Below, in pieces: positions 1-47,343 of a stretch of 47,343 nt of DNA. The translations under genes were made by a program, and so were the position numbers. Each line of letters opens with the position of its first letter. Positions within the stretch are counted from its first letter, which is position 1. Source of the DNA: a virus; IMG/VR virus record IMGVR_UViG_3300033182_000361, positions 1-47,343 of that record; one strand, written 5' to 3'. A model generated the notes under the pieces. It searched no databases. It was not told where the DNA came from and saw only the letters and a list, made by a program, of their open reading frames with translations.

Positions 1-391
1 CACCGATTGAGAGGTTGTAATTATCTTTTTGACCCGTTCTGGTGGGTACATGGTAAAGAATGTTGCCAGGGTTATCCAGAGACCCATCATCATTGAGGTC
101 ACGCATATCATATACAGGATCCATATAGTACGGTTCATAAGGTTTCTGCATTGAACCAGAACCAGTGACAAATGGTGTTACATTTAAAGTAGGTCCTTGG
201 CACTGGATTCCGCCACCATAGGTATTGGTGATATAAGGGCCTTGGAGGACTTGGATTGCTTGATTTGTGACACTACCAGAGGAATTAGCAACAGGAGAAG
301 CAGTGGCGCTAACGCCGCCAACAGTCTCTGCAAGAACTCTTTGTGTGGGTAGGGTGGAAACAACACTTAGGATTACTGCGTAAAGATACTT
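1..391 (-). CDS. exported protein, C-terminus beyond the window
   Basis: The frame is open to the left edge, so the C-terminus is missing. Read on the minus strand it has a hydrophobic stretch (KYLYAVILSVV) ending at VLAETVGG, which looks like a signal peptide, then a Ser/Thr/Gly/Asn-rich segment and a motif NQAIQVLQGPYITNTYGGG. No ATG, GTG or TTG lies in frame where the signal peptide begins. The nearest in-frame ATG is at 538, deep inside the upstream gene, so the start given here is a guess. A 60-residue GTG ORF at 184-366 in another frame is a shadow. It follows two other exported proteins and is probably co-transcribed with them. Function unknown. Confidence 0.55.
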
Positions 392-789
392 GTTGTATCT
401 GTCACCGACTGAATTTCTGTGGTTCTTTGAATGATCGTTTGATTGCTTAAACCAGGCCCTTGATAGGTTTCTGTGAACTGAAACGCTGCTCCTGGTGTTG
501 TCTGTGTGAATGTTGGTCTGCTGTTGATGCCTGTCCATGATGAAGTCACCCCTTCGATAGTTACATTATTAGCACCTGTTCCTGGCGAAAGGTTTCCTGA
601 TGCTGTAATTCCACTCCCAGTTACTGTGTATTGATATCCAGTATTATAATCTATTGAATTTATTGTCTCGGTTACAGTACTCGTAGTTTCAGTGTGTGAG
701 GTCATTGACCCCTGAGTAAAGTTAGGAACTACTGGAACCGCTATTGCTGGAGATCCCAGTAAAAACGCCAGGAGAAATAATCTTTTCAT
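373..789 (-). CDS. small exported beta-rich protein, paralogue 2
   Basis: 138 residues. The N-terminus MKRLFLLAFLLGSPAIAVP is a typical signal peptide, followed by a Thr/Ser/Gly-rich sequence without cysteines. The segment FTQTTPGAAFQFTETY aligns with YTQTTDGSAFSFSESF of the upstream neighbour (804-1292), so the two look paralogous. It starts 14 bases after the end of that neighbour and shares its transcript. No known enzyme motif is visible. Export to the periplasm or a virion-surface role is inference; function unknown. Confidence 0.8.
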   Translation of the reverse strand: MKRLFLLAFLLGSPAIAVPVVPNFTQGSMTSHTETTSTVTETINSIDYNTGYQYTVTGSGITASGNLSPGTGANNVTIEGVTSSWTGINSRPTFTQTTPGAAFQFTETYQGPGLSNQTIIQRTTEIQSVTDTTSIFTQ

Positions 790-803
790 GATTATCTATC
801 CAA

Positions 804-1292
804 CTATCGTATAGTAATTTCTGTAACGAGTTGTCCTGTTGCAGCAGTGCCAGCGCCACCAGCAGTCAGCGACATCGACCCAGCAGAATCGATAGTACCA
901 GCGAGAGACCCAGCCACGCCACCAGCAGTTGTCGTGACACTTCCAAATGCGGGTAAGGATCCAACCACACCGCTAGTAACGGTCGTTCCTGTTGGGATTG
1001 CGTCTCCGCTGTTGAATGATTCGCTAAACGAAAAGGCACTTCCATCTGTTGTCTGGGTATATGTACCAGAGTTCATGGTCGCCGCAGCAGTTGCCGAAGC
1101 AGGAGCAGTGAGACCGCCAAGAGTAGCAGATACATTGTTACCACTCACCGAATATGTAGAACCCAGACGAGTTGCTTGAGATGCAGCAGCATCAACAGTC
1201 AGTTGAACTGATGTAGAAATTTTATGACTAAGATCGGCATGAGCAGGTGCCGCCAACAATAACATTCCAAAAGCAAGCAATGCTTTCTTCAT
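804..1292 (-). CDS. small exported beta-rich protein, paralogue 1
   Basis: 162 residues. The signal peptide MKKALLAFGMLLLAAPAHA has a clear AxA cleavage site. The mature part is Ala/Gly/Thr/Ser-rich with alternating hydrophobic residues suggesting beta structure, and ends with QLVTEITIR. It shares the TQTT-G-AF-F-E block with the next gene (373-789). A late promoter (ATAAATA, 1319-1325) lies about 27 bases upstream, with a tRNA just beyond, so this is the first gene of a three-gene late unit of exported proteins. Function not recognised. Confidence 0.8.
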   Translation of the reverse strand: MKKALLAFGMLLLAAPAHADLSHKISTSVQLTVDAAASQATRLGSTYSVSGNNVSATLGGLTAPASATAAATMNSGTYTQTTDGSAFSFSESFNSGDAIPTGTTVTSGVVGSLPAFGSVTTTAGGVAGSLAGTIDSAGSMSLTAGGAGTAATGQLVTEITIR

Positions 1293-1318
1293 TACAGACT
1301 TGATTTATAGATCTGCTG

Positions 1319-1325
1319 TATTTAT
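1319..1325 (-). promoter_or_regulatory. late promoter
   Basis: ATAAATA on the minus strand, 27 bases before the start of the exported-protein gene at 1292. It matches the T4 late -10-like element, which needs gp33 and the late sigma factor. It separates the tRNA from the exported-protein unit. Confidence 0.65.
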
Positions 1326-1334
1326 TGTTTATAA

Positions 1335-1408
1335 TACCCGTGGTCGGATTCGAACCGACACTGGGACGATTTTAAGTCGTCTATCTCTGCCTGTTGGATT
1401 ACACGGGC
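1335..1408 (-). tRNA. tRNA with UAA anticodon (Leu by codon), class I shape
   Basis: The minus strand folds into a full cloverleaf of 74 nt. Acceptor arms are GCCCGTG/CACGGGT, the anticodon stem is GACGA/TCGTC with loop CTTAAAA (anticodon TAA), and the T arm is GTCGG-TTCGAAT-CCGAC with discriminator A. The D arm (ATC/GAT with GG in the loop) is weak but present. CCA is not encoded. The variable region is only 5 nt, whereas bacterial tRNA-Leu normally has a long variable arm. By anticodon it reads UUA. It lies between a 2OG oxygenase and the exported-protein genes. Confidence 0.9.
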
Positions 1409-1416
1409 ATGTCTAC

Positions 1417-1902
1417 CTATTCCACCAAGGTCCCAAACCAATTAAAGTTCAATACGATTCTATGATCATCAGTAGAAGTAGTGCCGCTGTGCATAGTTTC
1501 TCTAGGAAAGATTACCATACGATTAGCGACACTCTCTACTTTCTTACCATCATAGAAGTGTGAATAACCATTGTTGCTATTCACATAGTATATTCCAGTC
1601 CAGTCTCCATGATTAGTATCGACATGCAATGAATTCTCTTGAAGTTTTTGTCTTTTTGGAGAAAAATTTGCCTTGATTCTAACCCATGCAACTGGATCAA
1701 GGTATCGTGAGAAGATATCTACAATATCATGATTCCAGATCCATCCATCTCTCCAAGCAGGAAAAACAAACTGATAGTTATTTGGATCAGATTCTCCTTC
1801 ATGTACAATCATAGAATTGTACATCCAATGAGAATTATTAAAAACTTCTATCAGTTTATCATAATCTTCTTGCCTAAGAAAATTATCAAGGACCTTCATC
1901 AT
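1417..1902 (-). CDS. 2OG-Fe(II) oxygenase-like protein
   Basis: 161 residues. The double-stranded beta-helix signature is visible: iron ligands H93-x-D95 (SLHVDTNH), distal H138 (ETMHSG) and a downstream Arg in HRIVLNFNW that would bind 2-oxoglutarate. The block FYDGKKVESVANRMVIF closely matches FEDGTKVESVENRVVLF of the protein at 42759-43244, so the two are paralogues. The start overlaps the end of the Phd/YefM-like gene; ATG codons 1 and 2 are both possible. The substrate is unknown. Phage members of this family are often proposed to hydroxylate proteins or nucleic acids. Confidence 0.8.
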   Translation of the reverse strand: MMKVLDNFLRQEDYDKLIEVFNNSHWMYNSMIVHEGESDPNNYQFVFPAWRDGWIWNHDIVDIFSRYLDPVAWVRIKANFSPKRQKLQENSLHVDTNHGDWTGIYYVNSNNGYSHFYDGKKVESVANRMVIFPRETMHSGTTSTDDHRIVLNFNWFGTLVE

Positions 1903-2062
1903 GATCAGTATACAATCTTATGAGTTCATCATCAGCAGAAACCATGACTGCTGTATTTCTTCCATTGGTGATTCCAATGTGCTCACCATTCTCTACTCTA
2001 GAGATCATTTCGTCCCAATTTTCTTGGAACTCCTCAACACTATAGACCTTTGGTGTTTCCAT
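1886..2062 (-). CDS. Phd/YefM-like antitoxin-type small protein
   Basis: 58 residues, starting with METPKVYSVEEFQENWDEMI. The pattern of a short beta strand, the helix EEFQ-NWDEMISRVENGE, then IGITNGRNTAVMVSADDEL resembles the Phd/YefM (prevent-host-death) fold in which the segment before AV-V is the dimer core. It overlaps the end of talC by 23 bases and the start of the 2OG oxygenase by 17 bases, so it is translationally coupled to both. No toxin-like partner is seen next to it. Assignment is from pattern only; a DNA-binding role is inferred. Confidence 0.65.
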   Translation of the reverse strand: METPKVYSVEEFQENWDEMISRVENGEHIGITNGRNTAVMVSADDELIRLYTDHDEGP

Positions 2063-2708
2063 TGGTCACTGACTCCCAATCCTTATTGAATATATCTATA
2101 CCAGTATCAGTGAGGATATGTTTGTACATATCTTCAAAGACTTTGGGAGGCATAGTGCAGATTTCAGCACCATTATACCAGGAACGAACTGCCCGCTGCA
2201 CATTACGAATAGAAGCAGCAAGAACCTGAGTTTTCACCCCATGGATACGATAGAGTTCAGAGATAGAACGAACTACCTCAAGACCAGCAATAGATTGGTC
2301 ATCAAGACGACCCACGAAAGGTGACACATAGGTAGCACCTGCTTTAGCAGCAAGAACTGCTTGAGCAGCACAGAAAATAAGAGTTACATTAGTACGAACT
2401 CCAAGATTTTTTGAAAGATGATCACAGACAATCAAACCTTCTTCAGTACAAGGTAGTTTGATAGTTGCAGCATCGCCAAACTTATTAGCAAGGCGGATTC
2501 CTTCGGTAACCATGGACTGTTCATCACCAACGACTTCCATGCTGATATCTTTGATACCCATGGAAACGAGTTCTTCATATACACTTTCGGGATTCCTGCC
2601 ACTCTTCATAATGAGGGAGGGATTAGTCGTTACACCGTCAATGAGTCCAGTCAGATAGTGTTTTTGAATTACTTTGGTATCTGCGGTATCAAGAAAAATC
2701 TTCATCAT
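2040..2708 (-). CDS. talC: transaldolase TalC
   Basis: 222 residues, a typical length for short TalC/fructose-6-phosphate-aldolase-like transaldolases. The start MMKIFLDTADTKVIQK and GLIDGVTTNPSLIMKSGR are family hallmarks. ATIKLPCT carries the Schiff-base lysine region, and GATYVSPFVGRLDD is the phosphate-binding loop. It interconverts sedoheptulose-7-P plus glyceraldehyde-3-P with erythrose-4-P plus fructose-6-P. Cyanophage talC is a well-known auxiliary gene thought to shift host carbon flux from the Calvin cycle to the pentose phosphate pathway. Its start overlaps the end of the 63-residue gene upstream. Confidence 0.95.
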   Translation of the reverse strand: MMKIFLDTADTKVIQKHYLTGLIDGVTTNPSLIMKSGRNPESVYEELVSMGIKDISMEVVGDEQSMVTEGIRLANKFGDAATIKLPCTEEGLIVCDHLSKNLGVRTNVTLIFCAAQAVLAAKAGATYVSPFVGRLDDQSIAGLEVVRSISELYRIHGVKTQVLAASIRNVQRAVRSWYNGAEICTMPPKVFEDMYKHILTDTGIDIFNKDWESVTNGNTKGL

Positions 2709-2896
2709 GATTCGGTCAGGGCAAGATCAGCGTAAATAATTTCTTCTTCAGAAAGAGTTGCCTTGATGAATTCAAGCATACCAAGAAACTCTTTGTAGTT
2801 GTCACACTCTGCGACTTTTTCGTTACCTAGATTAGATACGCAGAGGATTGTGCGTGTACAGACATCAACAACGACGCCTTCAATGTACTCATCCAT
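2705..2896 (-). CDS. conserved small cyanophage-type protein
   Basis: 63 residues, acidic (MDEYIEGVVVDVCTRTILC...). It overlaps the start of talC by 4 bases (ATGA) and is preceded by a 35-base gap after the fibre-like gene at 2932. No domain is recognised. Compact predicted beta-beta-alpha order and coupling to talC support it as a real gene. Confidence 0.7.
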   Translation of the reverse strand: MDEYIEGVVVDVCTRTILCVSNLGNEKVAECDNYKEFLGMLEFIKATLSEEEIIYADLALTES

Positions 2897-2931
2897 GTGA
2901 GAGGTTTTGATTACCTCAGTATTCTAGCAGG

Positions 2932-3684
2932 TCAGGGCTGGAATGTAAAGTTGGTGGGGTCACCTGGGTAATCGTCCAGTGTCTCACCCTCATATTCTAC
3001 CACCATTTCACCCAAACGGGCAGCAGTTACGGTATAAAATGTCTTAATCTCACCATCAGATGCAACAATAACTTCATCTTCACTGATACTCTCAACATAT
3101 AATGTAGGATCTGGTTTACCAAACGGTGTTAGATCTACAGTAATGGAATCATAATCAACCAATCCTTTCCAATAATCAGGTAACTTAATACTATTTTCAG
3201 TTTCTAATCTTCCTCTGATATAGATTGCTGCTTCTGGACCCTCAACGCAAACATGTCTGAGTCTCCATCCTTCTTTATTGGGATGTTTGATATCGAAACT
3301 CTTCCATGCTTGAGTATTGATTGTTCCTTGGAAGTTCCCATAGAAAGTACCATTTGAGGTAACATCACTGAGAAATGTGGCATCAAATCCATCTAAACTG
3401 CCGACAACCTTAAGATCGCTATAAAAGGTTCCCTGTTGTAAGACATGGAGTTGATTATCTGTTCTAATTTCTCCCTCTGCTTTTACTTTACCACCAAGTT
3501 GAGTTAATCTATTTCTTTTAATCTCAACATCTCCAGTAATTTCAGTATTTCCTTCCTGCTCTACCTTACCAATAATGGTAGCACCATCTTGAAAGTCTGC
3601 ACTCTCACTGAAAGAACACGGTAAACCAAATCCATTTCCAGTTCTACCATCTCTGAGTTTAATTGTTGTTGCGTTTAAGGTCAT
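2932..3684 (-). CDS. tail spike or fibre-like structural protein
   Basis: 250 residues. The N-terminal half is a run of short beta repeats (GKVEQEGNTEITGDVEI, GSLDGFDATFLSDV, NGTFYGNFQGTI) as in phage fibre shafts. The C-terminal half carries KSFDIKHPNKEGWRLRHVCVEGPEA, whose core HP...RLRH-C-EGPE is a domain often found at the tips of phage fibres and bacterial surface proteins. It follows the beta-helix gene at 3681 with an ATG overlap, at the end of the baseplate operon. Likely attached to the central spike; exact role inferred. Confidence 0.7.
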   Translation of the reverse strand: MTLNATTIKLRDGRTGNGFGLPCSFSESADFQDGATIIGKVEQEGNTEITGDVEIKRNRLTQLGGKVKAEGEIRTDNQLHVLQQGTFYSDLKVVGSLDGFDATFLSDVTSNGTFYGNFQGTINTQAWKSFDIKHPNKEGWRLRHVCVEGPEAAIYIRGRLETENSIKLPDYWKGLVDYDSITVDLTPFGKPDPTLYVESISEDEVIVASDGEIKTFYTVTAARLGEMVVEYEGETLDDYPGDPTNFTFQP

Positions 3685-4319
3685 TTTGTCCCTCCAAGAC
3701 CAGTGGCAGAAATAACACTATTTGCGACATTACCAGCAGCATCACCAGCAACTGCACCAATAACTCCAGCAGCAATACCAAGAACAGACGGAGAACTAAA
3801 AGGACCCAATGCTGCTTCAACCATGTCACCAGGGACATAAGATCCAGCAAACATTTTCATGCCAAAGGTATTGGGAACACCGTTTCCTCTCTTACCTTCA
3901 ATACCGACAGTGTTTGCTTTGAGTTGAATTCTAGCACCACCAGTGATATTAACATTGCGTCCAGCACTTATGTCAATATCTTGCTCTGCATTGAGCATGA
4001 TGTTTTTAGCTTGGACTCGAACTCTACCACGGTCAGCATTGATAACGATGTCTCCATTAGCAACACTGATTCTAATGTCAGCAACATTGGGTTGATTCTT
4101 ATCGCCAGCACGAACTTCTAGTGTCCTATCTGCTGCAATCCTTGACAGTCCGCCTTGAGTGTGCGAGATAAGAAAGACATCGTTATCATCACTTACCGCA
4201 TAGATTTTATAAACCTCAGCGCCAGCAAGTCCTTCTACTGGGTTACCACTATCAATTCTGAAGTGAGCACCTCTAGAGTCAATGACTCTTCTTTTATAAT
4301 TCTTTGGTTTGCTTGCCAT
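3681..4319 (-). CDS. baseplate spike beta-helix protein (gp5 C-terminal-like)
   Basis: 212 residues. The middle repeats short strands such as GDIVINADRGRVRVQAKNI, then DIDISAGRNVNITGGARIQL, the pattern of the triangular beta-helix needle of T4 gp5/VgrG. It starts within the stop of the gp5-like gene (4319). The 694-residue gp5-like protein lacks this pattern at its own end, so the spike function appears to be split between two genes. The C-terminal 60 residues are Gly/Ala-rich and may be membrane active. Confidence 0.65.
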   Translation of the reverse strand: MASKPKNYKRRVIDSRGAHFRIDSGNPVEGLAGAEVYKIYAVSDDNDVFLISHTQGGLSRIAADRTLEVRAGDKNQPNVADIRISVANGDIVINADRGRVRVQAKNIMLNAEQDIDISAGRNVNITGGARIQLKANTVGIEGKRGNGVPNTFGMKMFAGSYVPGDMVEAALGPFSSPSVLGIAAGVIGAVAGDAAGNVANSVISATGLGGTK

Positions 4320-6403
4320 TATACGCAGTCGATAGAAGAGATAATTCCAACTTGACGATCTGTAGGTAGGATGCCAAAGACAGGTTTGAGAATGGCACCG
4401 AATCCAGTATCACTTTCGATTCGGAGTTCTGGTAAAGTCTCATCGAATCTCAAGATATTTAGAACCTTAACCTCGGTGATTCCTCCATTGTCATCAACTC
4501 TGATATCAAAGATCGGACTTGTTCCAATACCAGCGCCAACAAGAGTAACTCCTTCTGGAGCAGGTGTGAATACATTTCCAGACGGAGAAACACCAGGAAT
4601 TACAACCCTATCAGTTTGTTGATATCCAGTACCAGATTCTACTACGACAACTTGAGTTACTCCACTATTCTCTGCGTTCTCATTTTCAACGACAGGATAT
4701 CCTTCTCCAGTTGTTGTCATCACGATTGCAACTACTTGATCACCATTTTCTCCACCGAGAATTGCTTTTGCAGATGCACCATAACCAAGACCACACTTAT
4801 CTCGGAAATTAACCATGGGAGGATATCTATATCCAGATCCAAAGTCTGTCATTTCGACGCCAATGATGCTACCAGTTCTCTCTACACCACCAACAATATC
4901 TCCCAAGGTAGTTCCACTACCAGAATCAGCAGCATCGAGGAAGTACCCCATAGTTACTTTAGCAGCAGCACCTGCTCCACCGCCACCAAAGATCTCAACA
5001 TAAGGTCCAGTACAATTCTCAGGGGGACCAGCATAACAACCACCAGGAATGACCGCAGAAGACCCGCTAAGGAGACTTCCATCACCAAAGATGTCCCAGC
5101 TACCATATTCTTTTTCGAAGTCATTAGCGAGGTTTGCAGCGCCTCTAGAGAAGTTCATGGCATTCATGACATACTCAAAGGGATCTTCGCCCTTCTCTTT
5201 GCTATTTCCACCTACAGTATACTCTTTGTCTTGGGGACACTTACCACCATTAGACTGATTACAATCAAGGAAAGATGCAATGCTATTGATGTTATCGGCA
5301 GCACTTAGCAAGAAATCAGTGATATTAAGTACGGGATCAAGAATTTTAGAAATACCCTGCAAAGGTCCAGATATTGCATCAACCAATTGGTCGATAATCT
5401 TATTCATGAACGCACCAACAAATTGCGCTCCCAAGCAACCAGCAAAGTTCTTTCCACTATCAACCAAATCCCTAAGGAGACCTTCGATAACTCCAAAGAG
5501 ACCTTCAACTACAGCATTAGCGACACAACCGATTGCTTCTTGTACTGTATAGGTAGGTGCCAGCATCGATGCTTGAACTGCCACACCTGCTTTATGTGCA
5601 GCAACTGGAGATCCTGTTGATGCAAATACTGCGGCATACGCTGATTTGTATAATGCTTCTAGTCCCTTTTGACCCTCTTTTTCAATCTTATCAAATAACT
5701 TTTCAATCAGAGTTCCTACAAACTGGTTCGCAGAAGTTTGAAGAATATCTGCTGTTGCTCTAATTTCATTCTCTAAGTTTTGTCCAGCGAGAGAGAACTT
5801 TTGAACTCTACCGAGAAACTTCTCAATCTCATTCGTCATCCTACTGATAGGATTTTTCCTACAGGTGTCAGCAGGTTGTACACTTTCATTTACTCCTGCC
5901 TGTTCTTGTCCTGCGGTATTAGGAGTAGGTTGAGAAGTTTCGTTTTGTTCGTTGCTCTCGCTTACAAATCCATTAACAGGTTTAGGAGTTACATCAGAAT
6001 ATGAAGTACCAGGATTAAATGCTGCAGGTTGTCCTTTTGTATTAACTAACTGAGTTCTAGGAAATACTCCAGTAATTAGAGGAACCTGGCGGTCACTGTC
6101 AAGATAAAATCCAAATACAATATCACCCTGTTGAATAACAGAAGATTGAGCATAGTTTGCTCCTCCAGATCCAGCAGTTACTGGTAACAATAAATTTGCC
6201 CATGGCAATTCTTCATCAGGAAGATCCCCGACATTGAAAGGATGATCACCTGCAATTCTTACTTTGCATCTATGACCAACACCCTTACCTTCTGATACTT
6301 GTTCAGCCTGAGAATCATTGGAGGGTACTTGACCCCAAAAGCAGTTAAATCCGCCGCGTCCAGCAAAGTGATTGTTACCAAGATATGCTTCGATTCCTGC
6401 CAT
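4319..6403 (-). CDS. 5: baseplate hub protein gp5-like
   Basis: 694 residues. The N-terminus has the gp5/VgrG OB-fold pattern: FWGQVPSNDS, GHRCKVRIAGDHP, LPWANLLLPVT, and then GDIVFGFYLDSDRQVPLITG. No lysozyme domain (ExxxD/C-T pattern) follows, unlike T4 gp5. Instead there is a helical region around residues 180-390 (SRMTNEIEKFLGRVQKF...) and a C-terminal part with repeats such as FGSGYRYPPMVNF and ESGTGYQQTDRVVIPG. It is coupled to the spike gene downstream and a 70-residue gene upstream. It is expected at the centre of the baseplate with gp27. Confidence 0.85.
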   Translation of the reverse strand: MAGIEAYLGNNHFAGRGGFNCFWGQVPSNDSQAEQVSEGKGVGHRCKVRIAGDHPFNVGDLPDEELPWANLLLPVTAGSGGANYAQSSVIQQGDIVFGFYLDSDRQVPLITGVFPRTQLVNTKGQPAAFNPGTSYSDVTPKPVNGFVSESNEQNETSQPTPNTAGQEQAGVNESVQPADTCRKNPISRMTNEIEKFLGRVQKFSLAGQNLENEIRATADILQTSANQFVGTLIEKLFDKIEKEGQKGLEALYKSAYAAVFASTGSPVAAHKAGVAVQASMLAPTYTVQEAIGCVANAVVEGLFGVIEGLLRDLVDSGKNFAGCLGAQFVGAFMNKIIDQLVDAISGPLQGISKILDPVLNITDFLLSAADNINSIASFLDCNQSNGGKCPQDKEYTVGGNSKEKGEDPFEYVMNAMNFSRGAANLANDFEKEYGSWDIFGDGSLLSGSSAVIPGGCYAGPPENCTGPYVEIFGGGGAGAAAKVTMGYFLDAADSGSGTTLGDIVGGVERTGSIIGVEMTDFGSGYRYPPMVNFRDKCGLGYGASAKAILGGENGDQVVAIVMTTTGEGYPVVENENAENSGVTQVVVVESGTGYQQTDRVVIPGVSPSGNVFTPAPEGVTLVGAGIGTSPIFDIRVDDNGGITEVKVLNILRFDETLPELRIESDTGFGAILKPVFGILPTDRQVGIISSIDCV

Positions 6404-6615
6404 CAGTCGTCGTAAACTCTACATTCAAGAGCGTTAGGATTAGCGTCGCAATAAAGTTCTAGAGGAGTAGGATCGTGACTGTCTTCAGGATGACGCTCTT
6501 TGTACTCCTCCAAATCATGCAATTCCTCTTCTACATGTCTCCGTTGTTGAGGAGATGTTGTGGGATCTTCAAGGATCTTTTTATCCTTGGCAATGTGGGC
6601 GTCGATGTTTTCCAT
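6403..6615 (-). CDS. small conserved protein in baseplate operon
   Basis: 70 residues, strongly charged helical N-terminus (HIAKDKKILEDP...HVEEELHDLEEYKERHPE) and a short Cys-containing end LYCDANPNALECRVYDD. It sits between gp27-like and gp5-like genes, touching both (stop at 6403, start one base before the gp27-like stop). Function unknown; its place suggests a baseplate hub assembly factor. Confidence 0.7.
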   Translation of the reverse strand: MENIDAHIAKDKKILEDPTTSPQQRRHVEEELHDLEEYKERHPEDSHDPTPLELYCDANPNALECRVYDD

Positions 6616-7920
6616 TTACTTTTGTCCTGTAATACCAAGTGAATCTCTCACTACTCTTAATCCCGTGTATGATGTAGTAGGTCCAAAAATGTGAGTGATT
6701 TCCTTTATAATATATAGTCCACTCTGCTCAATGTCAATATCGGGATCTTCAGATGTATTATCTGGAATTTCAATGTAAATAGGTTCCCCAGCAAGTAAAC
6801 CAGTATTGCACGGAATTAAAAGAGTATAATCTTGTGAGAAGAACCTACTATAGTCGGATAATGCTTGTGCCTCATAGTTTAAAGGATCATAGTTAAGTGC
6901 AGTTGAAACTCCAGCAAAAGCAGTTCCCGCATCAAGAACACCAAAGACAACTCTAGAGGCAAACATTGTATTAGGAATATTCTTTGGGTCAGCAACTAGT
7001 GGTGGAGTATCCACTTTTCCAAGTCTAACTTCCTTTGGATTATTAAAAACAGATGTATTTGGTTGAGTAAATGTAAAATCTAGAGGATTAAAGTAAATTC
7101 TATAGATAGAGTCTTCACCCTTACCTAGAGAATCTGATAAGTCTCCAGTTGAATTTGCTTTGATATCTAGAATCTTGTAAGCATTGATCAATGGATTCTC
7201 AATGGAAGAATCCATCAATTGACTGTAAACATATTTCTTCTTCTCAATGGTCTTCTTGTTATCTACAGCACTTTTGATTAGACCATGAATGGATCTAAAG
7301 TTAAATCCCTCTCTTGTCTGCCAAAAGAAAAAACCAGCGGACTTACTCTTTGCACCGACAGGAACACCTTTTTTGCACAATGAAGTGATAACATTGAATG
7401 GTTTTCTCATGTTACCATAAACGGTACATGGAGATTCGCATTCTTCAATCTCATTAATTGCAAGAGGATCTAAAATCCTGATCATTTGATCGACAACCTT
7501 ATTGATTGTCATTCCTGTATATTTTCTAGCGACTCTGACTTGATCATTTGTAAGTTGTTCTCTAGCAACCAATGTAAGTCTAAAAGACTCAAATTGTTTG
7601 TCCATGACAATATCTTTTACATCATTGACATATAGAACATACTCAAGTGTTGCTTCTTTATCAAGAGCAGCATCTAACGGAGTTTTGATCTTAAAGTGAA
7701 CTCTCTCACCCTTTCTAATCGGAAGTCCATTATAAAATCCTTTACCATCTTTAATGTTACCAGTGTTCGCAATGTCCAGAACTGCGCTCACACACGGAGA
7801 ATGAAGATCTTCAAAATATTGGAAATTGATAATATAACCCAGCAAGGACAATTTGGTATTTCCGTCCTTGGAATAGATATCAAAGAGTTCGTATTTTGAA
7901 GCGCCTGTTACTTCTGCCAT
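6616..7920 (-). CDS. 27: baseplate hub subunit gp27-like
   Basis: 434 residues, close to T4 gp27 length (391). The N-terminus KYELFDIYSKDGNTKLSLLG followed by INFQYFEDLHSPCVSAVLDI is the tail-tube-like fold start typical of gp27. Other supporting segments are YNGLPIRKGERVHFKIKT and the C-terminal GLYIIKEITHIFGPTTSYTGLRV. gp27 forms the trimeric hub that carries gp5. The position next to gp5-like and the M23/tape-measure genes fits. Confidence 0.8.
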   Translation of the reverse strand: MAEVTGASKYELFDIYSKDGNTKLSLLGYIINFQYFEDLHSPCVSAVLDIANTGNIKDGKGFYNGLPIRKGERVHFKIKTPLDAALDKEATLEYVLYVNDVKDIVMDKQFESFRLTLVAREQLTNDQVRVARKYTGMTINKVVDQMIRILDPLAINEIEECESPCTVYGNMRKPFNVITSLCKKGVPVGAKSKSAGFFFWQTREGFNFRSIHGLIKSAVDNKKTIEKKKYVYSQLMDSSIENPLINAYKILDIKANSTGDLSDSLGKGEDSIYRIYFNPLDFTFTQPNTSVFNNPKEVRLGKVDTPPLVADPKNIPNTMFASRVVFGVLDAGTAFAGVSTALNYDPLNYEAQALSDYSRFFSQDYTLLIPCNTGLLAGEPIYIEIPDNTSEDPDIDIEQSGLYIIKEITHIFGPTTSYTGLRVVRDSLGITGQK

Positions 7921-7923
7921 TTC

Positions 7924-9528
7924 TTATTGTCTTATACTGGCGAGTGCGGACATAATAAGTTCTCTTTGCGCTTTGAATTCAGAATCATCCATTTCTGGTA
8001 CTGCATTGGCAGCAATAACAGCGAGTGTAGATTCTCCATATGGAAGAACTTCTTTGGTATTTAGATCCGTCATAGCGATGTCAAACGGAATCACTTGAGG
8101 CATTTTTGCCATTTCATAAGTCTTCATATCTCCAGATTTGGCAAATACATCCGTGAATCGTTTCAATTCTTGTGAAGTATAGTATGGATGCAATTCTCTG
8201 ACTTCCTGCCCAATTCCTCTTAAGAATTTTACAGGGTCTTGAGTGCCTTTAAAGTCTCCACCAGGACCAGACCTTCCTGTTCTGATCTCATAGTGAATAA
8301 CTCCTGTTTCAGATTCTCCCTGAACTATAGCTTGTCCAGCAACAACTTTGACTCCTCGTTTAATTCCAGGAAGAACTCTAGCACCTTCTGCAATTCTCTC
8401 TGTCACATTTAGATCTTTATTGTAGATATCAACATAATGTCCATATCCACCATTTTCCTTGTAAACACCTATAACTTCTCCACCAATTCTTGAATAGAAC
8501 TTTTCGTTTCCATTGATATCAAAGTCTACACCAGCATGCTTTCTTCCACCCTTACGCCCAGATCCATACTGTTGCCCTCTAAGAGTCTTCGTAAAGGGCA
8601 ACCTAGGCAGAGTAGACGGATCTGGTATAGCAGATGTCTGCGGTTGCACTCCAGCTGGCGGGCGTGCTGGTTCAGGTGCAGGTCTGGTTTCTGGTGGTTT
8701 TTGTGGGGGTGGCGGAGTCTGTTGCAACTTCTTGACCTCCTTTTCAAATTGAGTCTGGGTAATTCTTTCTGCTCTCAATTGTTCCTGAAGCGCCTCATAT
8801 TGATCCTTGACTCCAGGGATATTCAAATTCACTGCATTGGGGATTGTGTACGATGAACCATCAGATTCGGTGGATACACCACCCATGCCTAGATCAGCTC
8901 TAGCTTCGTTAAATTCTGCCTTACTAATATTGGCAAGATTTTTTAATTCTTTTGTAATGTCACCGAAACTATCGCTAAGATCATTGTTTAATTTCTTCGC
9001 AGAATCACCAAACTCATCAAATTCTTTTTTTAACTTACCCTCCCTATCTAGGAAATCCCAGTTTTTGATGTTATCAGCAAACTGCCTGAACACATCACCA
9101 ATCTCTTTGAATACTGATTGAATATTTTTCCAGGTCTGCTGTACAGCACTCCATAACTTCTGAATAATTCTTGTTACTTTTTTGACAATAACAATGATTT
9201 CTGGAAGTTTCTGGACAAGATAGTCGAGGAGAATCCATCCAGCAGCACTTAAAAGACCTTGAAAGATGCTCTTCGCACCTCTCATAATATTATTGATACC
9301 ACCCTTAATAAAATTATTTGACTGCTTTGCTTCGACTATCTTTTCAGCATCTTTCTTCTGTACTGCATCAAACTGCTGCACATTTAACTTATTCTTTTCT
9401 GCCTCTCTAATCTTATCCTTTCGGATATCTTGACCCAAAGATTTACGGATACCCTGAGTTGTCTGCCTTAGAGAAAGCAGTCCGTATTCAACAATATTAA
9501 TTGCTTCGTTGGATGGGATTAACTTCAT
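7924..9528 (-). CDS. tail hub protein with degenerate M23 peptidase domain
   Basis: 534 residues. Residues 1-270 are helical with coiled-coil potential and a hydrophobic stretch around 88-128. A Pro-rich linker (TPPPPQKPPE, residues 271-295) follows. Residues 310-415 form an M23 (LytM-like) fold: KHAGVDFD gives zinc ligands H331 and D335, GYGHYVDI follows, and VIHYEIR gives the third ligand H412. The catalytic His before it (HxH) is V410, and the YAHL histidine is not seen. It may bind rather than cut peptidoglycan. It lies between gp27-like and the tape-measure-like gene. Confidence 0.7.
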   Translation of the reverse strand: MKLIPSNEAINIVEYGLLSLRQTTQGIRKSLGQDIRKDKIREAEKNKLNVQQFDAVQKKDAEKIVEAKQSNNFIKGGINNIMRGAKSIFQGLLSAAGWILLDYLVQKLPEIIVIVKKVTRIIQKLWSAVQQTWKNIQSVFKEIGDVFRQFADNIKNWDFLDREGKLKKEFDEFGDSAKKLNNDLSDSFGDITKELKNLANISKAEFNEARADLGMGGVSTESDGSSYTIPNAVNLNIPGVKDQYEALQEQLRAERITQTQFEKEVKKLQQTPPPPQKPPETRPAPEPARPPAGVQPQTSAIPDPSTLPRLPFTKTLRGQQYGSGRKGGRKHAGVDFDINGNEKFYSRIGGEVIGVYKENGGYGHYVDIYNKDLNVTERIAEGARVLPGIKRGVKVVAGQAIVQGESETGVIHYEIRTGRSGPGGDFKGTQDPVKFLRGIGQEVRELHPYYTSQELKRFTDVFAKSGDMKTYEMAKMPQVIPFDIAMTDLNTKEVLPYGESTLAVIAANAVPEMDDSEFKAQRELIMSALASIRQ

Positions 9529-11195
9529 GAGGTCTCAAAAACAGAAGCAGAGAAGATCAGATTTTTAGCGTTATATGGATTTTGTGTCAGGAAGTTGGTG
9601 GGATATCCTGTTCCTACTGCTGCAGTTGCCACAGGTTCAAGTGCCTTTCTTCCTTCAGAACTGTATGGCATAAAGGTAAAAGCGGGCATTTCATTAACTG
9701 CTGCAGAAAGATTATCCGAAACATTAATATTCACTTTCTTTGTTAACTGTCTTGTATCACTGATTGCTGATGCAACAGTGCTAGCATTGTCTAATTGAGT
9801 AGAAGATAATTGTCTAGCTTGCTCAGGATCTGGTTTATTCTTCAATCCTTGATTCAAATAATTTTGAATTTCACCTAGTCTTTCTAACCGATTTGGATCA
9901 GGATCTCCAATTGCAAAGTCTATAGGACCAATTTCTACATCAGCCGTAGTCTTTTTAAACATCTCTGCATTAACACGAGATACTCTCGCATCAAGAAAGT
10001 CTCTTGCCGCAGGATTAGAAAGACTATCTCTTATGTCATTATATTTTTTCATACCTGCGATCATCATGCTACGCAGTCCTTCAGCATTTCTCTTCAAAGC
10101 ATCATACTTTGACTTTTCTTCAGGAGTCAATTGATCAACCGTCTTGTTACCCAAGACTTTTTCCATCTCAGACTTGGTTGCATTAAACTGATCTGTTACG
10201 CTGCGAAGAACACCAAGTTCCGCAACGATTTGATTCATTCTCTTTTTATCTGCAGAAGAAAGAGACTCTACCGTAAATCTATCATAATGTCCTTTCTGTA
10301 TGAACTCCATGTTCTGCTCAATTTCATTGAGCAGTGCTCCTTGCTTACTAAATGCTCTCGCAGGATTTAAATGACCAAGAGCTGCCAACCAAGGGTTACG
10401 AGCTAATAACTGATTTCTTCTCTTTTCTAATTCTTTATATGCAGCATCTTTTCCTTGAGTAGCAACCATGTCAATGACTTGTTGCTTATATTGACCGTAA
10501 CTTCCTCTTCCTAAACCAGAAGCACCAGAGTCATTAAGAATTTGTAGTAGTTTAATGCCACCATAAACAGCAGCAGCACCTAGCCATACCCACGGATTTG
10601 CCATCAGTGCAATAAGTCCAGGAAGACTGCCTATTAAACTAGTCACAATACCGCTGATAGCACCAGTAACTAAACCAATGCCACCATTTAGAACGATACC
10701 GATCCCTGCTGCAACTGCTAGTCCTTTAATCAGATCATTCTTTATCTGTTCTAATGCTTCAGTATCTCCATTCTGCCATGCTTCTAGCGCATCTATACCT
10801 TTCAGTCCTAACCATCCCATGAACAACGATTCAAGGGCTTTCATGAACCCATCGAAAGGTCCACGAATCTTTTTGCCTAATGCCTTGACAGGTTTAATTA
10901 GAGCCTGCTTGATTGAACTTTCAACGAAATTTTCCTCTGCTCCCTTCGCAGTTCTATCGATCTCTTTTCTTTTCTTCTGAATTTCTTGGTTATCTTCTAC
11001 TGCGTCTTGCTGACCTCTCTTAACTAAAAGGTCAGCAATAGCACTCAGATTTTTTCTGATAGCAAGGATATTTTTGTTGAGAGAATTATACTGCTTCTCA
11101 GTAACATATCCACTATAATCCCCCTCCCGATCAACATTACCTTCGGGAGTATCTGCTCTACCTGGCGGAAGTAACTTTTTGGGATCAATAGCCAT
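9525..11195 (-). CDS. tape-measure/baseplate hub gp29-like protein
   Basis: 556 residues, near the length of T4 gp29 (590). Long helices with charged heptad-like runs (QEIQKKRKEIDRTAKGAEEN). A hydrophobic Gly-rich core at about residues 155-220 (GLAVAAGIGIVLNGGIGLV, then SGIVTSLIGSLPGLIALMA) resembles tape-measure membrane-insertion segments. The start overlaps the gp51-like stop by one base. The assignment as tail length determinant rests on size, helical content and position, not on recognised motifs. Confidence 0.55.
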   Translation of the reverse strand: MAIDPKKLLPPGRADTPEGNVDREGDYSGYVTEKQYNSLNKNILAIRKNLSAIADLLVKRGQQDAVEDNQEIQKKRKEIDRTAKGAEENFVESSIKQALIKPVKALGKKIRGPFDGFMKALESLFMGWLGLKGIDALEAWQNGDTEALEQIKNDLIKGLAVAAGIGIVLNGGIGLVTGAISGIVTSLIGSLPGLIALMANPWVWLGAAAVYGGIKLLQILNDSGASGLGRGSYGQYKQQVIDMVATQGKDAAYKELEKRRNQLLARNPWLAALGHLNPARAFSKQGALLNEIEQNMEFIQKGHYDRFTVESLSSADKKRMNQIVAELGVLRSVTDQFNATKSEMEKVLGNKTVDQLTPEEKSKYDALKRNAEGLRSMMIAGMKKYNDIRDSLSNPAARDFLDARVSRVNAEMFKKTTADVEIGPIDFAIGDPDPNRLERLGEIQNYLNQGLKNKPDPEQARQLSSTQLDNASTVASAISDTRQLTKKVNINVSDNLSAAVNEMPAFTFMPYSSEGRKALEPVATAAVGTGYPTNFLTQNPYNAKNLIFSASVFETS

Positions 11196-11374
11196 CAGAT
11201 ACCGTTAGCTTGCTGTGCTTTTAGATTCTGTTCTTCAATATAAGATTCTAACAAAGCAAGGTAAATATCCCTTTCAAAGGGATACATATTCTCAATGTCA
11301 CTCAAGGAGTATTTATGATGCTGCATCAAGGCAAAGTTAATCTTATAATAAGATACAATGTCTGAATGCAACAT
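11195..11374 (-). CDS. 51: baseplate hub assembly protein gp51-like
   Basis: 59 residues, missed by longer ORF cut-offs. Translation begins MLHSDIVSYYKINFALMQHH and contains YSLSDIENMYPFERDIYLAL, the helical YPFE-RDIY pattern of T4-like gp51 proteins. TGATG overlap with the next gene and only two bases from the gp26-like stop give tight coupling. T4 gp51 acts catalytically in hub assembly. Confidence 0.75.
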   Translation of the reverse strand: MLHSDIVSYYKINFALMQHHKYSLSDIENMYPFERDIYLALLESYIEEQNLKAQQANGI

Positions 11375-11376
11375 CG

Positions 11377-12090
11377 CTAGCTGAAAAAACTTGCAAGTCC
11401 CTCCAAGACGATTTCGTTCTCAACACCAGTATTGGGATTCTCAAACTTGACAGTATGAGAAAGTTTAGGCATTGTCGCAAAGAACTTCTCAATCTCTTTA
11501 AACTGAGAAGAATTCATAGACTCAATAAACTGAATCCATTCTTTCTTAGTATGATCCTTTGCATTCCAGGTCTCATCCTCAGAATAAATCATATCAACAC
11601 AACTAGCGATTACTTCAAATGAAGTGTCAAGACTAGCAGCATCACCAAAGTTTTGAGAGATGAACTGGGTCAAAGACGGATATGACATTCTCAGAGTCAA
11701 TGTGTCATCAACTTTGATATCACGATTATGGTCAGGATCATCAACAACCTGAATCTCATCAATAAAGACAGTCAAAGGAACCTTAGTCTCACCATCATCC
11801 TGACAAGTCACAATGACATCAATAGATTCTCCAACAGATTTACCACGAACATTGAGGAACAGATACTCAATATCAAAGGTAGAAAGTTTATCAATATTTA
11901 CTCCACGAGTCAAAATGCAGGCAGAGAGAACCTCTTTAATTGCACGAGCAATCTGGTCAAGTTCATCACTCTCCATTGCCATTACAAGAATTTTCTCTTC
12001 CTTGACAAGGAACGGACGATACTTAATTTTTTTCTTGGTAGACGGAATAACCAACTCAAATGTCGGAGTCGCAATCTTAGGTAAAGGCAT
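11377..12090 (-). CDS. 26: baseplate hub subunit gp26-like
   Basis: 237 residues. The start MPLPKIATPTFELVIPSTKK and KYRPFLVKEEKILVMAMES are characteristic of the T4-like gp26 family, as are LSTFDIEYLFLNVRGKSVGE and the C-terminal KFFATMPKLSHTV. T4 gp26 is 208 residues. It heads the hub operon behind a late promoter at 12118-12124 and is followed at once by gp51-like, as in other T4-like cyanophages. Confidence 0.85.
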   Translation of the reverse strand: MPLPKIATPTFELVIPSTKKKIKYRPFLVKEEKILVMAMESDELDQIARAIKEVLSACILTRGVNIDKLSTFDIEYLFLNVRGKSVGESIDVIVTCQDDGETKVPLTVFIDEIQVVDDPDHNRDIKVDDTLTLRMSYPSLTQFISQNFGDAASLDTSFEVIASCVDMIYSEDETWNAKDHTKKEWIQFIESMNSSQFKEIEKFFATMPKLSHTVKFENPNTGVENEIVLEGLASFFS

Positions 12091-12117
12091 GATATCCTAT
12101 AGGATTTTCAGTATGAT

Positions 12118-12124
12118 TATTTAG
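12118..12124 (-). promoter_or_regulatory. late promoter for hub operon
   Basis: CTAAATA on the minus strand, overlapping the stop of the gp54-like gene and 28 bases before the gp26 start. It is the only late promoter seen for the run of hub and spike genes down to about 2900. Confidence 0.6.
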
Positions 12125-12957
12125 TTGATAGATGGACGACCCTGGGAATCATAAAATCTACGATTGACCTCGGCAGTAGTCCTAGTATCTTGACTTCTAT
12201 CGTAGTATTCAATACCACTTGATCCACGAACAGGAACAAGATTACGATTATTAGTAGTCGAAGTACTTTCTGGTGGTTTCGGTGCAGCAGGTTTAGCAGA
12301 ATACTCTCCAGATCCAGAAAGTTGTTCCTTAGAAGAATCAGTTCCTTTGAGACTCTTCACTTCTCCAAGAACATATCTATCATAGTTAAATGATACATTG
12401 ATTTCAAGGACTCTATTACTATCGTAAGAAATTGCAGTGGGAACAATATTAATAGGGAATGCATTAATGAAACTATAAGTTACCGATTGATAGTGATCTC
12501 TATCAAATTTGGTAAGTCTCATGATAGGCATTTTATAGTTTTCTGGATATTGCATTCTTGTGTAGTATGCTCTTTTATCCAAACTAGCTTCACCAGCACT
12601 GGCAATATACTGTTGCCAGAGTTCAAAGAATTTAATAACTTTATACCCGTTGTCTACAATGAAAGTGAAAGAACTTTCTGTGTAGATTCTTGTATGAGCA
12701 AACTTTTGCTGGATGCCCATGTAGTTACCACTGACTTGAGCAGTGGCAAAAGTTGCACCAGGAATATCAGCACCCTTACAGAGCAATCCCAACTCTCTTT
12801 GAATGAAGTAACTAGATACTCTCGAATCTTGCTTTTGGATATACTTCTTGAGTTCATCTGGGATTGCAGAAATTTCCAGCTCGAAGTGGTTTGTTGTTGC
12901 TACCTTGGTAAACAACCCCAAAACATCGCTGGTAGATCTATTTCTAGGGTAACTCAC
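12121..12957 (-). CDS. 54: baseplate-tail tube initiator gp54-like
   Basis: 278 residues (T4 gp54 is 320). The start MSYPRNRSTSDVLGLFTKVA and the segments CKGADIPGATFATAQVSGNY, then YTESSFTFIVDNGYKVIKFF, resemble the tail-tube (gp19) fold on which tube initiator proteins are built. The C-terminal 50 residues are Pro/Ser-rich and probably flexible. It is divergent from gp4, with 25 bases between starts. Confidence 0.8.
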   Translation of the reverse strand: MSYPRNRSTSDVLGLFTKVATTNHFELEISAIPDELKKYIQKQDSRVSSYFIQRELGLLCKGADIPGATFATAQVSGNYMGIQQKFAHTRIYTESSFTFIVDNGYKVIKFFELWQQYIASAGEASLDKRAYYTRMQYPENYKMPIMRLTKFDRDHYQSVTYSFINAFPINIVPTAISYDSNRVLEINVSFNYDRYVLGEVKSLKGTDSSKEQLSGSGEYSAKPAAPKPPESTSTTNNRNLVPVRGSSGIEYYDRSQDTRTTAEVNRRFYDSQGRPSIN

Positions 12958-12958
12958 A

Positions 12959-12965
12959 CTAAATA
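12959..12965 (+). promoter_or_regulatory. late promoter for gp4 unit
   Basis: CTAAATA on the plus strand, 18-21 bases before the gp4 start, in the short divergent gap with gp54. Confidence 0.65.
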
Positions 12966-12982
12966 CCTTAGGTTGACTTATT

Positions 12983-13420
12983 ATGATGGCGTATTCTGGT
13001 AAATTTCGCCCAAGTAATATTCAAAAATATCGAGGAGACCATCTCAACATTATTTATCGTAGTTTGTGGGAACGAAAGTTCATGGTCTATTGCGATAAGA
13101 ATGAGAATATTTTAGAGTGGGGAAGTGAAGAAATTGCAATACCATATCGTTCTCCTTTAGATGGGAGAATACATAGATATTTTCCAGACTTCTACATTAA
13201 GGTACGCGAGAACACTGGAAAAATTCAAAAGTACATTATTGAAATCAAACCCAAAAAACAGTGCATTGAACCACAAAAGCAAAAGAAGCATACTAAGACT
13301 TATATTAGAGAAGTGACCGAGTATGCTAAAAATCAAGCAAAGTGGAAAGCAGCATCAGAATACTGTAAGGATCGTTTACTACAATTCAAGGTCTTAACGG
13401 AAGATCAGTTAGGTGTATGA
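12983..13420 (+). CDS. 4: head completion protein gp4-like
   Basis: 145 residues (T4 gp4 is 150). The pattern YSGKFRPSNIQKYRGD, YRSLWERKFMVYCDKNENIL, EIAIPYRSPLDGRIHRYFPD and YIIEIKPKKQ is the gp4 family, which has a TnsA/endonuclease-like fold (E, D, EIKPK). In T4 gp4 finishes the DNA-filled head before tail joining. Two adjacent ATG codons are possible; the second would remove one residue. It overlaps the next gene by four bases. Confidence 0.9.
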   Translation: MMAYSGKFRPSNIQKYRGDHLNIIYRSLWERKFMVYCDKNENILEWGSEEIAIPYRSPLDGRIHRYFPDFYIKVRENTGKIQKYIIEIKPKKQCIEPQKQKKHTKTYIREVTEYAKNQAKWKAASEYCKDRLLQFKVLTEDQLGV

Positions 13421-13764
13421 GTAGATTACAACCTGTTGTGGACGGATTCACTGGACTGGAAAGTTCAGATGATATCATGCAACAAGTTCTAGAAGTATTG
13501 ACTGAGGAAGTCTTAGTTCCAGAACCAGGGAATTTCTACACATTCGTTTATAGAGCAAAAACACCTAATATTGAATATGACGAATTTCCTTTAATTGCCT
13601 GCATAGAAATACAAAGATGGGGGTTTGTTGGATTTAGTTTCCACTGGGCAGAACAAAGAAACTATACCTGGGAAGAAGTTGTCGGCAAACTACATGTAGT
13701 GAAAGCTGACGAACTTGAAGATGCTAGATCATTAGGTTATGCCAAATTCAAAGTGTCCACCTAA
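13417..13764 (+). CDS. conserved protein coupled to gp4
   Basis: 115 residues, acidic. Start in an ATGA overlap with the gp4 stop. Contains FYTFVYRAKTPNIEYDEFPL and GFVGFSFHWAEQRNYTWEEV, compatible with a small alpha/beta fold. Position between gp4 and gp48 suggests a virion assembly role, but no family with known function is recognised. The gp48 late promoter overlaps its stop. Confidence 0.75.
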   Translation: MSRLQPVVDGFTGLESSDDIMQQVLEVLTEEVLVPEPGNFYTFVYRAKTPNIEYDEFPLIACIEIQRWGFVGFSFHWAEQRNYTWEEVVGKLHVVKADELEDARSLGYAKFKVST

Positions 13765-13767
13765 ATA
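13761..13767 (+). promoter_or_regulatory. late promoter for gp48-gp53
   Basis: CTAAATA on the plus strand, 15 bases before the gp48 start and overlapping the stop codon of the preceding gene. A purine run (AATAAAAAGGA) just before the ATG supplies the ribosome site. Confidence 0.6.
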
Positions 13768-13781
13768 GGAAATAAAAAGGA

Positions 13782-14651
13782 ATGGCAGCGGAAATCCTAC
13801 GATATCCACTAGATATTATCGATGCGACGACTGATTATATGTCCATCGAGGTATTAGAGTACCAACCAGGAGGACTTCCTTCTTTTTCTAGTCCCCAAGG
13901 AGCAAATACTAAATTAAAATCTGCTAAAGCAAAATACACTATTTTCTTGCCGATGCCAGATAGCATCGCTTCTGTTAATAGAACTGGATGGGGAGAAAGC
14001 AGAATAAGTGCTCTTGCTGGTGCAGGACTTAAAGCTGCTGGAAGTCTTTTAGATACCCTATCTGGAGCAAAGCAGACTGAATCTGGTTTTATGGGTTCAG
14101 TAAATGCTGAAATTAGTGGTTTAGGAAAATCTGCATCGGGATCTGGATATGATTTGCTTAGAAATTATGTCAGAGCAAGATCTCAGATTGGAATCATTAA
14201 CGGTTTATCGGGATCAAATATTTCACTGAATGATGTTCTTGGAAGACAGTCTGGACAAATCGTTAACCAGAATGTTGAACTGCTTTTCAATGGTGTATCT
14301 CTGAGACCCTTCGGATTTAACTGGGACTTAGTGCCTAGGAGTTCAACTGAAGCACTTAGAGTAAGAGAAATAATTCAAACTTTGAAGAAGAGCATGTCTG
14401 CAAACAGAGAAAATGCTGCTTTCCTTAAAGCTCCATATGTATTCAGACTTAGATATAAGATCGGAAAAGAAAATAACACCTTCTTGAATGCCTTTAAAAT
14501 ATGCGCCATGACAGATATTGGTGTTGATTACACTGGATCTGGAGCATATGCTACTTACGAAAACGGAAGTCCAGTTCACTATCGGTTGAATTTATCCTTC
14601 ACCGAACTCGAACCTGTTTACGCTGACGACTTCGATACGGAGAACTTCTGA
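13782..14651 (+). CDS. 48: baseplate tail tube cap gp48-like
   Basis: 289 residues (T4 gp48 is 364). Starts MAAEILRYPLDIIDATTDYM; the segments KAKYTIFLPMPDSIASVNRT, LLFNGVSLRPFGFNWDLVPR and PVHYRLNLSFTELEPVYADD fit the gp48 tail-tube-like family. The middle has a Gly/Ala/Ser-rich loop. Its stop shares a base with the gp53 start, giving coupling. Confidence 0.85.
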   Translation: MAAEILRYPLDIIDATTDYMSIEVLEYQPGGLPSFSSPQGANTKLKSAKAKYTIFLPMPDSIASVNRTGWGESRISALAGAGLKAAGSLLDTLSGAKQTESGFMGSVNAEISGLGKSASGSGYDLLRNYVRARSQIGIINGLSGSNISLNDVLGRQSGQIVNQNVELLFNGVSLRPFGFNWDLVPRSSTEALRVREIIQTLKKSMSANRENAAFLKAPYVFRLRYKIGKENNTFLNAFKICAMTDIGVDYTGSGAYATYENGSPVHYRLNLSFTELEPVYADDFDTENF

Positions 14652-15298
14652 TGGCTAGCAATTCTTACTTCAGACTATTACCAGATTTCCAGTATCTTAA
14701 CCCAACACAAACGGGTGGATCTAGAAAGCAGTATGTAGATGTCAAGAATCTCTTCCTTAGGATGAAGATTAAAGATTCTGCACTGTTATATGCTACCAAC
14801 TTTGTCAAGTACGATGTCTACGAAGGCGAAAGACCTGATAATGTAGCAGAGAATCTGTACGGTAGTCCTTACTATGATTGGGTAGTTCTTCTAACTGCCA
14901 ACATCATCAATGTAAGGGAAGAATGGCCTATCAGTTCCAGACTTCTTTATGATTATGCTGTAGACAAGTACGGAGAGTCTCTCAACGCAGTAAGACACTA
15001 CGAAACTAAAGAAGTTAAGGATAGCAATGGAAGACTTATTCTTCCTGGCGGTCAGATCGTAGACTCTGGATTCACAATTCCTGATCCAGACAACATTGGA
15101 CAAACACTGAACCCTGTTGTAGGTGTATCCAACTGGTTGGTTGAGACTAGAAAGAACAATAAAAAAAGATCCATTAAGGTACTCAGAAAAGAGTTCCTAG
15201 GATCTTTCTTACAGGAAGTTAGAGAGTTCTTGCAATATCAAGAGTCTTCCCAGTACAATTCTAGCACTGGAAAGATTGCTTTTAGTGATCTAGTCTAG
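14651..15298 (+). CDS. 53: baseplate wedge subunit gp53-like
   Basis: 215 residues (T4 gp53 is 196). SYFRLLPDFQYLNPTQTGG, YVDVKNLFLRMKI, YYDWVVLLTANIINVREEWP and LLYDYAVDKYG are typical of the gp53 family, which carries a LysM-like module. It ends in a CTAG that also serves as the stop of the converging gene at 15295, with no terminator between them. Confidence 0.88.
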   Translation: MASNSYFRLLPDFQYLNPTQTGGSRKQYVDVKNLFLRMKIKDSALLYATNFVKYDVYEGERPDNVAENLYGSPYYDWVVLLTANIINVREEWPISSRLLYDYAVDKYGESLNAVRHYETKEVKDSNGRLILPGGQIVDSGFTIPDPDNIGQTLNPVVGVSNWLVETRKNNKKRSIKVLRKEFLGSFLQEVREFLQYQESSQYNSSTGKIAFSDLV

Positions 15299-15699
15299 AG
15301 AAGACTAAGAAGTCCGTTAACGCTTTTCTTAGCGTTAATAGTGGAGTATGGAACTGCGGGATTATCAAGAAGAACTGGATCCTGTCCCCTCATTCTGGCG
15401 ACTCTGGTGATCTCCTCGTTCTCCTTCTCCGTTGCCAGATAACGATCCTCCAGAAGTTTGGTCGTTATTTCTTTGGCACTTGCAAGATCCACATCCACAG
15501 TCGAACTTGAGTGGTTGTATTTCCATGCGTTTCTAAATGTCTTGGTGGGCAATTCAGTGTAATCGATCACCGCATACTCAGCAACGGGGACATCCTTTGC
15601 GATGATATCCTCGTCAGAGAGAACGCATTGTGTCGATGGAATGACTACATTACAGTAGCCATCATCTCCATTGTAAACAATGACTTGATTGCGAGACAT
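15295..15699 (-). CDS. conserved structural-region protein
   Basis: 134 residues. N-terminal beta-rich part (NQVIVYNGDDGYCNVVIPST, ...AEYAVIDYTELPT, AWKYN) followed by a helical part (LASAKEITTKLLEDRYLATEKENEEITR). This beta-then-helix order resembles small fibre accessory proteins, but no function is assigned. Its stop overlaps that of gp53 on the other strand; it starts 3 bases after the stop of the 53-residue gene. Confidence 0.7.
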   Translation of the reverse strand: MSRNQVIVYNGDDGYCNVVIPSTQCVLSDEDIIAKDVPVAEYAVIDYTELPTKTFRNAWKYNHSSSTVDVDLASAKEITTKLLEDRYLATEKENEEITRVARMRGQDPVLLDNPAVPYSTINAKKSVNGLLSLL

Positions 15700-15702
15700 T
15701 TA

Positions 15703-15864
15703 TCAGGAGGCAGCAGCGACTACGATGTTTTGAGCGGAAGGGAAAAGATGTCTTACTCTTTGCTCTGCGAGAGCAGCAGATTCTGCGACAACTTCGATTT
15801 GTGTTGTATTAGTATTGTCACCGTCATCATAAGTGACAACAAATGGTGTACCTTGGAATGCCAT
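15703..15864 (-). CDS. small conserved protein
   Basis: 53 residues: MAFQGTPFVVTYDDGDNTNT, then a helix (VVAESAALAEQRVRHLF) and a hydrophobic end NIVVAAAS. It lies directly behind a perfect late promoter (15914-15921) and in front of the 134-residue gene, so both form a late unit. A real gene by position and composition; function unknown. Confidence 0.7.
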   Translation of the reverse strand: MAFQGTPFVVTYDDGDNTNTTQIEVVAESAALAEQRVRHLFPSAQNIVVAAAS

Positions 15865-15885
15865 TTCTGTAATTAATGAGACTAT

Positions 15886-15912
15886 AAAAGAAAAAGGGAG
15901 GTTTCCCTCCCT
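15886..15912 (-). terminator. gp32 terminator
   Basis: On the minus strand AGGGAGG-loop-CCTCCCT followed by TTTTTCTTTT, a strong intrinsic terminator 11 bases after the gp32 stop. A late promoter sits between the stop codon and the hairpin. Confidence 0.85.
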
Positions 15913-15913
15913 C

Positions 15914-15921
15914 TATTTATA
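15914..15921 (-). promoter_or_regulatory. late promoter nested at gp32 terminator
   Basis: TATAAATA, the exact T4 late consensus, on the minus strand two bases after the gp32 stop. The expected start site falls inside the first arm of the gp32 terminator, so late RNA would carry only part of the hairpin. Confidence 0.75.
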
Positions 15922-15922
15922 C

Positions 15923-16828
15923 TCACTCTTCAGCAAGACGCTGGAAGTAACTCAGAGCATCATCTTCATCATCATTAGACTTGGACGATGACAGAGAGTT
16001 AAGTTCCTCTTTCATTGCCTTAGGGACAGAAGCGAAATCATAATCGTCTTCCTCATCAACAACCTCAGGATCGGGTGCCTTAGGAGCAGCAGTGATCCCG
16101 AGAACATAATCGAGACGCTTCTTCAGTTCATCATAGGACTTGAACTGGGAAGGATCAACAATCTCAGCGAGAGAATATTGCTTCTTCCAGATTGCTTCCA
16201 TGGCATCGTCATCATCCAGGAGAGCACTAGGACGAGCGAACTCAGAGGAATCATAGTTCCAGTAACCTGCGACCTTCTTGATCTTGATCTTGAAGTCTGC
16301 ACCTGCCCAGAAGTCGAACGGGTTGATAGGATCTTCGTCCTCAAACTCTGGTTGCATGGCAGACATGATCTTATCGAAGATCTTCTTACCAAACTTGTAG
16401 AGGAACACACGACCTTCGTTGTCAGGATTTGCGGGGTCCTTCACAACATAGATGTTAGCGTAATAAGAGAGTTTACGCTTCTGCTTACGAGCAGTCTCTT
16501 TGTCGGCATCACTGCCGCTGTTCCAGAGACTCGTATTGAGTTCGGAGACAGGATCTTTTTGACCGAGAGTGGTCAAAGAATTCTCAATGTACCAACCACC
16601 ATTGCCTTGGAAGGCATGGGAGTACATCTTTGCCCACGGAAGATCTTCACCTTCGGGAGCAGGAAGGAAACGGATAACTGCATAACCGTTACCTGCTTTA
16701 TCGACTTCAGGTTTCCAAAGACGATCGTCAGACGCGCCACCTCCCTTATTCGTTTTTTCTACTTCCTTGACCAGTTTAGCAGTCAGGGAACCGAGGGAGG
16801 ACTGTTTCTTAAGAGATGCAAAAGACAT
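15923..16828 (-). CDS. 32: single-stranded DNA-binding protein gp32
   Basis: 301 residues, same as T4 gp32. The N-terminal basic segment (KKQSSLGSLTAKLVKEVEK) drives cooperativity. WKPEVDKAGNGYAVIRFLP, GGWYIENSLTTLG and the zinc-site region are replaced or altered as in cyanophages (no clear C-x-C cluster seen). The C-terminus is highly acidic (DPEVVDEEDDYDF, SSSKSNDDEDDALS). It coats ssDNA in replication, repair and recombination. Preceded by a consensus early promoter; the leader lacks a Shine-Dalgarno and carries a repeated AAATCCA that may be an autoregulatory site. Confidence 0.95.
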   Translation of the reverse strand: MSFASLKKQSSLGSLTAKLVKEVEKTNKGGGASDDRLWKPEVDKAGNGYAVIRFLPAPEGEDLPWAKMYSHAFQGNGGWYIENSLTTLGQKDPVSELNTSLWNSGSDADKETARKQKRKLSYYANIYVVKDPANPDNEGRVFLYKFGKKIFDKIMSAMQPEFEDEDPINPFDFWAGADFKIKIKKVAGYWNYDSSEFARPSALLDDDDAMEAIWKKQYSLAEIVDPSQFKSYDELKKRLDYVLGITAAPKAPDPEVVDEEDDYDFASVPKAMKEELNSLSSSKSNDDEDDALSYFQRLAEE

Positions 16829-16869
16829 TGGATTTGGCTTGTGTAAATGGATTTGTTCTTTACGGGTCT

Positions 16870-16899
16870 ATTATAGGGCGGACCCATCGCCCATGTCAA
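16870..16899 (-). promoter_or_regulatory. early promoter for gp32
   Basis: TTGACA, an 18-base spacer and TATAAT on the minus strand, an almost perfect sigma70 promoter, about 40 bases before the gp32 start. It overlaps the stop of the DUF1825-like gene, so gp32 can be transcribed by host RNA polymerase on its own. Confidence 0.85.
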
Positions 16900-17225
16900 G
16901 AAATCTGTTTCCTGACATTTTCAAGGGTTTTCTGCATGTTTGCAAAGAGAACCCCACAGTCCACATCAGATGGGAACCCCATCATTATAGCAGACTTACG
17001 GACATTATCGCGCATTTCTTTTGCGCGAGGATCATCGGAGAGAGTCATTCTAGTGTATAGATTCCTCTGTTTCTCCAGCAGAGTGTCGAGTTTGTCAAGA
17101 TGCTTGACCTTATCTTCACGATCCAACTTGTCGAACGCAAACACTTCAGTATAGATTTCTTCCTGAAGTTCATTAATATCTTGAATTGCCTCTTGGACAA
17201 ATTCTGATTCAAAGAAGTCAGACAT
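16896..17225 (-). CDS. DUF1825-like protein
   Basis: 109 residues, all helical and acidic. FFESEFVQEAIQDINELQEE, FDKLDREDKVKHLDKLDTLL and EKQRNLYTRMTLSDDP match the cyanobacterial DUF1825 pattern (F-DSE-VQ...D-E-K...LL-KQ-...R--LS-DP). The family occurs in cyanobacteria and their T4-like phages and has no settled function, so this is likely a host-derived gene kept between gp33 and gp32. A late promoter and a good AGAGGAG ribosome site precede it. Confidence 0.75.
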   Translation of the reverse strand: MSDFFESEFVQEAIQDINELQEEIYTEVFAFDKLDREDKVKHLDKLDTLLEKQRNLYTRMTLSDDPRAKEMRDNVRKSAIMMGFPSDVDCGVLFANMQKTLENVRKQIS

Positions 17226-17244
17226 TTTTCTCCTCTGCCTGGTG

Positions 17245-17251
17245 TATTTAG
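17245..17251 (-). promoter_or_regulatory. late promoter
   Basis: CTAAATA on the minus strand, about 20 bases before the DUF1825-like gene and overlapping the gp33 stop region. Confidence 0.6.
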
Positions 17252-17502
17252 AGCGGCAACCGTGCTCTCGTAGTCTTTTTCATGAAGTTGAGATCGATAG
17301 CATCACGCTTCAACTTCTCTTTGAGAGGTTTAGAAATAAGTTTGGTAATCGAGTCTACTTCAATATTATTTTCTTCACAGAAAAGAACGATTGCCTCAAT
17401 ATAATTGATCTTTTCACGCAAGACTAGATTCTCAATTTCTAAAGAGAACTTTGTGGCATTCATGAATTTTTTGCCCAAAGCTTTGCTTAGTTCATTTTCC
17501 AT
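17248..17502 (-). CDS. 33: late transcription accessory protein gp33-like
   Basis: 84 residues (T4 gp33 is 112). FSLEIENLVLREKINYIEAI, VLFCEENNIEVDSITKLIS and the C-terminal RARLPL follow the gp33 pattern in T4-like cyanophages. The T4 protein binds the RNA polymerase beta flap and the sliding clamp to activate late promoters. It lies one gene from gp32, as in many relatives. It overlaps the nuclease gene stop by 11 bases. Confidence 0.8.
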   Translation of the reverse strand: MENELSKALGKKFMNATKFSLEIENLVLREKINYIEAIVLFCEENNIEVDSITKLISKPLKEKLKRDAIDLNFMKKTTRARLPL

Positions 17503-18151
17503 TTAGTTTAAATTCTACAAAATTTCTGATGTACTTCGTGAGTAACTTCATGTACTTAAGTTTATCATATTCCTGATAGACCTTGCAACTACCGTCCTCA
17601 CATGACATGATGATCACGAACTTCTTTACAGGAACTCCTGTCAGTTCATAATACATGCAAGCATAAGCAGCACATTGAACGAAATAACCATCAATCCAGT
17701 CTCTTGGTTTTGGTTTTTTACTGGTTTTGAAGTCAATGATTGCCAACTCGCCTTCATACTCAGCGATGCAGTCAACAGTGCCAGCAACACCCAGTTCTTT
17801 ACTATAGAGAGAACCTTCCAGAGTGTGAATATTATTGATCTTGTTCAAATCAGGTTTTGCGATCTTGAACAAGAAGTCTGGAAGAGGTTGTACCTCTGGA
17901 AGATCTTCGTTCTTAAGATAATGCTCAGTTAAAGTGTGCATGTCGGTTCCCCGACGGGTTGCCTTCCGAGTAATCTCGTTGGCAACCTCATCACCGACCC
18001 GTTTACGCCATTTAGCAAACTTTTCCCGTTCATAAAAACTGATGATAGAGGTAATGGATACCATCTTTGCATCAGGAGTATCATAATAACGAACACCGTC
18101 AATGGTGTCTCTCTCTAAACGAGGGAGGTCAATTTCAAGATGATTAAACAT
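17492..18151 (-). CDS. PD-(D/E)XK (RecB-like) nuclease
   Basis: 219 residues. The catalytic block is GVAGTVDCIAEYEGELAIID, followed by FKTSKKPK (D...E...DFKTSK), the PD-(D/E)XK core with motif IV-like QCAAYACMYYELTG behind it. N-terminal residues include the helix RRGTDMHTLTEHYL with a conserved His as in RecB-family exonucleases. The likely activity is Mg-dependent ssDNA or dsDNA exonuclease in recombination. Coupled to phoH (shared A of start and stop). Confidence 0.85.
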   Translation of the reverse strand: MFNHLEIDLPRLERDTIDGVRYYDTPDAKMVSITSIISFYEREKFAKWRKRVGDEVANEITRKATRRGTDMHTLTEHYLKNEDLPEVQPLPDFLFKIAKPDLNKINNIHTLEGSLYSKELGVAGTVDCIAEYEGELAIIDFKTSKKPKPRDWIDGYFVQCAAYACMYYELTGVPVKKFVIIMSCEDGSCKVYQEYDKLKYMKLLTKYIRNFVEFKLNGK

Positions 18152-18903
18152 TACATACCAAGAGCCAATTTAGTTGCGAGATATTCCTTACAGAGACCAG
18201 AACGAACGATGTCATCAACACCGAATTCGATAGACGAGAATGACGGCATTTGCTCCAGGATCTTCATAAAGTCCAGGATACCATTACGCTCATAAGTTTT
18301 TGTAAGGTCAGTTTGAGTAGCATCACCACAGAAGTGAATCTTAGTGTTTTCACCAACACGGGTGATGATACTATCAAGTTCGTGGAAATTCAAGTTCTGA
18401 CACTCATCAACGATGATAATGGCATCATCGAGAGTAGTTCCGCGAATAAAGGAGGTAGACCAGAAGGAAATAGTTTCCTGCTGCTTGAGGTTACCATACA
18501 GCATCTCAAAATCAGAGTCTGTAGGCAATTCAAACATGTACTTTACCATATTCTTATAGGGAATCTGGTAGAGAGCAGATTTGTCCTCATGATCTCCAGG
18601 GAGGAAACCAATCTCTCTAGTCGAGACCAGAGAACGAACAATATAGATTTTATTATAAGGAGAGTTTTCGTCTAAAACATCCTTAAGAGCATTATACAGC
18701 ACAATAAAGGTTTTACCAGTACCTGCTGCCCCATATGCAAAAATGTTTTTCCCGAGATGATAATCTTTGAATAATGTTTCTTGATTATCTGTGAGGGGAG
18801 TAATATCAACGAGGAAGTCCGTATTAATTGGTTTCTTCCTTCTCATCTGTTTAGCAGTCATACCAACACCAATCGGATTTTCAGACTTTCTCTTTCTGGG
18901 CAT
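18151..18903 (-). CDS. phoH: PhoH-like P-loop ATPase
   Basis: 250 residues. Walker A AYGAAGTGKTFIVL, Walker B AIIIVDECQN, and sensor-like IHFCGDATQTDL are all present, with PLTDNQETLFKDY as the Q-like motif upstream. PhoH is a common cyanophage gene named for phosphate starvation in E. coli, but its phage role is unproven; homology is to the helicase-like superfamily. No pho box was identified upstream. Confidence 0.92.
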   Translation of the reverse strand: MPRKRKSENPIGVGMTAKQMRRKKPINTDFLVDITPLTDNQETLFKDYHLGKNIFAYGAAGTGKTFIVLYNALKDVLDENSPYNKIYIVRSLVSTREIGFLPGDHEDKSALYQIPYKNMVKYMFELPTDSDFEMLYGNLKQQETISFWSTSFIRGTTLDDAIIIVDECQNLNFHELDSIITRVGENTKIHFCGDATQTDLTKTYERNGILDFMKILEQMPSFSSIEFGVDDIVRSGLCKEYLATKLALGM

Positions 18904-18909
18904 AGGTTT

Positions 18910-19164
18910 TTAGTCTAGGGTGAGTTTTTGACGATTTTGACCAGTTTTTTGTGCTCCACGAAGCACCTCATTCCAACCAGGATGAGATTTACGAAGTTTA
19001 TCCTTCCACTCTCCAACCTCTCCAGGAGAAGGGCAAGTAGATGGATCTGACCAATCCCGCTGCCAATCGGGATTATCTTTACACCACTGGGACCAGTCGT
19101 GAACACTCATGCTCACTTCTTTCTGCTCCCCAGTTTCTTTGTGAATAACAGGATAAGTTGCCAT
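18910..19164 (-). CDS. FmdB-like small protein
   Basis: 84 residues when started at the ATG giving MATYPVIHKETGEQKEV; this start has the late promoter 20 bases upstream, while the longer frame begins inside the next gene. The N-terminal pattern of a short strand, Asn/His-x-x-TGE and a helix ending in DNPDW resembles phage proteins related to the FmdB zinc ribbon, but the CxxC pairs are missing. Trp-rich (seven Trp in 84). Function unknown. Confidence 0.65.
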   Translation of the reverse strand: MATYPVIHKETGEQKEVSMSVHDWSQWCKDNPDWQRDWSDPSTCPSPGEVGEWKDKLRKSHPGWNEVLRGAQKTGQNRQKLTLD

Positions 19165-19184
19165 TTTAAAACATTGTATAGGTG

Positions 19185-19191
19185 TATTTAG
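19185..19191 (-). promoter_or_regulatory. late promoter
   Basis: CTAAATA on the minus strand, overlapping the 3' end of the 2OG oxygenase gene, 20 bases before the start of the 84-residue gene. Confidence 0.6.
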
Positions 19192-19859
19192 AGATCGACC
19201 AAATTGTCTTCGTCGGGATGAAGACAACCTTCAGCAGGAACAATATCGAAAGCAATAGTGATCCTAGGTTCTTCGACTTGTGTCACAGAAGTGTAGTGTG
19301 CTAACCATGTTGGAAAGATTGTGATTTCTCCAGGAATGTTTTCTGCAATGATATCCTCTCCCCAGTCATTATATGGGGGAATATAGTTAGTGGAAGTTCC
19401 TGTTGCACTTACACAAAAGTGACCACTTAGGTAAGTATGGGGATGAACCGAGTGAGCATGTTTTCCAATACTTTCACCCTTCCGTAACACATTTGCCCAA
19501 CACCTAATCTTGAGTTTTGGGAATTTTCCACCAACCATAGAATCATAGTATTTTTGGTGGACTTCACGAATAACTTCATGCAATTGTTTGCATACGGGGT
19601 GATCCCACTTCAAAACATTGAAATACTTGAATCTTGCGGTAAGACTGTTTGGACCTAAACCTGTTTGACCGTCATTCAAAGGAAGGTATCCCATATCAGC
19701 GGGAAACTCTTCCTTAATTTCAATTTCTTTTTCAAGAATTAGATCTTTCAGTGCATCAAGATCAATATCAGTTTGTGCGTTAGCAAGAGTGAAGTCCCAA
19801 GTAGGAGCAAATGGAGTTACTGGAGGTTCGCTAACATAGCGAATGGCATTAATTTTCAT
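19188..19859 (-). CDS. 2OG-Fe(II) oxygenase-like protein
   Basis: 223 residues from MKINAIRYV (a TTG three codons earlier is less likely). The cluster GKHAHSVHPHTYLSGHFCVS around residue 134-152, distal His in WLAHYTSV and Arg in PRITIAFDI follow the TIGR02466-type oxygenase layout (His pair, SG-yY strand, distal His, Arg). The start overlaps the thyX end. The substrate is unknown. Neighbouring thyX suggests, but does not prove, a nucleotide-related role. Confidence 0.75.
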   Translation of the reverse strand: MKINAIRYVSEPPVTPFAPTWDFTLANAQTDIDLDALKDLILEKEIEIKEEFPADMGYLPLNDGQTGLGPNSLTARFKYFNVLKWDHPVCKQLHEVIREVHQKYYDSMVGGKFPKLKIRCWANVLRKGESIGKHAHSVHPHTYLSGHFCVSATGTSTNYIPPYNDWGEDIIAENIPGEITIFPTWLAHYTSVTQVEEPRITIAFDIVPAEGCLHPDEDNLVDL

Positions 19860-20493
19860 TCCACTCAAGTGCTTTACCTACAGTTGGGAATTGTTCGCAG
19901 AAAATTGCCTTTGCAGCATTAGCGATATCCATGTGTTCTTTCTGAGTTCCATTAGCACTCCTGAGCGAGATGTAATGGACCCATGAGCGACAGGAACCCG
20001 TCATATAGATCCTCGTGGGGGTTGCTAGTGGAAGGATCATTCTAGCGCACTCCTTGGCGATTCCAGAGTCCAGCATGTTCTTGTAAAGATCCATTGCCTC
20101 AGCAAAATGCTTGTGGATGAGATCCTCATACATTTTCTTAGTTTCATCGCTGACATCATCAATAGAATTCTGACGATTCTTTGTGTCTTGAGAGCGAAGA
20201 TCGAACATAGGAATGTTCTCTGCCAACAGAGAACTATCAGCATACCGCTGGGAAAACTCTTGATATGTGAACGACCTATGACGCAAAATTTGAGCTGCGA
20301 TAGCACGAGTAGTCTCAATTTCAAGAGTCATGTATGCCTGCTCAAACACAGACCAGTGTCCATGTTTGATACAATACTTCAGGAGTCCTTCAAAACTTGG
20401 ATTATCCTGATTTTTGGGATTAGAGACCCTGGCGATATACGCCATAGTTTCTTCAGGATTCGGTGTCGCTTGAATCAGTTTTACGCTTTGCAT
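19849..20493 (-). CDS. thyX: flavin-dependent thymidylate synthase ThyX
   Basis: 214 residues. The ThyX signature RHR-x7-S is exact (RHRSFTYQEFSQRY). FEQAYMTLEIETTRAIAAQ precedes it and the C-terminal SCRSWVHYISLRSANGTQKE completes the FAD/dUMP site. It makes dTMP from dUMP using CH2-THF, FAD and NADPH in phage DNA synthesis. It overlaps the small basic gene at 20453 by 41 bases. Confidence 0.95.
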   Translation of the reverse strand: MQSVKLIQATPNPEETMAYIARVSNPKNQDNPSFEGLLKYCIKHGHWSVFEQAYMTLEIETTRAIAAQILRHRSFTYQEFSQRYADSSLLAENIPMFDLRSQDTKNRQNSIDDVSDETKKMYEDLIHKHFAEAMDLYKNMLDSGIAKECARMILPLATPTRIYMTGSCRSWVHYISLRSANGTQKEHMDIANAAKAIFCEQFPTVGKALEWNEN

Positions 20494-20635
20494 CTAGTTC
20501 CCTCATCTGTTTCATTTTAAGACCGCGTTTTGCCGCTTTTTTGGCTTTACGCATATACATCAATTCTTCTTCAGTATACAACCAAGGCTGCTTAAGTGCT
20601 TCCTTCGTTAGACGAATTGTGTCCTTGTACCGCAT
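20453..20635 (-). CDS. small basic conserved protein
   Basis: 60 residues, Lys/Arg-rich helix (YMRKAKKAAKRGLKMKQMRE) after MRYKDTIRLTKEALKQPWLY. Overlaps both thyX (41 bases) and the upstream 86-residue gene (44 bases). Possible nucleic-acid binding from charge alone. A CTAAATA sits 93 bases upstream at 20728-20734, too far to assign firmly. Confidence 0.55.
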   Translation of the reverse strand: MRYKDTIRLTKEALKQPWLYTEEELMYMRKAKKAAKRGLKMKQMRELDAKRKTDSSDTES

Positions 20636-20852
20636 AGTACACCTCGTAGTACTTAACTAAACCTGCAGTTATCATATTTCCCTGAGATACCCAGTCGTGG
20701 GTACACTCGTAGATACTCTGGTTACTATATTTAGATGTCCCATCAGGACCCAACTCAGACCCAAACTTTTGCAAAAGAATGCTCAGACACTCTTGCCTGA
20801 GTTTCATTTTCTGATCACTATAACGCCAATCAGTCTGGATATCCATCATCAT
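20592..20852 (-). CDS. conserved small protein
   Basis: 86 residues when started at the ATG triplet run MMMDIQTDWRYSDQKMKLRQ, which overlaps the end of the 53-residue gene upstream. Contains ECLSILLQKFGSELGPDGTS, then HDWVSQGNMITAGLVKYYEV. The longer frame from 20945 runs through the other gene and is less likely. Function not recognised. Confidence 0.6.
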   Translation of the reverse strand: MMMDIQTDWRYSDQKMKLRQECLSILLQKFGSELGPDGTSKYSNQSIYECTHDWVSQGNMITAGLVKYYEVYYAVQGHNSSNEGST

Positions 20853-20991
20853 CTCCGTCAGTGAAAACTTCGTCGTAGTCTGTGTTTCTCGTTGAAGTGT
20901 ATGCAGAAGTATCAGAGAAAACTTCTGCTTCCAAGTCCTCAACAATCGCTTTGAGAGTGAGAACCAAACCTTTTAAAACTTGTCTGTCCAT
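20830..20991 (-). CDS. small acidic protein
   Basis: 53 residues from MDRQVLKGLVLTLKAIVEDL; the C-terminus is very acidic (TDYDEVFTDGDDDGYPD). It is the first gene after the terminator at 21020-21047 and so needs its own promoter, which I did not identify. The longer frame begins in the terminator region and is rejected. Confidence 0.6.
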   Translation of the reverse strand: MDRQVLKGLVLTLKAIVEDLEAEVFSDTSAYTSTRNTDYDEVFTDGDDDGYPD

Positions 20992-21019
20992 GGAAAAATA
21001 GGTTTTTCCAATTCTACAC

Positions 21020-21047
21020 AAAAAAAGAAGGGGTGTCAACCCCTTCT
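21020..21047 (-). terminator. terminator of small-ORF cluster
   Basis: AGAAGGGG-TTGACA-CCCCTTCT then TTTTTT on the minus strand. The TGA stop of the 56-residue gene lies in the hairpin loop. It ends the riboswitch-led transcript of tiny ORFs. Confidence 0.85.
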
Positions 21048-21206
21048 ATTGAGTATTGGTTGGAAAGTCATCATCTTTTCAAACCAATCACGCAAGTGTA
21101 TGCGATAACAAGACCAGTACTTGCACCCCCTATAAGTTAGTTGATAACAAGCAGGTGGTCTGTTATCTTTATCCATATCATCATAATGATATGTGTAATC
21201 TTCCAT
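21036..21206 (-). CDS. DUF4278-like small protein
   Basis: 56 residues. QLTYRGCKYWSCYR carries the YRG-x-Y core of DUF4278, a cyanobacterial family of unknown function; a tyrosine/aspartate-rich start (MEDYTYHYDDMDKD) precedes it. Its start shares one base with the stop before it (TAATG). The stop is inside the terminator loop. Confidence 0.6.
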   Translation of the reverse strand: MEDYTYHYDDMDKDNRPPACYQLTYRGCKYWSCYRIHLRDWFEKMMTFQPILNRRG

Positions 21207-21319
21207 TACTTCACCTTTGTATCACAGTTTCCTGCCATACAAAGAACTGCAGCGTGACGACGATCTTCTTTTTGCTTCTTCTCTTTAATGATCTGAAGAA
21301 AATTGAGTTTCTGTGTCAT
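21206..21319 (-). CDS. tiny basic protein with two Cys
   Basis: 37 residues, MTQKLNFLQIIKEKKQKEDR and then an end with two cysteines (VLCMAGNCDTKVK). Both ends overlap neighbours (ATGA and TAATG), as expected of a translationally coupled chain, and an AGGAGG-like ribosome site (AAGGAGGTAAA) precedes it. Function unknown. Confidence 0.6.
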   Translation of the reverse strand: MTQKLNFLQIIKEKKQKEDRRHAAVLCMAGNCDTKVK

Positions 21320-21447
21320 TTTACCTCCTTAACATACTTGATACCACGATAGGCTTCGTTGTACTGTTGGGGGTGCTGCTGTGCTTGCTGCTGCTCACGA
21401 CGCTCTACAGTGTCATAAGCGTGACCACGATAAACTACTTTAGCCAT
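21316..21447 (-). CDS. DUF4278-like small protein
   Basis: 43 residues, MAKVVYRGHAYDTVERREQQ at the start and AYRGIKYVKEVK at the end, so two YRG-x-Y units as in DUF4278. Glutamine-rich middle. Ribosome site TTTAGGAGTAAATCC just upstream. It follows the second GGACGCAA/GGAACGG RNA element directly. Confidence 0.65.
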   Translation of the reverse strand: MAKVVYRGHAYDTVERREQQQAQQHPQQYNEAYRGIKYVKEVK

Positions 21448-21470
21448 GGATTTACTCCTAAAGAAATGGG

Positions 21471-21510
21471 CGAATTAACTCCCGTTCCTTCAGTCGTTTG
21501 CGTCCTAGTT
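21471..21510 (-). promoter_or_regulatory. second glutamine-II-like RNA segment
   Basis: On the minus strand this holds TAGGACGCAA, GACTGAAGGAACGGGAG and TTAATTCGCC. It shares GGACGCAA and GGAACGG with the 3' half of the element at 21695-21735, and its order matches the 3' half of glnA/downstream-peptide RNAs. It has no adjacent CGTTC arm. The only nearby match (CGTTCATCCTA) lies before the 59-codon ORF, see findings. Inference from pairing only. Confidence 0.45.
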
Positions 21511-21684
21511 ATCAAAACAACTGGGTTCAGTATGCTCCATCCAGTGAAGGATGAAATCAAACTTTTCCCTAGGAGTGAATAGAGTAGAAGACTCAATTCC
21601 TTCCTTCAACCAATGATAGTCTTCACACCGAAGAAAATCTTCAGGTGGGACATGACTAAAAAAGATTAAAGCAAGTGATAACAT
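21505..21684 (-). CDS. downstream peptide behind riboswitch-like RNA
   Basis: 59 residues: MLSLALIFFSHVPPEDFLRC, then EDYHWLKEGI and an end HWMEHTEPSCFDN. The start is 11 bases after GGAACGGAG, which would act as ribosome site and is part of the RNA motif. Short ORFs of 17-100 codons in this position define the downstream-peptide class. The first ten residues are hydrophobic but too short for a sure membrane segment. Confidence 0.7.
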   Translation of the reverse strand: MLSLALIFFSHVPPEDFLRCEDYHWLKEGIESSTLFTPREKFDFILHWMEHTEPSCFDN

Positions 21685-21694
21685 AGGATGAACG

Positions 21695-21735
21695 CTCCGT
21701 TCCGCGACTTACTTGCGTCCCCGAAGGGATGAACG
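21695..21735 (-). ncRNA. glutamine-II / downstream-peptide riboswitch-like element
   Basis: Minus strand CGTTCATCCC-TTC-GGGGACGCAAGTAAG...GGAACGGAG. CGTTC can pair with GAACG (P1), and TCCC with GGGA around a UUC loop. The GGACG-CAAGTA segment matches the conserved core known from glnA and downstream-peptide RNAs, which bind glutamine. The 3' strand holds the ribosome site of the ORF at 21684, so ligand binding would block translation. It begins within 10 bases of the predicted transcript start. Confidence 0.65.
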
Positions 21736-21743
21736 ACAGGTCT

Positions 21744-21772
21744 ATTATAGACCACATACAGTATATATGCAA
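21744..21772 (-). promoter_or_regulatory. early promoter for small-ORF cluster
   Basis: TTGCAT, 17-base spacer, TATAAT on the minus strand. The -10 lies within a perfect 15-base palindrome GGTCTATAATAGACC (21739-21753). The 10-base core GTCTATTATAG on the plus strand also occurs at the gp32 promoter. Confidence 0.8.
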
Positions 21773-21817
21773 GTAGTTTTGTAAAATAAGATACAATTTT
21801 AAAAAACCTTTAGAATC

Positions 21818-21848
21818 AAAAAATACCTGGGATTTTTTTTCCCGATAT
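21818..21848 (-). terminator. terminator after 86-residue gene
   Basis: Minus strand ATATCGGGA-A-rich loop-TCCCAGGTAT followed by TTTTTT. It lies 27 bases after the stop at 21875 and resembles the terminator at 35535-35565 in sequence. Confidence 0.65.
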
Positions 21849-21874
21849 TTTGAAACTAAAGGTCGATTTTGTTT

Positions 21875-22135
21875 TCACTTTTTCTTCGAGGGGTTCCAAA
21901 GTTTTGGATTGGTTCTCCCTTCAGACTGAGTGAACCTAATTAAGTCCTCCCTGTACCTGTCCCAGTAATAGTCAAAGATTTCTACTTTCTTATTACATGT
22001 TACAAGGTCATACTTTTTGAGACCATCATCCATATATTCAACTAGGTATGCTGTATACGGAAGAGATCTGTCATCAGCGATACTTGGATCACAATCTTTG
22101 TGGATGATTTTAACACTCAATTGCGACCACCCCAC
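21875..22135 (-). CDS. conserved small protein
   Basis: 86 residues from a GTG at 22135; a TTG at 22120, nested in the stop of the upstream gene, would give LSVKIIHKDCDPS as the start and is equally plausible. There is no ATG before residue 35. Contains YTAYLVEYMDDGLKKYDLVT and FDYYWDRYREDLIRF. Located after the 149-residue gene in a two-gene unit ending in a terminator. Function unknown. Confidence 0.6.
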   Translation of the reverse strand: MGWSQLSVKIIHKDCDPSIADDRSLPYTAYLVEYMDDGLKKYDLVTCNKKVEIFDYYWDRYREDLIRFTQSEGRTNPKLWNPSKKK

Positions 22136-22566
22136 TGAACATCGGGGTAGGCTTCTTTTACAACATTGTGAGTGATACGATACTTCTTGCCAAGATTCTT
22201 GTCTTTTACAAGACAGATCACTTCTGCTTCATCGGGATGAAGCGACTCAAGAAGTTCAATAAACAGTGCTTCTCTACGAGTCTGCTTGAGAGTGTCATTG
22301 CCACCCCTCACATAATTATAGAGAGTCCGATATTGACTCGCTAGTTTACTTTGTGCCTCTGGCGTGGGAGCATCATTTGGAGTATAGGGAACTTCTCCAT
22401 CGGGGAGAGCACTTTTGATACTCTCGTCAAAGTTCCAAACAAAGAGTGCAACCAAAGCAGGAGACCGATGCTCTTTAAGCAATTTGATCTTTTCGGGTTT
22501 GGTCTTGGCGCTAGAGACCGCTTGAAGAATTTCGGATTGAAGCGGGTGGGGTGGCAATTTGCTCAT
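22117..22566 (-). CDS. conserved cyanophage-type protein
   Basis: 149 residues, mostly helical. Segments: LVALFVWNFDESIKSALPDG, EVPYTPNDAP, YNYVRGGNDTLKQTRREALF, LLESLHPDEAEVICLVKDKN. The pattern of an early-expressed DNA-side protein is plausible but unproven. Its stop overlaps the next gene. Confidence 0.7.
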   Translation of the reverse strand: MSKLPPHPLQSEILQAVSSAKTKPEKIKLLKEHRSPALVALFVWNFDESIKSALPDGEVPYTPNDAPTPEAQSKLASQYRTLYNYVRGGNDTLKQTRREALFIELLESLHPDEAEVICLVKDKNLGKKYRITHNVVKEAYPDVQWGGRN

Positions 22567-22583
22567 GATTTTTCAATTAGTAA

Positions 22584-22811
22584 TTACTCGTCGTCGTAGT
22601 CGTCGTCTGTGTTTTCGAAACGGAAGGCAATTAGGGAATCTGGGAGAATGTTACCATTTTCATCGTACATCTCAGGATGAAGATCTTGGGTTGGTCCATG
22701 TCTATCGTGATGATACATCATGTACTCTCTGAGTACCCATCCTAGCATGCAACCAACAATTAGGGCACCTATGACAAGGAATGACCCTACAACTAAACCG
22801 ACAGCCAGCAT
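22584..22811 (-). CDS. single-pass membrane protein
   Basis: 75 residues. One membrane helix (LVVGSFLVIGALIVGCMLGW) at residues 6-26, then a positively flanked YMMYHHDRHG and an acidic tail (ENTDDDYDDE). Likely inserted in the host inner membrane with the tail in the cytoplasm; role unknown. Touches the gene upstream (two bases apart). Confidence 0.75.
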   Translation of the reverse strand: MLAVGLVVGSFLVIGALIVGCMLGWVLREYMMYHHDRHGPTQDLHPEMYDENGNILPDSLIAFRFENTDDDYDDE

Positions 22812-22813
22812 CT

Positions 22814-23011
22814 TTATTCTCCTTTTGGGTTGTCTTTTCTTACATCCAGTGAAAATTCTAGATAAAGATGGACTTCCCGACTGAGGAATCGAACCATCTT
22901 TCCGAACATTAACTGGAAAGTTTTTGGTTTGTCCTTCCTCTTACCTCCATTAAGAATAAATTCAACACCACGATTTGTGTGGATATCATTATTTAGTGAT
23001 TCATCAGACAA
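22814..23011 (-). CDS. conserved small protein
   Basis: 65 residues. KMVRFLSREVHLYLEFSLDV forms an amphipathic segment after a polar N-terminus (MSDESLNNDIHTNRGVEFIL). Overlaps the glutaredoxin stop by 8 bases. No known family recognised. Confidence 0.6.
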   Translation of the reverse strand: MSDESLNNDIHTNRGVEFILNGGKRKDKPKTFQLMFGKMVRFLSREVHLYLEFSLDVRKDNPKGE

Positions 23012-23234
23012 GATTCTTCTCTCTAAAATAGGCTACAGTTTCAGCAGCTCCACCGATGTGTTGATCATCATGAACTACTTGTGGAAAGTATTTGGTATTG
23101 AATTCTTTAGAGAATTGTTCCAGTGTAAAATCTTCGTTCAGAGTATAAATCACATGCTTTTGTTTTGTGATTTCCATAAGTTCTTTAACTTTTCTGCAGT
23201 GTCCGCAACCAGGCATTGAATAGATGGTAAACAT
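23004..23234 (-). CDS. grx: glutaredoxin
   Basis: 76 residues with active site C10-G-H-C13 (YSMPGCGHCRKV), the TVP-loop position (YFPQVV, cis-Pro) and HIGGAAETV as the glutathione-binding GG motif. It can reduce ribonucleotide reductase and other disulfides with glutathione. The CGHC site, unlike CPYC of many glutaredoxins, is closer to protein disulfide isomerase. Behind a TATAAATG late-like promoter. Confidence 0.9.
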   Translation of the reverse strand: MFTIYSMPGCGHCRKVKELMEITKQKHVIYTLNEDFTLEQFSKEFNTKYFPQVVHDDQHIGGAAETVAYFREKNLV

Positions 23235-23257
23235 AGATTCGTTAAGACCTCTTAATA

Positions 23258-23265
23258 CATTTATA
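23258..23265 (-). promoter_or_regulatory. late-like promoter for glutaredoxin
   Basis: TATAAATG on the minus strand, one base off the T4 late consensus, 24 bases before the glutaredoxin start. Confidence 0.45.
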
Positions 23266-23267
23266 AT

Positions 23268-23828
23268 TTAATATGCTTTCCAAGTCCCTCTTATCTGAGA
23301 AGGAACAAAATCCAAATTTGCAGCAATTACAATACGCTTACCATCTCCATCATCAGGAACCCAGTGGGGAATACTTGCATCAAAGATAAGAACAAGTCCA
23401 TTCTCTACTGGTCTGCAAGAATTACCAATACAAATAGGTGCAGCATTCTCTTCAACATCAATGTAGAAGATAACTGATAGAGTAGATGGGAAATGGGTGT
23501 GATATTTAGTCCCTTCTTTAGGACCATACATCATTGCCCACATGTTTATGACATCAAATACTCCATTGGTAGAGAAGTATTGATTTCCTACAGAGTGTGC
23601 AAGATCCTGAAAATAATCTGTAATCGGATCAAATCTCTTAGCATCTATCTGCTGAATATTCCAAGCAGATCTCCAAGAAGCATTTACATTGCAATCTTGA
23701 CAGTTGTTAGGAAATTCCTTTCTGTGGTCTAAAACAAGTTGCTTGAACTCATCCAGTCTTTCAGTCCACATGGTCTGAAAGATAGGCATTTCAACTTCAA
23801 CTTTTAAAAGTTCTACATTGGTAGGCAT
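23268..23828 (-). CDS. 2OG-Fe(II) oxygenase-like protein (TIGR02466 type)
   Basis: 186 residues. YHTHFPSTLSVIFYIDVEEN gives the H-x-H and the SG-yY-like strand, SIPHWVP the distal His, and GDGKRIVIAANLDF the Arg for 2-oxoglutarate. Strongly similar in layout to the next gene upstream (HDHFSSSWSCVYYVDVEED), so the pair is a tandem duplication. Both lie between the S8 fibre gene and glutaredoxin. Substrate unknown. Confidence 0.75.
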   Translation of the reverse strand: MPTNVELLKVEVEMPIFQTMWTERLDEFKQLVLDHRKEFPNNCQDCNVNASWRSAWNIQQIDAKRFDPITDYFQDLAHSVGNQYFSTNGVFDVINMWAMMYGPKEGTKYHTHFPSTLSVIFYIDVEENAAPICIGNSCRPVENGLVLIFDASIPHWVPDDGDGKRIVIAANLDFVPSQIRGTWKAY

Positions 23829-24391
23829 ACCTTATCGATGTTCATAGCAACTGCAATTCTTCTTCCCTTTGTTGGTGGAACATGATGGGTAAGTAGTCCA
23901 GGGAACAAGACTAGCATTCCATTTTTTACATGAACTTCTTTATCTTCTAAGAAGATAGGAGCAACATCCTCCTCAACATCAACATAATAAACACAGGACC
24001 ACGAAGATGAGAAATGATCGTGCGGGATTGCTTGATCACCCTTCTCCATGACAACTGCCCATAGAGAAACAACTCTATACTCTGCATGAGTATCAAACAC
24101 ATGCTTCACTATGTAGTCTAGCACAAACAAAGCATAGTCTGCAACAGGTTGAAACCTATTGTCAGTTTCTAGTGTATCCCACTTCGTTAACCAAGCTTTA
24201 ACAGAATGACCTGCCGTCTCTTGAGTATCAAGATACTCTGGATCGTCAGATCTTTTCTGTAAAATAATTTCTTTTAGATAAGAGTTTAAGTCTGAGTTAT
24301 CTGCTTCTACAACAAAGGTGGGCAGATCACTGACCACCTTATCATAGTGAATAACTCTAGATATATGTTCTCTCTCCATCTTGTCCGCCAT
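23813..24391 (-). CDS. 2OG-Fe(II) oxygenase-like protein (TIGR02466 type)
   Basis: 192 residues. IPHDHFSSSWSCVYYVDVEE holds the metal-binding H-x-H/D, LLTHHVPPTKGRRIAVAMNI holds the distal His and the Arg. The start overlaps the end of the S8 fibre gene by 35 bases; a second ATG four codons in is possible. Paralogue of the downstream gene. Coupling to a fibre gene makes fibre hydroxylation a reasonable but untested idea. Confidence 0.75.
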   Translation of the reverse strand: MADKMEREHISRVIHYDKVVSDLPTFVVEADNSDLNSYLKEIILQKRSDDPEYLDTQETAGHSVKAWLTKWDTLETDNRFQPVADYALFVLDYIVKHVFDTHAEYRVVSLWAVVMEKGDQAIPHDHFSSSWSCVYYVDVEEDVAPIFLEDKEVHVKNGMLVLFPGLLTHHVPPTKGRRIAVAMNIDKVCLPM

Positions 24392-27300
24392 AAGTAACGA
24401 TGCTCAATTCCCCAAGATCTTCAAGGGCAGGAATACTATTATACACTCTCATGGTGAATCCGTTAACCGTTCTGTCACTGATTCTTAACTCAACGATACC
24501 ACCTGGGAAGGCATTGATGCCACTTCCGATGCCAATGACTGCATAGTCTGTATCGTTCATGGGATCAGCAAAGTTCACGGTGTAAACTCCAGTCGAAGTT
24601 TGAACAAGAGAACTGATGTTATGGGAACGATCGCCAGGGGTGTAGTCGCTGTTACCGACACCCAGATTGCTGTTCATGTACCAAGAGGTAGCACGACCCT
24701 CAAACATTTGGGTATAAGTGCAGGTCTTGAGACCAGACAGGTTCTTAAACTCACCGACTCTGTTGACTTTGTGGAAGTCATAGTTAAAGACTTGGATCGA
24801 GTTGCCCATGTTACCCATGGTTGTCCCGATACCAGCACCATAGTAAAGAAGTTGAGGTGTCTGATCTGTGACCAGAATCTCCGTATAAGTTCCAGTCTCG
24901 GTTACATTATCATCATAGGTGATAGGAGTTGTGGTTCCAAACCCTACGGCAGATCCATCAGGTGCATAATAGAATCTGATGGGATAGTTTGCCTGCTGTG
25001 CAGCGTTCTCGAAGCGGTAGGTCATACCAACTTCAAATCTCAAGTAAGGAGATTCATAACCCTGAACATTGACAGATCTATCGGATCCAATGCCATAGTA
25101 TCTGTGATCGGTGGTCTTAGTACCAATCGTAACAGGAAGGGGCTTGAAGGGTCTCTCAGACTCTGTGTAAAGGTTCTTAGCGGTGTCTGCAGCACCCGTG
25201 AGGGTGGAGAAACTGGCGCTGCTAGCAAACAGTGCGTTGTTCGCCTGAGAAGCGAGTCCAGCGAGCGTAGCGTAGGTAGCAATGCCAGCGACGATTGCTT
25301 CCGATGCGATACCTGCAAGGGTTGCTCTCGGTGCTTCGTTGATCGTTACGGTAACGATACCAGCAGAGACGGGGCTAACATCAAGACCAGCATCGAAGTC
25401 AACTGTACCAGCAGTACCAACAAGGGAACCACTATCTCTGACGATAACACCAGAACCAGCAGCAACGATGTTTGTCAGTTGAGAACCATCACCGATGAAT
25501 CTCGGAGCAGTGATGTCATTGTTAGATGTGATTGTGGCATCAGCAGACAGTGCATTAGCAGTTGCTGCCACTGTTGCATTGTCAGCAAGAGTGGCAGTTG
25601 CTGCTGTCGTTGCTTGAGTTGCAATTCCAGCAAGGTCTGCGTAGTCTGCATAGGTTGCTCTCTCAATGGATACTCCAGGAGCAAGACTGTTTGCAGTCTG
25701 AGCAACAGCTACGGTATCCGAACCAGTAATGGTAACAATACCAGCAGAGATCTGAGATACTGTGAGGTTCTCACCAAAGTTAATGGTGGATGCTGTACCA
25801 ACTGGAGTGTCATCATCTCTAACTTCTACACCAGCACCAGTACCAACAACACCAGTAATACCAGAACCATCACCGAAGAATGCACTGGCAGTAATGTTAC
25901 CAGTGGTAACAACATTGAGGTTAGTACCGATACCAGACGGACCAGGATCTTGAGGTACAGAGTGAGCAACGAAGGTCAGGTTCGGTCTAGAACCACGAAC
26001 GATCAAGCTCTGACCCTTAGCAAGAGCAAGGTTGTCGATCTGTACATCCTGCAGAGGAGCAAGTCTCAGACCATAAACAAGGTAGTCAGACTCAGTAAAT
26101 TCAGCAACACCACCAGAGGACAGACCAACCGACATACCAACGGTGGAATCAGAGTTCTGGTTAGTAGCGTGAACAGTTACCAGACTATCTTCTTCGGCAG
26201 TAAAGAACTCAAGGTTAGTATTGATCTGGAAAGGAGGATTGTAGCTCAGAGTACCAGATCTCTTTCTACCATGAACCAGAGCAGAGTCTGCACTCAGTTT
26301 GTCAAACTTTCTAGTAGCGAAAGCAAGGAAGGAGATGTTCGGGTCAAAAGAAGCAACAAAGATCTTATCACCAGGCTTAACACCGACCTTCTCAATCAGT
26401 CTCGTGCCACCTCTATCAAGAGGAATACCGTAGGTGATGTAGTCGCTCTGTTTGAATCCAGGAGTACTGGAGATACCGATAGAGAATGTAGAACGGAAGT
26501 CGTTCTGGTTTGCAACACCGATACTAACTTCAAGAAGGTTGTCTGCCTCATACAGAAGAACAGGTTCAACCACACCATTAGTCAGCGTAGTTTTAATGGA
26601 AGCGAGTCTTCCTACCTCAGCAATAGCAGCAACAGGTGTTGTGAAGTTGGTGATCGTAGACCAAGGAGATGTATGAGCAACTCCAGAACTACCATCAGCA
26701 TTAGAAAGATGTCTTACTCTTACATAGAAGGTATGACTAGAGTTAAGACCATCAGAAATAACTTGAGAGAGTGAAGTATTGTTTGCACCAACACTGGTAA
26801 AGACAACTTGAGTAAATCCAATGTCTTCTGCGACTTCGAATTCAACTGCCTTGAGAGTACCAGATACCGCTACACCATCAATAGCAACGAAAGCACTAGA
26901 TCTTAGTTCAATACCGAATCTCTGCTGAGTAGTAACACCGTTAGCAGGAGCAAGTACAAAGGGAGCAGCAACACCAGGAGCATTACCCAATGTGGCGAAG
27001 GAAACAATACCTACAGAATAGGGAGAAGTATAGGAAGTGAATGCCGTGCCATCATCAAACGATGTGTGTCTTACACGAGCATAGTATGTTGTGAATCCAA
27101 GCAGAGTAACATCAACTGTTTGCTCTAAATCTGTTTGAAGTGGATCAGATTCCCAATCAATACCACTAAAGTCTGCCTGGCGAGACAGTTGCATTTCAAC
27201 GGATCTGAGTGTACCAGATACCGTAGTACCACCGATAGCAGAGTAGGCACTAGATCTAAGAATTAGACCTTCAGTATTAACACCAACATCATTATTAATG

Positions 27301-29294
27301 GGAGATTGAATGCTGGGTTCGTTAATACCACCAGCTTCTGTAAGAATACCAGCGTTTACATCGAGATAGGTGACCTGAATCTGACCAGATCCATCAGCAG
27401 TTCTTTGGTTGAAACTTCCAGTCCACCACTGAGAATCATCTTGACCATAAACCGAAGAGGTATACTGATCAAAGAATAGATCAGTGCCAGTCTGTGTACT
27501 ACCACCAGCAACTACAGTTCCACCAGTAGTAGTGCCAACACCGACACCTTGACCGTAGTCATTCAGCAACCAGGATCTAACATCAGCAGAAGTAGCACCA
27601 GGATTTCTCTGCAGATACAGTGCAACCAGACCAGTTACTACAGGTGCAGCAGCAGAGGTTCCGTTAAAGTAGCAATCATAGTGACTTGGATTATCATATC
27701 TCTGATAGTCTGCATAAGAACCTGAGATCAAACCTGCAGCAAGAGTTTCATCAGCAGGTGCATAGATGTCAACACCAGGACCACTGTTAGAGTAAGATGC
27801 TTTTCTTTCCTTGTAGTTAGATTCTACAAAGTCATCCATGGCACCGACATTGATGACAGGATGATAGCCAGTAGTAAGATCAGCGCCAATACCCTGCGGG
27901 TTCATCCAGTCTCTGTGAGATGTCGGAGTTCTCTGACCACCAAACTCTGGTCTAGTATCATTGGCACCAAACCACTGGTCCTGAACACCATTGAGTCTGT
28001 AGGGATCGGTAAGTCCAACACCAATGTACTGGTTGTTGTTACCAGCAGCAGAAACATAGATGACACCAGCATCCATCATCTCATCGCCAGCATCATTAGT
28101 GGCGCTGCTTCTAGAGGAGGAAGACCAGGATCTATACGCAAAGAGAACTTGGTTATTGAAACCATAGATCATGTCTTCGACACCAGACGGAGCTCCGCCA
28201 GAAACAGGCATCGTAATGCTGCTAGTGACTCCAAGGAATTTATAGTTTACAGTTGCAGATCCATTAACAGCAGCTTGATATCCCCAGGAACCATTAACAA
28301 CGGTCGGGTTTTGTCTACCAGTTTCGCTGTTAACTGGTTTGTATTGATGGAAGAACTTGATCAGATCATAGTTGGTTTCAATGTCCATGTTGACATTATC
28401 ACCAATGCCAGGCATGTTCCAGATATTTGCCTTGAATGCCAGACCAAAGTTCTTACCAGCAGCAAGAGATGCACAAGCAGTTCCGTGACCACTAGTAAGA
28501 GAGCTGGCACCAGCAGTTCCTACGCCAACAGATCCATATCTAGTGTAACCAGAAGGAATAACAACTTCAGGAAGAGTATTAAACTCAGTAGATCTAGCGT
28601 TATTATCTTCCCACCAAGACTCTGCAGAAGCAGTTGTGATACCAGTGCTTCCATCCTCTAGGGTAAAAGTAAATCCATTAGTTTGGAACCAACCAGGATC
28701 CAAGAAGTATGGGAAGTCGAGAACAATATCTCTTACTCTACTCGTTCCATCATCATTCAGGAACTCTGGGTGAGACTGCAGAACACCAGAGTCATGAATA
28801 ACAATGTCAACATTTCTACCATCATAAAGGTAGTTTACATTGCCAGTCTTAGGAGCAATGCTTCCAGTTACATTAGGCCAGAAGTCTCCGTTAGAACCAA
28901 TACCAGAAATTCTAGGGACTGCCCAGTTAGTTCTGTTCTCCTCTGCAGATGTTGGAGATGATGCTGGAGGATTATTAGGAGAGTTAAGATCCCTATAGAT
29001 TTTTACATCACTAGCCCATCTCTGTGGCTGCACAAGTTGGGGTCTAGGAAAGTTATCTCGGTTGTCCTTAAGTGATAACTCGATCCATTTTACATAAGGA
29101 TGACGAGCAATCTCAGATGCTTCCTCCTCCGTCAACTCATAGGTGCCACGAGTCGCACTATGAGCTTTCTCATCAACACAAGTAATCTTTCGATCAGGAA
29201 TTCCATCCCGATTTGAGTCTAATGTAAGAGCACTATGAATATCATCCCAGTGTTCTGGACTCGTAACAGCCAGTGTATATCTTTTAAGTGTCAT
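24357..29294 (-). CDS. giant fibre-like protein with subtilisin (S8) domain
   Basis: 1645 residues. Residues 1-78 resemble an I9 propeptide (YELTEEEASEIARHPYVKWI). Residues about 160-585 form an S8 peptidase with all key residues: Asp168 (DIVIHDSG), His270 (SGHGTACAS), oxyanion Asn419 (SAAGNN) and Ser547 (FNGTSAAAP). Two Fn3-like repeats follow (each with LRSSA-, YYARVRH or FYVRVRH), then two related modules (SDYITYG, SDYLVYG) and fibre modules with FFGDGSGITGV and RFIGDGSQLTNI. The C-terminus is a probable head domain. Late promoter 33 bases upstream. Likely a virion protein that degrades or processes surface protein; role inferred. Confidence 0.85.
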   Translation of the reverse strand: MTLKRYTLAVTSPEHWDDIHSALTLDSNRDGIPDRKITCVDEKAHSATRGTYELTEEEASEIARHPYVKWIELSLKDNRDNFPRPQLVQPQRWASDVKIYRDLNSPNNPPASSPTSAEENRTNWAVPRISGIGSNGDFWPNVTGSIAPKTGNVNYLYDGRNVDIVIHDSGVLQSHPEFLNDDGTSRVRDIVLDFPYFLDPGWFQTNGFTFTLEDGSTGITTASAESWWEDNNARSTEFNTLPEVVIPSGYTRYGSVGVGTAGASSLTSGHGTACASLAAGKNFGLAFKANIWNMPGIGDNVNMDIETNYDLIKFFHQYKPVNSETGRQNPTVVNGSWGYQAAVNGSATVNYKFLGVTSSITMPVSGGAPSGVEDMIYGFNNQVLFAYRSWSSSSRSSATNDAGDEMMDAGVIYVSAAGNNNQYIGVGLTDPYRLNGVQDQWFGANDTRPEFGGQRTPTSHRDWMNPQGIGADLTTGYHPVINVGAMDDFVESNYKERKASYSNSGPGVDIYAPADETLAAGLISGSYADYQRYDNPSHYDCYFNGTSAAAPVVTGLVALYLQRNPGATSADVRSWLLNDYGQGVGVGTTTGGTVVAGGSTQTGTDLFFDQYTSSVYGQDDSQWWTGSFNQRTADGSGQIQVTYLDVNAGILTEAGGINEPSIQSPINNDVGVNTEGLILRSSAYSAIGGTTVSGTLRSVEMQLSRQADFSGIDWESDPLQTDLEQTVDVTLLGFTTYYARVRHTSFDDGTAFTSYTSPYSVGIVSFATLGNAPGVAAPFVLAPANGVTTQQRFGIELRSSAFVAIDGVAVSGTLKAVEFEVAEDIGFTQVVFTSVGANNTSLSQVISDGLNSSHTFYVRVRHLSNADGSSGVAHTSPWSTITNFTTPVAAIAEVGRLASIKTTLTNGVVEPVLLYEADNLLEVSIGVANQNDFRSTFSIGISSTPGFKQSDYITYGIPLDRGGTRLIEKVGVKPGDKIFVASFDPNISFLAFATRKFDKLSADSALVHGRKRSGTLSYNPPFQINTNLEFFTAEEDSLVTVHATNQNSDSTVGMSVGLSSGGVAEFTESDYLVYGLRLAPLQDVQIDNLALAKGQSLIVRGSRPNLTFVAHSVPQDPGPSGIGTNLNVVTTGNITASAFFGDGSGITGVVGTGAGVEVRDDDTPVGTASTINFGENLTVSQISAGIVTITGSDTVAVAQTANSLAPGVSIERATYADYADLAGIATQATTAATATLADNATVAATANALSADATITSNNDITAPRFIGDGSQLTNIVAAGSGVIVRDSGSLVGTAGTVDFDAGLDVSPVSAGIVTVTINEAPRATLAGIASEAIVAGIATYATLAGLASQANNALFASSASFSTLTGAADTAKNLYTESERPFKPLPVTIGTKTTDHRYYGIGSDRSVNVQGYESPYLRFEVGMTYRFENAAQQANYPIRFYYAPDGSAVGFGTTTPITYDDNVTETGTYTEILVTDQTPQLLYYGAGIGTTMGNMGNSIQVFNYDFHKVNRVGEFKNLSGLKTCTYTQMFEGRATSWYMNSNLGVGNSDYTPGDRSHNISSLVQTSTGVYTVNFADPMNDTDYAVIGIGSGINAFPGGIVELRISDRTVNGFTMRVYNSIPALEDLGELSIVTYGGQDGERTYI

Positions 29295-29326
29295 GCCTCA
29301 AAATCTATAGGGGAGCACCTTTTTTA

Positions 29327-29333
29327 TATTTAG
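29327..29333 (-). promoter_or_regulatory. late promoter for S8 fibre
   Basis: CTAAATA on the minus strand, 33 bases before the S8 fibre start, in the divergent gap with the epimerase gene. A possible plus-strand -10 (TAGAAT) also lies in this 73-base gap but lacks a good -35. Confidence 0.65.
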
Positions 29334-29367
29334 GTATGGTAGAATATATATTAAAAAGTATCTGACT

Positions 29368-30168
29368 ATGAACATCGTTACTGGTGCCAAGGGATTTATT
29401 GGTGGGCACTTTGTCAGAAGCATGGAAAATGTGCTTGAAATTGACATCGATAATTGCTTTGATCTGCTAAACAAATTCAATCGATGGGATGAGGTAGACA
29501 TGATCATCCATCTGGGTGCTCGGTCATGGACTACCGATAAAGATGTCGATGCAATCTATCGCTATAATATTGACTATAGTATAAAATTATTTGAGAAGGC
29601 AATCGAGTATGGTATCCCAGTCAAGTACGCATCTTCGGCATCTACTTATGGTAAGTGTATGTCTACAGACGGCATTATTAATCCGCTGAACTATTATGCA
29701 CTATCAAAAGCAACCGTGGATTACTGGGTGCAAGATAACATGCATCGGTTCTCTCACATTCAAGGATTCAAGTTCTTTAATGTCTTTGGCAGTGGAGAAG
29801 TACACAAGGGAGAGCAGGCTAGTCTCGTAAGTAAGTTCAAGTGGCAGTCTGCTACTGGAAAGATTCACCCCTTCGCTGGATCAGATAAAGTATACAGAGA
29901 TTACATCTGGGTTGGAGATATTGTGAATGTTGTTCTGTCTAACAGTGCAGGCAGTGGTATCTATGACCTTGGCACTGGAACAGCAGTGAGTATTCAACAG
30001 GTTGCAGATTGCATTGCACAAAAAACCGAGGCGATGGTAGAGGAAGTTCCTTTCCCACCAAACCTCGTTGGTAAGTATCAGTTTAATACTGAAGCAGATA
30101 TGAATTGGTTATCTGACTATAACTTTAAGACTGTCTTTGATTATGTCAATCACCACAGTGAATTCTAA
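29368..30168 (+). CDS. NAD-dependent sugar epimerase (HldD-like)
   Basis: 266 residues, short-chain extended SDR. Gly motif GAKGFIGG (6-13), DMIIHLGARS, catalytic Y110-x3-K114 (YYALSK), and FNVFGSGE. Layout fits ADP-L-glycero-D-manno-heptose 6-epimerase (HldD), although UDP-sugar epimerases share these motifs. It stands alone on the plus strand and converges with the cupin gene by 23 bases. Context with kinase and nucleotidyltransferase of HldE type supports the heptose assignment. Confidence 0.75.
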   Translation: MNIVTGAKGFIGGHFVRSMENVLEIDIDNCFDLLNKFNRWDEVDMIIHLGARSWTTDKDVDAIYRYNIDYSIKLFEKAIEYGIPVKYASSASTYGKCMSTDGIINPLNYYALSKATVDYWVQDNMHRFSHIQGFKFFNVFGSGEVHKGEQASLVSKFKWQSATGKIHPFAGSDKVYRDYIWVGDIVNVVLSNSAGSGIYDLGTGTAVSIQQVADCIAQKTEAMVEEVPFPPNLVGKYQFNTEADMNWLSDYNFKTVFDYVNHHSEF

Positions 30169-30511
30169 TTGAGTCAGAGTCAAAGTGTTGCGTTGAGAAC
30201 TCAAACAATTCCGAGTCTTCCAACGCAACCATCTGATGTCTAAGACCTACAGGAATATGAAACTTATCTCCTGGTTCTAGCACCAAAGTCTCAGCATCTT
30301 CAAGACTATCTACATTTCCATAGAACAATAAGATGAGACCGCTTTGTAAGTAAAAGGTCTCATCTTTTATTTTATGGTAGTGCCATGAGCATCTCTTTCC
30401 TTTCTCAAAGAAAAGAAGTTTGCCACAATATTGGTCGTTGTTTACGATCCACTTTTCATGACCCCAACCTTTGGGAACATGTTTAATTTGGCGAGAAGAA
30501 CTCATTTGCAT
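30146..30511 (-). CDS. cupin (phosphomannose isomerase type-II-like)
   Basis: 121 residues from the ATG with AAGGGAG upstream; another ATG two codons in has the better spacing. Cupin motif 1 is SWHYHKIKDETFYLQSG (two His, Glu) and motif 2 GDKFHIPVGLRHQ. PKGWGHEKWIV at the start is typical of mannose-6-phosphate isomerase/GDP-mannose pyrophosphorylase C-terminal cupins. In this cluster it may be a sugar isomerase; the substrate is unproven. Confidence 0.75.
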   Translation of the reverse strand: MQMSSSRQIKHVPKGWGHEKWIVNNDQYCGKLLFFEKGKRCSWHYHKIKDETFYLQSGLILLFYGNVDSLEDAETLVLEPGDKFHIPVGLRHQMVALEDSELFEFSTQHFDSDSIRIHCGD

Positions 30512-30815
30512 TGACTCCCTTATCATCTATGTAGTAATCACCTGATGGTTTTCCCAGATGAAGTTCATGAAACTTACATCCCCAACCCCTGATCTGATTG
30601 TAAGTGAAATCAAAGAACTCTTTCTCTGCTAGTTCACGACTATTATTATACCTACCCATACCTCTTGCTGTAAGGTAGGTAACATAGTGACCATCATCAT
30701 ATAACTGATTGATCAGATCAATCCTTTCTTGGATTGGAGTGGCACCAGTGTACCTAGTTTCTTCTGTAGTTCCAGGAGTACAGATAGTGCCATCAATATC
30801 AACAGTGTATCTCAT
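30483..30815 (-). CDS. HAD-superfamily sugar phosphatase
   Basis: 110 residues. DxD motif at D6/D8 (VDIDGTICTPG), motif II YLTARG, motif III/IV KPSGDYYIDDKGVN. It lacks the long cap and the zinc loop of GmhB, so it is a capless HAD related to capsule/nucleotide-sugar cluster phosphatases. Its place between HldE-kinase-like and cupin genes makes it the candidate for removing the C7 phosphate of heptose-1,7-bisphosphate. Coupled to the kinase (ATGA overlap). Confidence 0.7.
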   Translation of the reverse strand: MRYTVDIDGTICTPGTTEETRYTGATPIQERIDLINQLYDDGHYVTYLTARGMGRYNNSRELAEKEFFDFTYNQIRGWGCKFHELHLGKPSGDYYIDDKGVNANEFFSPN

Positions 30816-31606
30816 AGGTCTAAAATCGAATCAACATCATCTATTGTCATGGTATATGTCCCAGGATTCTGCACGGCAATCGCTGCTGCTCTATTGGCAA
30901 AGGCGATTGCTTCCTCAATAGATGGAAGTTGAATGTGATAAAAGACTAGAGCGGCAAGGAAAGTATCGCCAGCACCAGAGACATCAAACACACGCTCAAT
31001 TTCCTTCACAGGGTACTGAGTCTTGTTCCAGATAGCACCGTTGGCACCCATGGTTACAATCATATTCTTGGCAGGAGGAATGGAGTTCGGATCCAGCGAC
31101 TCAAACTCTCTCTGATTAATTTTATAGATCACATTGTCAAACCCCAAAGGAAGTTTGGTTGCCTTAGTATCTACAAAAATTTTAACATCGGGAAGTCTTC
31201 CTGCAATGTAAGAGATAACTTCTGCAACATTAACAAATCCCTTATTGTAATCAGAGATAACTACAGCATCATACTGTGCATGCATCAATGCCATCTGCAG
31301 TTGTGCCTGATGAATGGTTTTAATCTCAGGTTCTACATCAACACGAACAATTTGTTGGTTTGTTTTCTCATCAATGTATCTGGTCTTGACAATCTTCTCC
31401 TTGTTAGTGACAAAGTTTACATTGATGCCAAGAGACCGCAAGTTCTCATGAACATTTGCTGCCATACCAGGAGCAGTCTGCTTCTCACGATACTTAAGGA
31501 CAGGAACAGGTGCCTCAGGACTCAGACGATTGCATGTCCCGTACAGCCATTCATCGGTACAACTATCCCCGATCAATAATACATTGTATTGTCTTGCTAG
31601 TTGCAT
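30812..31606 (-). CDS. HldE-kinase-like PfkB sugar kinase
   Basis: 264 residues. LLIGDSCTDEWLYG at the start, NRLSPEAPVPVLKYREKQT and PGMAANVHENLRSLG are characteristic of the heptose-7-phosphate 1-kinase domain of HldE/RfaE. The PfkB anion hole is DVSGAGDTFLAAL (GAGD 211-214). The reaction would be D-glycero-beta-D-manno-heptose-7-P to the 1,7-bisphosphate. The start lies inside the end of the nucleotidyltransferase gene by 44 bases. Confidence 0.8.
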   Translation of the reverse strand: MQLARQYNVLLIGDSCTDEWLYGTCNRLSPEAPVPVLKYREKQTAPGMAANVHENLRSLGINVNFVTNKEKIVKTRYIDEKTNQQIVRVDVEPEIKTIHQAQLQMALMHAQYDAVVISDYNKGFVNVAEVISYIAGRLPDVKIFVDTKATKLPLGFDNVIYKINQREFESLDPNSIPPAKNMIVTMGANGAIWNKTQYPVKEIERVFDVSGAGDTFLAALVFYHIQLPSIEEAIAFANRAAAIAVQNPGTYTMTIDDVDSILDL

Positions 31607-31967
31607 ACTCTTCTATCCTAGGGAAAAAATGTACTTCGGCAGCGTACATGGAACCAATGACTGACTTTCCTTCCCAGTCAGATCCTACTACCATTATATC
31701 AGGTTTACTTACCTTGACGCAATTCTCCAGTTCCACATCCGAACCAAAGAGCAGAACATGATCTACAGTCTTGAGACTCTGCAGCATGTATGCTCTGTCT
31801 TCGGCGGTATTTATTGGGCGATTGGGTCCTTTCTTTTCTCTAACTCTTTCGTCACTGTCAATGGCAACGATAACCCTATCACCTTGGGACCTAGCATACT
31901 CTAGGAGTTGTAGATGCCCAGGGTGAAGGATATCAAATGTTCCGTTTACGAAAACAGTCTTAGTCAT
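31563..31967 (-). CDS. HldE-adenylyltransferase-like protein
   Basis: 134 residues. Nucleotidyltransferase signature HPGH at 15-18 (NGTFDILHPGHLQLLEYARS), then VIVAIDSDERVREKKGPNRP and the conserved PNRPINT-DRAYML region; VVGSDWEGKSVIGS closes the fold. These are the hallmarks of the C-terminal domain of HldE (heptose-1-P adenylyltransferase). Here it is a free-standing gene ahead of the kinase, the reverse order of the bacterial fusion. Confidence 0.8.
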   Translation of the reverse strand: MTKTVFVNGTFDILHPGHLQLLEYARSQGDRVIVAIDSDERVREKKGPNRPINTAEDRAYMLQSLKTVDHVLLFGSDVELENCVKVSKPDIMVVGSDWEGKSVIGSMYAAEVHFFPRIEEYATSKTIQCIIDRG

Positions 31968-33756
31968 TCTTAACGGTGATCAGTTTACCATGCTCAGGAA
32001 GATACAGATACTCAATACCAGAGTTAGCAAGAGTCCGAACAGCGTCGTCCAGGGTCTCAACCAAAGGTTCACCACCAAGATTGAAACTGGTGTTAAACAG
32101 AATCGGACAACCCGTAGCATCATAGAATGCTTTGATGAGTCTGTAGTAGTTTTCATTCTGTTCTAGGGTAACAGTTTGGATTCTACAGGTGCCATCAACA
32201 TGAATGATTGCAGGAATCTTTTCTTCGATTCCTTCACGACACTTGACAGCGTACATCATGAAGGGAGTATCTTCCATGCCACGAAGGTCGAACCATTCAT
32301 CAGCATGCTCTGCCAAAATAGATCCAGCAAAAGGACGGAAGTATTCTCTCTTCTTAACCAAGTTGACAAAATCTTTTCCATCAGGATCACGCGGATCATA
32401 AAGAATAGAACGGTTACCAAGAGCACGAGGACCTGCCTCAGACTTACCTTGGAACATTGCAACGATGTTTTCAGATGTAATTAAATTAATCACATCTTCG
32501 TTAGAAGCATCGCTCACAACACCTTCATACTTGTCCGCAGTGTCAATGATTTCATCCAAACTATATGTATAGTTGGGACCATAATAAAGGTCATTGATTT
32601 GTGCGGGAAGGGAAACATTCTCCTTACCTTCTTGAGTCTTGTAGTAGACATACAGAGCAGCACCAATAGCAGTACCGCCATCATTGCTTACAGGTTCAAC
32701 GAAAAGATTGATACCATCCTTCTGCAACTCATCAAGATACCAGTAGTTAGCAACACAGTTCAGACCATATCCACCAGACAGAACTACATTTTTCTGACCA
32801 GTGAGATCAACTGCCTTACGAATCAATTTTAGAACTGCTTCTTGAGTCTCTGTCTGCACAGCATAGGCAACATCCCTACGGTTCTGTAGTTTAGTGATGT
32901 CCTCATGATCATGATTGTTCAGGTAATCATACTCTTGAATATTGATATGTGCGGCATTGGGATAGGTAGGAATCATCACATTCCTGTCTACAGTCCCAGT
33001 CTTCTTAAAGATCTTAGGTACATCCTCATTGGGAGCACCATAAGGGAACAGACCCATGGTCTTGCCTGCTTCAATAGCATGCCAACCACAATATTGAGTC
33101 GCTGCTTCGTATGCTTTTACGATACCTGCAGTCTCGTCCAGAATATATTCAAACTCTCCTTCTTCTCCAGGATATGCCTCTGCATTGGGCATCTTATTGA
33201 CATAGTTTGTGGTGCAGGGACCACGAGTTCCTAAGTGTTTGTAAACTGTGTTGATGCCATGGGGGAAAGTGCAATTATAAATGCTCTCAGTCTCCCAAAC
33301 TGTCTCAGCAAATCCCATAACCTGAAAGTTAAGGAAGGTGCCTGCACCATCTACAACAACAGCAGCTGCCTTCTCAAAACCAGAACGATAGAAAGCACAA
33401 GCAGCGTGAAGTTTGTGGTGAATGTTACCCACATCTACTACTTGAGGATGAAGTTTTTCTGGATCTGGTTCAACATCTTTAATCAGTCCCAGTTTCCTCG
33501 CCATGCCAACATAGACTGGTTCATGCGAGTACTCAAGTCTACCAGCATCCTGACTCATCAACTGAGTGTGTGCTACCACGAGGTAGTCAAGTCTGTCAGT
33601 GTAATCAAGGATCTTAAGCATGGATGCCAAGGGACCACCATCATACTTACGGCGAGAAAGTCTCTCTTCTTCCACCGCAAAAACAATTTCACCATCTTTG
33701 AGGAGACAAACTCCTGCGTTGTGTCCCCGTGTAATAGCAGCAATCCACTGTGTCAT
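31960..33756 (-). CDS. carbamoyltransferase (NodU/CmcH family)
   Basis: 598 residues. N-terminal ITRGHNAGVCLLKDGEIVFA, then VEEERLSRRKYDGG, the Kae1-like metal/ATP region around HHKLHAACAFY, AVVVDGAGTF, and C-terminal KSEAGPRALGNRSILYDPRD plus REYFRPFAGSIL. It transfers a carbamoyl group from carbamoyl-phosphate (via ATP) to a hydroxyl, often on sugars. It overlaps genes on both sides by 4-8 bases. In cyanophages it has been linked with surface-sugar change; target unknown. Confidence 0.88.
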   Translation of the reverse strand: MTQWIAAITRGHNAGVCLLKDGEIVFAVEEERLSRRKYDGGPLASMLKILDYTDRLDYLVVAHTQLMSQDAGRLEYSHEPVYVGMARKLGLIKDVEPDPEKLHPQVVDVGNIHHKLHAACAFYRSGFEKAAAVVVDGAGTFLNFQVMGFAETVWETESIYNCTFPHGINTVYKHLGTRGPCTTNYVNKMPNAEAYPGEEGEFEYILDETAGIVKAYEAATQYCGWHAIEAGKTMGLFPYGAPNEDVPKIFKKTGTVDRNVMIPTYPNAAHINIQEYDYLNNHDHEDITKLQNRRDVAYAVQTETQEAVLKLIRKAVDLTGQKNVVLSGGYGLNCVANYWYLDELQKDGINLFVEPVSNDGGTAIGAALYVYYKTQEGKENVSLPAQINDLYYGPNYTYSLDEIIDTADKYEGVVSDASNEDVINLITSENIVAMFQGKSEAGPRALGNRSILYDPRDPDGKDFVNLVKKREYFRPFAGSILAEHADEWFDLRGMEDTPFMMYAVKCREGIEEKIPAIIHVDGTCRIQTVTLEQNENYYRLIKAFYDATGCPILFNTSFNLGGEPLVETLDDAVRTLANSGIEYLYLPEHGKLITVKND

Positions 33757-34754
33757 TTGCCAAATCCTTTAGTAGTTTTTTCTTTCTTATCTTCTTTCCA
33801 GGACATGTCTGGCTTATTCTTTACTGGTTTACCCAGTTTATCCTTACAAGATTTCAGAACATTTTGAATCTGTTCCTCAGTCATCTCCATGCATTCATCA
33901 TTTTGATAGTCAGCATAGTCTTCCATAGTTAATCTGATGGGAGAGAACGACCTCTTGTCCTCACCAAGATCAATTATATCAAAGTTCGGATCTTCTGGGT
34001 AAGAGATATTGATAGGATAAGTAGAACCAATAACTGCAGTAACAGAAGTATCAACTGCCTTAGCGATGTGCTGACCAACAGAGTCGCAACCAAGGAAATG
34101 ATCTGCCCGACCAATGATCGATGCCCAGATACGAATGTCAGGAATCTGTGGGAGGATGAACGGTTGATCAGACTCACCTTCTTCTGTTTGGAAGGGGAAC
34201 TCAGACATCACAATAACGCAATAGTCTTTCTTGAGTTCGTTGATGATCTTACTGATGTCACCAAGGTTGAAACTTCTAGAGGTAGGATCAAAAATGTATC
34301 CACCATTATCCTGCACACCTCTACCGAAAGGTTGAACAACAATAACCTTTTCCTTTCCAGTAACTTTGATCGCTTCGTCTACTAACTGAAGACCTTGAAT
34401 GCCTTCGTGCTTTGCAAGTTTGATGGTAGGTTTAGGAAGTTCTCTGGGTTCTTCGACACCATTGATTTCCATGTCGAATGCTTGAGCAATACTACACTCT
34501 TGGTTGTAGTAATGCCAGCGACGATATGGTTCTGGAGTGACACAATCTCTACGCTTGATCTGATCTTCGAACAGATTCTTGTGCCAGTTATCGTAAGCGT
34601 GTTTGTGAAGAATGGGGTGTGCCTTGTAGAAGTTCATCCCACCTTCACAGACGATAATAAAATCGTCGTGGGTTTCTGCATATTTTTCAAGTGCAGGGAT
34701 GGAGGTAATGACTCTACCAGCTCCTCCGTTAATGAAGAATGCTTTAGATCTCAT
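33753..34754 (-). CDS. GT9/heptosyltransferase-like glycosyltransferase
   Basis: 333 residues. N-terminal FFINGGAGRVITSIPALEKY and the C-terminal half with IVVQPFGRGVQDNG, RADHFLGCDSVGQHIAKAVD, then TAVIGSTYP match the GT-B layout of ADP-heptose:LPS heptosyltransferases (D-S-H-A and G-T). Late promoter 20 bases upstream makes it the first gene of the sugar island. The C-terminal 45 residues are Lys-rich. The acceptor is unknown. Confidence 0.65.
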   Translation of the reverse strand: MRSKAFFINGGAGRVITSIPALEKYAETHDDFIIVCEGGMNFYKAHPILHKHAYDNWHKNLFEDQIKRRDCVTPEPYRRWHYYNQECSIAQAFDMEINGVEEPRELPKPTIKLAKHEGIQGLQLVDEAIKVTGKEKVIVVQPFGRGVQDNGGYIFDPTSRSFNLGDISKIINELKKDYCVIVMSEFPFQTEEGESDQPFILPQIPDIRIWASIIGRADHFLGCDSVGQHIAKAVDTSVTAVIGSTYPINISYPEDPNFDIIDLGEDKRSFSPIRLTMEDYADYQNDECMEMTEEQIQNVLKSCKDKLGKPVKNKPDMSWKEDKKEKTTKGFGK

Positions 34755-34773
34755 ACTGATTGTTTCAACGATT

Positions 34774-34780
34774 TATTTAG
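34774..34780 (-). promoter_or_regulatory. late promoter for sugar island
   Basis: CTAAATA on the minus strand, 20 bases before the glycosyltransferase start, right behind the stop of the 245-residue oxygenase. It can drive the six-gene minus-strand sugar operon down to 30146. Confidence 0.65.
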
Positions 34781-35518
34781 TTACAGAAAGAAAACCTGAT
34801 TCACTCGATTGTGTTCGGTGAACATCCCATGATCGATGTTCTGCGAATGCATTACATCGGCTTCATAAAAGATACATCTATTATACACCATCTCTGCTTC
34901 GTATTCAACTTTCCATTCTCTATCACCATACAACCACTCTCTAATATATGGATAGCATTGCTCTGGTTTTGTAACCTCGCTATCAAATCCTTCGGGTTTA
35001 TCAATATAATCTATCACATTATATGGAACAGACATCTGACCCTTGTAAGAATATAAATTAGTTCCTCCCTGACATTCTTCTGGGGTGTTTAGATAGATCA
35101 CCACTCCGAACTGGTTAAAGTCCGTGGTGCTATCAGTCATATAAGAGTCTTGATGGGGAATGCTACACCAAGGTGCATGAAATACACTATGATAGTTTAA
35201 AACATTGCACATGAATCCAACAGCATCCCATTGAAATTCATACATTTTTTTATGAGTATGCTTTCTCCACAAAGAGTTGTCTAAGCAATACTTATCAAAG
35301 AATGGTTTAAGTTTATCTTTTACTTCAGATGTTTCTTGGAATACTCTCTGACCAGGAAGACCATTGATCAAACTCTGGTCTTTTTTTCTTTCAGATTTGA
35401 GGGCAAGTTCTCTTACTTCGTCTGGATTTTTATAAAAATTATCGACAATAACAATAGTTCTATTCTGCGGTCCTACTTTTTTAATAGTGACATCAGGGTT
35501 ATCATTCAGTTCAAACAT
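34781..35518 (-). CDS. 2OG-Fe(II) oxygenase-like (DUF6445-type)
   Basis: 245 residues. WCSIPHQDSYMTDSTTDFNQ holds the H-x-D, FGVVIYLNTPEECQGGTNLY the core strand, CIFYEADVMHSQN the distal His, and HNRVNQVFFL the C-terminal Arg strand. Starts MFELNDNPDVTIKKVGPQNR. Longer than the other oxygenases here and of another subgroup. Terminator immediately upstream isolates it from the adhesin gene. Confidence 0.65.
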   Translation of the reverse strand: MFELNDNPDVTIKKVGPQNRTIVIVDNFYKNPDEVRELALKSERKKDQSLINGLPGQRVFQETSEVKDKLKPFFDKYCLDNSLWRKHTHKKMYEFQWDAVGFMCNVLNYHSVFHAPWCSIPHQDSYMTDSTTDFNQFGVVIYLNTPEECQGGTNLYSYKGQMSVPYNVIDYIDKPEGFDSEVTKPEQCYPYIREWLYGDREWKVEYEAEMVYNRCIFYEADVMHSQNIDHGMFTEHNRVNQVFFL

Positions 35519-35534
35519 AAAATCCTCAGAGATA

Positions 35535-35565
35535 AAAAAATTCTGGGAAATTTTTTCCCAGAATC
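35535..35565 (-). terminator. terminator after adhesin-like paralogue A
   Basis: ATTCTGGGAAA, AAA loop, TTTCCCAGAAT then TTTTTT on the minus strand, 11-base-pair stem. Strong intrinsic terminator about 25 bases after the stop of the Cys-rich gene. Confidence 0.88.
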
Positions 35566-35590
35566 TTGTAACTAAAAAGTCAAATTAGTT

Positions 35591-36472
35591 TTAGGACCAA
35601 GTGGTAACAACCACAAGTCCACCACCACCCCAGTCACCCCAGCACTGGTTGCCGTCACAAGTGTTTGCATTGTGACCGCCACCACCAGGGAACAGAGAAG
35701 GTGCAGAGCAACAACCTCTAGTTCTAGCAGTAGAACAACGAGAGACACCAAAGTTACCACCTTGCTGCCAAGGACCAACAGGACCAGAAGCAACAGACCA
35801 GGAGAACGAGTGACAGTTCACATGCTTCAGTTCACCACCAGAGAGTCCACAGATGTAGAATTCGTTTTCGGGGTTCATGCTAGAAGGTTTGGTTTGAGCA
35901 GCAGGCCAAGCAGCAGAACAAGCATTAAAGCAGTTGTTTCTTTGTGCAACCTTCAAGCAGGAATAGCAGCTGTTGGTGCATCTATGGGTAGAGTACGAAC
36001 CACCTTGCATACAGAAGGTGCCTAGTCCACCACCAAGAACGAACGAAGGACATCCATAGAAACCACAACCAGTTCTACCATGGCAGCAACCACAACAAGA
36101 ACATCTGCTAGTAGATCCAGCACAAATGGTATACTGAGTAGAACCAGCGGTAAAGTGTCCACAGTTAGCATATTGCATCTTGGTAGCGTAACCACCGCCA
36201 CCTGCACCCATTCCAGGTCCATTACCGCAGCAACGAGCACCAGAACCAGATCCACCACCAGAAACAATCTCGAATTGAATACTGGTTACTCCATTGGGAA
36301 CTGTCCAAAGATAGCAGCATCCACCATTGCAAGGAACATTGTGGCAGCAATTAAAGTAGAACATTCTACAGACAATTCCTGTAGAAATTCCAGTTACTTT
36401 GGTGGGACCAATTGAATTAGCTTCGAACGCTGCCCCACCATCAATTTTTTTAAATGACTGATAATCTGCCAT
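35591..36472 (-). CDS. Cys/Gly-rich adhesin-like protein, paralogue A
   Basis: 293 residues with about 30 cysteines and several Gly runs. Starts MADYQSFKKIDGGAAFEANS. Contains YLWTVPNGVTSIQFEIVSGG, GGGGYATKMQ, and CSCCGCCHGRTGCGFYGC. The Gly-rich blocks resemble the polyglycine sandwich of phage adhesins (as in S16 gp38), and the end is GGGGLVVVTTWS. Largely identical at DNA level to 37259-38143. Cys would need oxidation or metal for folding. It follows a chaperone-like gene; a receptor-binding role is inferred. Confidence 0.65.
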   Translation of the reverse strand: MADYQSFKKIDGGAAFEANSIGPTKVTGISTGIVCRMFYFNCCHNVPCNGGCCYLWTVPNGVTSIQFEIVSGGGSGSGARCCGNGPGMGAGGGGYATKMQYANCGHFTAGSTQYTICAGSTSRCSCCGCCHGRTGCGFYGCPSFVLGGGLGTFCMQGGSYSTHRCTNSCYSCLKVAQRNNCFNACSAAWPAAQTKPSSMNPENEFYICGLSGGELKHVNCHSFSWSVASGPVGPWQQGGNFGVSRCSTARTRGCCSAPSLFPGGGGHNANTCDGNQCWGDWGGGGLVVVTTWS

Positions 36473-36477
36473 GGTTA

Positions 36478-37227
36478 TCAGGCTCCTTCAGTCGTTGTAT
36501 CCGTAGAATCAAGTCCAGTTTCGGGGGATTCGCCAGTAAAGGAATCAACATCGCCAGGTTCTCTTGGCCAGACAATCAGATAAGTCTTGTCTCCAACACT
36601 TGCCCATGTCTCAGTAATGTCTCTCAACTTCTGACGATATTCTCTCCAGGGGCTAGCAAATTCTTCAGGAGCGTCTGCAGGAATCTTATTGTCAGACTGT
36701 CTGAGCAGTGCATCTCTAGCACTTCTTACGGCATCCCAACCAAATGTCTTTTGAACTTCACCCTCTTCAGACCACTCATCTTCCTCAGTATGAGGACCAG
36801 AGAATCTACCAGTATTCCAGGTCTCTGTCTCAAAATTATAATGGAAGGAGCACATATCAAACACTTCATGGAAGTGATGATAGTCATTAAGAATAGGATT
36901 AGGTTCTGTATCAGGACCAGCAGGAGTTTCAATCATCATAGGTCCTTCGATACCACCCCAAAGAGCGATAGCATTCATCGTATGAGTTCTTGCGTCCAAC
37001 TCTACGACTCTGCATTCAACAGGGGGATCTCTATCCTCGGGTTCATCAGAGGGGAAAGCATGCTCCTCTACCCACTTAGGATTCTCATCCGTCCCAATAT
37101 TTCTATACCAAATAGTAATACGATCAGGACCAGTATAGGTACAGATACCACTCATGTTAGTATTTTGAGTGTCACCATACCACTCAGTAGGAATAGGATA
37201 GATAACTGTTTTTGTAATCTCAGCCAT
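36478..37227 (-). CDS. tail-fibre assembly chaperone-like protein
   Basis: 249 residues. The C-terminal part FGWDAVRSARDALLRQSDNK, DAPEEFASPWREYRQKLRDI matches the phage tail assembly chaperone pattern (RD-LL--sD...p---YRQ-LRD). The N-terminal 100 residues (MAEITKTVIYPIPTEWYGDT...) are of unknown role. It sits between the two Cys-rich paralogues and ends five bases before paralogue A starts, so it probably helps fold or attach them. Own late promoter at 37253. Confidence 0.65.
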   Translation of the reverse strand: MAEITKTVIYPIPTEWYGDTQNTNMSGICTYTGPDRITIWYRNIGTDENPKWVEEHAFPSDEPEDRDPPVECRVVELDARTHTMNAIALWGGIEGPMMIETPAGPDTEPNPILNDYHHFHEVFDMCSFHYNFETETWNTGRFSGPHTEEDEWSEEGEVQKTFGWDAVRSARDALLRQSDNKIPADAPEEFASPWREYRQKLRDITETWASVGDKTYLIVWPREPGDVDSFTGESPETGLDSTDTTTEGA

Positions 37228-37252
37228 TTTTAAGTAGCACTCCTTGTAGTAG

Positions 37253-37259
37253 TATTTAT
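37253..37259 (-). promoter_or_regulatory. late promoter
   Basis: ATAAATA on the minus strand, overlapping the stop of paralogue B and 26 bases before the chaperone-like start. A good AAGGAG site precedes the start. Confidence 0.6.
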
Positions 37260-38143
37260 CAGGACCAAGTGGTTACAACGACGAGACCGCCGCCACCCCA
37301 GTCACCCCAGCACTGACCACCCTGAGTCGAACCAGAGTATCCACCACCACCAGGGAACAGGGAAGGAGCAGAGCAGCAACCTCTATTATTACCATAAGAG
37401 CAACGACCTACGCCGAAACCTCTCTGAGACTGCCAAGGACCAACAGGACCAGAAGCAACCGCCCATGCACCAGAGTGACAGTCCACATGCTTCAGTTCAC
37501 CACCAGACAACCCGCAAATGTAGAATTCGTTTTCGGGGTTCATGCTAGAAGGTTTGGTTTGAGCAGCAGGCCAAGAAGCAGAACAAGCATTATAGCAGTT
37601 GTTTCTTTGTGCAATCTTAAGACAGGAGTAGCAGCTGTTGGTGCATCTTTGAGCGGCATAAGAACCACCCTGCATACAGAATGTACCAAGTCCACCACCC
37701 AACACGAAGGAAGGACAACCATAGAAACCACAACCAGTTCTACCATGGCAGCAACCACAACAAGAACATCTACTGGTTGAACCAGCACAAATGGTATACT
37801 GAGTAGCACCAGCGGTAAAGTGTCCACAGTTAGCGTATTGCATCTTAGTGGCATATCCGCCACCGCCGCCACCCATTCCAGGACCGTTACCACAGCAGCG
37901 ACCACCAGATCCAGATCCACCACCAGAAACAATTTCAAATTGGATCGACTTAACCCCAGTCGGTACAGTCCAAAGGTAACAGCAACCGCCATTACAGGGA
38001 ACATTATGACAGCAATTGAAGTAGAACATTCTACAAACAATTCCTGTTGAGATTCCTGTTCTACTTACTTGGGTGGGACCAATAGTGTTGTTAAGAACAG
38101 CTGCGTCTCCATTAATTTTCTTAAAACTTTGATAATCAGCCAT
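37259..38143 (-). CDS. Cys/Gly-rich adhesin-like protein, paralogue B
   Basis: 294 residues, the same layout as 35591-36472: MADYQSFKKINGDAAVLNNT start, WTVPTGVKSIQFEIVSGG, CSCCGCCHGRTGCGFYGC core and GGGGLVVVTTWS end. The central two thirds are nearly identical. The differences gather at the N-terminus (linker) and near the C-terminus (PWQSQRGFGVGRCSYGNNRG here against PWQQGGNFGVSRCSTARTRG). Behind a late promoter (38177). Receptor-binding function inferred. Confidence 0.65.
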   Translation of the reverse strand: MADYQSFKKINGDAAVLNNTIGPTQVSRTGISTGIVCRMFYFNCCHNVPCNGGCCYLWTVPTGVKSIQFEIVSGGGSGSGGRCCGNGPGMGGGGGGYATKMQYANCGHFTAGATQYTICAGSTSRCSCCGCCHGRTGCGFYGCPSFVLGGGLGTFCMQGGSYAAQRCTNSCYSCLKIAQRNNCYNACSASWPAAQTKPSSMNPENEFYICGLSGGELKHVDCHSGAWAVASGPVGPWQSQRGFGVGRCSYGNNRGCCSAPSLFPGGGGYSGSTQGGQCWGDWGGGGLVVVTTWS

Positions 38144-38176
38144 TGCTTCTTATTCTAAAGGGTGGATTCGTACTAG

Positions 38177-38183
38177 TATTTAG
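38177..38183 (-). promoter_or_regulatory. late promoter
   Basis: CTAAATA on the minus strand, 34 bases before paralogue B and downstream of the fibre terminator. Confidence 0.6.
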
Positions 38184-38195
38184 TAAACATATAAC

Positions 38196-38221
38196 AAAAA
38201 TAAGGGGAGGTTGCCCTCCCC
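38196..38221 (-). terminator. terminator after 1219-residue fibre
   Basis: GGGGAGG-GCAA-CCTCCCC then TTATTTTT on the minus strand, 11 bases after the fibre stop. Confidence 0.85.
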
Positions 38222-38231
38222 AGAAGAAGAA

Positions 38232-41200
38232 TCAGACAGTGATGATTCTCCAACCTTGTGTGCCATCATAGTAAACAAGTTCAAATGCAGCACCTTCAGT
38301 TGTGACTGTCAGATTTGCAGTGGAACCCATGATTCTGCCTCCGTTAGGAGAAATCGTCAGAGCATTAGAATCGAATGTGTTAGCGACATCAAAGATTCTA
38401 ACTCTATCTCCTTTGGTAGGAGAGGAGGGCAGGTTAACTGTAAATCCACCGCCAGAGGTGTTACAGAATGCTTGCTGGTAGTTTGACAGAGTTGTTCCAG
38501 AAGAAACATCTACATTGGCGAAGTTGCCAACGGGAACCCAGTTAGATCCGTTATAGAATTCAAAGATGTTTGCATCGGTATCGTAACGGAGACCGCCTTC
38601 ATGCAGATCATCACCAGTCGGGCGAGTTGCTTGAGTACCACGCGGAGGAACAAGGATACCAGAGGTTCCGTCCATCTTAGCGCGAGTCAGGAAGCCACGA
38701 ACTGCTTTCTCAGTAGGACATGCCTGGTTGGAGTTACCACCCATGGTCTCGTCAGACGAGAATTCGTTAATCGCTTCACCAATCTGACCACCGATAGCAC
38801 CCAGTCTCAGTTCTGTCAAACCAGACAGGTTGAAGGCAGAGGCGTCCAGGGTAGCAGCACCAGTCAACTGGTTAACCGAGAAGTATTCACCAACTCTGAA
38901 GTTACCACCTTGGTCGGTAGAAACATAGAAGATCTTACCAGAGTTAACAATGTTTGTTTCGTTACCTTGTGCGGCAGTGTTCTCGTCAACATCAGGATAG
39001 TTGGTTTGAGCAGTGTTACCTGTACCGATCAGCAGGAAGTCGTGACCAGTGAGTCTTACCTTAGAGAACTTGGTTCTCATCGTAAACTCTTGGTCATCCA
39101 GAGAAGAAGGCGCAGATGCCTTCGCAGGAGCAATAGTCAGTGTTGCACGACCAGTTCCAGAATCATATCCTGTAACCGTTCTGATGATGTAAGTGTTGGA
39201 ATCAGAGTAACCAAGTCCAACGGTAGAGAATCCAAGAGCGTCACCAACAATCGGAGTTGTAGTCAAACCAACAACTTCGAAGAGAGCATCCTTCTGACCA
39301 GAGACAGCGTTGGATCCAGTACCGATTCTGAAGTATCCAGTAGCACCAGCACCAACGGAATCAAGTTCGACATACTCACCAGGGGTGAAGACGGTAGTAC
39401 CAACACCAACGGCACCGTTAGCACCATCAGGGTTACCGAATCCAGAGTTGTACTTGAAGTAAATAGCGTCAGAAGCAGACTGATCATTAGTCAGTACAGC
39501 GCGAGCACCAGACTCAGTACCACGCATCGTAGCACCGACAGACAGGTCACCGACATATGTACCAACAACTGTTGTCATCTTATCGCCATAGAGGCGACCA
39601 GTTCTAGCAACCTCAAGGGTAGAGAATCCAACAGCGATTGCACCGTAATCACCATAGGAGTTGTTACCAGACAGAGATCTGATTTCAGATCCGTCGTCGG
39701 AAACATAACCGAATGCACAGTAGTAGGTGAAGCAGGATACAACTTCAGCAAGAGCATCGTCTTCCAACCAGAAACCTACACCGCCAGAGTGAATGTTGGT
39801 GAAGGCGTCGAACACCATCGACTTAGCACCTGATCCTTCAGGTTTACCTTCGTGAACACCACCCTCAATGTAAACACCGATTGCACCGCCATGTCCTGTA
39901 CCATCAGTACAGATATCAGAGAAAGCAGTACAGTCCTTAATGTAAGGAGAACGCTCAAGAATCGGGGTGTCGGGATTCAATCTGAAGTAAACACCACAAG
40001 CAGTGGATCCAACACCAGTTTTGTTCTGCCACTTATCAGTTACGAAAGGATCGTTCACATCGTAGTCGAAACCTTGAAGACCACGGAGTGTAATTGCCTG
40101 AACCGTGGTAGCGTCAGAGACGAAGAACATCGTCTGACGAGAGTTGGGACGCAGACCGTCAGTGGAAAGACCAGCAGCAGGTTCAATCGTCGTACCTCTC
40201 AGAACATCACCAGCAATGGAGAAGTTCTTAGGCAGTGTGATAGGAAGTTGCTCAGAGAATACACCAGCAGACAGTTTTAGAATGATAGGAGATACATCGG
40301 TAACCTCACCACCACTTACATAGGTGTGAGCAATAGTGGAGATACCAACATTAGTTACGAATGTATTGGAGTCAGTAACGGAGTCAACCTTAAAGAAGAA
40401 TCCTTGTGTACCATCAGGGAAGATTGTTGTGGTAACACCAGCGTGAGCAGCGCCACAAGTAAAGGCAATACCTGACAGTTTAACCTGACCGTTCGGGAAC
40501 AGACCGTGAGATGCAGCAGTAACTGTTGCAACACCACTAGTCTCGTCATAAACAAAGTTGGTGATGTCTCTTCTTCTCTGACCAGCAGTAGAAGCGTAAG
40601 CGATCGTTCCCCAAGCGTTGTCAGGTGTCAGACCAGTGTTGCTATCGCTGCCCTGCTGAGCGTCTACGAAGTAAACCTTAGTACGCAGACCAGGATACTG
40701 CCATTCGATCTCGTCGTTAGCAGATACTCTCAAGTATGTACCTTGAGTACCAATACCCTGTCTTGTAGGACCAGTACCGTCTCTGGTAAGCAGGTCACCT
40801 TTGGTTGTCAGCAGAGCGGCGCTATCACCGATAGCGAACGCTGCCCACATGGTAGCAGCAGTACCAGGCTGAACATTGATGTTCGAAGATGCAATCGAGA
40901 TGTAAGCAGAGGAAGAATACTCAGCGACATCACCGATTTCATAAACATTAGAACCACTCCAAGTGCTTCTCCAGTTAAAACCTCTGTTCAGCAGAGACCA
41001 ACCGTTGATACCAGTGTCGGTTTGAGTAATGCCATTTCCAACAGGTCTTTTATCATTGTTGATAAGCAGATCATCAGCAATATAAGTGTTACCACCAAGA
41101 GTTACAATCTGACCTCTGGAATACTGACTACCAGGATCATAGGTAGAACCACCAGCAGTACCAATACCGCCGACAATCAGTCTCCACTCAGTTGGGTTTT

Positions 41201-41891
41201 CGTTAGGTTGTGCTCCGTAAGGATTGGTGCCGATAGCAACATAAGATGCACCTCTAAACTCTACAACATCACCCTTTTGATATCGGGCAACAGCATCGTA
41301 GAGACCTTCGTTGGTAAATCCAGCGGAGAACGAAGCAAACTTATTGGCAGGAGGATAGAAAGCATCAGAACCGATACCTGCAGTATCATGCAGAGAAGAA
41401 GATACTCCAGCGGCAGTCAGGTCAGATGCAACTTGGAAGGGAGAAGTACAACGCCATTCTTGACCACCGTAGGTAACAACATCGTTGATACCGTAGTAGG
41501 TGTCAGTGGCAAAGGCACCTCTAAAGTTCAGACCCTCGGAATACAGTTCCCAATACGCGGGGAAGTCTGCAGAGTACCAGTTACTCTGGATACCAGTCGA
41601 AGTGTGCTGTGCGGTACAGATATATTGATTACCGCCTTCCTTGACGATATCGTTTACAACATATCCAGTATTTGTCGCCCACTCACCAGCAAAATTCTGA
41701 CCCTCGGTGTGGAGGGACCAGTTTGCACTATCGTTGGGGAATCCAGTTGCCGAAGCATCCGATGTGTGGTTGCCAGTACATACATAAGAGCTGGCACCGT
41801 ATCTAACGATGTCATCAATTACATATGCAGTAGAAGCAGCCCAGGCTCCGCGCCAGTTAAACTTCAGTCTGCCAAGTCTAAATTCTGCCAT
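38232..41891 (-). CDS. tail fibre with carbohydrate-module repeats and beta-helix
   Basis: 1219 residues. The first 370 residues hold six repeats of the type W-g-W----Y-i-DiV-YGGs-Y-C (GAWAASTAYVIDDIVRYGAS, GEWATNTGYVVNDIVKEGGN, GAFATDTYYGINDVVTYGGQ and weaker ones), like ChtBD3/CBM5-12 sugar modules. A probable right-handed beta-helix fills residues 420-900 (YIKDCTAFSDICTDGTGHGG, GVGFWLEDDALAEVVSCFTY). The C-terminus has VSSGTTLSNYQQAF and ends in GTQGWRIITV. No endosialidase or autocleavage motif seen. Likely distal or long tail fibre. Confidence 0.75.
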   Translation of the reverse strand: MAEFRLGRLKFNWRGAWAASTAYVIDDIVRYGASSYVCTGNHTSDASATGFPNDSANWSLHTEGQNFAGEWATNTGYVVNDIVKEGGNQYICTAQHTSTGIQSNWYSADFPAYWELYSEGLNFRGAFATDTYYGINDVVTYGGQEWRCTSPFQVASDLTAAGVSSSLHDTAGIGSDAFYPPANKFASFSAGFTNEGLYDAVARYQKGDVVEFRGASYVAIGTNPYGAQPNENPTEWRLIVGGIGTAGGSTYDPGSQYSRGQIVTLGGNTYIADDLLINNDKRPVGNGITQTDTGINGWSLLNRGFNWRSTWSGSNVYEIGDVAEYSSSAYISIASSNINVQPGTAATMWAAFAIGDSAALLTTKGDLLTRDGTGPTRQGIGTQGTYLRVSANDEIEWQYPGLRTKVYFVDAQQGSDSNTGLTPDNAWGTIAYASTAGQRRRDITNFVYDETSGVATVTAASHGLFPNGQVKLSGIAFTCGAAHAGVTTTIFPDGTQGFFFKVDSVTDSNTFVTNVGISTIAHTYVSGGEVTDVSPIILKLSAGVFSEQLPITLPKNFSIAGDVLRGTTIEPAAGLSTDGLRPNSRQTMFFVSDATTVQAITLRGLQGFDYDVNDPFVTDKWQNKTGVGSTACGVYFRLNPDTPILERSPYIKDCTAFSDICTDGTGHGGAIGVYIEGGVHEGKPEGSGAKSMVFDAFTNIHSGGVGFWLEDDALAEVVSCFTYYCAFGYVSDDGSEIRSLSGNNSYGDYGAIAVGFSTLEVARTGRLYGDKMTTVVGTYVGDLSVGATMRGTESGARAVLTNDQSASDAIYFKYNSGFGNPDGANGAVGVGTTVFTPGEYVELDSVGAGATGYFRIGTGSNAVSGQKDALFEVVGLTTTPIVGDALGFSTVGLGYSDSNTYIIRTVTGYDSGTGRATLTIAPAKASAPSSLDDQEFTMRTKFSKVRLTGHDFLLIGTGNTAQTNYPDVDENTAAQGNETNIVNSGKIFYVSTDQGGNFRVGEYFSVNQLTGAATLDASAFNLSGLTELRLGAIGGQIGEAINEFSSDETMGGNSNQACPTEKAVRGFLTRAKMDGTSGILVPPRGTQATRPTGDDLHEGGLRYDTDANIFEFYNGSNWVPVGNFANVDVSSGTTLSNYQQAFCNTSGGGFTVNLPSSPTKGDRVRIFDVANTFDSNALTISPNGGRIMGSTANLTVTTEGAAFELVYYDGTQGWRIITV

Positions 41892-41903
41892 TGTAGGTTC
41901 TCG

Positions 41904-42254
41904 TTAAACAGGTCCAGGGTATGAATAGGTGCCGTTGACTTGAAGAGTTAGATACCCATCAGAGTCTAGGTAATAAAAAAGGTTTCGCCTGTCAAAGCGT
42001 ATCTGTTGATATTTATCTTGCGGGTTATTGGCAAGTGCTTTTTGTTCGGTTGTCTCTTCAACATAATCATCATAATCACCGAACTCTTCTACTTGAGTTC
42101 CGTCGAGACGGTACGGATCAAAGGTTTCCGTTGTTGATGCAGCACTTACTTTGGTGAACCAAAGCATGTCGTCTTCATCTCTTCTCAGAGCATACACATA
42201 ATAACCTGTAGAATCTTTAGGTTCAAAATGTGCGTTACTTAAAGTGAGTGCCAT
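41904..42254 (-). CDS. fibre-region structural protein
   Basis: 116 residues: STGYYVYALRRDEDDMLWFT, KVSAASTTETFDPYRLDGTQ, then LFYYLDSDGYLTLQVNGTYS. Beta-rich and acidic, starting within the stop of the 156-residue gene and 12 bases before the long fibre. This position suggests an attachment or virion protein. Function unknown. Confidence 0.7.
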   Translation of the reverse strand: MALTLSNAHFEPKDSTGYYVYALRRDEDDMLWFTKVSAASTTETFDPYRLDGTQVEEFGDYDDYVEETTEQKALANNPQDKYQQIRFDRRNLFYYLDSDGYLTLQVNGTYSYPGPV

Positions 42255-42724
42255 TAGCTAATGATTCTCCAATAACTACCTGTCCACAAGAACATAACAG
42301 TCACGCCCGAAACATCTAAGTTTACAGGACCATCATCAATGTTGCCAATAGCATCTTTAAATTGATGCGAAGCTGAGGTCAATATAACATTATTTATATT
42401 CCAGTTTTGTCCGCCATCCGCAATCTCAATGCTGTCTCCAATAGTGAGATTGACGATTGGCATTGTCGCATTAACAATGCCGTTAGTTGTATTGATAAGG
42501 TATCTTTTATTAACAACCAACTGAGTCGTAAGTGGACCATCAATCTGTGCGAAAACGGGAGTAGCACCAGTTGCCGCAGAAGCAACAGTTTCTACATTAT
42601 CACCGACTCGAACATAGATTTTCTGGTCAACTATATTAATCGCCATTTCGCCATCTTCTAGGTCACTGAGACCAGGAATTTGACCTTGCGTTAGACTTCG
42701 TTTTGGTTTAATGCGAGTAGGCAT
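42254..42724 (-). CDS. fibre or baseplate attachment protein
   Basis: 156 residues. The start MPTRIKPKRSLTQGQIPGLS, then LEDGEMAINIVDQKIYVRVG, is a motif recurring at the N-termini of T4-like cyanophage fibre proteins (rKRS-tqg-iP-l-dL--GEmaiNi-D-KiYv). C-terminal SASHQFKDAIGNIDDG and FLWTGSYWRIIS are beta-rich. Probably connects the fibre to the baseplate. Confidence 0.7.
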   Translation of the reverse strand: MPTRIKPKRSLTQGQIPGLSDLEDGEMAINIVDQKIYVRVGDNVETVASAATGATPVFAQIDGPLTTQLVVNKRYLINTTNGIVNATMPIVNLTIGDSIEIADGGQNWNINNVILTSASHQFKDAIGNIDDGPVNLDVSGVTVMFLWTGSYWRIIS

Positions 42725-42752
42725 TACGACAAAAAGAAAATGAGCTTCTTAG

Positions 42753-42759
42753 TATTTAT
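42753..42759 (-). promoter_or_regulatory. late promoter for fibre operon
   Basis: ATAAATA on the minus strand at the stop of the upstream oxygenase, 29 bases before the 156-residue gene; it can drive 42724 to 38232. Confidence 0.6.
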
Positions 42760-43244
42760 CAGAAGTAACTTACCGATAAAACAATCCTTACCTTTTGATC
42801 GGTACAGGTTGTGCTTCGATGTGGAGTCGATCCATCAAACAACACGACTCTATTCTCTACACTTTCAACCTTAGTCCCATCCTCAAATCCAGTATATCCA
42901 TCACAAGTATTAAAATATAACACTGCAGTCTTGTGAGGATACTTATAATCCTCATGAAGATCGTGCTCGATAAACTTTCCGATGTTAGGATACAAGTTTA
43001 CTCTTGCACGAATCAAAGACTTAATATTTAAATGCTTTACCAACAGATCATCAATCTCATTCATGAAAGAACTCTGTGGTTCAAATCTATCATATAATCT
43101 ATGAGTGAAAAAGAAATGATCATCATTCATTTCACCGAGGTTAGCAACTTCTTGGCAAAAAATCCAAGGAAATTGAGTGCTAAAGACACAATTTTTTAGA
43201 TGCTCAAAGTAGTCCCTAGGAAGGAACTCATCGATCACTTTCAT
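42759..43244 (-). CDS. 2OG-Fe(II) oxygenase-like protein
   Basis: 161 residues from MKVIDEFLPRDYFEHLKNCV (an ATG three codons earlier is possible; the longest frame starts inside the next gene). H97-E-D99, distal H142 (STPHRSTT) and R153 fit the fold. YTGFEDGTKVESVENRVVLF links it to the paralogue at 1417-1902. Coupled with the oxygenase upstream by 17 bases of overlap. Confidence 0.75.
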   Translation of the reverse strand: MKVIDEFLPRDYFEHLKNCVFSTQFPWIFCQEVANLGEMNDDHFFFTHRLYDRFEPQSSFMNEIDDLLVKHLNIKSLIRARVNLYPNIGKFIEHDLHEDYKYPHKTAVLYFNTCDGYTGFEDGTKVESVENRVVLFDGSTPHRSTTCTDQKVRIVLSVSYF

Positions 43245-43827
43245 AGTACTCATAGAGATTAAATGCGATTGAATATCTTGGGAAGTCTGAACGATTAACA
43301 CCAACACTATGTTGGAAAGAGGAAGGGAACAAAAGCATCAACCCGTCAGTAGGTTGGAGCGACATATCTGTATGTTGTATGAGAGACAGATTATGGTAGT
43401 CGTGATGCATGAATTGAATATCTCCCGAGTCTTCGGGAACATCAATATAAAGAACACCCGCAAGTATGGATCCAGGATGAGTGTGAGCTGTGTTGTATGA
43501 CCCCTTGTAATTTATATTGAACCACATGTTAGAGAGTCTGGGAATGCAATTGATATTGCTATCTTCATTCTTTTTAAACTCATCAACTAAGTCAAGTATT
43601 CTTTCGCTCATGTAGTTCAAAAAAGGAGAAAAACTTTTCTCCTTATAAAAATCATCTGGACTTTGATATCCGTTTACATTACTTCTATAATTTTGCTGAT
43701 AGACTTTTGAATAGTTGTCCATCCAATTTACGAATTCATCTTTGATTTGATAAAAGTTTTTATCGGATGAACTTGCCATAACATATGGCAAGACAACATC
43801 AGAGTCTATACTTTCATACTCAATCAC
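43228..43827 (-). CDS. 2OG-Fe(II) oxygenase-like protein (TIGR02466 type)
   Basis: 199 residues when started at the GTG that overlaps the stop of the upstream gene (GTGA). HTHPGSILAGVLYIDVPEDS gives the metal His pair and strand, LLFPSSFQHSVGVNRSDFPR gives the distal His and Arg. MWFNINYKGSYN matches the family N-terminal part. With the downstream gene it forms a second oxygenase pair near tail-fibre genes. Confidence 0.78.
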   Translation of the reverse strand: MIEYESIDSDVVLPYVMASSSDKNFYQIKDEFVNWMDNYSKVYQQNYRSNVNGYQSPDDFYKEKSFSPFLNYMSERILDLVDEFKKNEDSNINCIPRLSNMWFNINYKGSYNTAHTHPGSILAGVLYIDVPEDSGDIQFMHHDYHNLSLIQHTDMSLQPTDGLMLLFPSSFQHSVGVNRSDFPRYSIAFNLYEYYESDR

Positions 43828-44495
43828 TTGATAAATCCCTCCGCTTCTAACCACTTACGGGTGAGAGGTGTTGGGGGATAGACTTCCCACATGTTACCAG
43901 CGGCACATGCCTCCAGTGCTGCTTGAGTCATACCCTCAGTCTTGCCTGCCCAGGTTGCCTCTGCTTCCCACGGCACAGCTGACTTAGGATATGTCCGCTC
44001 TACCATCTCACGCCACATCTTAGGAACATCTTCCTCGGGTTTAATAATAGCAATGATAGAGTTGTCGATGGTGCCTGCCATACAATCTTGAGCAGCATGC
44101 CAACCCTCATGACGCATGACTGTCATCAGGACATGAGGGCGATGCATGTATGCTTTATTGAGATAGAAGTTATTACTAACAGTATGATAAACTCCACGGT
44201 GGCCAACTGGGAAGTACTTCTGATCGGCAAGATATACTTTCACACCAATCTGTTTTAGTGACGCGAGCATATTATTAAACTCTTGCGTCACTGAAGTGAA
44301 CTCTTCCATGTTCTTATAGTTAGAACTGATGTCCAACATGCTGAACACTTCTTCTACACCATCAGTACACTCTCTTAAGATCATACACCCCAAAGAATCG
44401 TAAGTGTTGTATCCTTTGGTGGGTTCTGCATTCAAGGGAACAGTCATCCCATGAGCAGCGCCGATGAGTAAACCAGCGAGAATAGCATTTTTCAT
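43824..44495 (-). CDS. exported HEGWH putative metallopeptidase
   Basis: 223 residues. N-terminal MKNAILAGLLIGAAHGMTVP is a possible signal peptide. VLMTVMRHEGWHAAQDCMAG carries HExxH in the form H-E-G-W-H, a zinc-metallopeptidase motif, with possible third ligand in PWEAEATWAGKTEGM. Several Cys (GCMILREC). No catalytic proof. ATGA overlap with the 91-residue gene upstream; its stop overlaps the oxygenase start. Could act on host envelope or virion proteins. Confidence 0.65.
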   Translation of the reverse strand: MKNAILAGLLIGAAHGMTVPLNAEPTKGYNTYDSLGCMILRECTDGVEEVFSMLDISSNYKNMEEFTSVTQEFNNMLASLKQIGVKVYLADQKYFPVGHRGVYHTVSNNFYLNKAYMHRPHVLMTVMRHEGWHAAQDCMAGTIDNSIIAIIKPEEDVPKMWREMVERTYPKSAVPWEAEATWAGKTEGMTQAALEACAAGNMWEVYPPTPLTRKWLEAEGFIK

Positions 44496-44767
44496 ACTCT
44501 AAAATGAATAAGTTCTGATTCGGGTAGTGATTGTTGGATGTCAAGTTCTTGCCCCTTTACTCTGATCTTGCCAGCAGGGAGTCCTTGTTGACCAGGCAAC
44601 TGCTTATCAACAGTAGCAGTGACATCAATTACTTGATCTTGTAGATACTTATTCTTTCTATAAGTTCTATTGGGACGCATGGAACAAAGATTCATAGCGT
44701 CCCTTTCCCATCCACAGTCTGCAATCTTTTGTCCGTCTTCATAGACAGACCAGAATTCTTGTTGCAT
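44492..44767 (-). CDS. small conserved protein
   Basis: 91 residues, MQQEFWSVYEDGQKIADCGW at the start and LPESELIHFRV at the end. Its start codon comes directly after the T-run of an intrinsic terminator, with no Shine-Dalgarno, an odd arrangement. Coupled to the HEGWH protein gene by ATGA. Function unknown. Confidence 0.6.
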   Translation of the reverse strand: MQQEFWSVYEDGQKIADCGWERDAMNLCSMRPNRTYRKNKYLQDQVIDVTATVDKQLPGQQGLPAGKIRVKGQELDIQQSLPESELIHFRV

Positions 44768-44791
44768 AAAAAAGAAGGGTGTATACCCTTC
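44768..44791 (-). terminator. terminator abutting a start codon
   Basis: AGAAGGGT-ATAC-ACCCTTCT then TTTTTT on the minus strand, ending at the ATG of the 91-residue gene and 15 bases after the stop at 44807. Confidence 0.85.
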
Positions 44792-44806
44792 TAATTATAA
44801 CACAAA

Positions 44807-44995
44807 TCAGAGTGCGTTGCCCCTCGTCAATTCATCAAGGTAATCTTTGGATGCGATGTGAGGAGTATATCCAGGATAAAACTGTTTAACAATAGAACCA
44901 ATACCCATAGCAGTAATGGCACTATCACAAAGAACCCAGACTTCTTTCTTGTCTTCTAAAACAATATGCTGAAATGGAAACTTAGTCTTCTTCAT
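44807..44995 (-). CDS. small conserved protein
   Basis: 62 residues: MKKTKFPFQHIVLEDKKEVW, VLCDSAITAMGIGSIVKQFY. Overlaps the 186-residue gene stop by 14 bases; followed by a terminator. No domain recognised. Confidence 0.65.
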   Translation of the reverse strand: MKKTKFPFQHIVLEDKKEVWVLCDSAITAMGIGSIVKQFYPGYTPHIASKDYLDELTRGNAL

Positions 44996-45542
44996 AAGTA
45001 AATGTTTTGTTTTTCACTTTGGTATCAAATTCACCAGTGCGTCCTGGTTTCATCTTCCCCACTTTAACATTCTTACCCTTACCTGGCCAAGATGTTTTGG
45101 AAGTTCCTTTGAGTGTAGCAGATCCACCTTTCTTGCGTTGGATTAAAACTGAGTCCTGATCATCTTTGCTTGAACCTGATTTTACATTCTTTTTGTGCTT
45201 AAGTCCACCCTCTGTGCCCAGTTTCTCAACTGTCTTCTTGAACTTCCTCTTGCCCATCTTGCCTGAGGAAACTACATGAGATTTCTCTCCCACCTTTTTC
45301 TCCTGAGGTGTTCCAGGATTCTCTGTGTATCTTCCCGAAACCTTTGTAGGACCAGGAAGACCAGCACCACGAATCCTTCTTTCAGTTCTCTTGCTTCTTT
45401 CCTTATTTTCTTTGGACGATTTATCTCCTCTTTGTCCAGACAGGATAGCCATTCCACCTTTCTGTGACTTAGAACGAATTCTATTCAGTGATGTTTCCTG
45501 AATATTATAGCATTCAGTCATAAATTCTTGGAATGTCTTCAT
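44982..45542 (-). CDS. very basic protein, possible virion internal protein
   Basis: 186 residues, over a quarter Lys/Arg, with long runs rich in K, G, S (GKMGKRKFKKTVEKLGTEGG, GTSKTSWPGKGKNVKVGKMK). N-terminal MKTFQEFMTECYNIQE resembles the short helical leaders of T4-like head-internal proteins that are cut by the prohead protease. Low complexity suggests DNA binding. Late promoter and three-copy terminator cassette upstream. Role inferred. Confidence 0.65.
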   Translation of the reverse strand: MKTFQEFMTECYNIQETSLNRIRSKSQKGGMAILSGQRGDKSSKENKERSKRTERRIRGAGLPGPTKVSGRYTENPGTPQEKKVGEKSHVVSSGKMGKRKFKKTVEKLGTEGGLKHKKNVKSGSSKDDQDSVLIQRKKGGSATLKGTSKTSWPGKGKNVKVGKMKPGRTGEFDTKVKNKTFTYEED

Positions 45543-45565
45543 CGTCGTCTAAAAATCCTTCATAT

Positions 45566-45572
45566 TATTTAT
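45566..45572 (-). promoter_or_regulatory. late promoter
   Basis: ATAAATA on the minus strand, 24 bases before the basic-protein gene, just behind terminator cassette copy 1. Confidence 0.6.
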
Positions 45573-45580
45573 GCCATACA

Positions 45581-45627
45581 ATAAAAAACCGTCCCTGTGA
45601 AGAGACGGTGGACACTTTGGGAAGTGG
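45581..45627 (-). terminator. terminator cassette, copy 1
   Basis: Minus strand CCACTTCCCAAAGTG hairpin, then CCGTCTCT-TCAC-AGGGACGG, then TTTTTTATT. One of three near-identical copies (also 46423-46469 and 47138-47175); follows the TAA of the 254-residue gene at once. Confidence 0.88.
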
Positions 45628-45628
45628 T

Positions 45629-46393
45629 TTATTCATTCTTTAAGTGTGTTGGATACACTTTTGTTGCTGTTTTATCAAAACCTCTAGAAGAAACATTAAC
45701 TTTTCCACCACGATTTCTAGATTTCCAATTTACACCAGATCCTTTTGGTTCAACTCTTTCAAGTTTAGTTACCATTTGTTCTTGTATAATTTCTTCTTGT
45801 TTTACAACACAATAATCTCTTTCTTTAATCCATGATGGAATATCAAATGAAACATAATCAAATTGCCAGTACATTCTATCAAAAATTGGTTTCCAATATG
45901 TTTCTGCAGATGGACGATCTCCCATTTTTTGATGTGTTATTTCATAGGCTTCATCTTCAATAGAACGATAAACATCACGAAGTTCACGAAGTTGATCTTG
46001 AATTTCTAGCATACCTCCTTTTTGTTTGCGAATTCGTTTTCCTTCTGCTTTTGTTTTAGCACGATTAGCACGATCCTTTTCTTCTTCAAATAATTTTTCC
46101 AAAAGATTTATCTTATTTCGCAATTCAGTCCCATTTATATTTTTCTCTTTAAAGAGTTTTGTTTTTGTTCTAGACACAAGTCCATTATATTTTTTTTCAT
46201 AAACTTTAACTGCTTCAATATAACCTCTAGATGCAGGATCAAGTGCCATGAACCGATCATCTGGATGACTGTGATCTAGAAGATCATGCCATCCATAACA
46301 AGCATATATACCTTGAGATGCACCTTCAATACACATTCTAGTATATGAAGAAAATTCAACTCTGTAAGTTCTTTTAGTTGTTGTGTGAGACAT
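45629..46393 (-). CDS. protein of unknown function, coiled-coil
   Basis: 254 residues from MSHTTTKRTYRVEFSSYTRM; the longer frame starts at a TTG. Middle is a charged helix (EEKDRANRAKTKAEGKRIRK). Also YACYGWHDLLDHSHPDDRFM and YWQFDYVSFDIPSWIKERDY. No ribosome site is seen before the ATG (ACTATAATA), and the codon choice is more A/T-rich than neighbours, which hints at recent gain. Flanked by two copies of the terminator cassette. Not recognised. Confidence 0.65.
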   Translation of the reverse strand: MSHTTTKRTYRVEFSSYTRMCIEGASQGIYACYGWHDLLDHSHPDDRFMALDPASRGYIEAVKVYEKKYNGLVSRTKTKLFKEKNINGTELRNKINLLEKLFEEEKDRANRAKTKAEGKRIRKQKGGMLEIQDQLRELRDVYRSIEDEAYEITHQKMGDRPSAETYWKPIFDRMYWQFDYVSFDIPSWIKERDYCVVKQEEIIQEQMVTKLERVEPKGSGVNWKSRNRGGKVNVSSRGFDKTATKVYPTHLKNE

Positions 46394-46422
46394 TATTATA
46401 GTGTATATGAAGTCATTATACA

Positions 46423-46469
46423 ATAAAAAACCGCCCCTGTGAAGAGACGGTGGACACTTTGAGAAGTGG
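46423..46469 (-). terminator. terminator cassette, copy 2
   Basis: Same two-hairpin element as at 45581-45627 with two base changes (GGGGCGG, TCTC), ending in TTTTTTATT. Separates the 254- and 202-residue genes. Confidence 0.85.
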
Positions 46470-46471
46470 AC

Positions 46472-46498
46472 TCATCCAATAATACTCTCTCTCCAATC
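46472..46498 (-). pseudogene. possible remnant of a paralogous gene end
   Basis: Directly after the stop of the 202-residue gene and in another frame, the minus strand reads DWRESIIG-stop. This matches EEWRESIVDE inside that gene, with 22 of about 25 bases alike. It looks like the tail of a decayed paralogue left beside the terminator. Short, so chance cannot be excluded. Confidence 0.4.
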
Positions 46499-46499
46499 G

Positions 46500-47108
46500 T
46501 CAATCTTTTTCACCATCTTTTCTACCCATATTTTTCCACTGACCATCTACCTTTTTCCACTTATATTGAGAAGGTGAATATCTACCCATTGCCAGTCTTC
46601 TATGTTTTTCATCTTGAGTTTCTGGTCTTCCTCTTTCTTTATCCGCTTTACGCTGTTGTGATTCTCTTGAGAGAGCACTTAGACTTGTTCTTCTACCTTC
46701 ATTAATAGTTTCATCAACAATACTCTCTCTCCATTCTTCACTCATATTGAGCATAATGCCTTCTGCACTCTCAACAGTATCAGCATATCCTTCATCAAGA
46801 AGATGTGAGAGGACAATATCATAAACAGATACTTCTTCTTTTCTCAGCATATTTCTAGATGCTACTTCTCGGGATTTATTAAATGCCTTACGACCTTTCT
46901 CTAACTTTTCTACACCGTCTGTACTCTTTCTAGAAGATTTTGGTAGTGGAGTCAATGGTTTAGGTTTCTTAAATTCACCACTCATTCTTGTGACTTTGCT
47001 TTTCCTACCATCATTGAACTTGACATACTCTGCTTCATCAAGTTGCTGTTGATTTTCAACAACTTCTAAATATGCTTCTTGAAGACTACGGAGTTCGTTG
47101 GGATTCAT
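46500..47108 (-). CDS. cyanophage-type protein with LLDEGYAD/SEEWRES motif
   Basis: 202 residues. N-terminal MNPNELRSLQEAYLEVVENQ is an amphipathic leader like those of T4-like head-internal proteins. The middle is basic. YDIVLSHLLDEGYADTVESA followed by GIMLNMSEEWRESIVDE is a motif repeated in several proteins of T4-like cyanophages. The C-terminus is basic (KWKKVDGQWKNMGRKDG). Late promoter 22 bases upstream. Virion location inferred. Confidence 0.65.
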   Translation of the reverse strand: MNPNELRSLQEAYLEVVENQQQLDEAEYVKFNDGRKSKVTRMSGEFKKPKPLTPLPKSSRKSTDGVEKLEKGRKAFNKSREVASRNMLRKEEVSVYDIVLSHLLDEGYADTVESAEGIMLNMSEEWRESIVDETINEGRRTSLSALSRESQQRKADKERGRPETQDEKHRRLAMGRYSPSQYKWKKVDGQWKNMGRKDGEKD

Positions 47109-47129
47109 TTTTTTTAACTTCCATAGATT

Positions 47130-47137
47130 TATTTATA
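47130..47137 (-). promoter_or_regulatory. late promoter
   Basis: TATAAATA on the minus strand, the exact T4 late consensus, 22 bases before the 202-residue gene. It begins directly at the end of the T-run of terminator cassette copy 3. Confidence 0.75.
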
Positions 47138-47175
47138 AAAAAACCGTCCCTGTAAAGAGACGGTTTGGGAAGTGG
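47138..47175 (-). terminator. terminator cassette, copy 3
   Basis: CCACTTCCC, then CCGTCTCT-TTAC-AGGGACGG and TTTTTTT on the minus strand. Compared with the other copies about ten bases between the two parts are missing. Follows the TAA of the partial gene at once. Confidence 0.85.
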
Positions 47176-47176
47176 T

Positions 47177-47343
47177 TTACTTAGAAAGTTTTCTGGCAAC
47201 TCTACCTGCAACTTTACCAGCAGCACGGGCAGCTTTTACTGCAAGTGATTTTCTTTTACTGGTTGTGCTGGTTGACTCAGATTTCTTTGGTTCTTCTTTC
47301 TTTTTAGATTTTAATTTTGGATCTAAACTATATGCTCTTGGTC
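47177..47343 (-). CDS. C-terminus of a very basic protein (partial)
   Basis: The 5' end lies beyond the window. The visible 54 residues are Lys/Ala-rich: KLKSKKKEEPKK, then STSTTSKRKS and AVKAARAAGKVAGRVARKLS. The composition resembles histone H1-like tails and suggests DNA binding or a head-internal protein. Function unknown. Confidence 0.6.
   Translation of the reverse strand, partial: PRAYSLDPKLKSKKKEEPKKSESTSTTSKRKSLAVKAARAAGKVAGRVARKLSK

Follow-up and report, generated by a model that had tools for sequence, protein, structure and literature searches.

A seven-gene cassette of the ADP-heptose type in T4-like cyanophages, with a cupin as candidate substitute for the isomerase GmhA

A cassette of seven genes in a viral DNA of 47,343 nucleotides (IMG/VR record IMGVR_UViG_3300033182_000361, positions 1 to 47,343; the whole stretch is called the window here) very probably encodes a pathway of the ADP-heptose type, its enzyme activities being predicted from protein families. 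What is new is that GmhA, the isomerase that opens the canonical route, is missing from this cyanophage heptose cassette. The chances are about even that the genes form a self-contained pathway from sedoheptulose 7-phosphate to ADP-heptose, with a fibre protein as the likeliest acceptor. The most demanding version, a heptose pathway with a cupin for GmhA that places a (carbamoylated) heptose on the phage's own tail fibres in hosts not using heptose, appears rather unlikely to be right in every part.

The window is assignable, as judged by its genes, to a T4-like cyanophage of the Kyanoviridae: it contains PhoH, a gp32-like SSB, and baseplate and tail genes, and 372 phage records match it, almost all of them cyanophages. 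The seven open reading frames of positions 29368-34754 are confirmed, and their coordinates and strands agree with an earlier, sequence-only reading (Table 1). That reading had listed them as adjacent genes for an ADP-heptose-type pathway with a carbamoyltransferase and a heptosyltransferase-like glycosyltransferase. At the level of sequence families the pathway type stood, but the roles of the cupin and the HAD protein and the wide conservation of the set had been missed.

Table 1. Genes of the cassette and of the adjoining fibre locus
Feature	Position	Strand	Basis
Subtilase fused to tail-fibre repeats, possible acceptor	24357..29294	-	PF00082 E=1.8e-24; phrog_6942 + phrog_30742 tail fibre
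HldD-like ADP-L-glycero-D-manno-heptose 6-epimerase, 266 aa	29368..30168	+	TIGR02197, 1eq2
D-lyxose-isomerase-like cupin, 126 aa, proposed sedoheptulose-7-phosphate isomerase	30146..30526	-	AF2, Foldseek, profile matches
Capless mini-HAD phosphatase, 110 aa, proposed GmhB-step phosphatase	30483..30815	-	TIGR01689, motifs
PfkB-family D-glycero-D-manno-heptose-7-phosphate kinase (HldA / HldE domain I type), 264 aa	30812..31606	-	TIGR02198, 4e84
Putative heptose-1-phosphate adenylyltransferase (HldC / HldE domain II type), 134 aa	31563..31967	-	TIGR02199
NodU/TobZ-type O-carbamoyltransferase, 598 aa	31960..33756	-	PF16861, PF02543, phrog_1601
GT9/GT-B-fold glycosyltransferase, likely heptosyltransferase, 333 aa	33753..34754	-	AF2/Foldseek, phrog_8954
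DUF6445 / 2OG-Fe(II) oxygenase-like protein, candidate associate of the glycosyltransferase	34781..35518	-	PF20043 E=1e-14
Two Gly/Cys-rich fibre-like genes, possible acceptors	35591-36472, 37259-38143	-	other side of island
Fibre-assembly-like gene	36478-37227	-	between the two Gly/Cys-rich fibre-like genes

The top NCBIfam model of the HldD-like protein is TIGR02197, ADP-heptose 6-epimerase, with 175 bits (next unrelated family, GalE, 45), that of the kinase is TIGR02198, heptose-7-phosphate kinase, with 153 bits (ribokinase, 50), and that of the nucleotidyltransferase is TIGR02199, heptose-1-phosphate adenylyltransferase, with 114 bits (TIGR01518, glycerol-3-phosphate cytidylyltransferase, 71); all three scores lie below the curated equivalog cut-offs of 274.6, 345 and 181.5, respectively. 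Because the best families of the three enzymes are those of heptose metabolism, and by wide margins, the pathway is read as a heptose pathway; the profile search that had been named beforehand as a possible refutation thus returned ADP-heptose families. In the PDB, the epimerase matches E. coli HldD best (1eq2, E=1.9e-36), with the Y..SK and HKG..AS motifs aligned, and the kinase, which carries SPEAPVPV and GAGD motifs, matches the heptose-7-phosphate kinase 4e84 (E=4.6e-18). The PDB matches of the nucleotidyltransferase are other nucleotidyltransferases, the closest solved structures being cytidylyltransferases; its nucleotide is putatively that of an ADP-sugar.

Of course, the kinase, the nucleotidyltransferase and the epimerase could use another sugar phosphate and have the heptose families merely as nearest relatives. 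Scores below the equivalog cut-offs, the cytidylyltransferase structures and the many copies outside fibre loci that lack HldD would fit such a reading. It is nevertheless improbable: three independent enzymes and the GT9 fold of the transferase all indicate heptose, the HKG motif of HldD and the SPEAPVPV motif of HldA are retained, and the same cupin accompanies GDP-heptose genes of the HddA/HddC type.

The carbamoyltransferase exceeds the cut-offs with both its Carbam_trans_N and its Carbam_trans_C domain (PF02543, E=4e-26, and PF16861, E=5e-60), and also matches phrog_1601 and, in the PDB, the novobiocin carbamoyltransferase 9s2t, TobZ and others. Its assignment to pyrimidine biosynthesis (PMC9146016) is rejected, since the family is that of O-carbamoyltransferases.

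With the canonical GmhA-HldE-GmhB-HldD-WaaC/F pathway the phage set has both HldE domains, HldD and a GT9-fold transferase in common. It differs in that the HldE domains are separate genes, as in HldA/HldC, in that a carbamoyltransferase is added, and in that it has a D-lyxose-isomerase-like cupin and a capless mini-HAD where homologues of GmhA and GmhB would be expected. Sedoheptulose 7-phosphate is an intermediate of the Calvin cycle and the pentose phosphate pathway, and the proposed route would draw it from this host pool. The cupin would convert it to D-glycero-D-manno-heptose 7-phosphate (the GmhA reaction), the PfkB kinase would phosphorylate C1, the mini-HAD would take off the 7-phosphate (the GmhB reaction), the nucleotidyltransferase would yield ADP-D,D-heptose, and HldD would epimerize the latter to ADP-L,D-heptose. 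Finally, the GT9-like enzyme would transfer the heptose and the carbamoyltransferase would decorate it, in an order and on an acceptor that we infer. If true, sedoheptulose 7-phosphate ties a central carbon metabolism under viral control to a sugar of the virion or of a surface. Neighbouring transketolase genes were considered as a sign of sedoheptulose supply and discarded: they occur in only 8 of 80 contigs, in none of the fibre type, and two of them are E1-like.

GmhA had not been seen by the sequence-only reading, which advised looking for it elsewhere in the genome. Searches for GmhA/SIS proteins (TIGR00441, PF13580) bear this out: none turned up in the window or among 14 related contigs, and nine of ten complete cyanophage genomes carrying the cupin gave no match either. 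The tenth, SynMITS9220M01, has a divergent GmhA in addition to the cupin.

The mini-HAD bears the name “phosphoheptose isomerase” in public databases. As a true GmhA it is rejected, being a HAD protein without a SIS match. It matches TIGR01689 (E=2.9e-6), a model of EcbF/BcbF-like proteins and not of GmhB, and its DxD, T, K and DD motifs are invariant. Fold, chemistry and co-occurrence suggest that it replaces GmhB, a candidate role not captured when it had been listed, correctly, as a HAD phosphatase.

The cupin, which had earlier been listed but given no role, is the strongest candidate for the GmhA step. Its AF2 model (pLDDT 91) finds D-lyxose isomerases as top Foldseek matches (7nzp/7nzo/7nzq/2y0o), although the cupin fold is promiscuous and many cupins score nearly equally; a profile search likewise matches 7nzo and 2y0o. 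H49, H51, E56, H97, K54 and E109 are invariant in 20 sequences, and the metal ligands HxH, E and H (H49, H51, E56, H97) align with positions 69, 71, 82 and 137 of 2y0o. All 20 members match PF07385 (Lyx_isomer) weakly, under the gathering cut-off (16.3 versus 20.8 bits for the protein of the window). Fold, metal-ligand positions and the YC.K, KxETF and EFS segments are common to the phage cupin and the D-lyxose/D-mannose isomerases 7nzo and 2y0o; the phage protein is, however, shorter, with an identity of about 25%, and would act on a phosphorylated heptose. The pairs D-lyxose/D-xylulose and D-mannose/D-fructose have the same stereochemistry at C2 as heptose 7-phosphate/sedoheptulose 7-phosphate, and the D-lyxose ketol-isomerase reaction is stereochemically equivalent to that of GmhA. 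The public annotation of the cupin as “cysteine dioxygenase” is weaker by fold, the first such match ranking 43rd. If the present reading is true, two database names that have hidden a pathway are corrected.

The genomic context points in the same direction. The cupin is present in each of the 31 cyanophage records that contain the kinase, and the two genes still occur together in the reshuffled arrangements of S-SM2, P-TIM68, S-T4 and Sf-CH5. Seen from the cupin, 39 contigs with both flanks contain the PfkB heptose kinase in 37 cases, an HddA-type kinase in one and a SIS gene in none; a few cupin copies (L157, L171, L069/L070) have no heptose kinase in their neighbourhood. The cupin of Bellamy and that of SynMITS9220M01 are each flanked by an HddA-type heptose-7-phosphate kinase and a nucleotidyltransferase, the flanking genes of Bellamy scoring 279 bits for HddA and 63 bits for HddC. 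The cupin is the one gene common to the ADP-heptose cassette and this non-homologous GDP-heptose set, and the ADP- and GDP-heptose routes have only the GmhA and GmhB steps in common. From fold, chemistry and co-occurrence we lean, if only slightly, towards the cupin as the sedoheptulose 7-phosphate isomerase; if true, this is a non-orthologous replacement of GmhA, applicable to hundreds of viral contigs. Cellular genomes yielded 12 cupin loci; they say little about context, since several are plainly phage contigs that ended up in MAGs.

Alternatively, ADP-heptose may be made as proposed, but with a host GmhA as isomerase, and the cupin may act elsewhere, e.g., as isomerase or epimerase of a later sugar intermediate. 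The cupin superfamily has many sugar-nucleotide epimerases and isomerases among its members, the sugar loci of L157 and L171 have the cupin but no heptose kinase, and a heptose-free host LPS (see below) is compatible with a host GmhA. The cupin's sharing between the two heptose sets and its closest folds, which are ketol-isomerases, speak against this alternative, as does the one control cyanobacterium, S. elongatus, in which TIGR00441 has no match. We consider a host GmhA unlikely.

The cassette is already known in T4-like cyanophages and is not unique to the window. Dozens of them have it, usually with the order kept (P-SSM2, S-SSM7, S-CAM1/3, Sf-FS3); in P-SSM2 the order, GT9-carbamoyltransferase-AT-kinase-HAD-cupin/HldD, is identical, and in public records of this set the two misleading names recur. 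In related viral contigs the kinase has as neighbours the nucleotidyltransferase in 57 of 57, the cupin and HldD each in 43 of 43 and the HAD in 42 of 43, a clustering far above chance. The same genes form the “LPS gene” set of P-SSM2, S-SM2 and S-SSM7 (T4-GC 302-308; Sullivan et al. 2010, PMC3037559). The passages of that paper on the set note the co-occurrence of T4-GC 304, 305, 307 and 308, leave the function unknown with stuffer DNA as a possibility, and mention neither a heptose route nor a missing GmhA nor an isomerase reading of the cupin. If the present reading is true, a product has been found for a widespread gene set left in 2010 as “LPS genes or stuffer DNA”. Functionless stuffer for headful packaging is very improbable because the median dN/dS is 0.11-0.24 across all seven genes (29-44 distinct alleles; HldD-like 0.16, cupin 0.11): every cassette gene is under purifying selection. 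Moreover, catalytic residues are invariant and gene linkage outlasts rearrangement in the four reshuffled phages.

The glycosyltransferase hits PF01075 weakly (E=0.014; 15.1 versus a cut-off of 22 bits) and matches phrog_8954; a search of PDB sequences with the GT9 alignment gave no relevant match. Its AF2 model (pLDDT 78) has GT9 (3tov), WaaC, WaaF and TibC as top Foldseek families (E 6e-10 to 1e-8), and ranks 1-27 all belong to these. Having the fold of the ADP-heptose transferases WaaC, WaaF and TibC, it is likely a heptosyltransferase. At what we take to be the position of the catalytic Asp of WaaC it has Arg (GGAGRV). With the protein O-heptosyltransferases TibC/AAH (BAHT family; PMC4358343) it shares the GT-B fold (4rap/4rb4) and a gene position next to adhesin-type surface proteins; identity is only about 12%, and the four-cysteine iron finger described for that family is absent, with no such Cys cluster in the phage protein.

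Fibre genes flank the island on both sides (24357..29294 and 35591..38143), as had been claimed. Likewise borne out is the claim that the hosts' LPS is not heptose-rich: that of marine Synechococcus WH8102 and CC9311 is reported to be free of heptose and Kdo (PMC4515613). The WH8102 phage Sf-FS3 has the full cassette all the same. Since Synechococcus LPS is without heptose, the virion's own fibres are a better candidate target than host LPS. By gene position, the likeliest acceptor is the tail-fibre or adhesin product of a neighbouring gene, a tentative choice that falls somewhat short of even chances. The third use once considered, a signalling metabolite, finds no support, the glycosyltransferase being present in most fibre-type copies (30 of 41, with HldD in 41 of 41; other copies have them in 5 and 13 of 39, respectively).

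Cyanophage “LPS genes” are usually read as a means of changing the host surface. The heptose would then go to LPS or a surface polysaccharide and alter the infected cell, e.g., for superinfection exclusion. In S-SM2, P-TIM68, S-T4 and Sf-CH5 the core genes indeed lie in large polysaccharide-type clusters with several glycosyltransferases, near hli/pstS, and the transferase has WaaC and WaaF among its leading fold matches. The LPS core of Pseudomonas, moreover, is known to contain carbamoyl-heptose, made via WapO (PMC8005017), a carbamoyltransferase that acts on L-glycero-D-manno-heptose, as is proposed for the phage enzyme. The Pseudomonas sugar, however, sits in a Kdo-heptose core, and the proposed phage hosts have no such core to extend (PMC4515613). 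The cassette also lies inside a tail-fibre locus, where in 35 of 40 contigs fibre-like genes stand upstream of a single dedicated glycosyltransferase. Host-surface modification is a serious but doubtful alternative to modification of the fibres. In most fibre-type contigs the DUF6445 gene adjoins that of the GT9 enzyme.

All seven adjacent genes that the sequence-only reading had described are present where it had placed them. Their assignment to ADP-heptose also withstood profile searches: the epimerase, the kinase and the nucleotidyltransferase have ADP-heptose enzymes as top NCBIfam matches, far ahead of the next unrelated family, although none of the three scores reaches the curated equivalog cut-off. 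In the alignment of the epimerase with E. coli HldD (1eq2, E=1.9e-36) the Y..SK and HKG..AS motifs coincide; the kinase aligns with the heptose-7-phosphate kinase 4e84, SPEAPVPV and GAGD being retained. The carbamoyltransferase belongs with the NodU/TobZ enzymes. The GT9-like protein gives a weak match by sequence; in its predicted structure (pLDDT 78) it resembles GT9 proteins, PDB ranks 1-27 all being 3tov, WaaC, WaaF or TibC. Yet the iron finger of TibC is absent, and Arg occupies the position that we take to be that of the catalytic Asp in WaaC.

GmhA was not seen in the first reading, and GmhA/SIS models likewise matched nothing in the window or 14 related contigs; the genomes of P-SSM2, S-SSM7, Sf-FS3, S-CAM3, S-SM2, S-T4, P-TIM68, Sf-CH5 and Bellamy gave no match either. 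A single divergent copy in SynMITS9220M01 was the sole match among the ten genomes, all of which contain the cupin. Its best folds are the D-lyxose isomerases 7nzp, 7nzo, 7nzq and 2y0o (25-26% identity), and D-lyxose isomerases are also among its best profile matches. H49, H51, K54, E56, H97 and E109 are unchanged across 20 sequences and align to positions 69, 71, 82 and 137 of 2y0o, its metal ligands, and to conserved neighbours. D-lyxose, D-mannose and D-glycero-D-manno-heptose share their configuration from C2 to C4; the required isomerisation is therefore of the type catalysed by D-lyxose isomerase.

Two public gene names look wrong: the "phosphoheptose isomerase" is a small HAD (mini-HAD phosphatase), not an isomerase, and the "cysteine dioxygenase" is the D-lyxose-isomerase-like cupin. 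Two phage-like contigs, L081 and L073, carry besides the cupin a second, separate gene set, a GHMP heptose kinase with an adjoining divergent GmhA.

Neither the kinases nor the nucleotidyltransferases of the GDP-heptose route are related to those of the ADP-heptose route. In Bellamy and SynMITS9220M01 the cupin is flanked by a GHMP kinase and a nucleotidyltransferase; the Bellamy proteins score 279 bits against HddA and 63 bits against HddC, respectively, and the SynMITS9220M01 pair was aligned with them. Because the two routes have only the GmhA and GmhB steps in common, a cupin common to both fits an isomerase role. Among 39 contigs with both cupin flanks, a PfkB kinase occurs in 37, a GHMP kinase in one and a SIS gene in none. 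Two contigs lack both kinases and have the cupin within other sugar loci, so the family is not strictly confined to heptose loci.

The window, a 47-kb viral contig, carries genes of T4-type tail and baseplate, SSB and PhoH; its closest phage records are, nearly without exception, cyanophages. P-SSM2, S-SSM7, Sf-FS3 and S-CAM3 have the same cassette order, some with additional genes inserted, and S-SM2, P-TIM68, S-T4 and Sf-CH5 keep the linkage despite reshuffled genes and a different genome region. In IMG/VR contigs retrieved via the kinase, the nucleotidyltransferase adjoins it in 57/57, and cupin (43/43), HldD (43/43) and HAD (42/43) follow downstream within reach, counts that include near-duplicates and hence are not independent. 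The phage collection contains 31 cyanophage records that have the kinase, and every one of them has the cupin too (hypergeometric p nominally about 1e-41 for a total of 372 cyanophage records, relatedness ignored). A passage of PMC3037559 raises the possibility that the cassette is "stuffer DNA". All seven genes, however, are under purifying selection (median dN/dS 0.11, for the cupin, to 0.24), and this explanation is therefore disfavoured.

In fibre-locus copies the frequencies are 41/41 for HldD and 30/41 for the GT; in copies distant from fibre genes, some on cut contigs, they are 13/39 and 5/39. By this difference, one core occupies two settings. One is beside fibre genes, where a carbamoyltransferase and a single GT accompany it; the other is a polysaccharide-type cluster that has several GTs. 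The window shows the first, its island being surrounded by fibre and 2OG-oxygenase-like genes; through such oxygenases, fibre hydroxylation ahead of glycosylation is conceivable. Transketolase-like or E1-like genes lie near the heptose kinase in some polysaccharide-type clusters, 8/80 contigs in all.

Virion fibres and host LPS had both been named as possible targets. The doubt about heptose-rich LPS in marine picocyanobacteria finds support in two marine Synechococcus strains, WH8102 and CC9311, whose LPS reportedly contains neither heptose nor Kdo (PMC4515613). Sf-FS3, a phage of WH8102, has a complete fibre-type cassette. Protein heptosylation has a precedent in TibC (PMC4358343), carbamoylated heptose in WapO (PMC8005017). 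Together with the flanking fibre genes, this leads us to prefer, with modest confidence, fibre glycosylation to host LPS.

The gene set itself is already known from cyanophages. The reading as a complete GmhA-less heptose pathway, the proposed GmhA and GmhB substitutes, and the fibre/polysaccharide split did not turn up in the literature searched, which covered few subscription papers. In two contigs the cassette stands amid RCC1-like repeat (GTLWAWG..) fibre-like proteins; its GT is divergent in L040 and absent from L047.

Coordinates of features in the window and in related loci (L-numbers)
Feature	Location	Remark
Cupin, candidate for GmhA step	window 30146-30526 (-)	
HAD, candidate for GmhB step	window 30483-30815 (-)	
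Subtilase domain (PF00082) fused to tail-fibre repeats	window 24357-29294	single 1645-aa protein
Tail fibre with carbohydrate-binding module CBM5/12	window 38232-41891	
Pair of very similar fibre-like proteins rich in Gly and Cys	window 35591-36472, 37259-38143	fibre-assembly-like gene between
2OG-Fe(II) oxygenase-like genes	window 23813-24391, 34781-35518	one each side of island
Both doubtful names	NC_006883.2 239311-239655, 239636-239992 (L060)	equivalents in L061-L063, L076-L081
Second set: GHMP kinase and divergent GmhA	L081:17923-19373, L073:8368-9805	
Cupin without nearby heptose kinase	L157:5528-5893, L171:8992-9387, L069:8007-8369	other sugar loci or alone
Transketolase-like or E1-like genes	L076:11422-12630, L078:9768-10913, L064:4708-5816	
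Cassette amid RCC1-like proteins	L040:318-4830, L047:10222-16267
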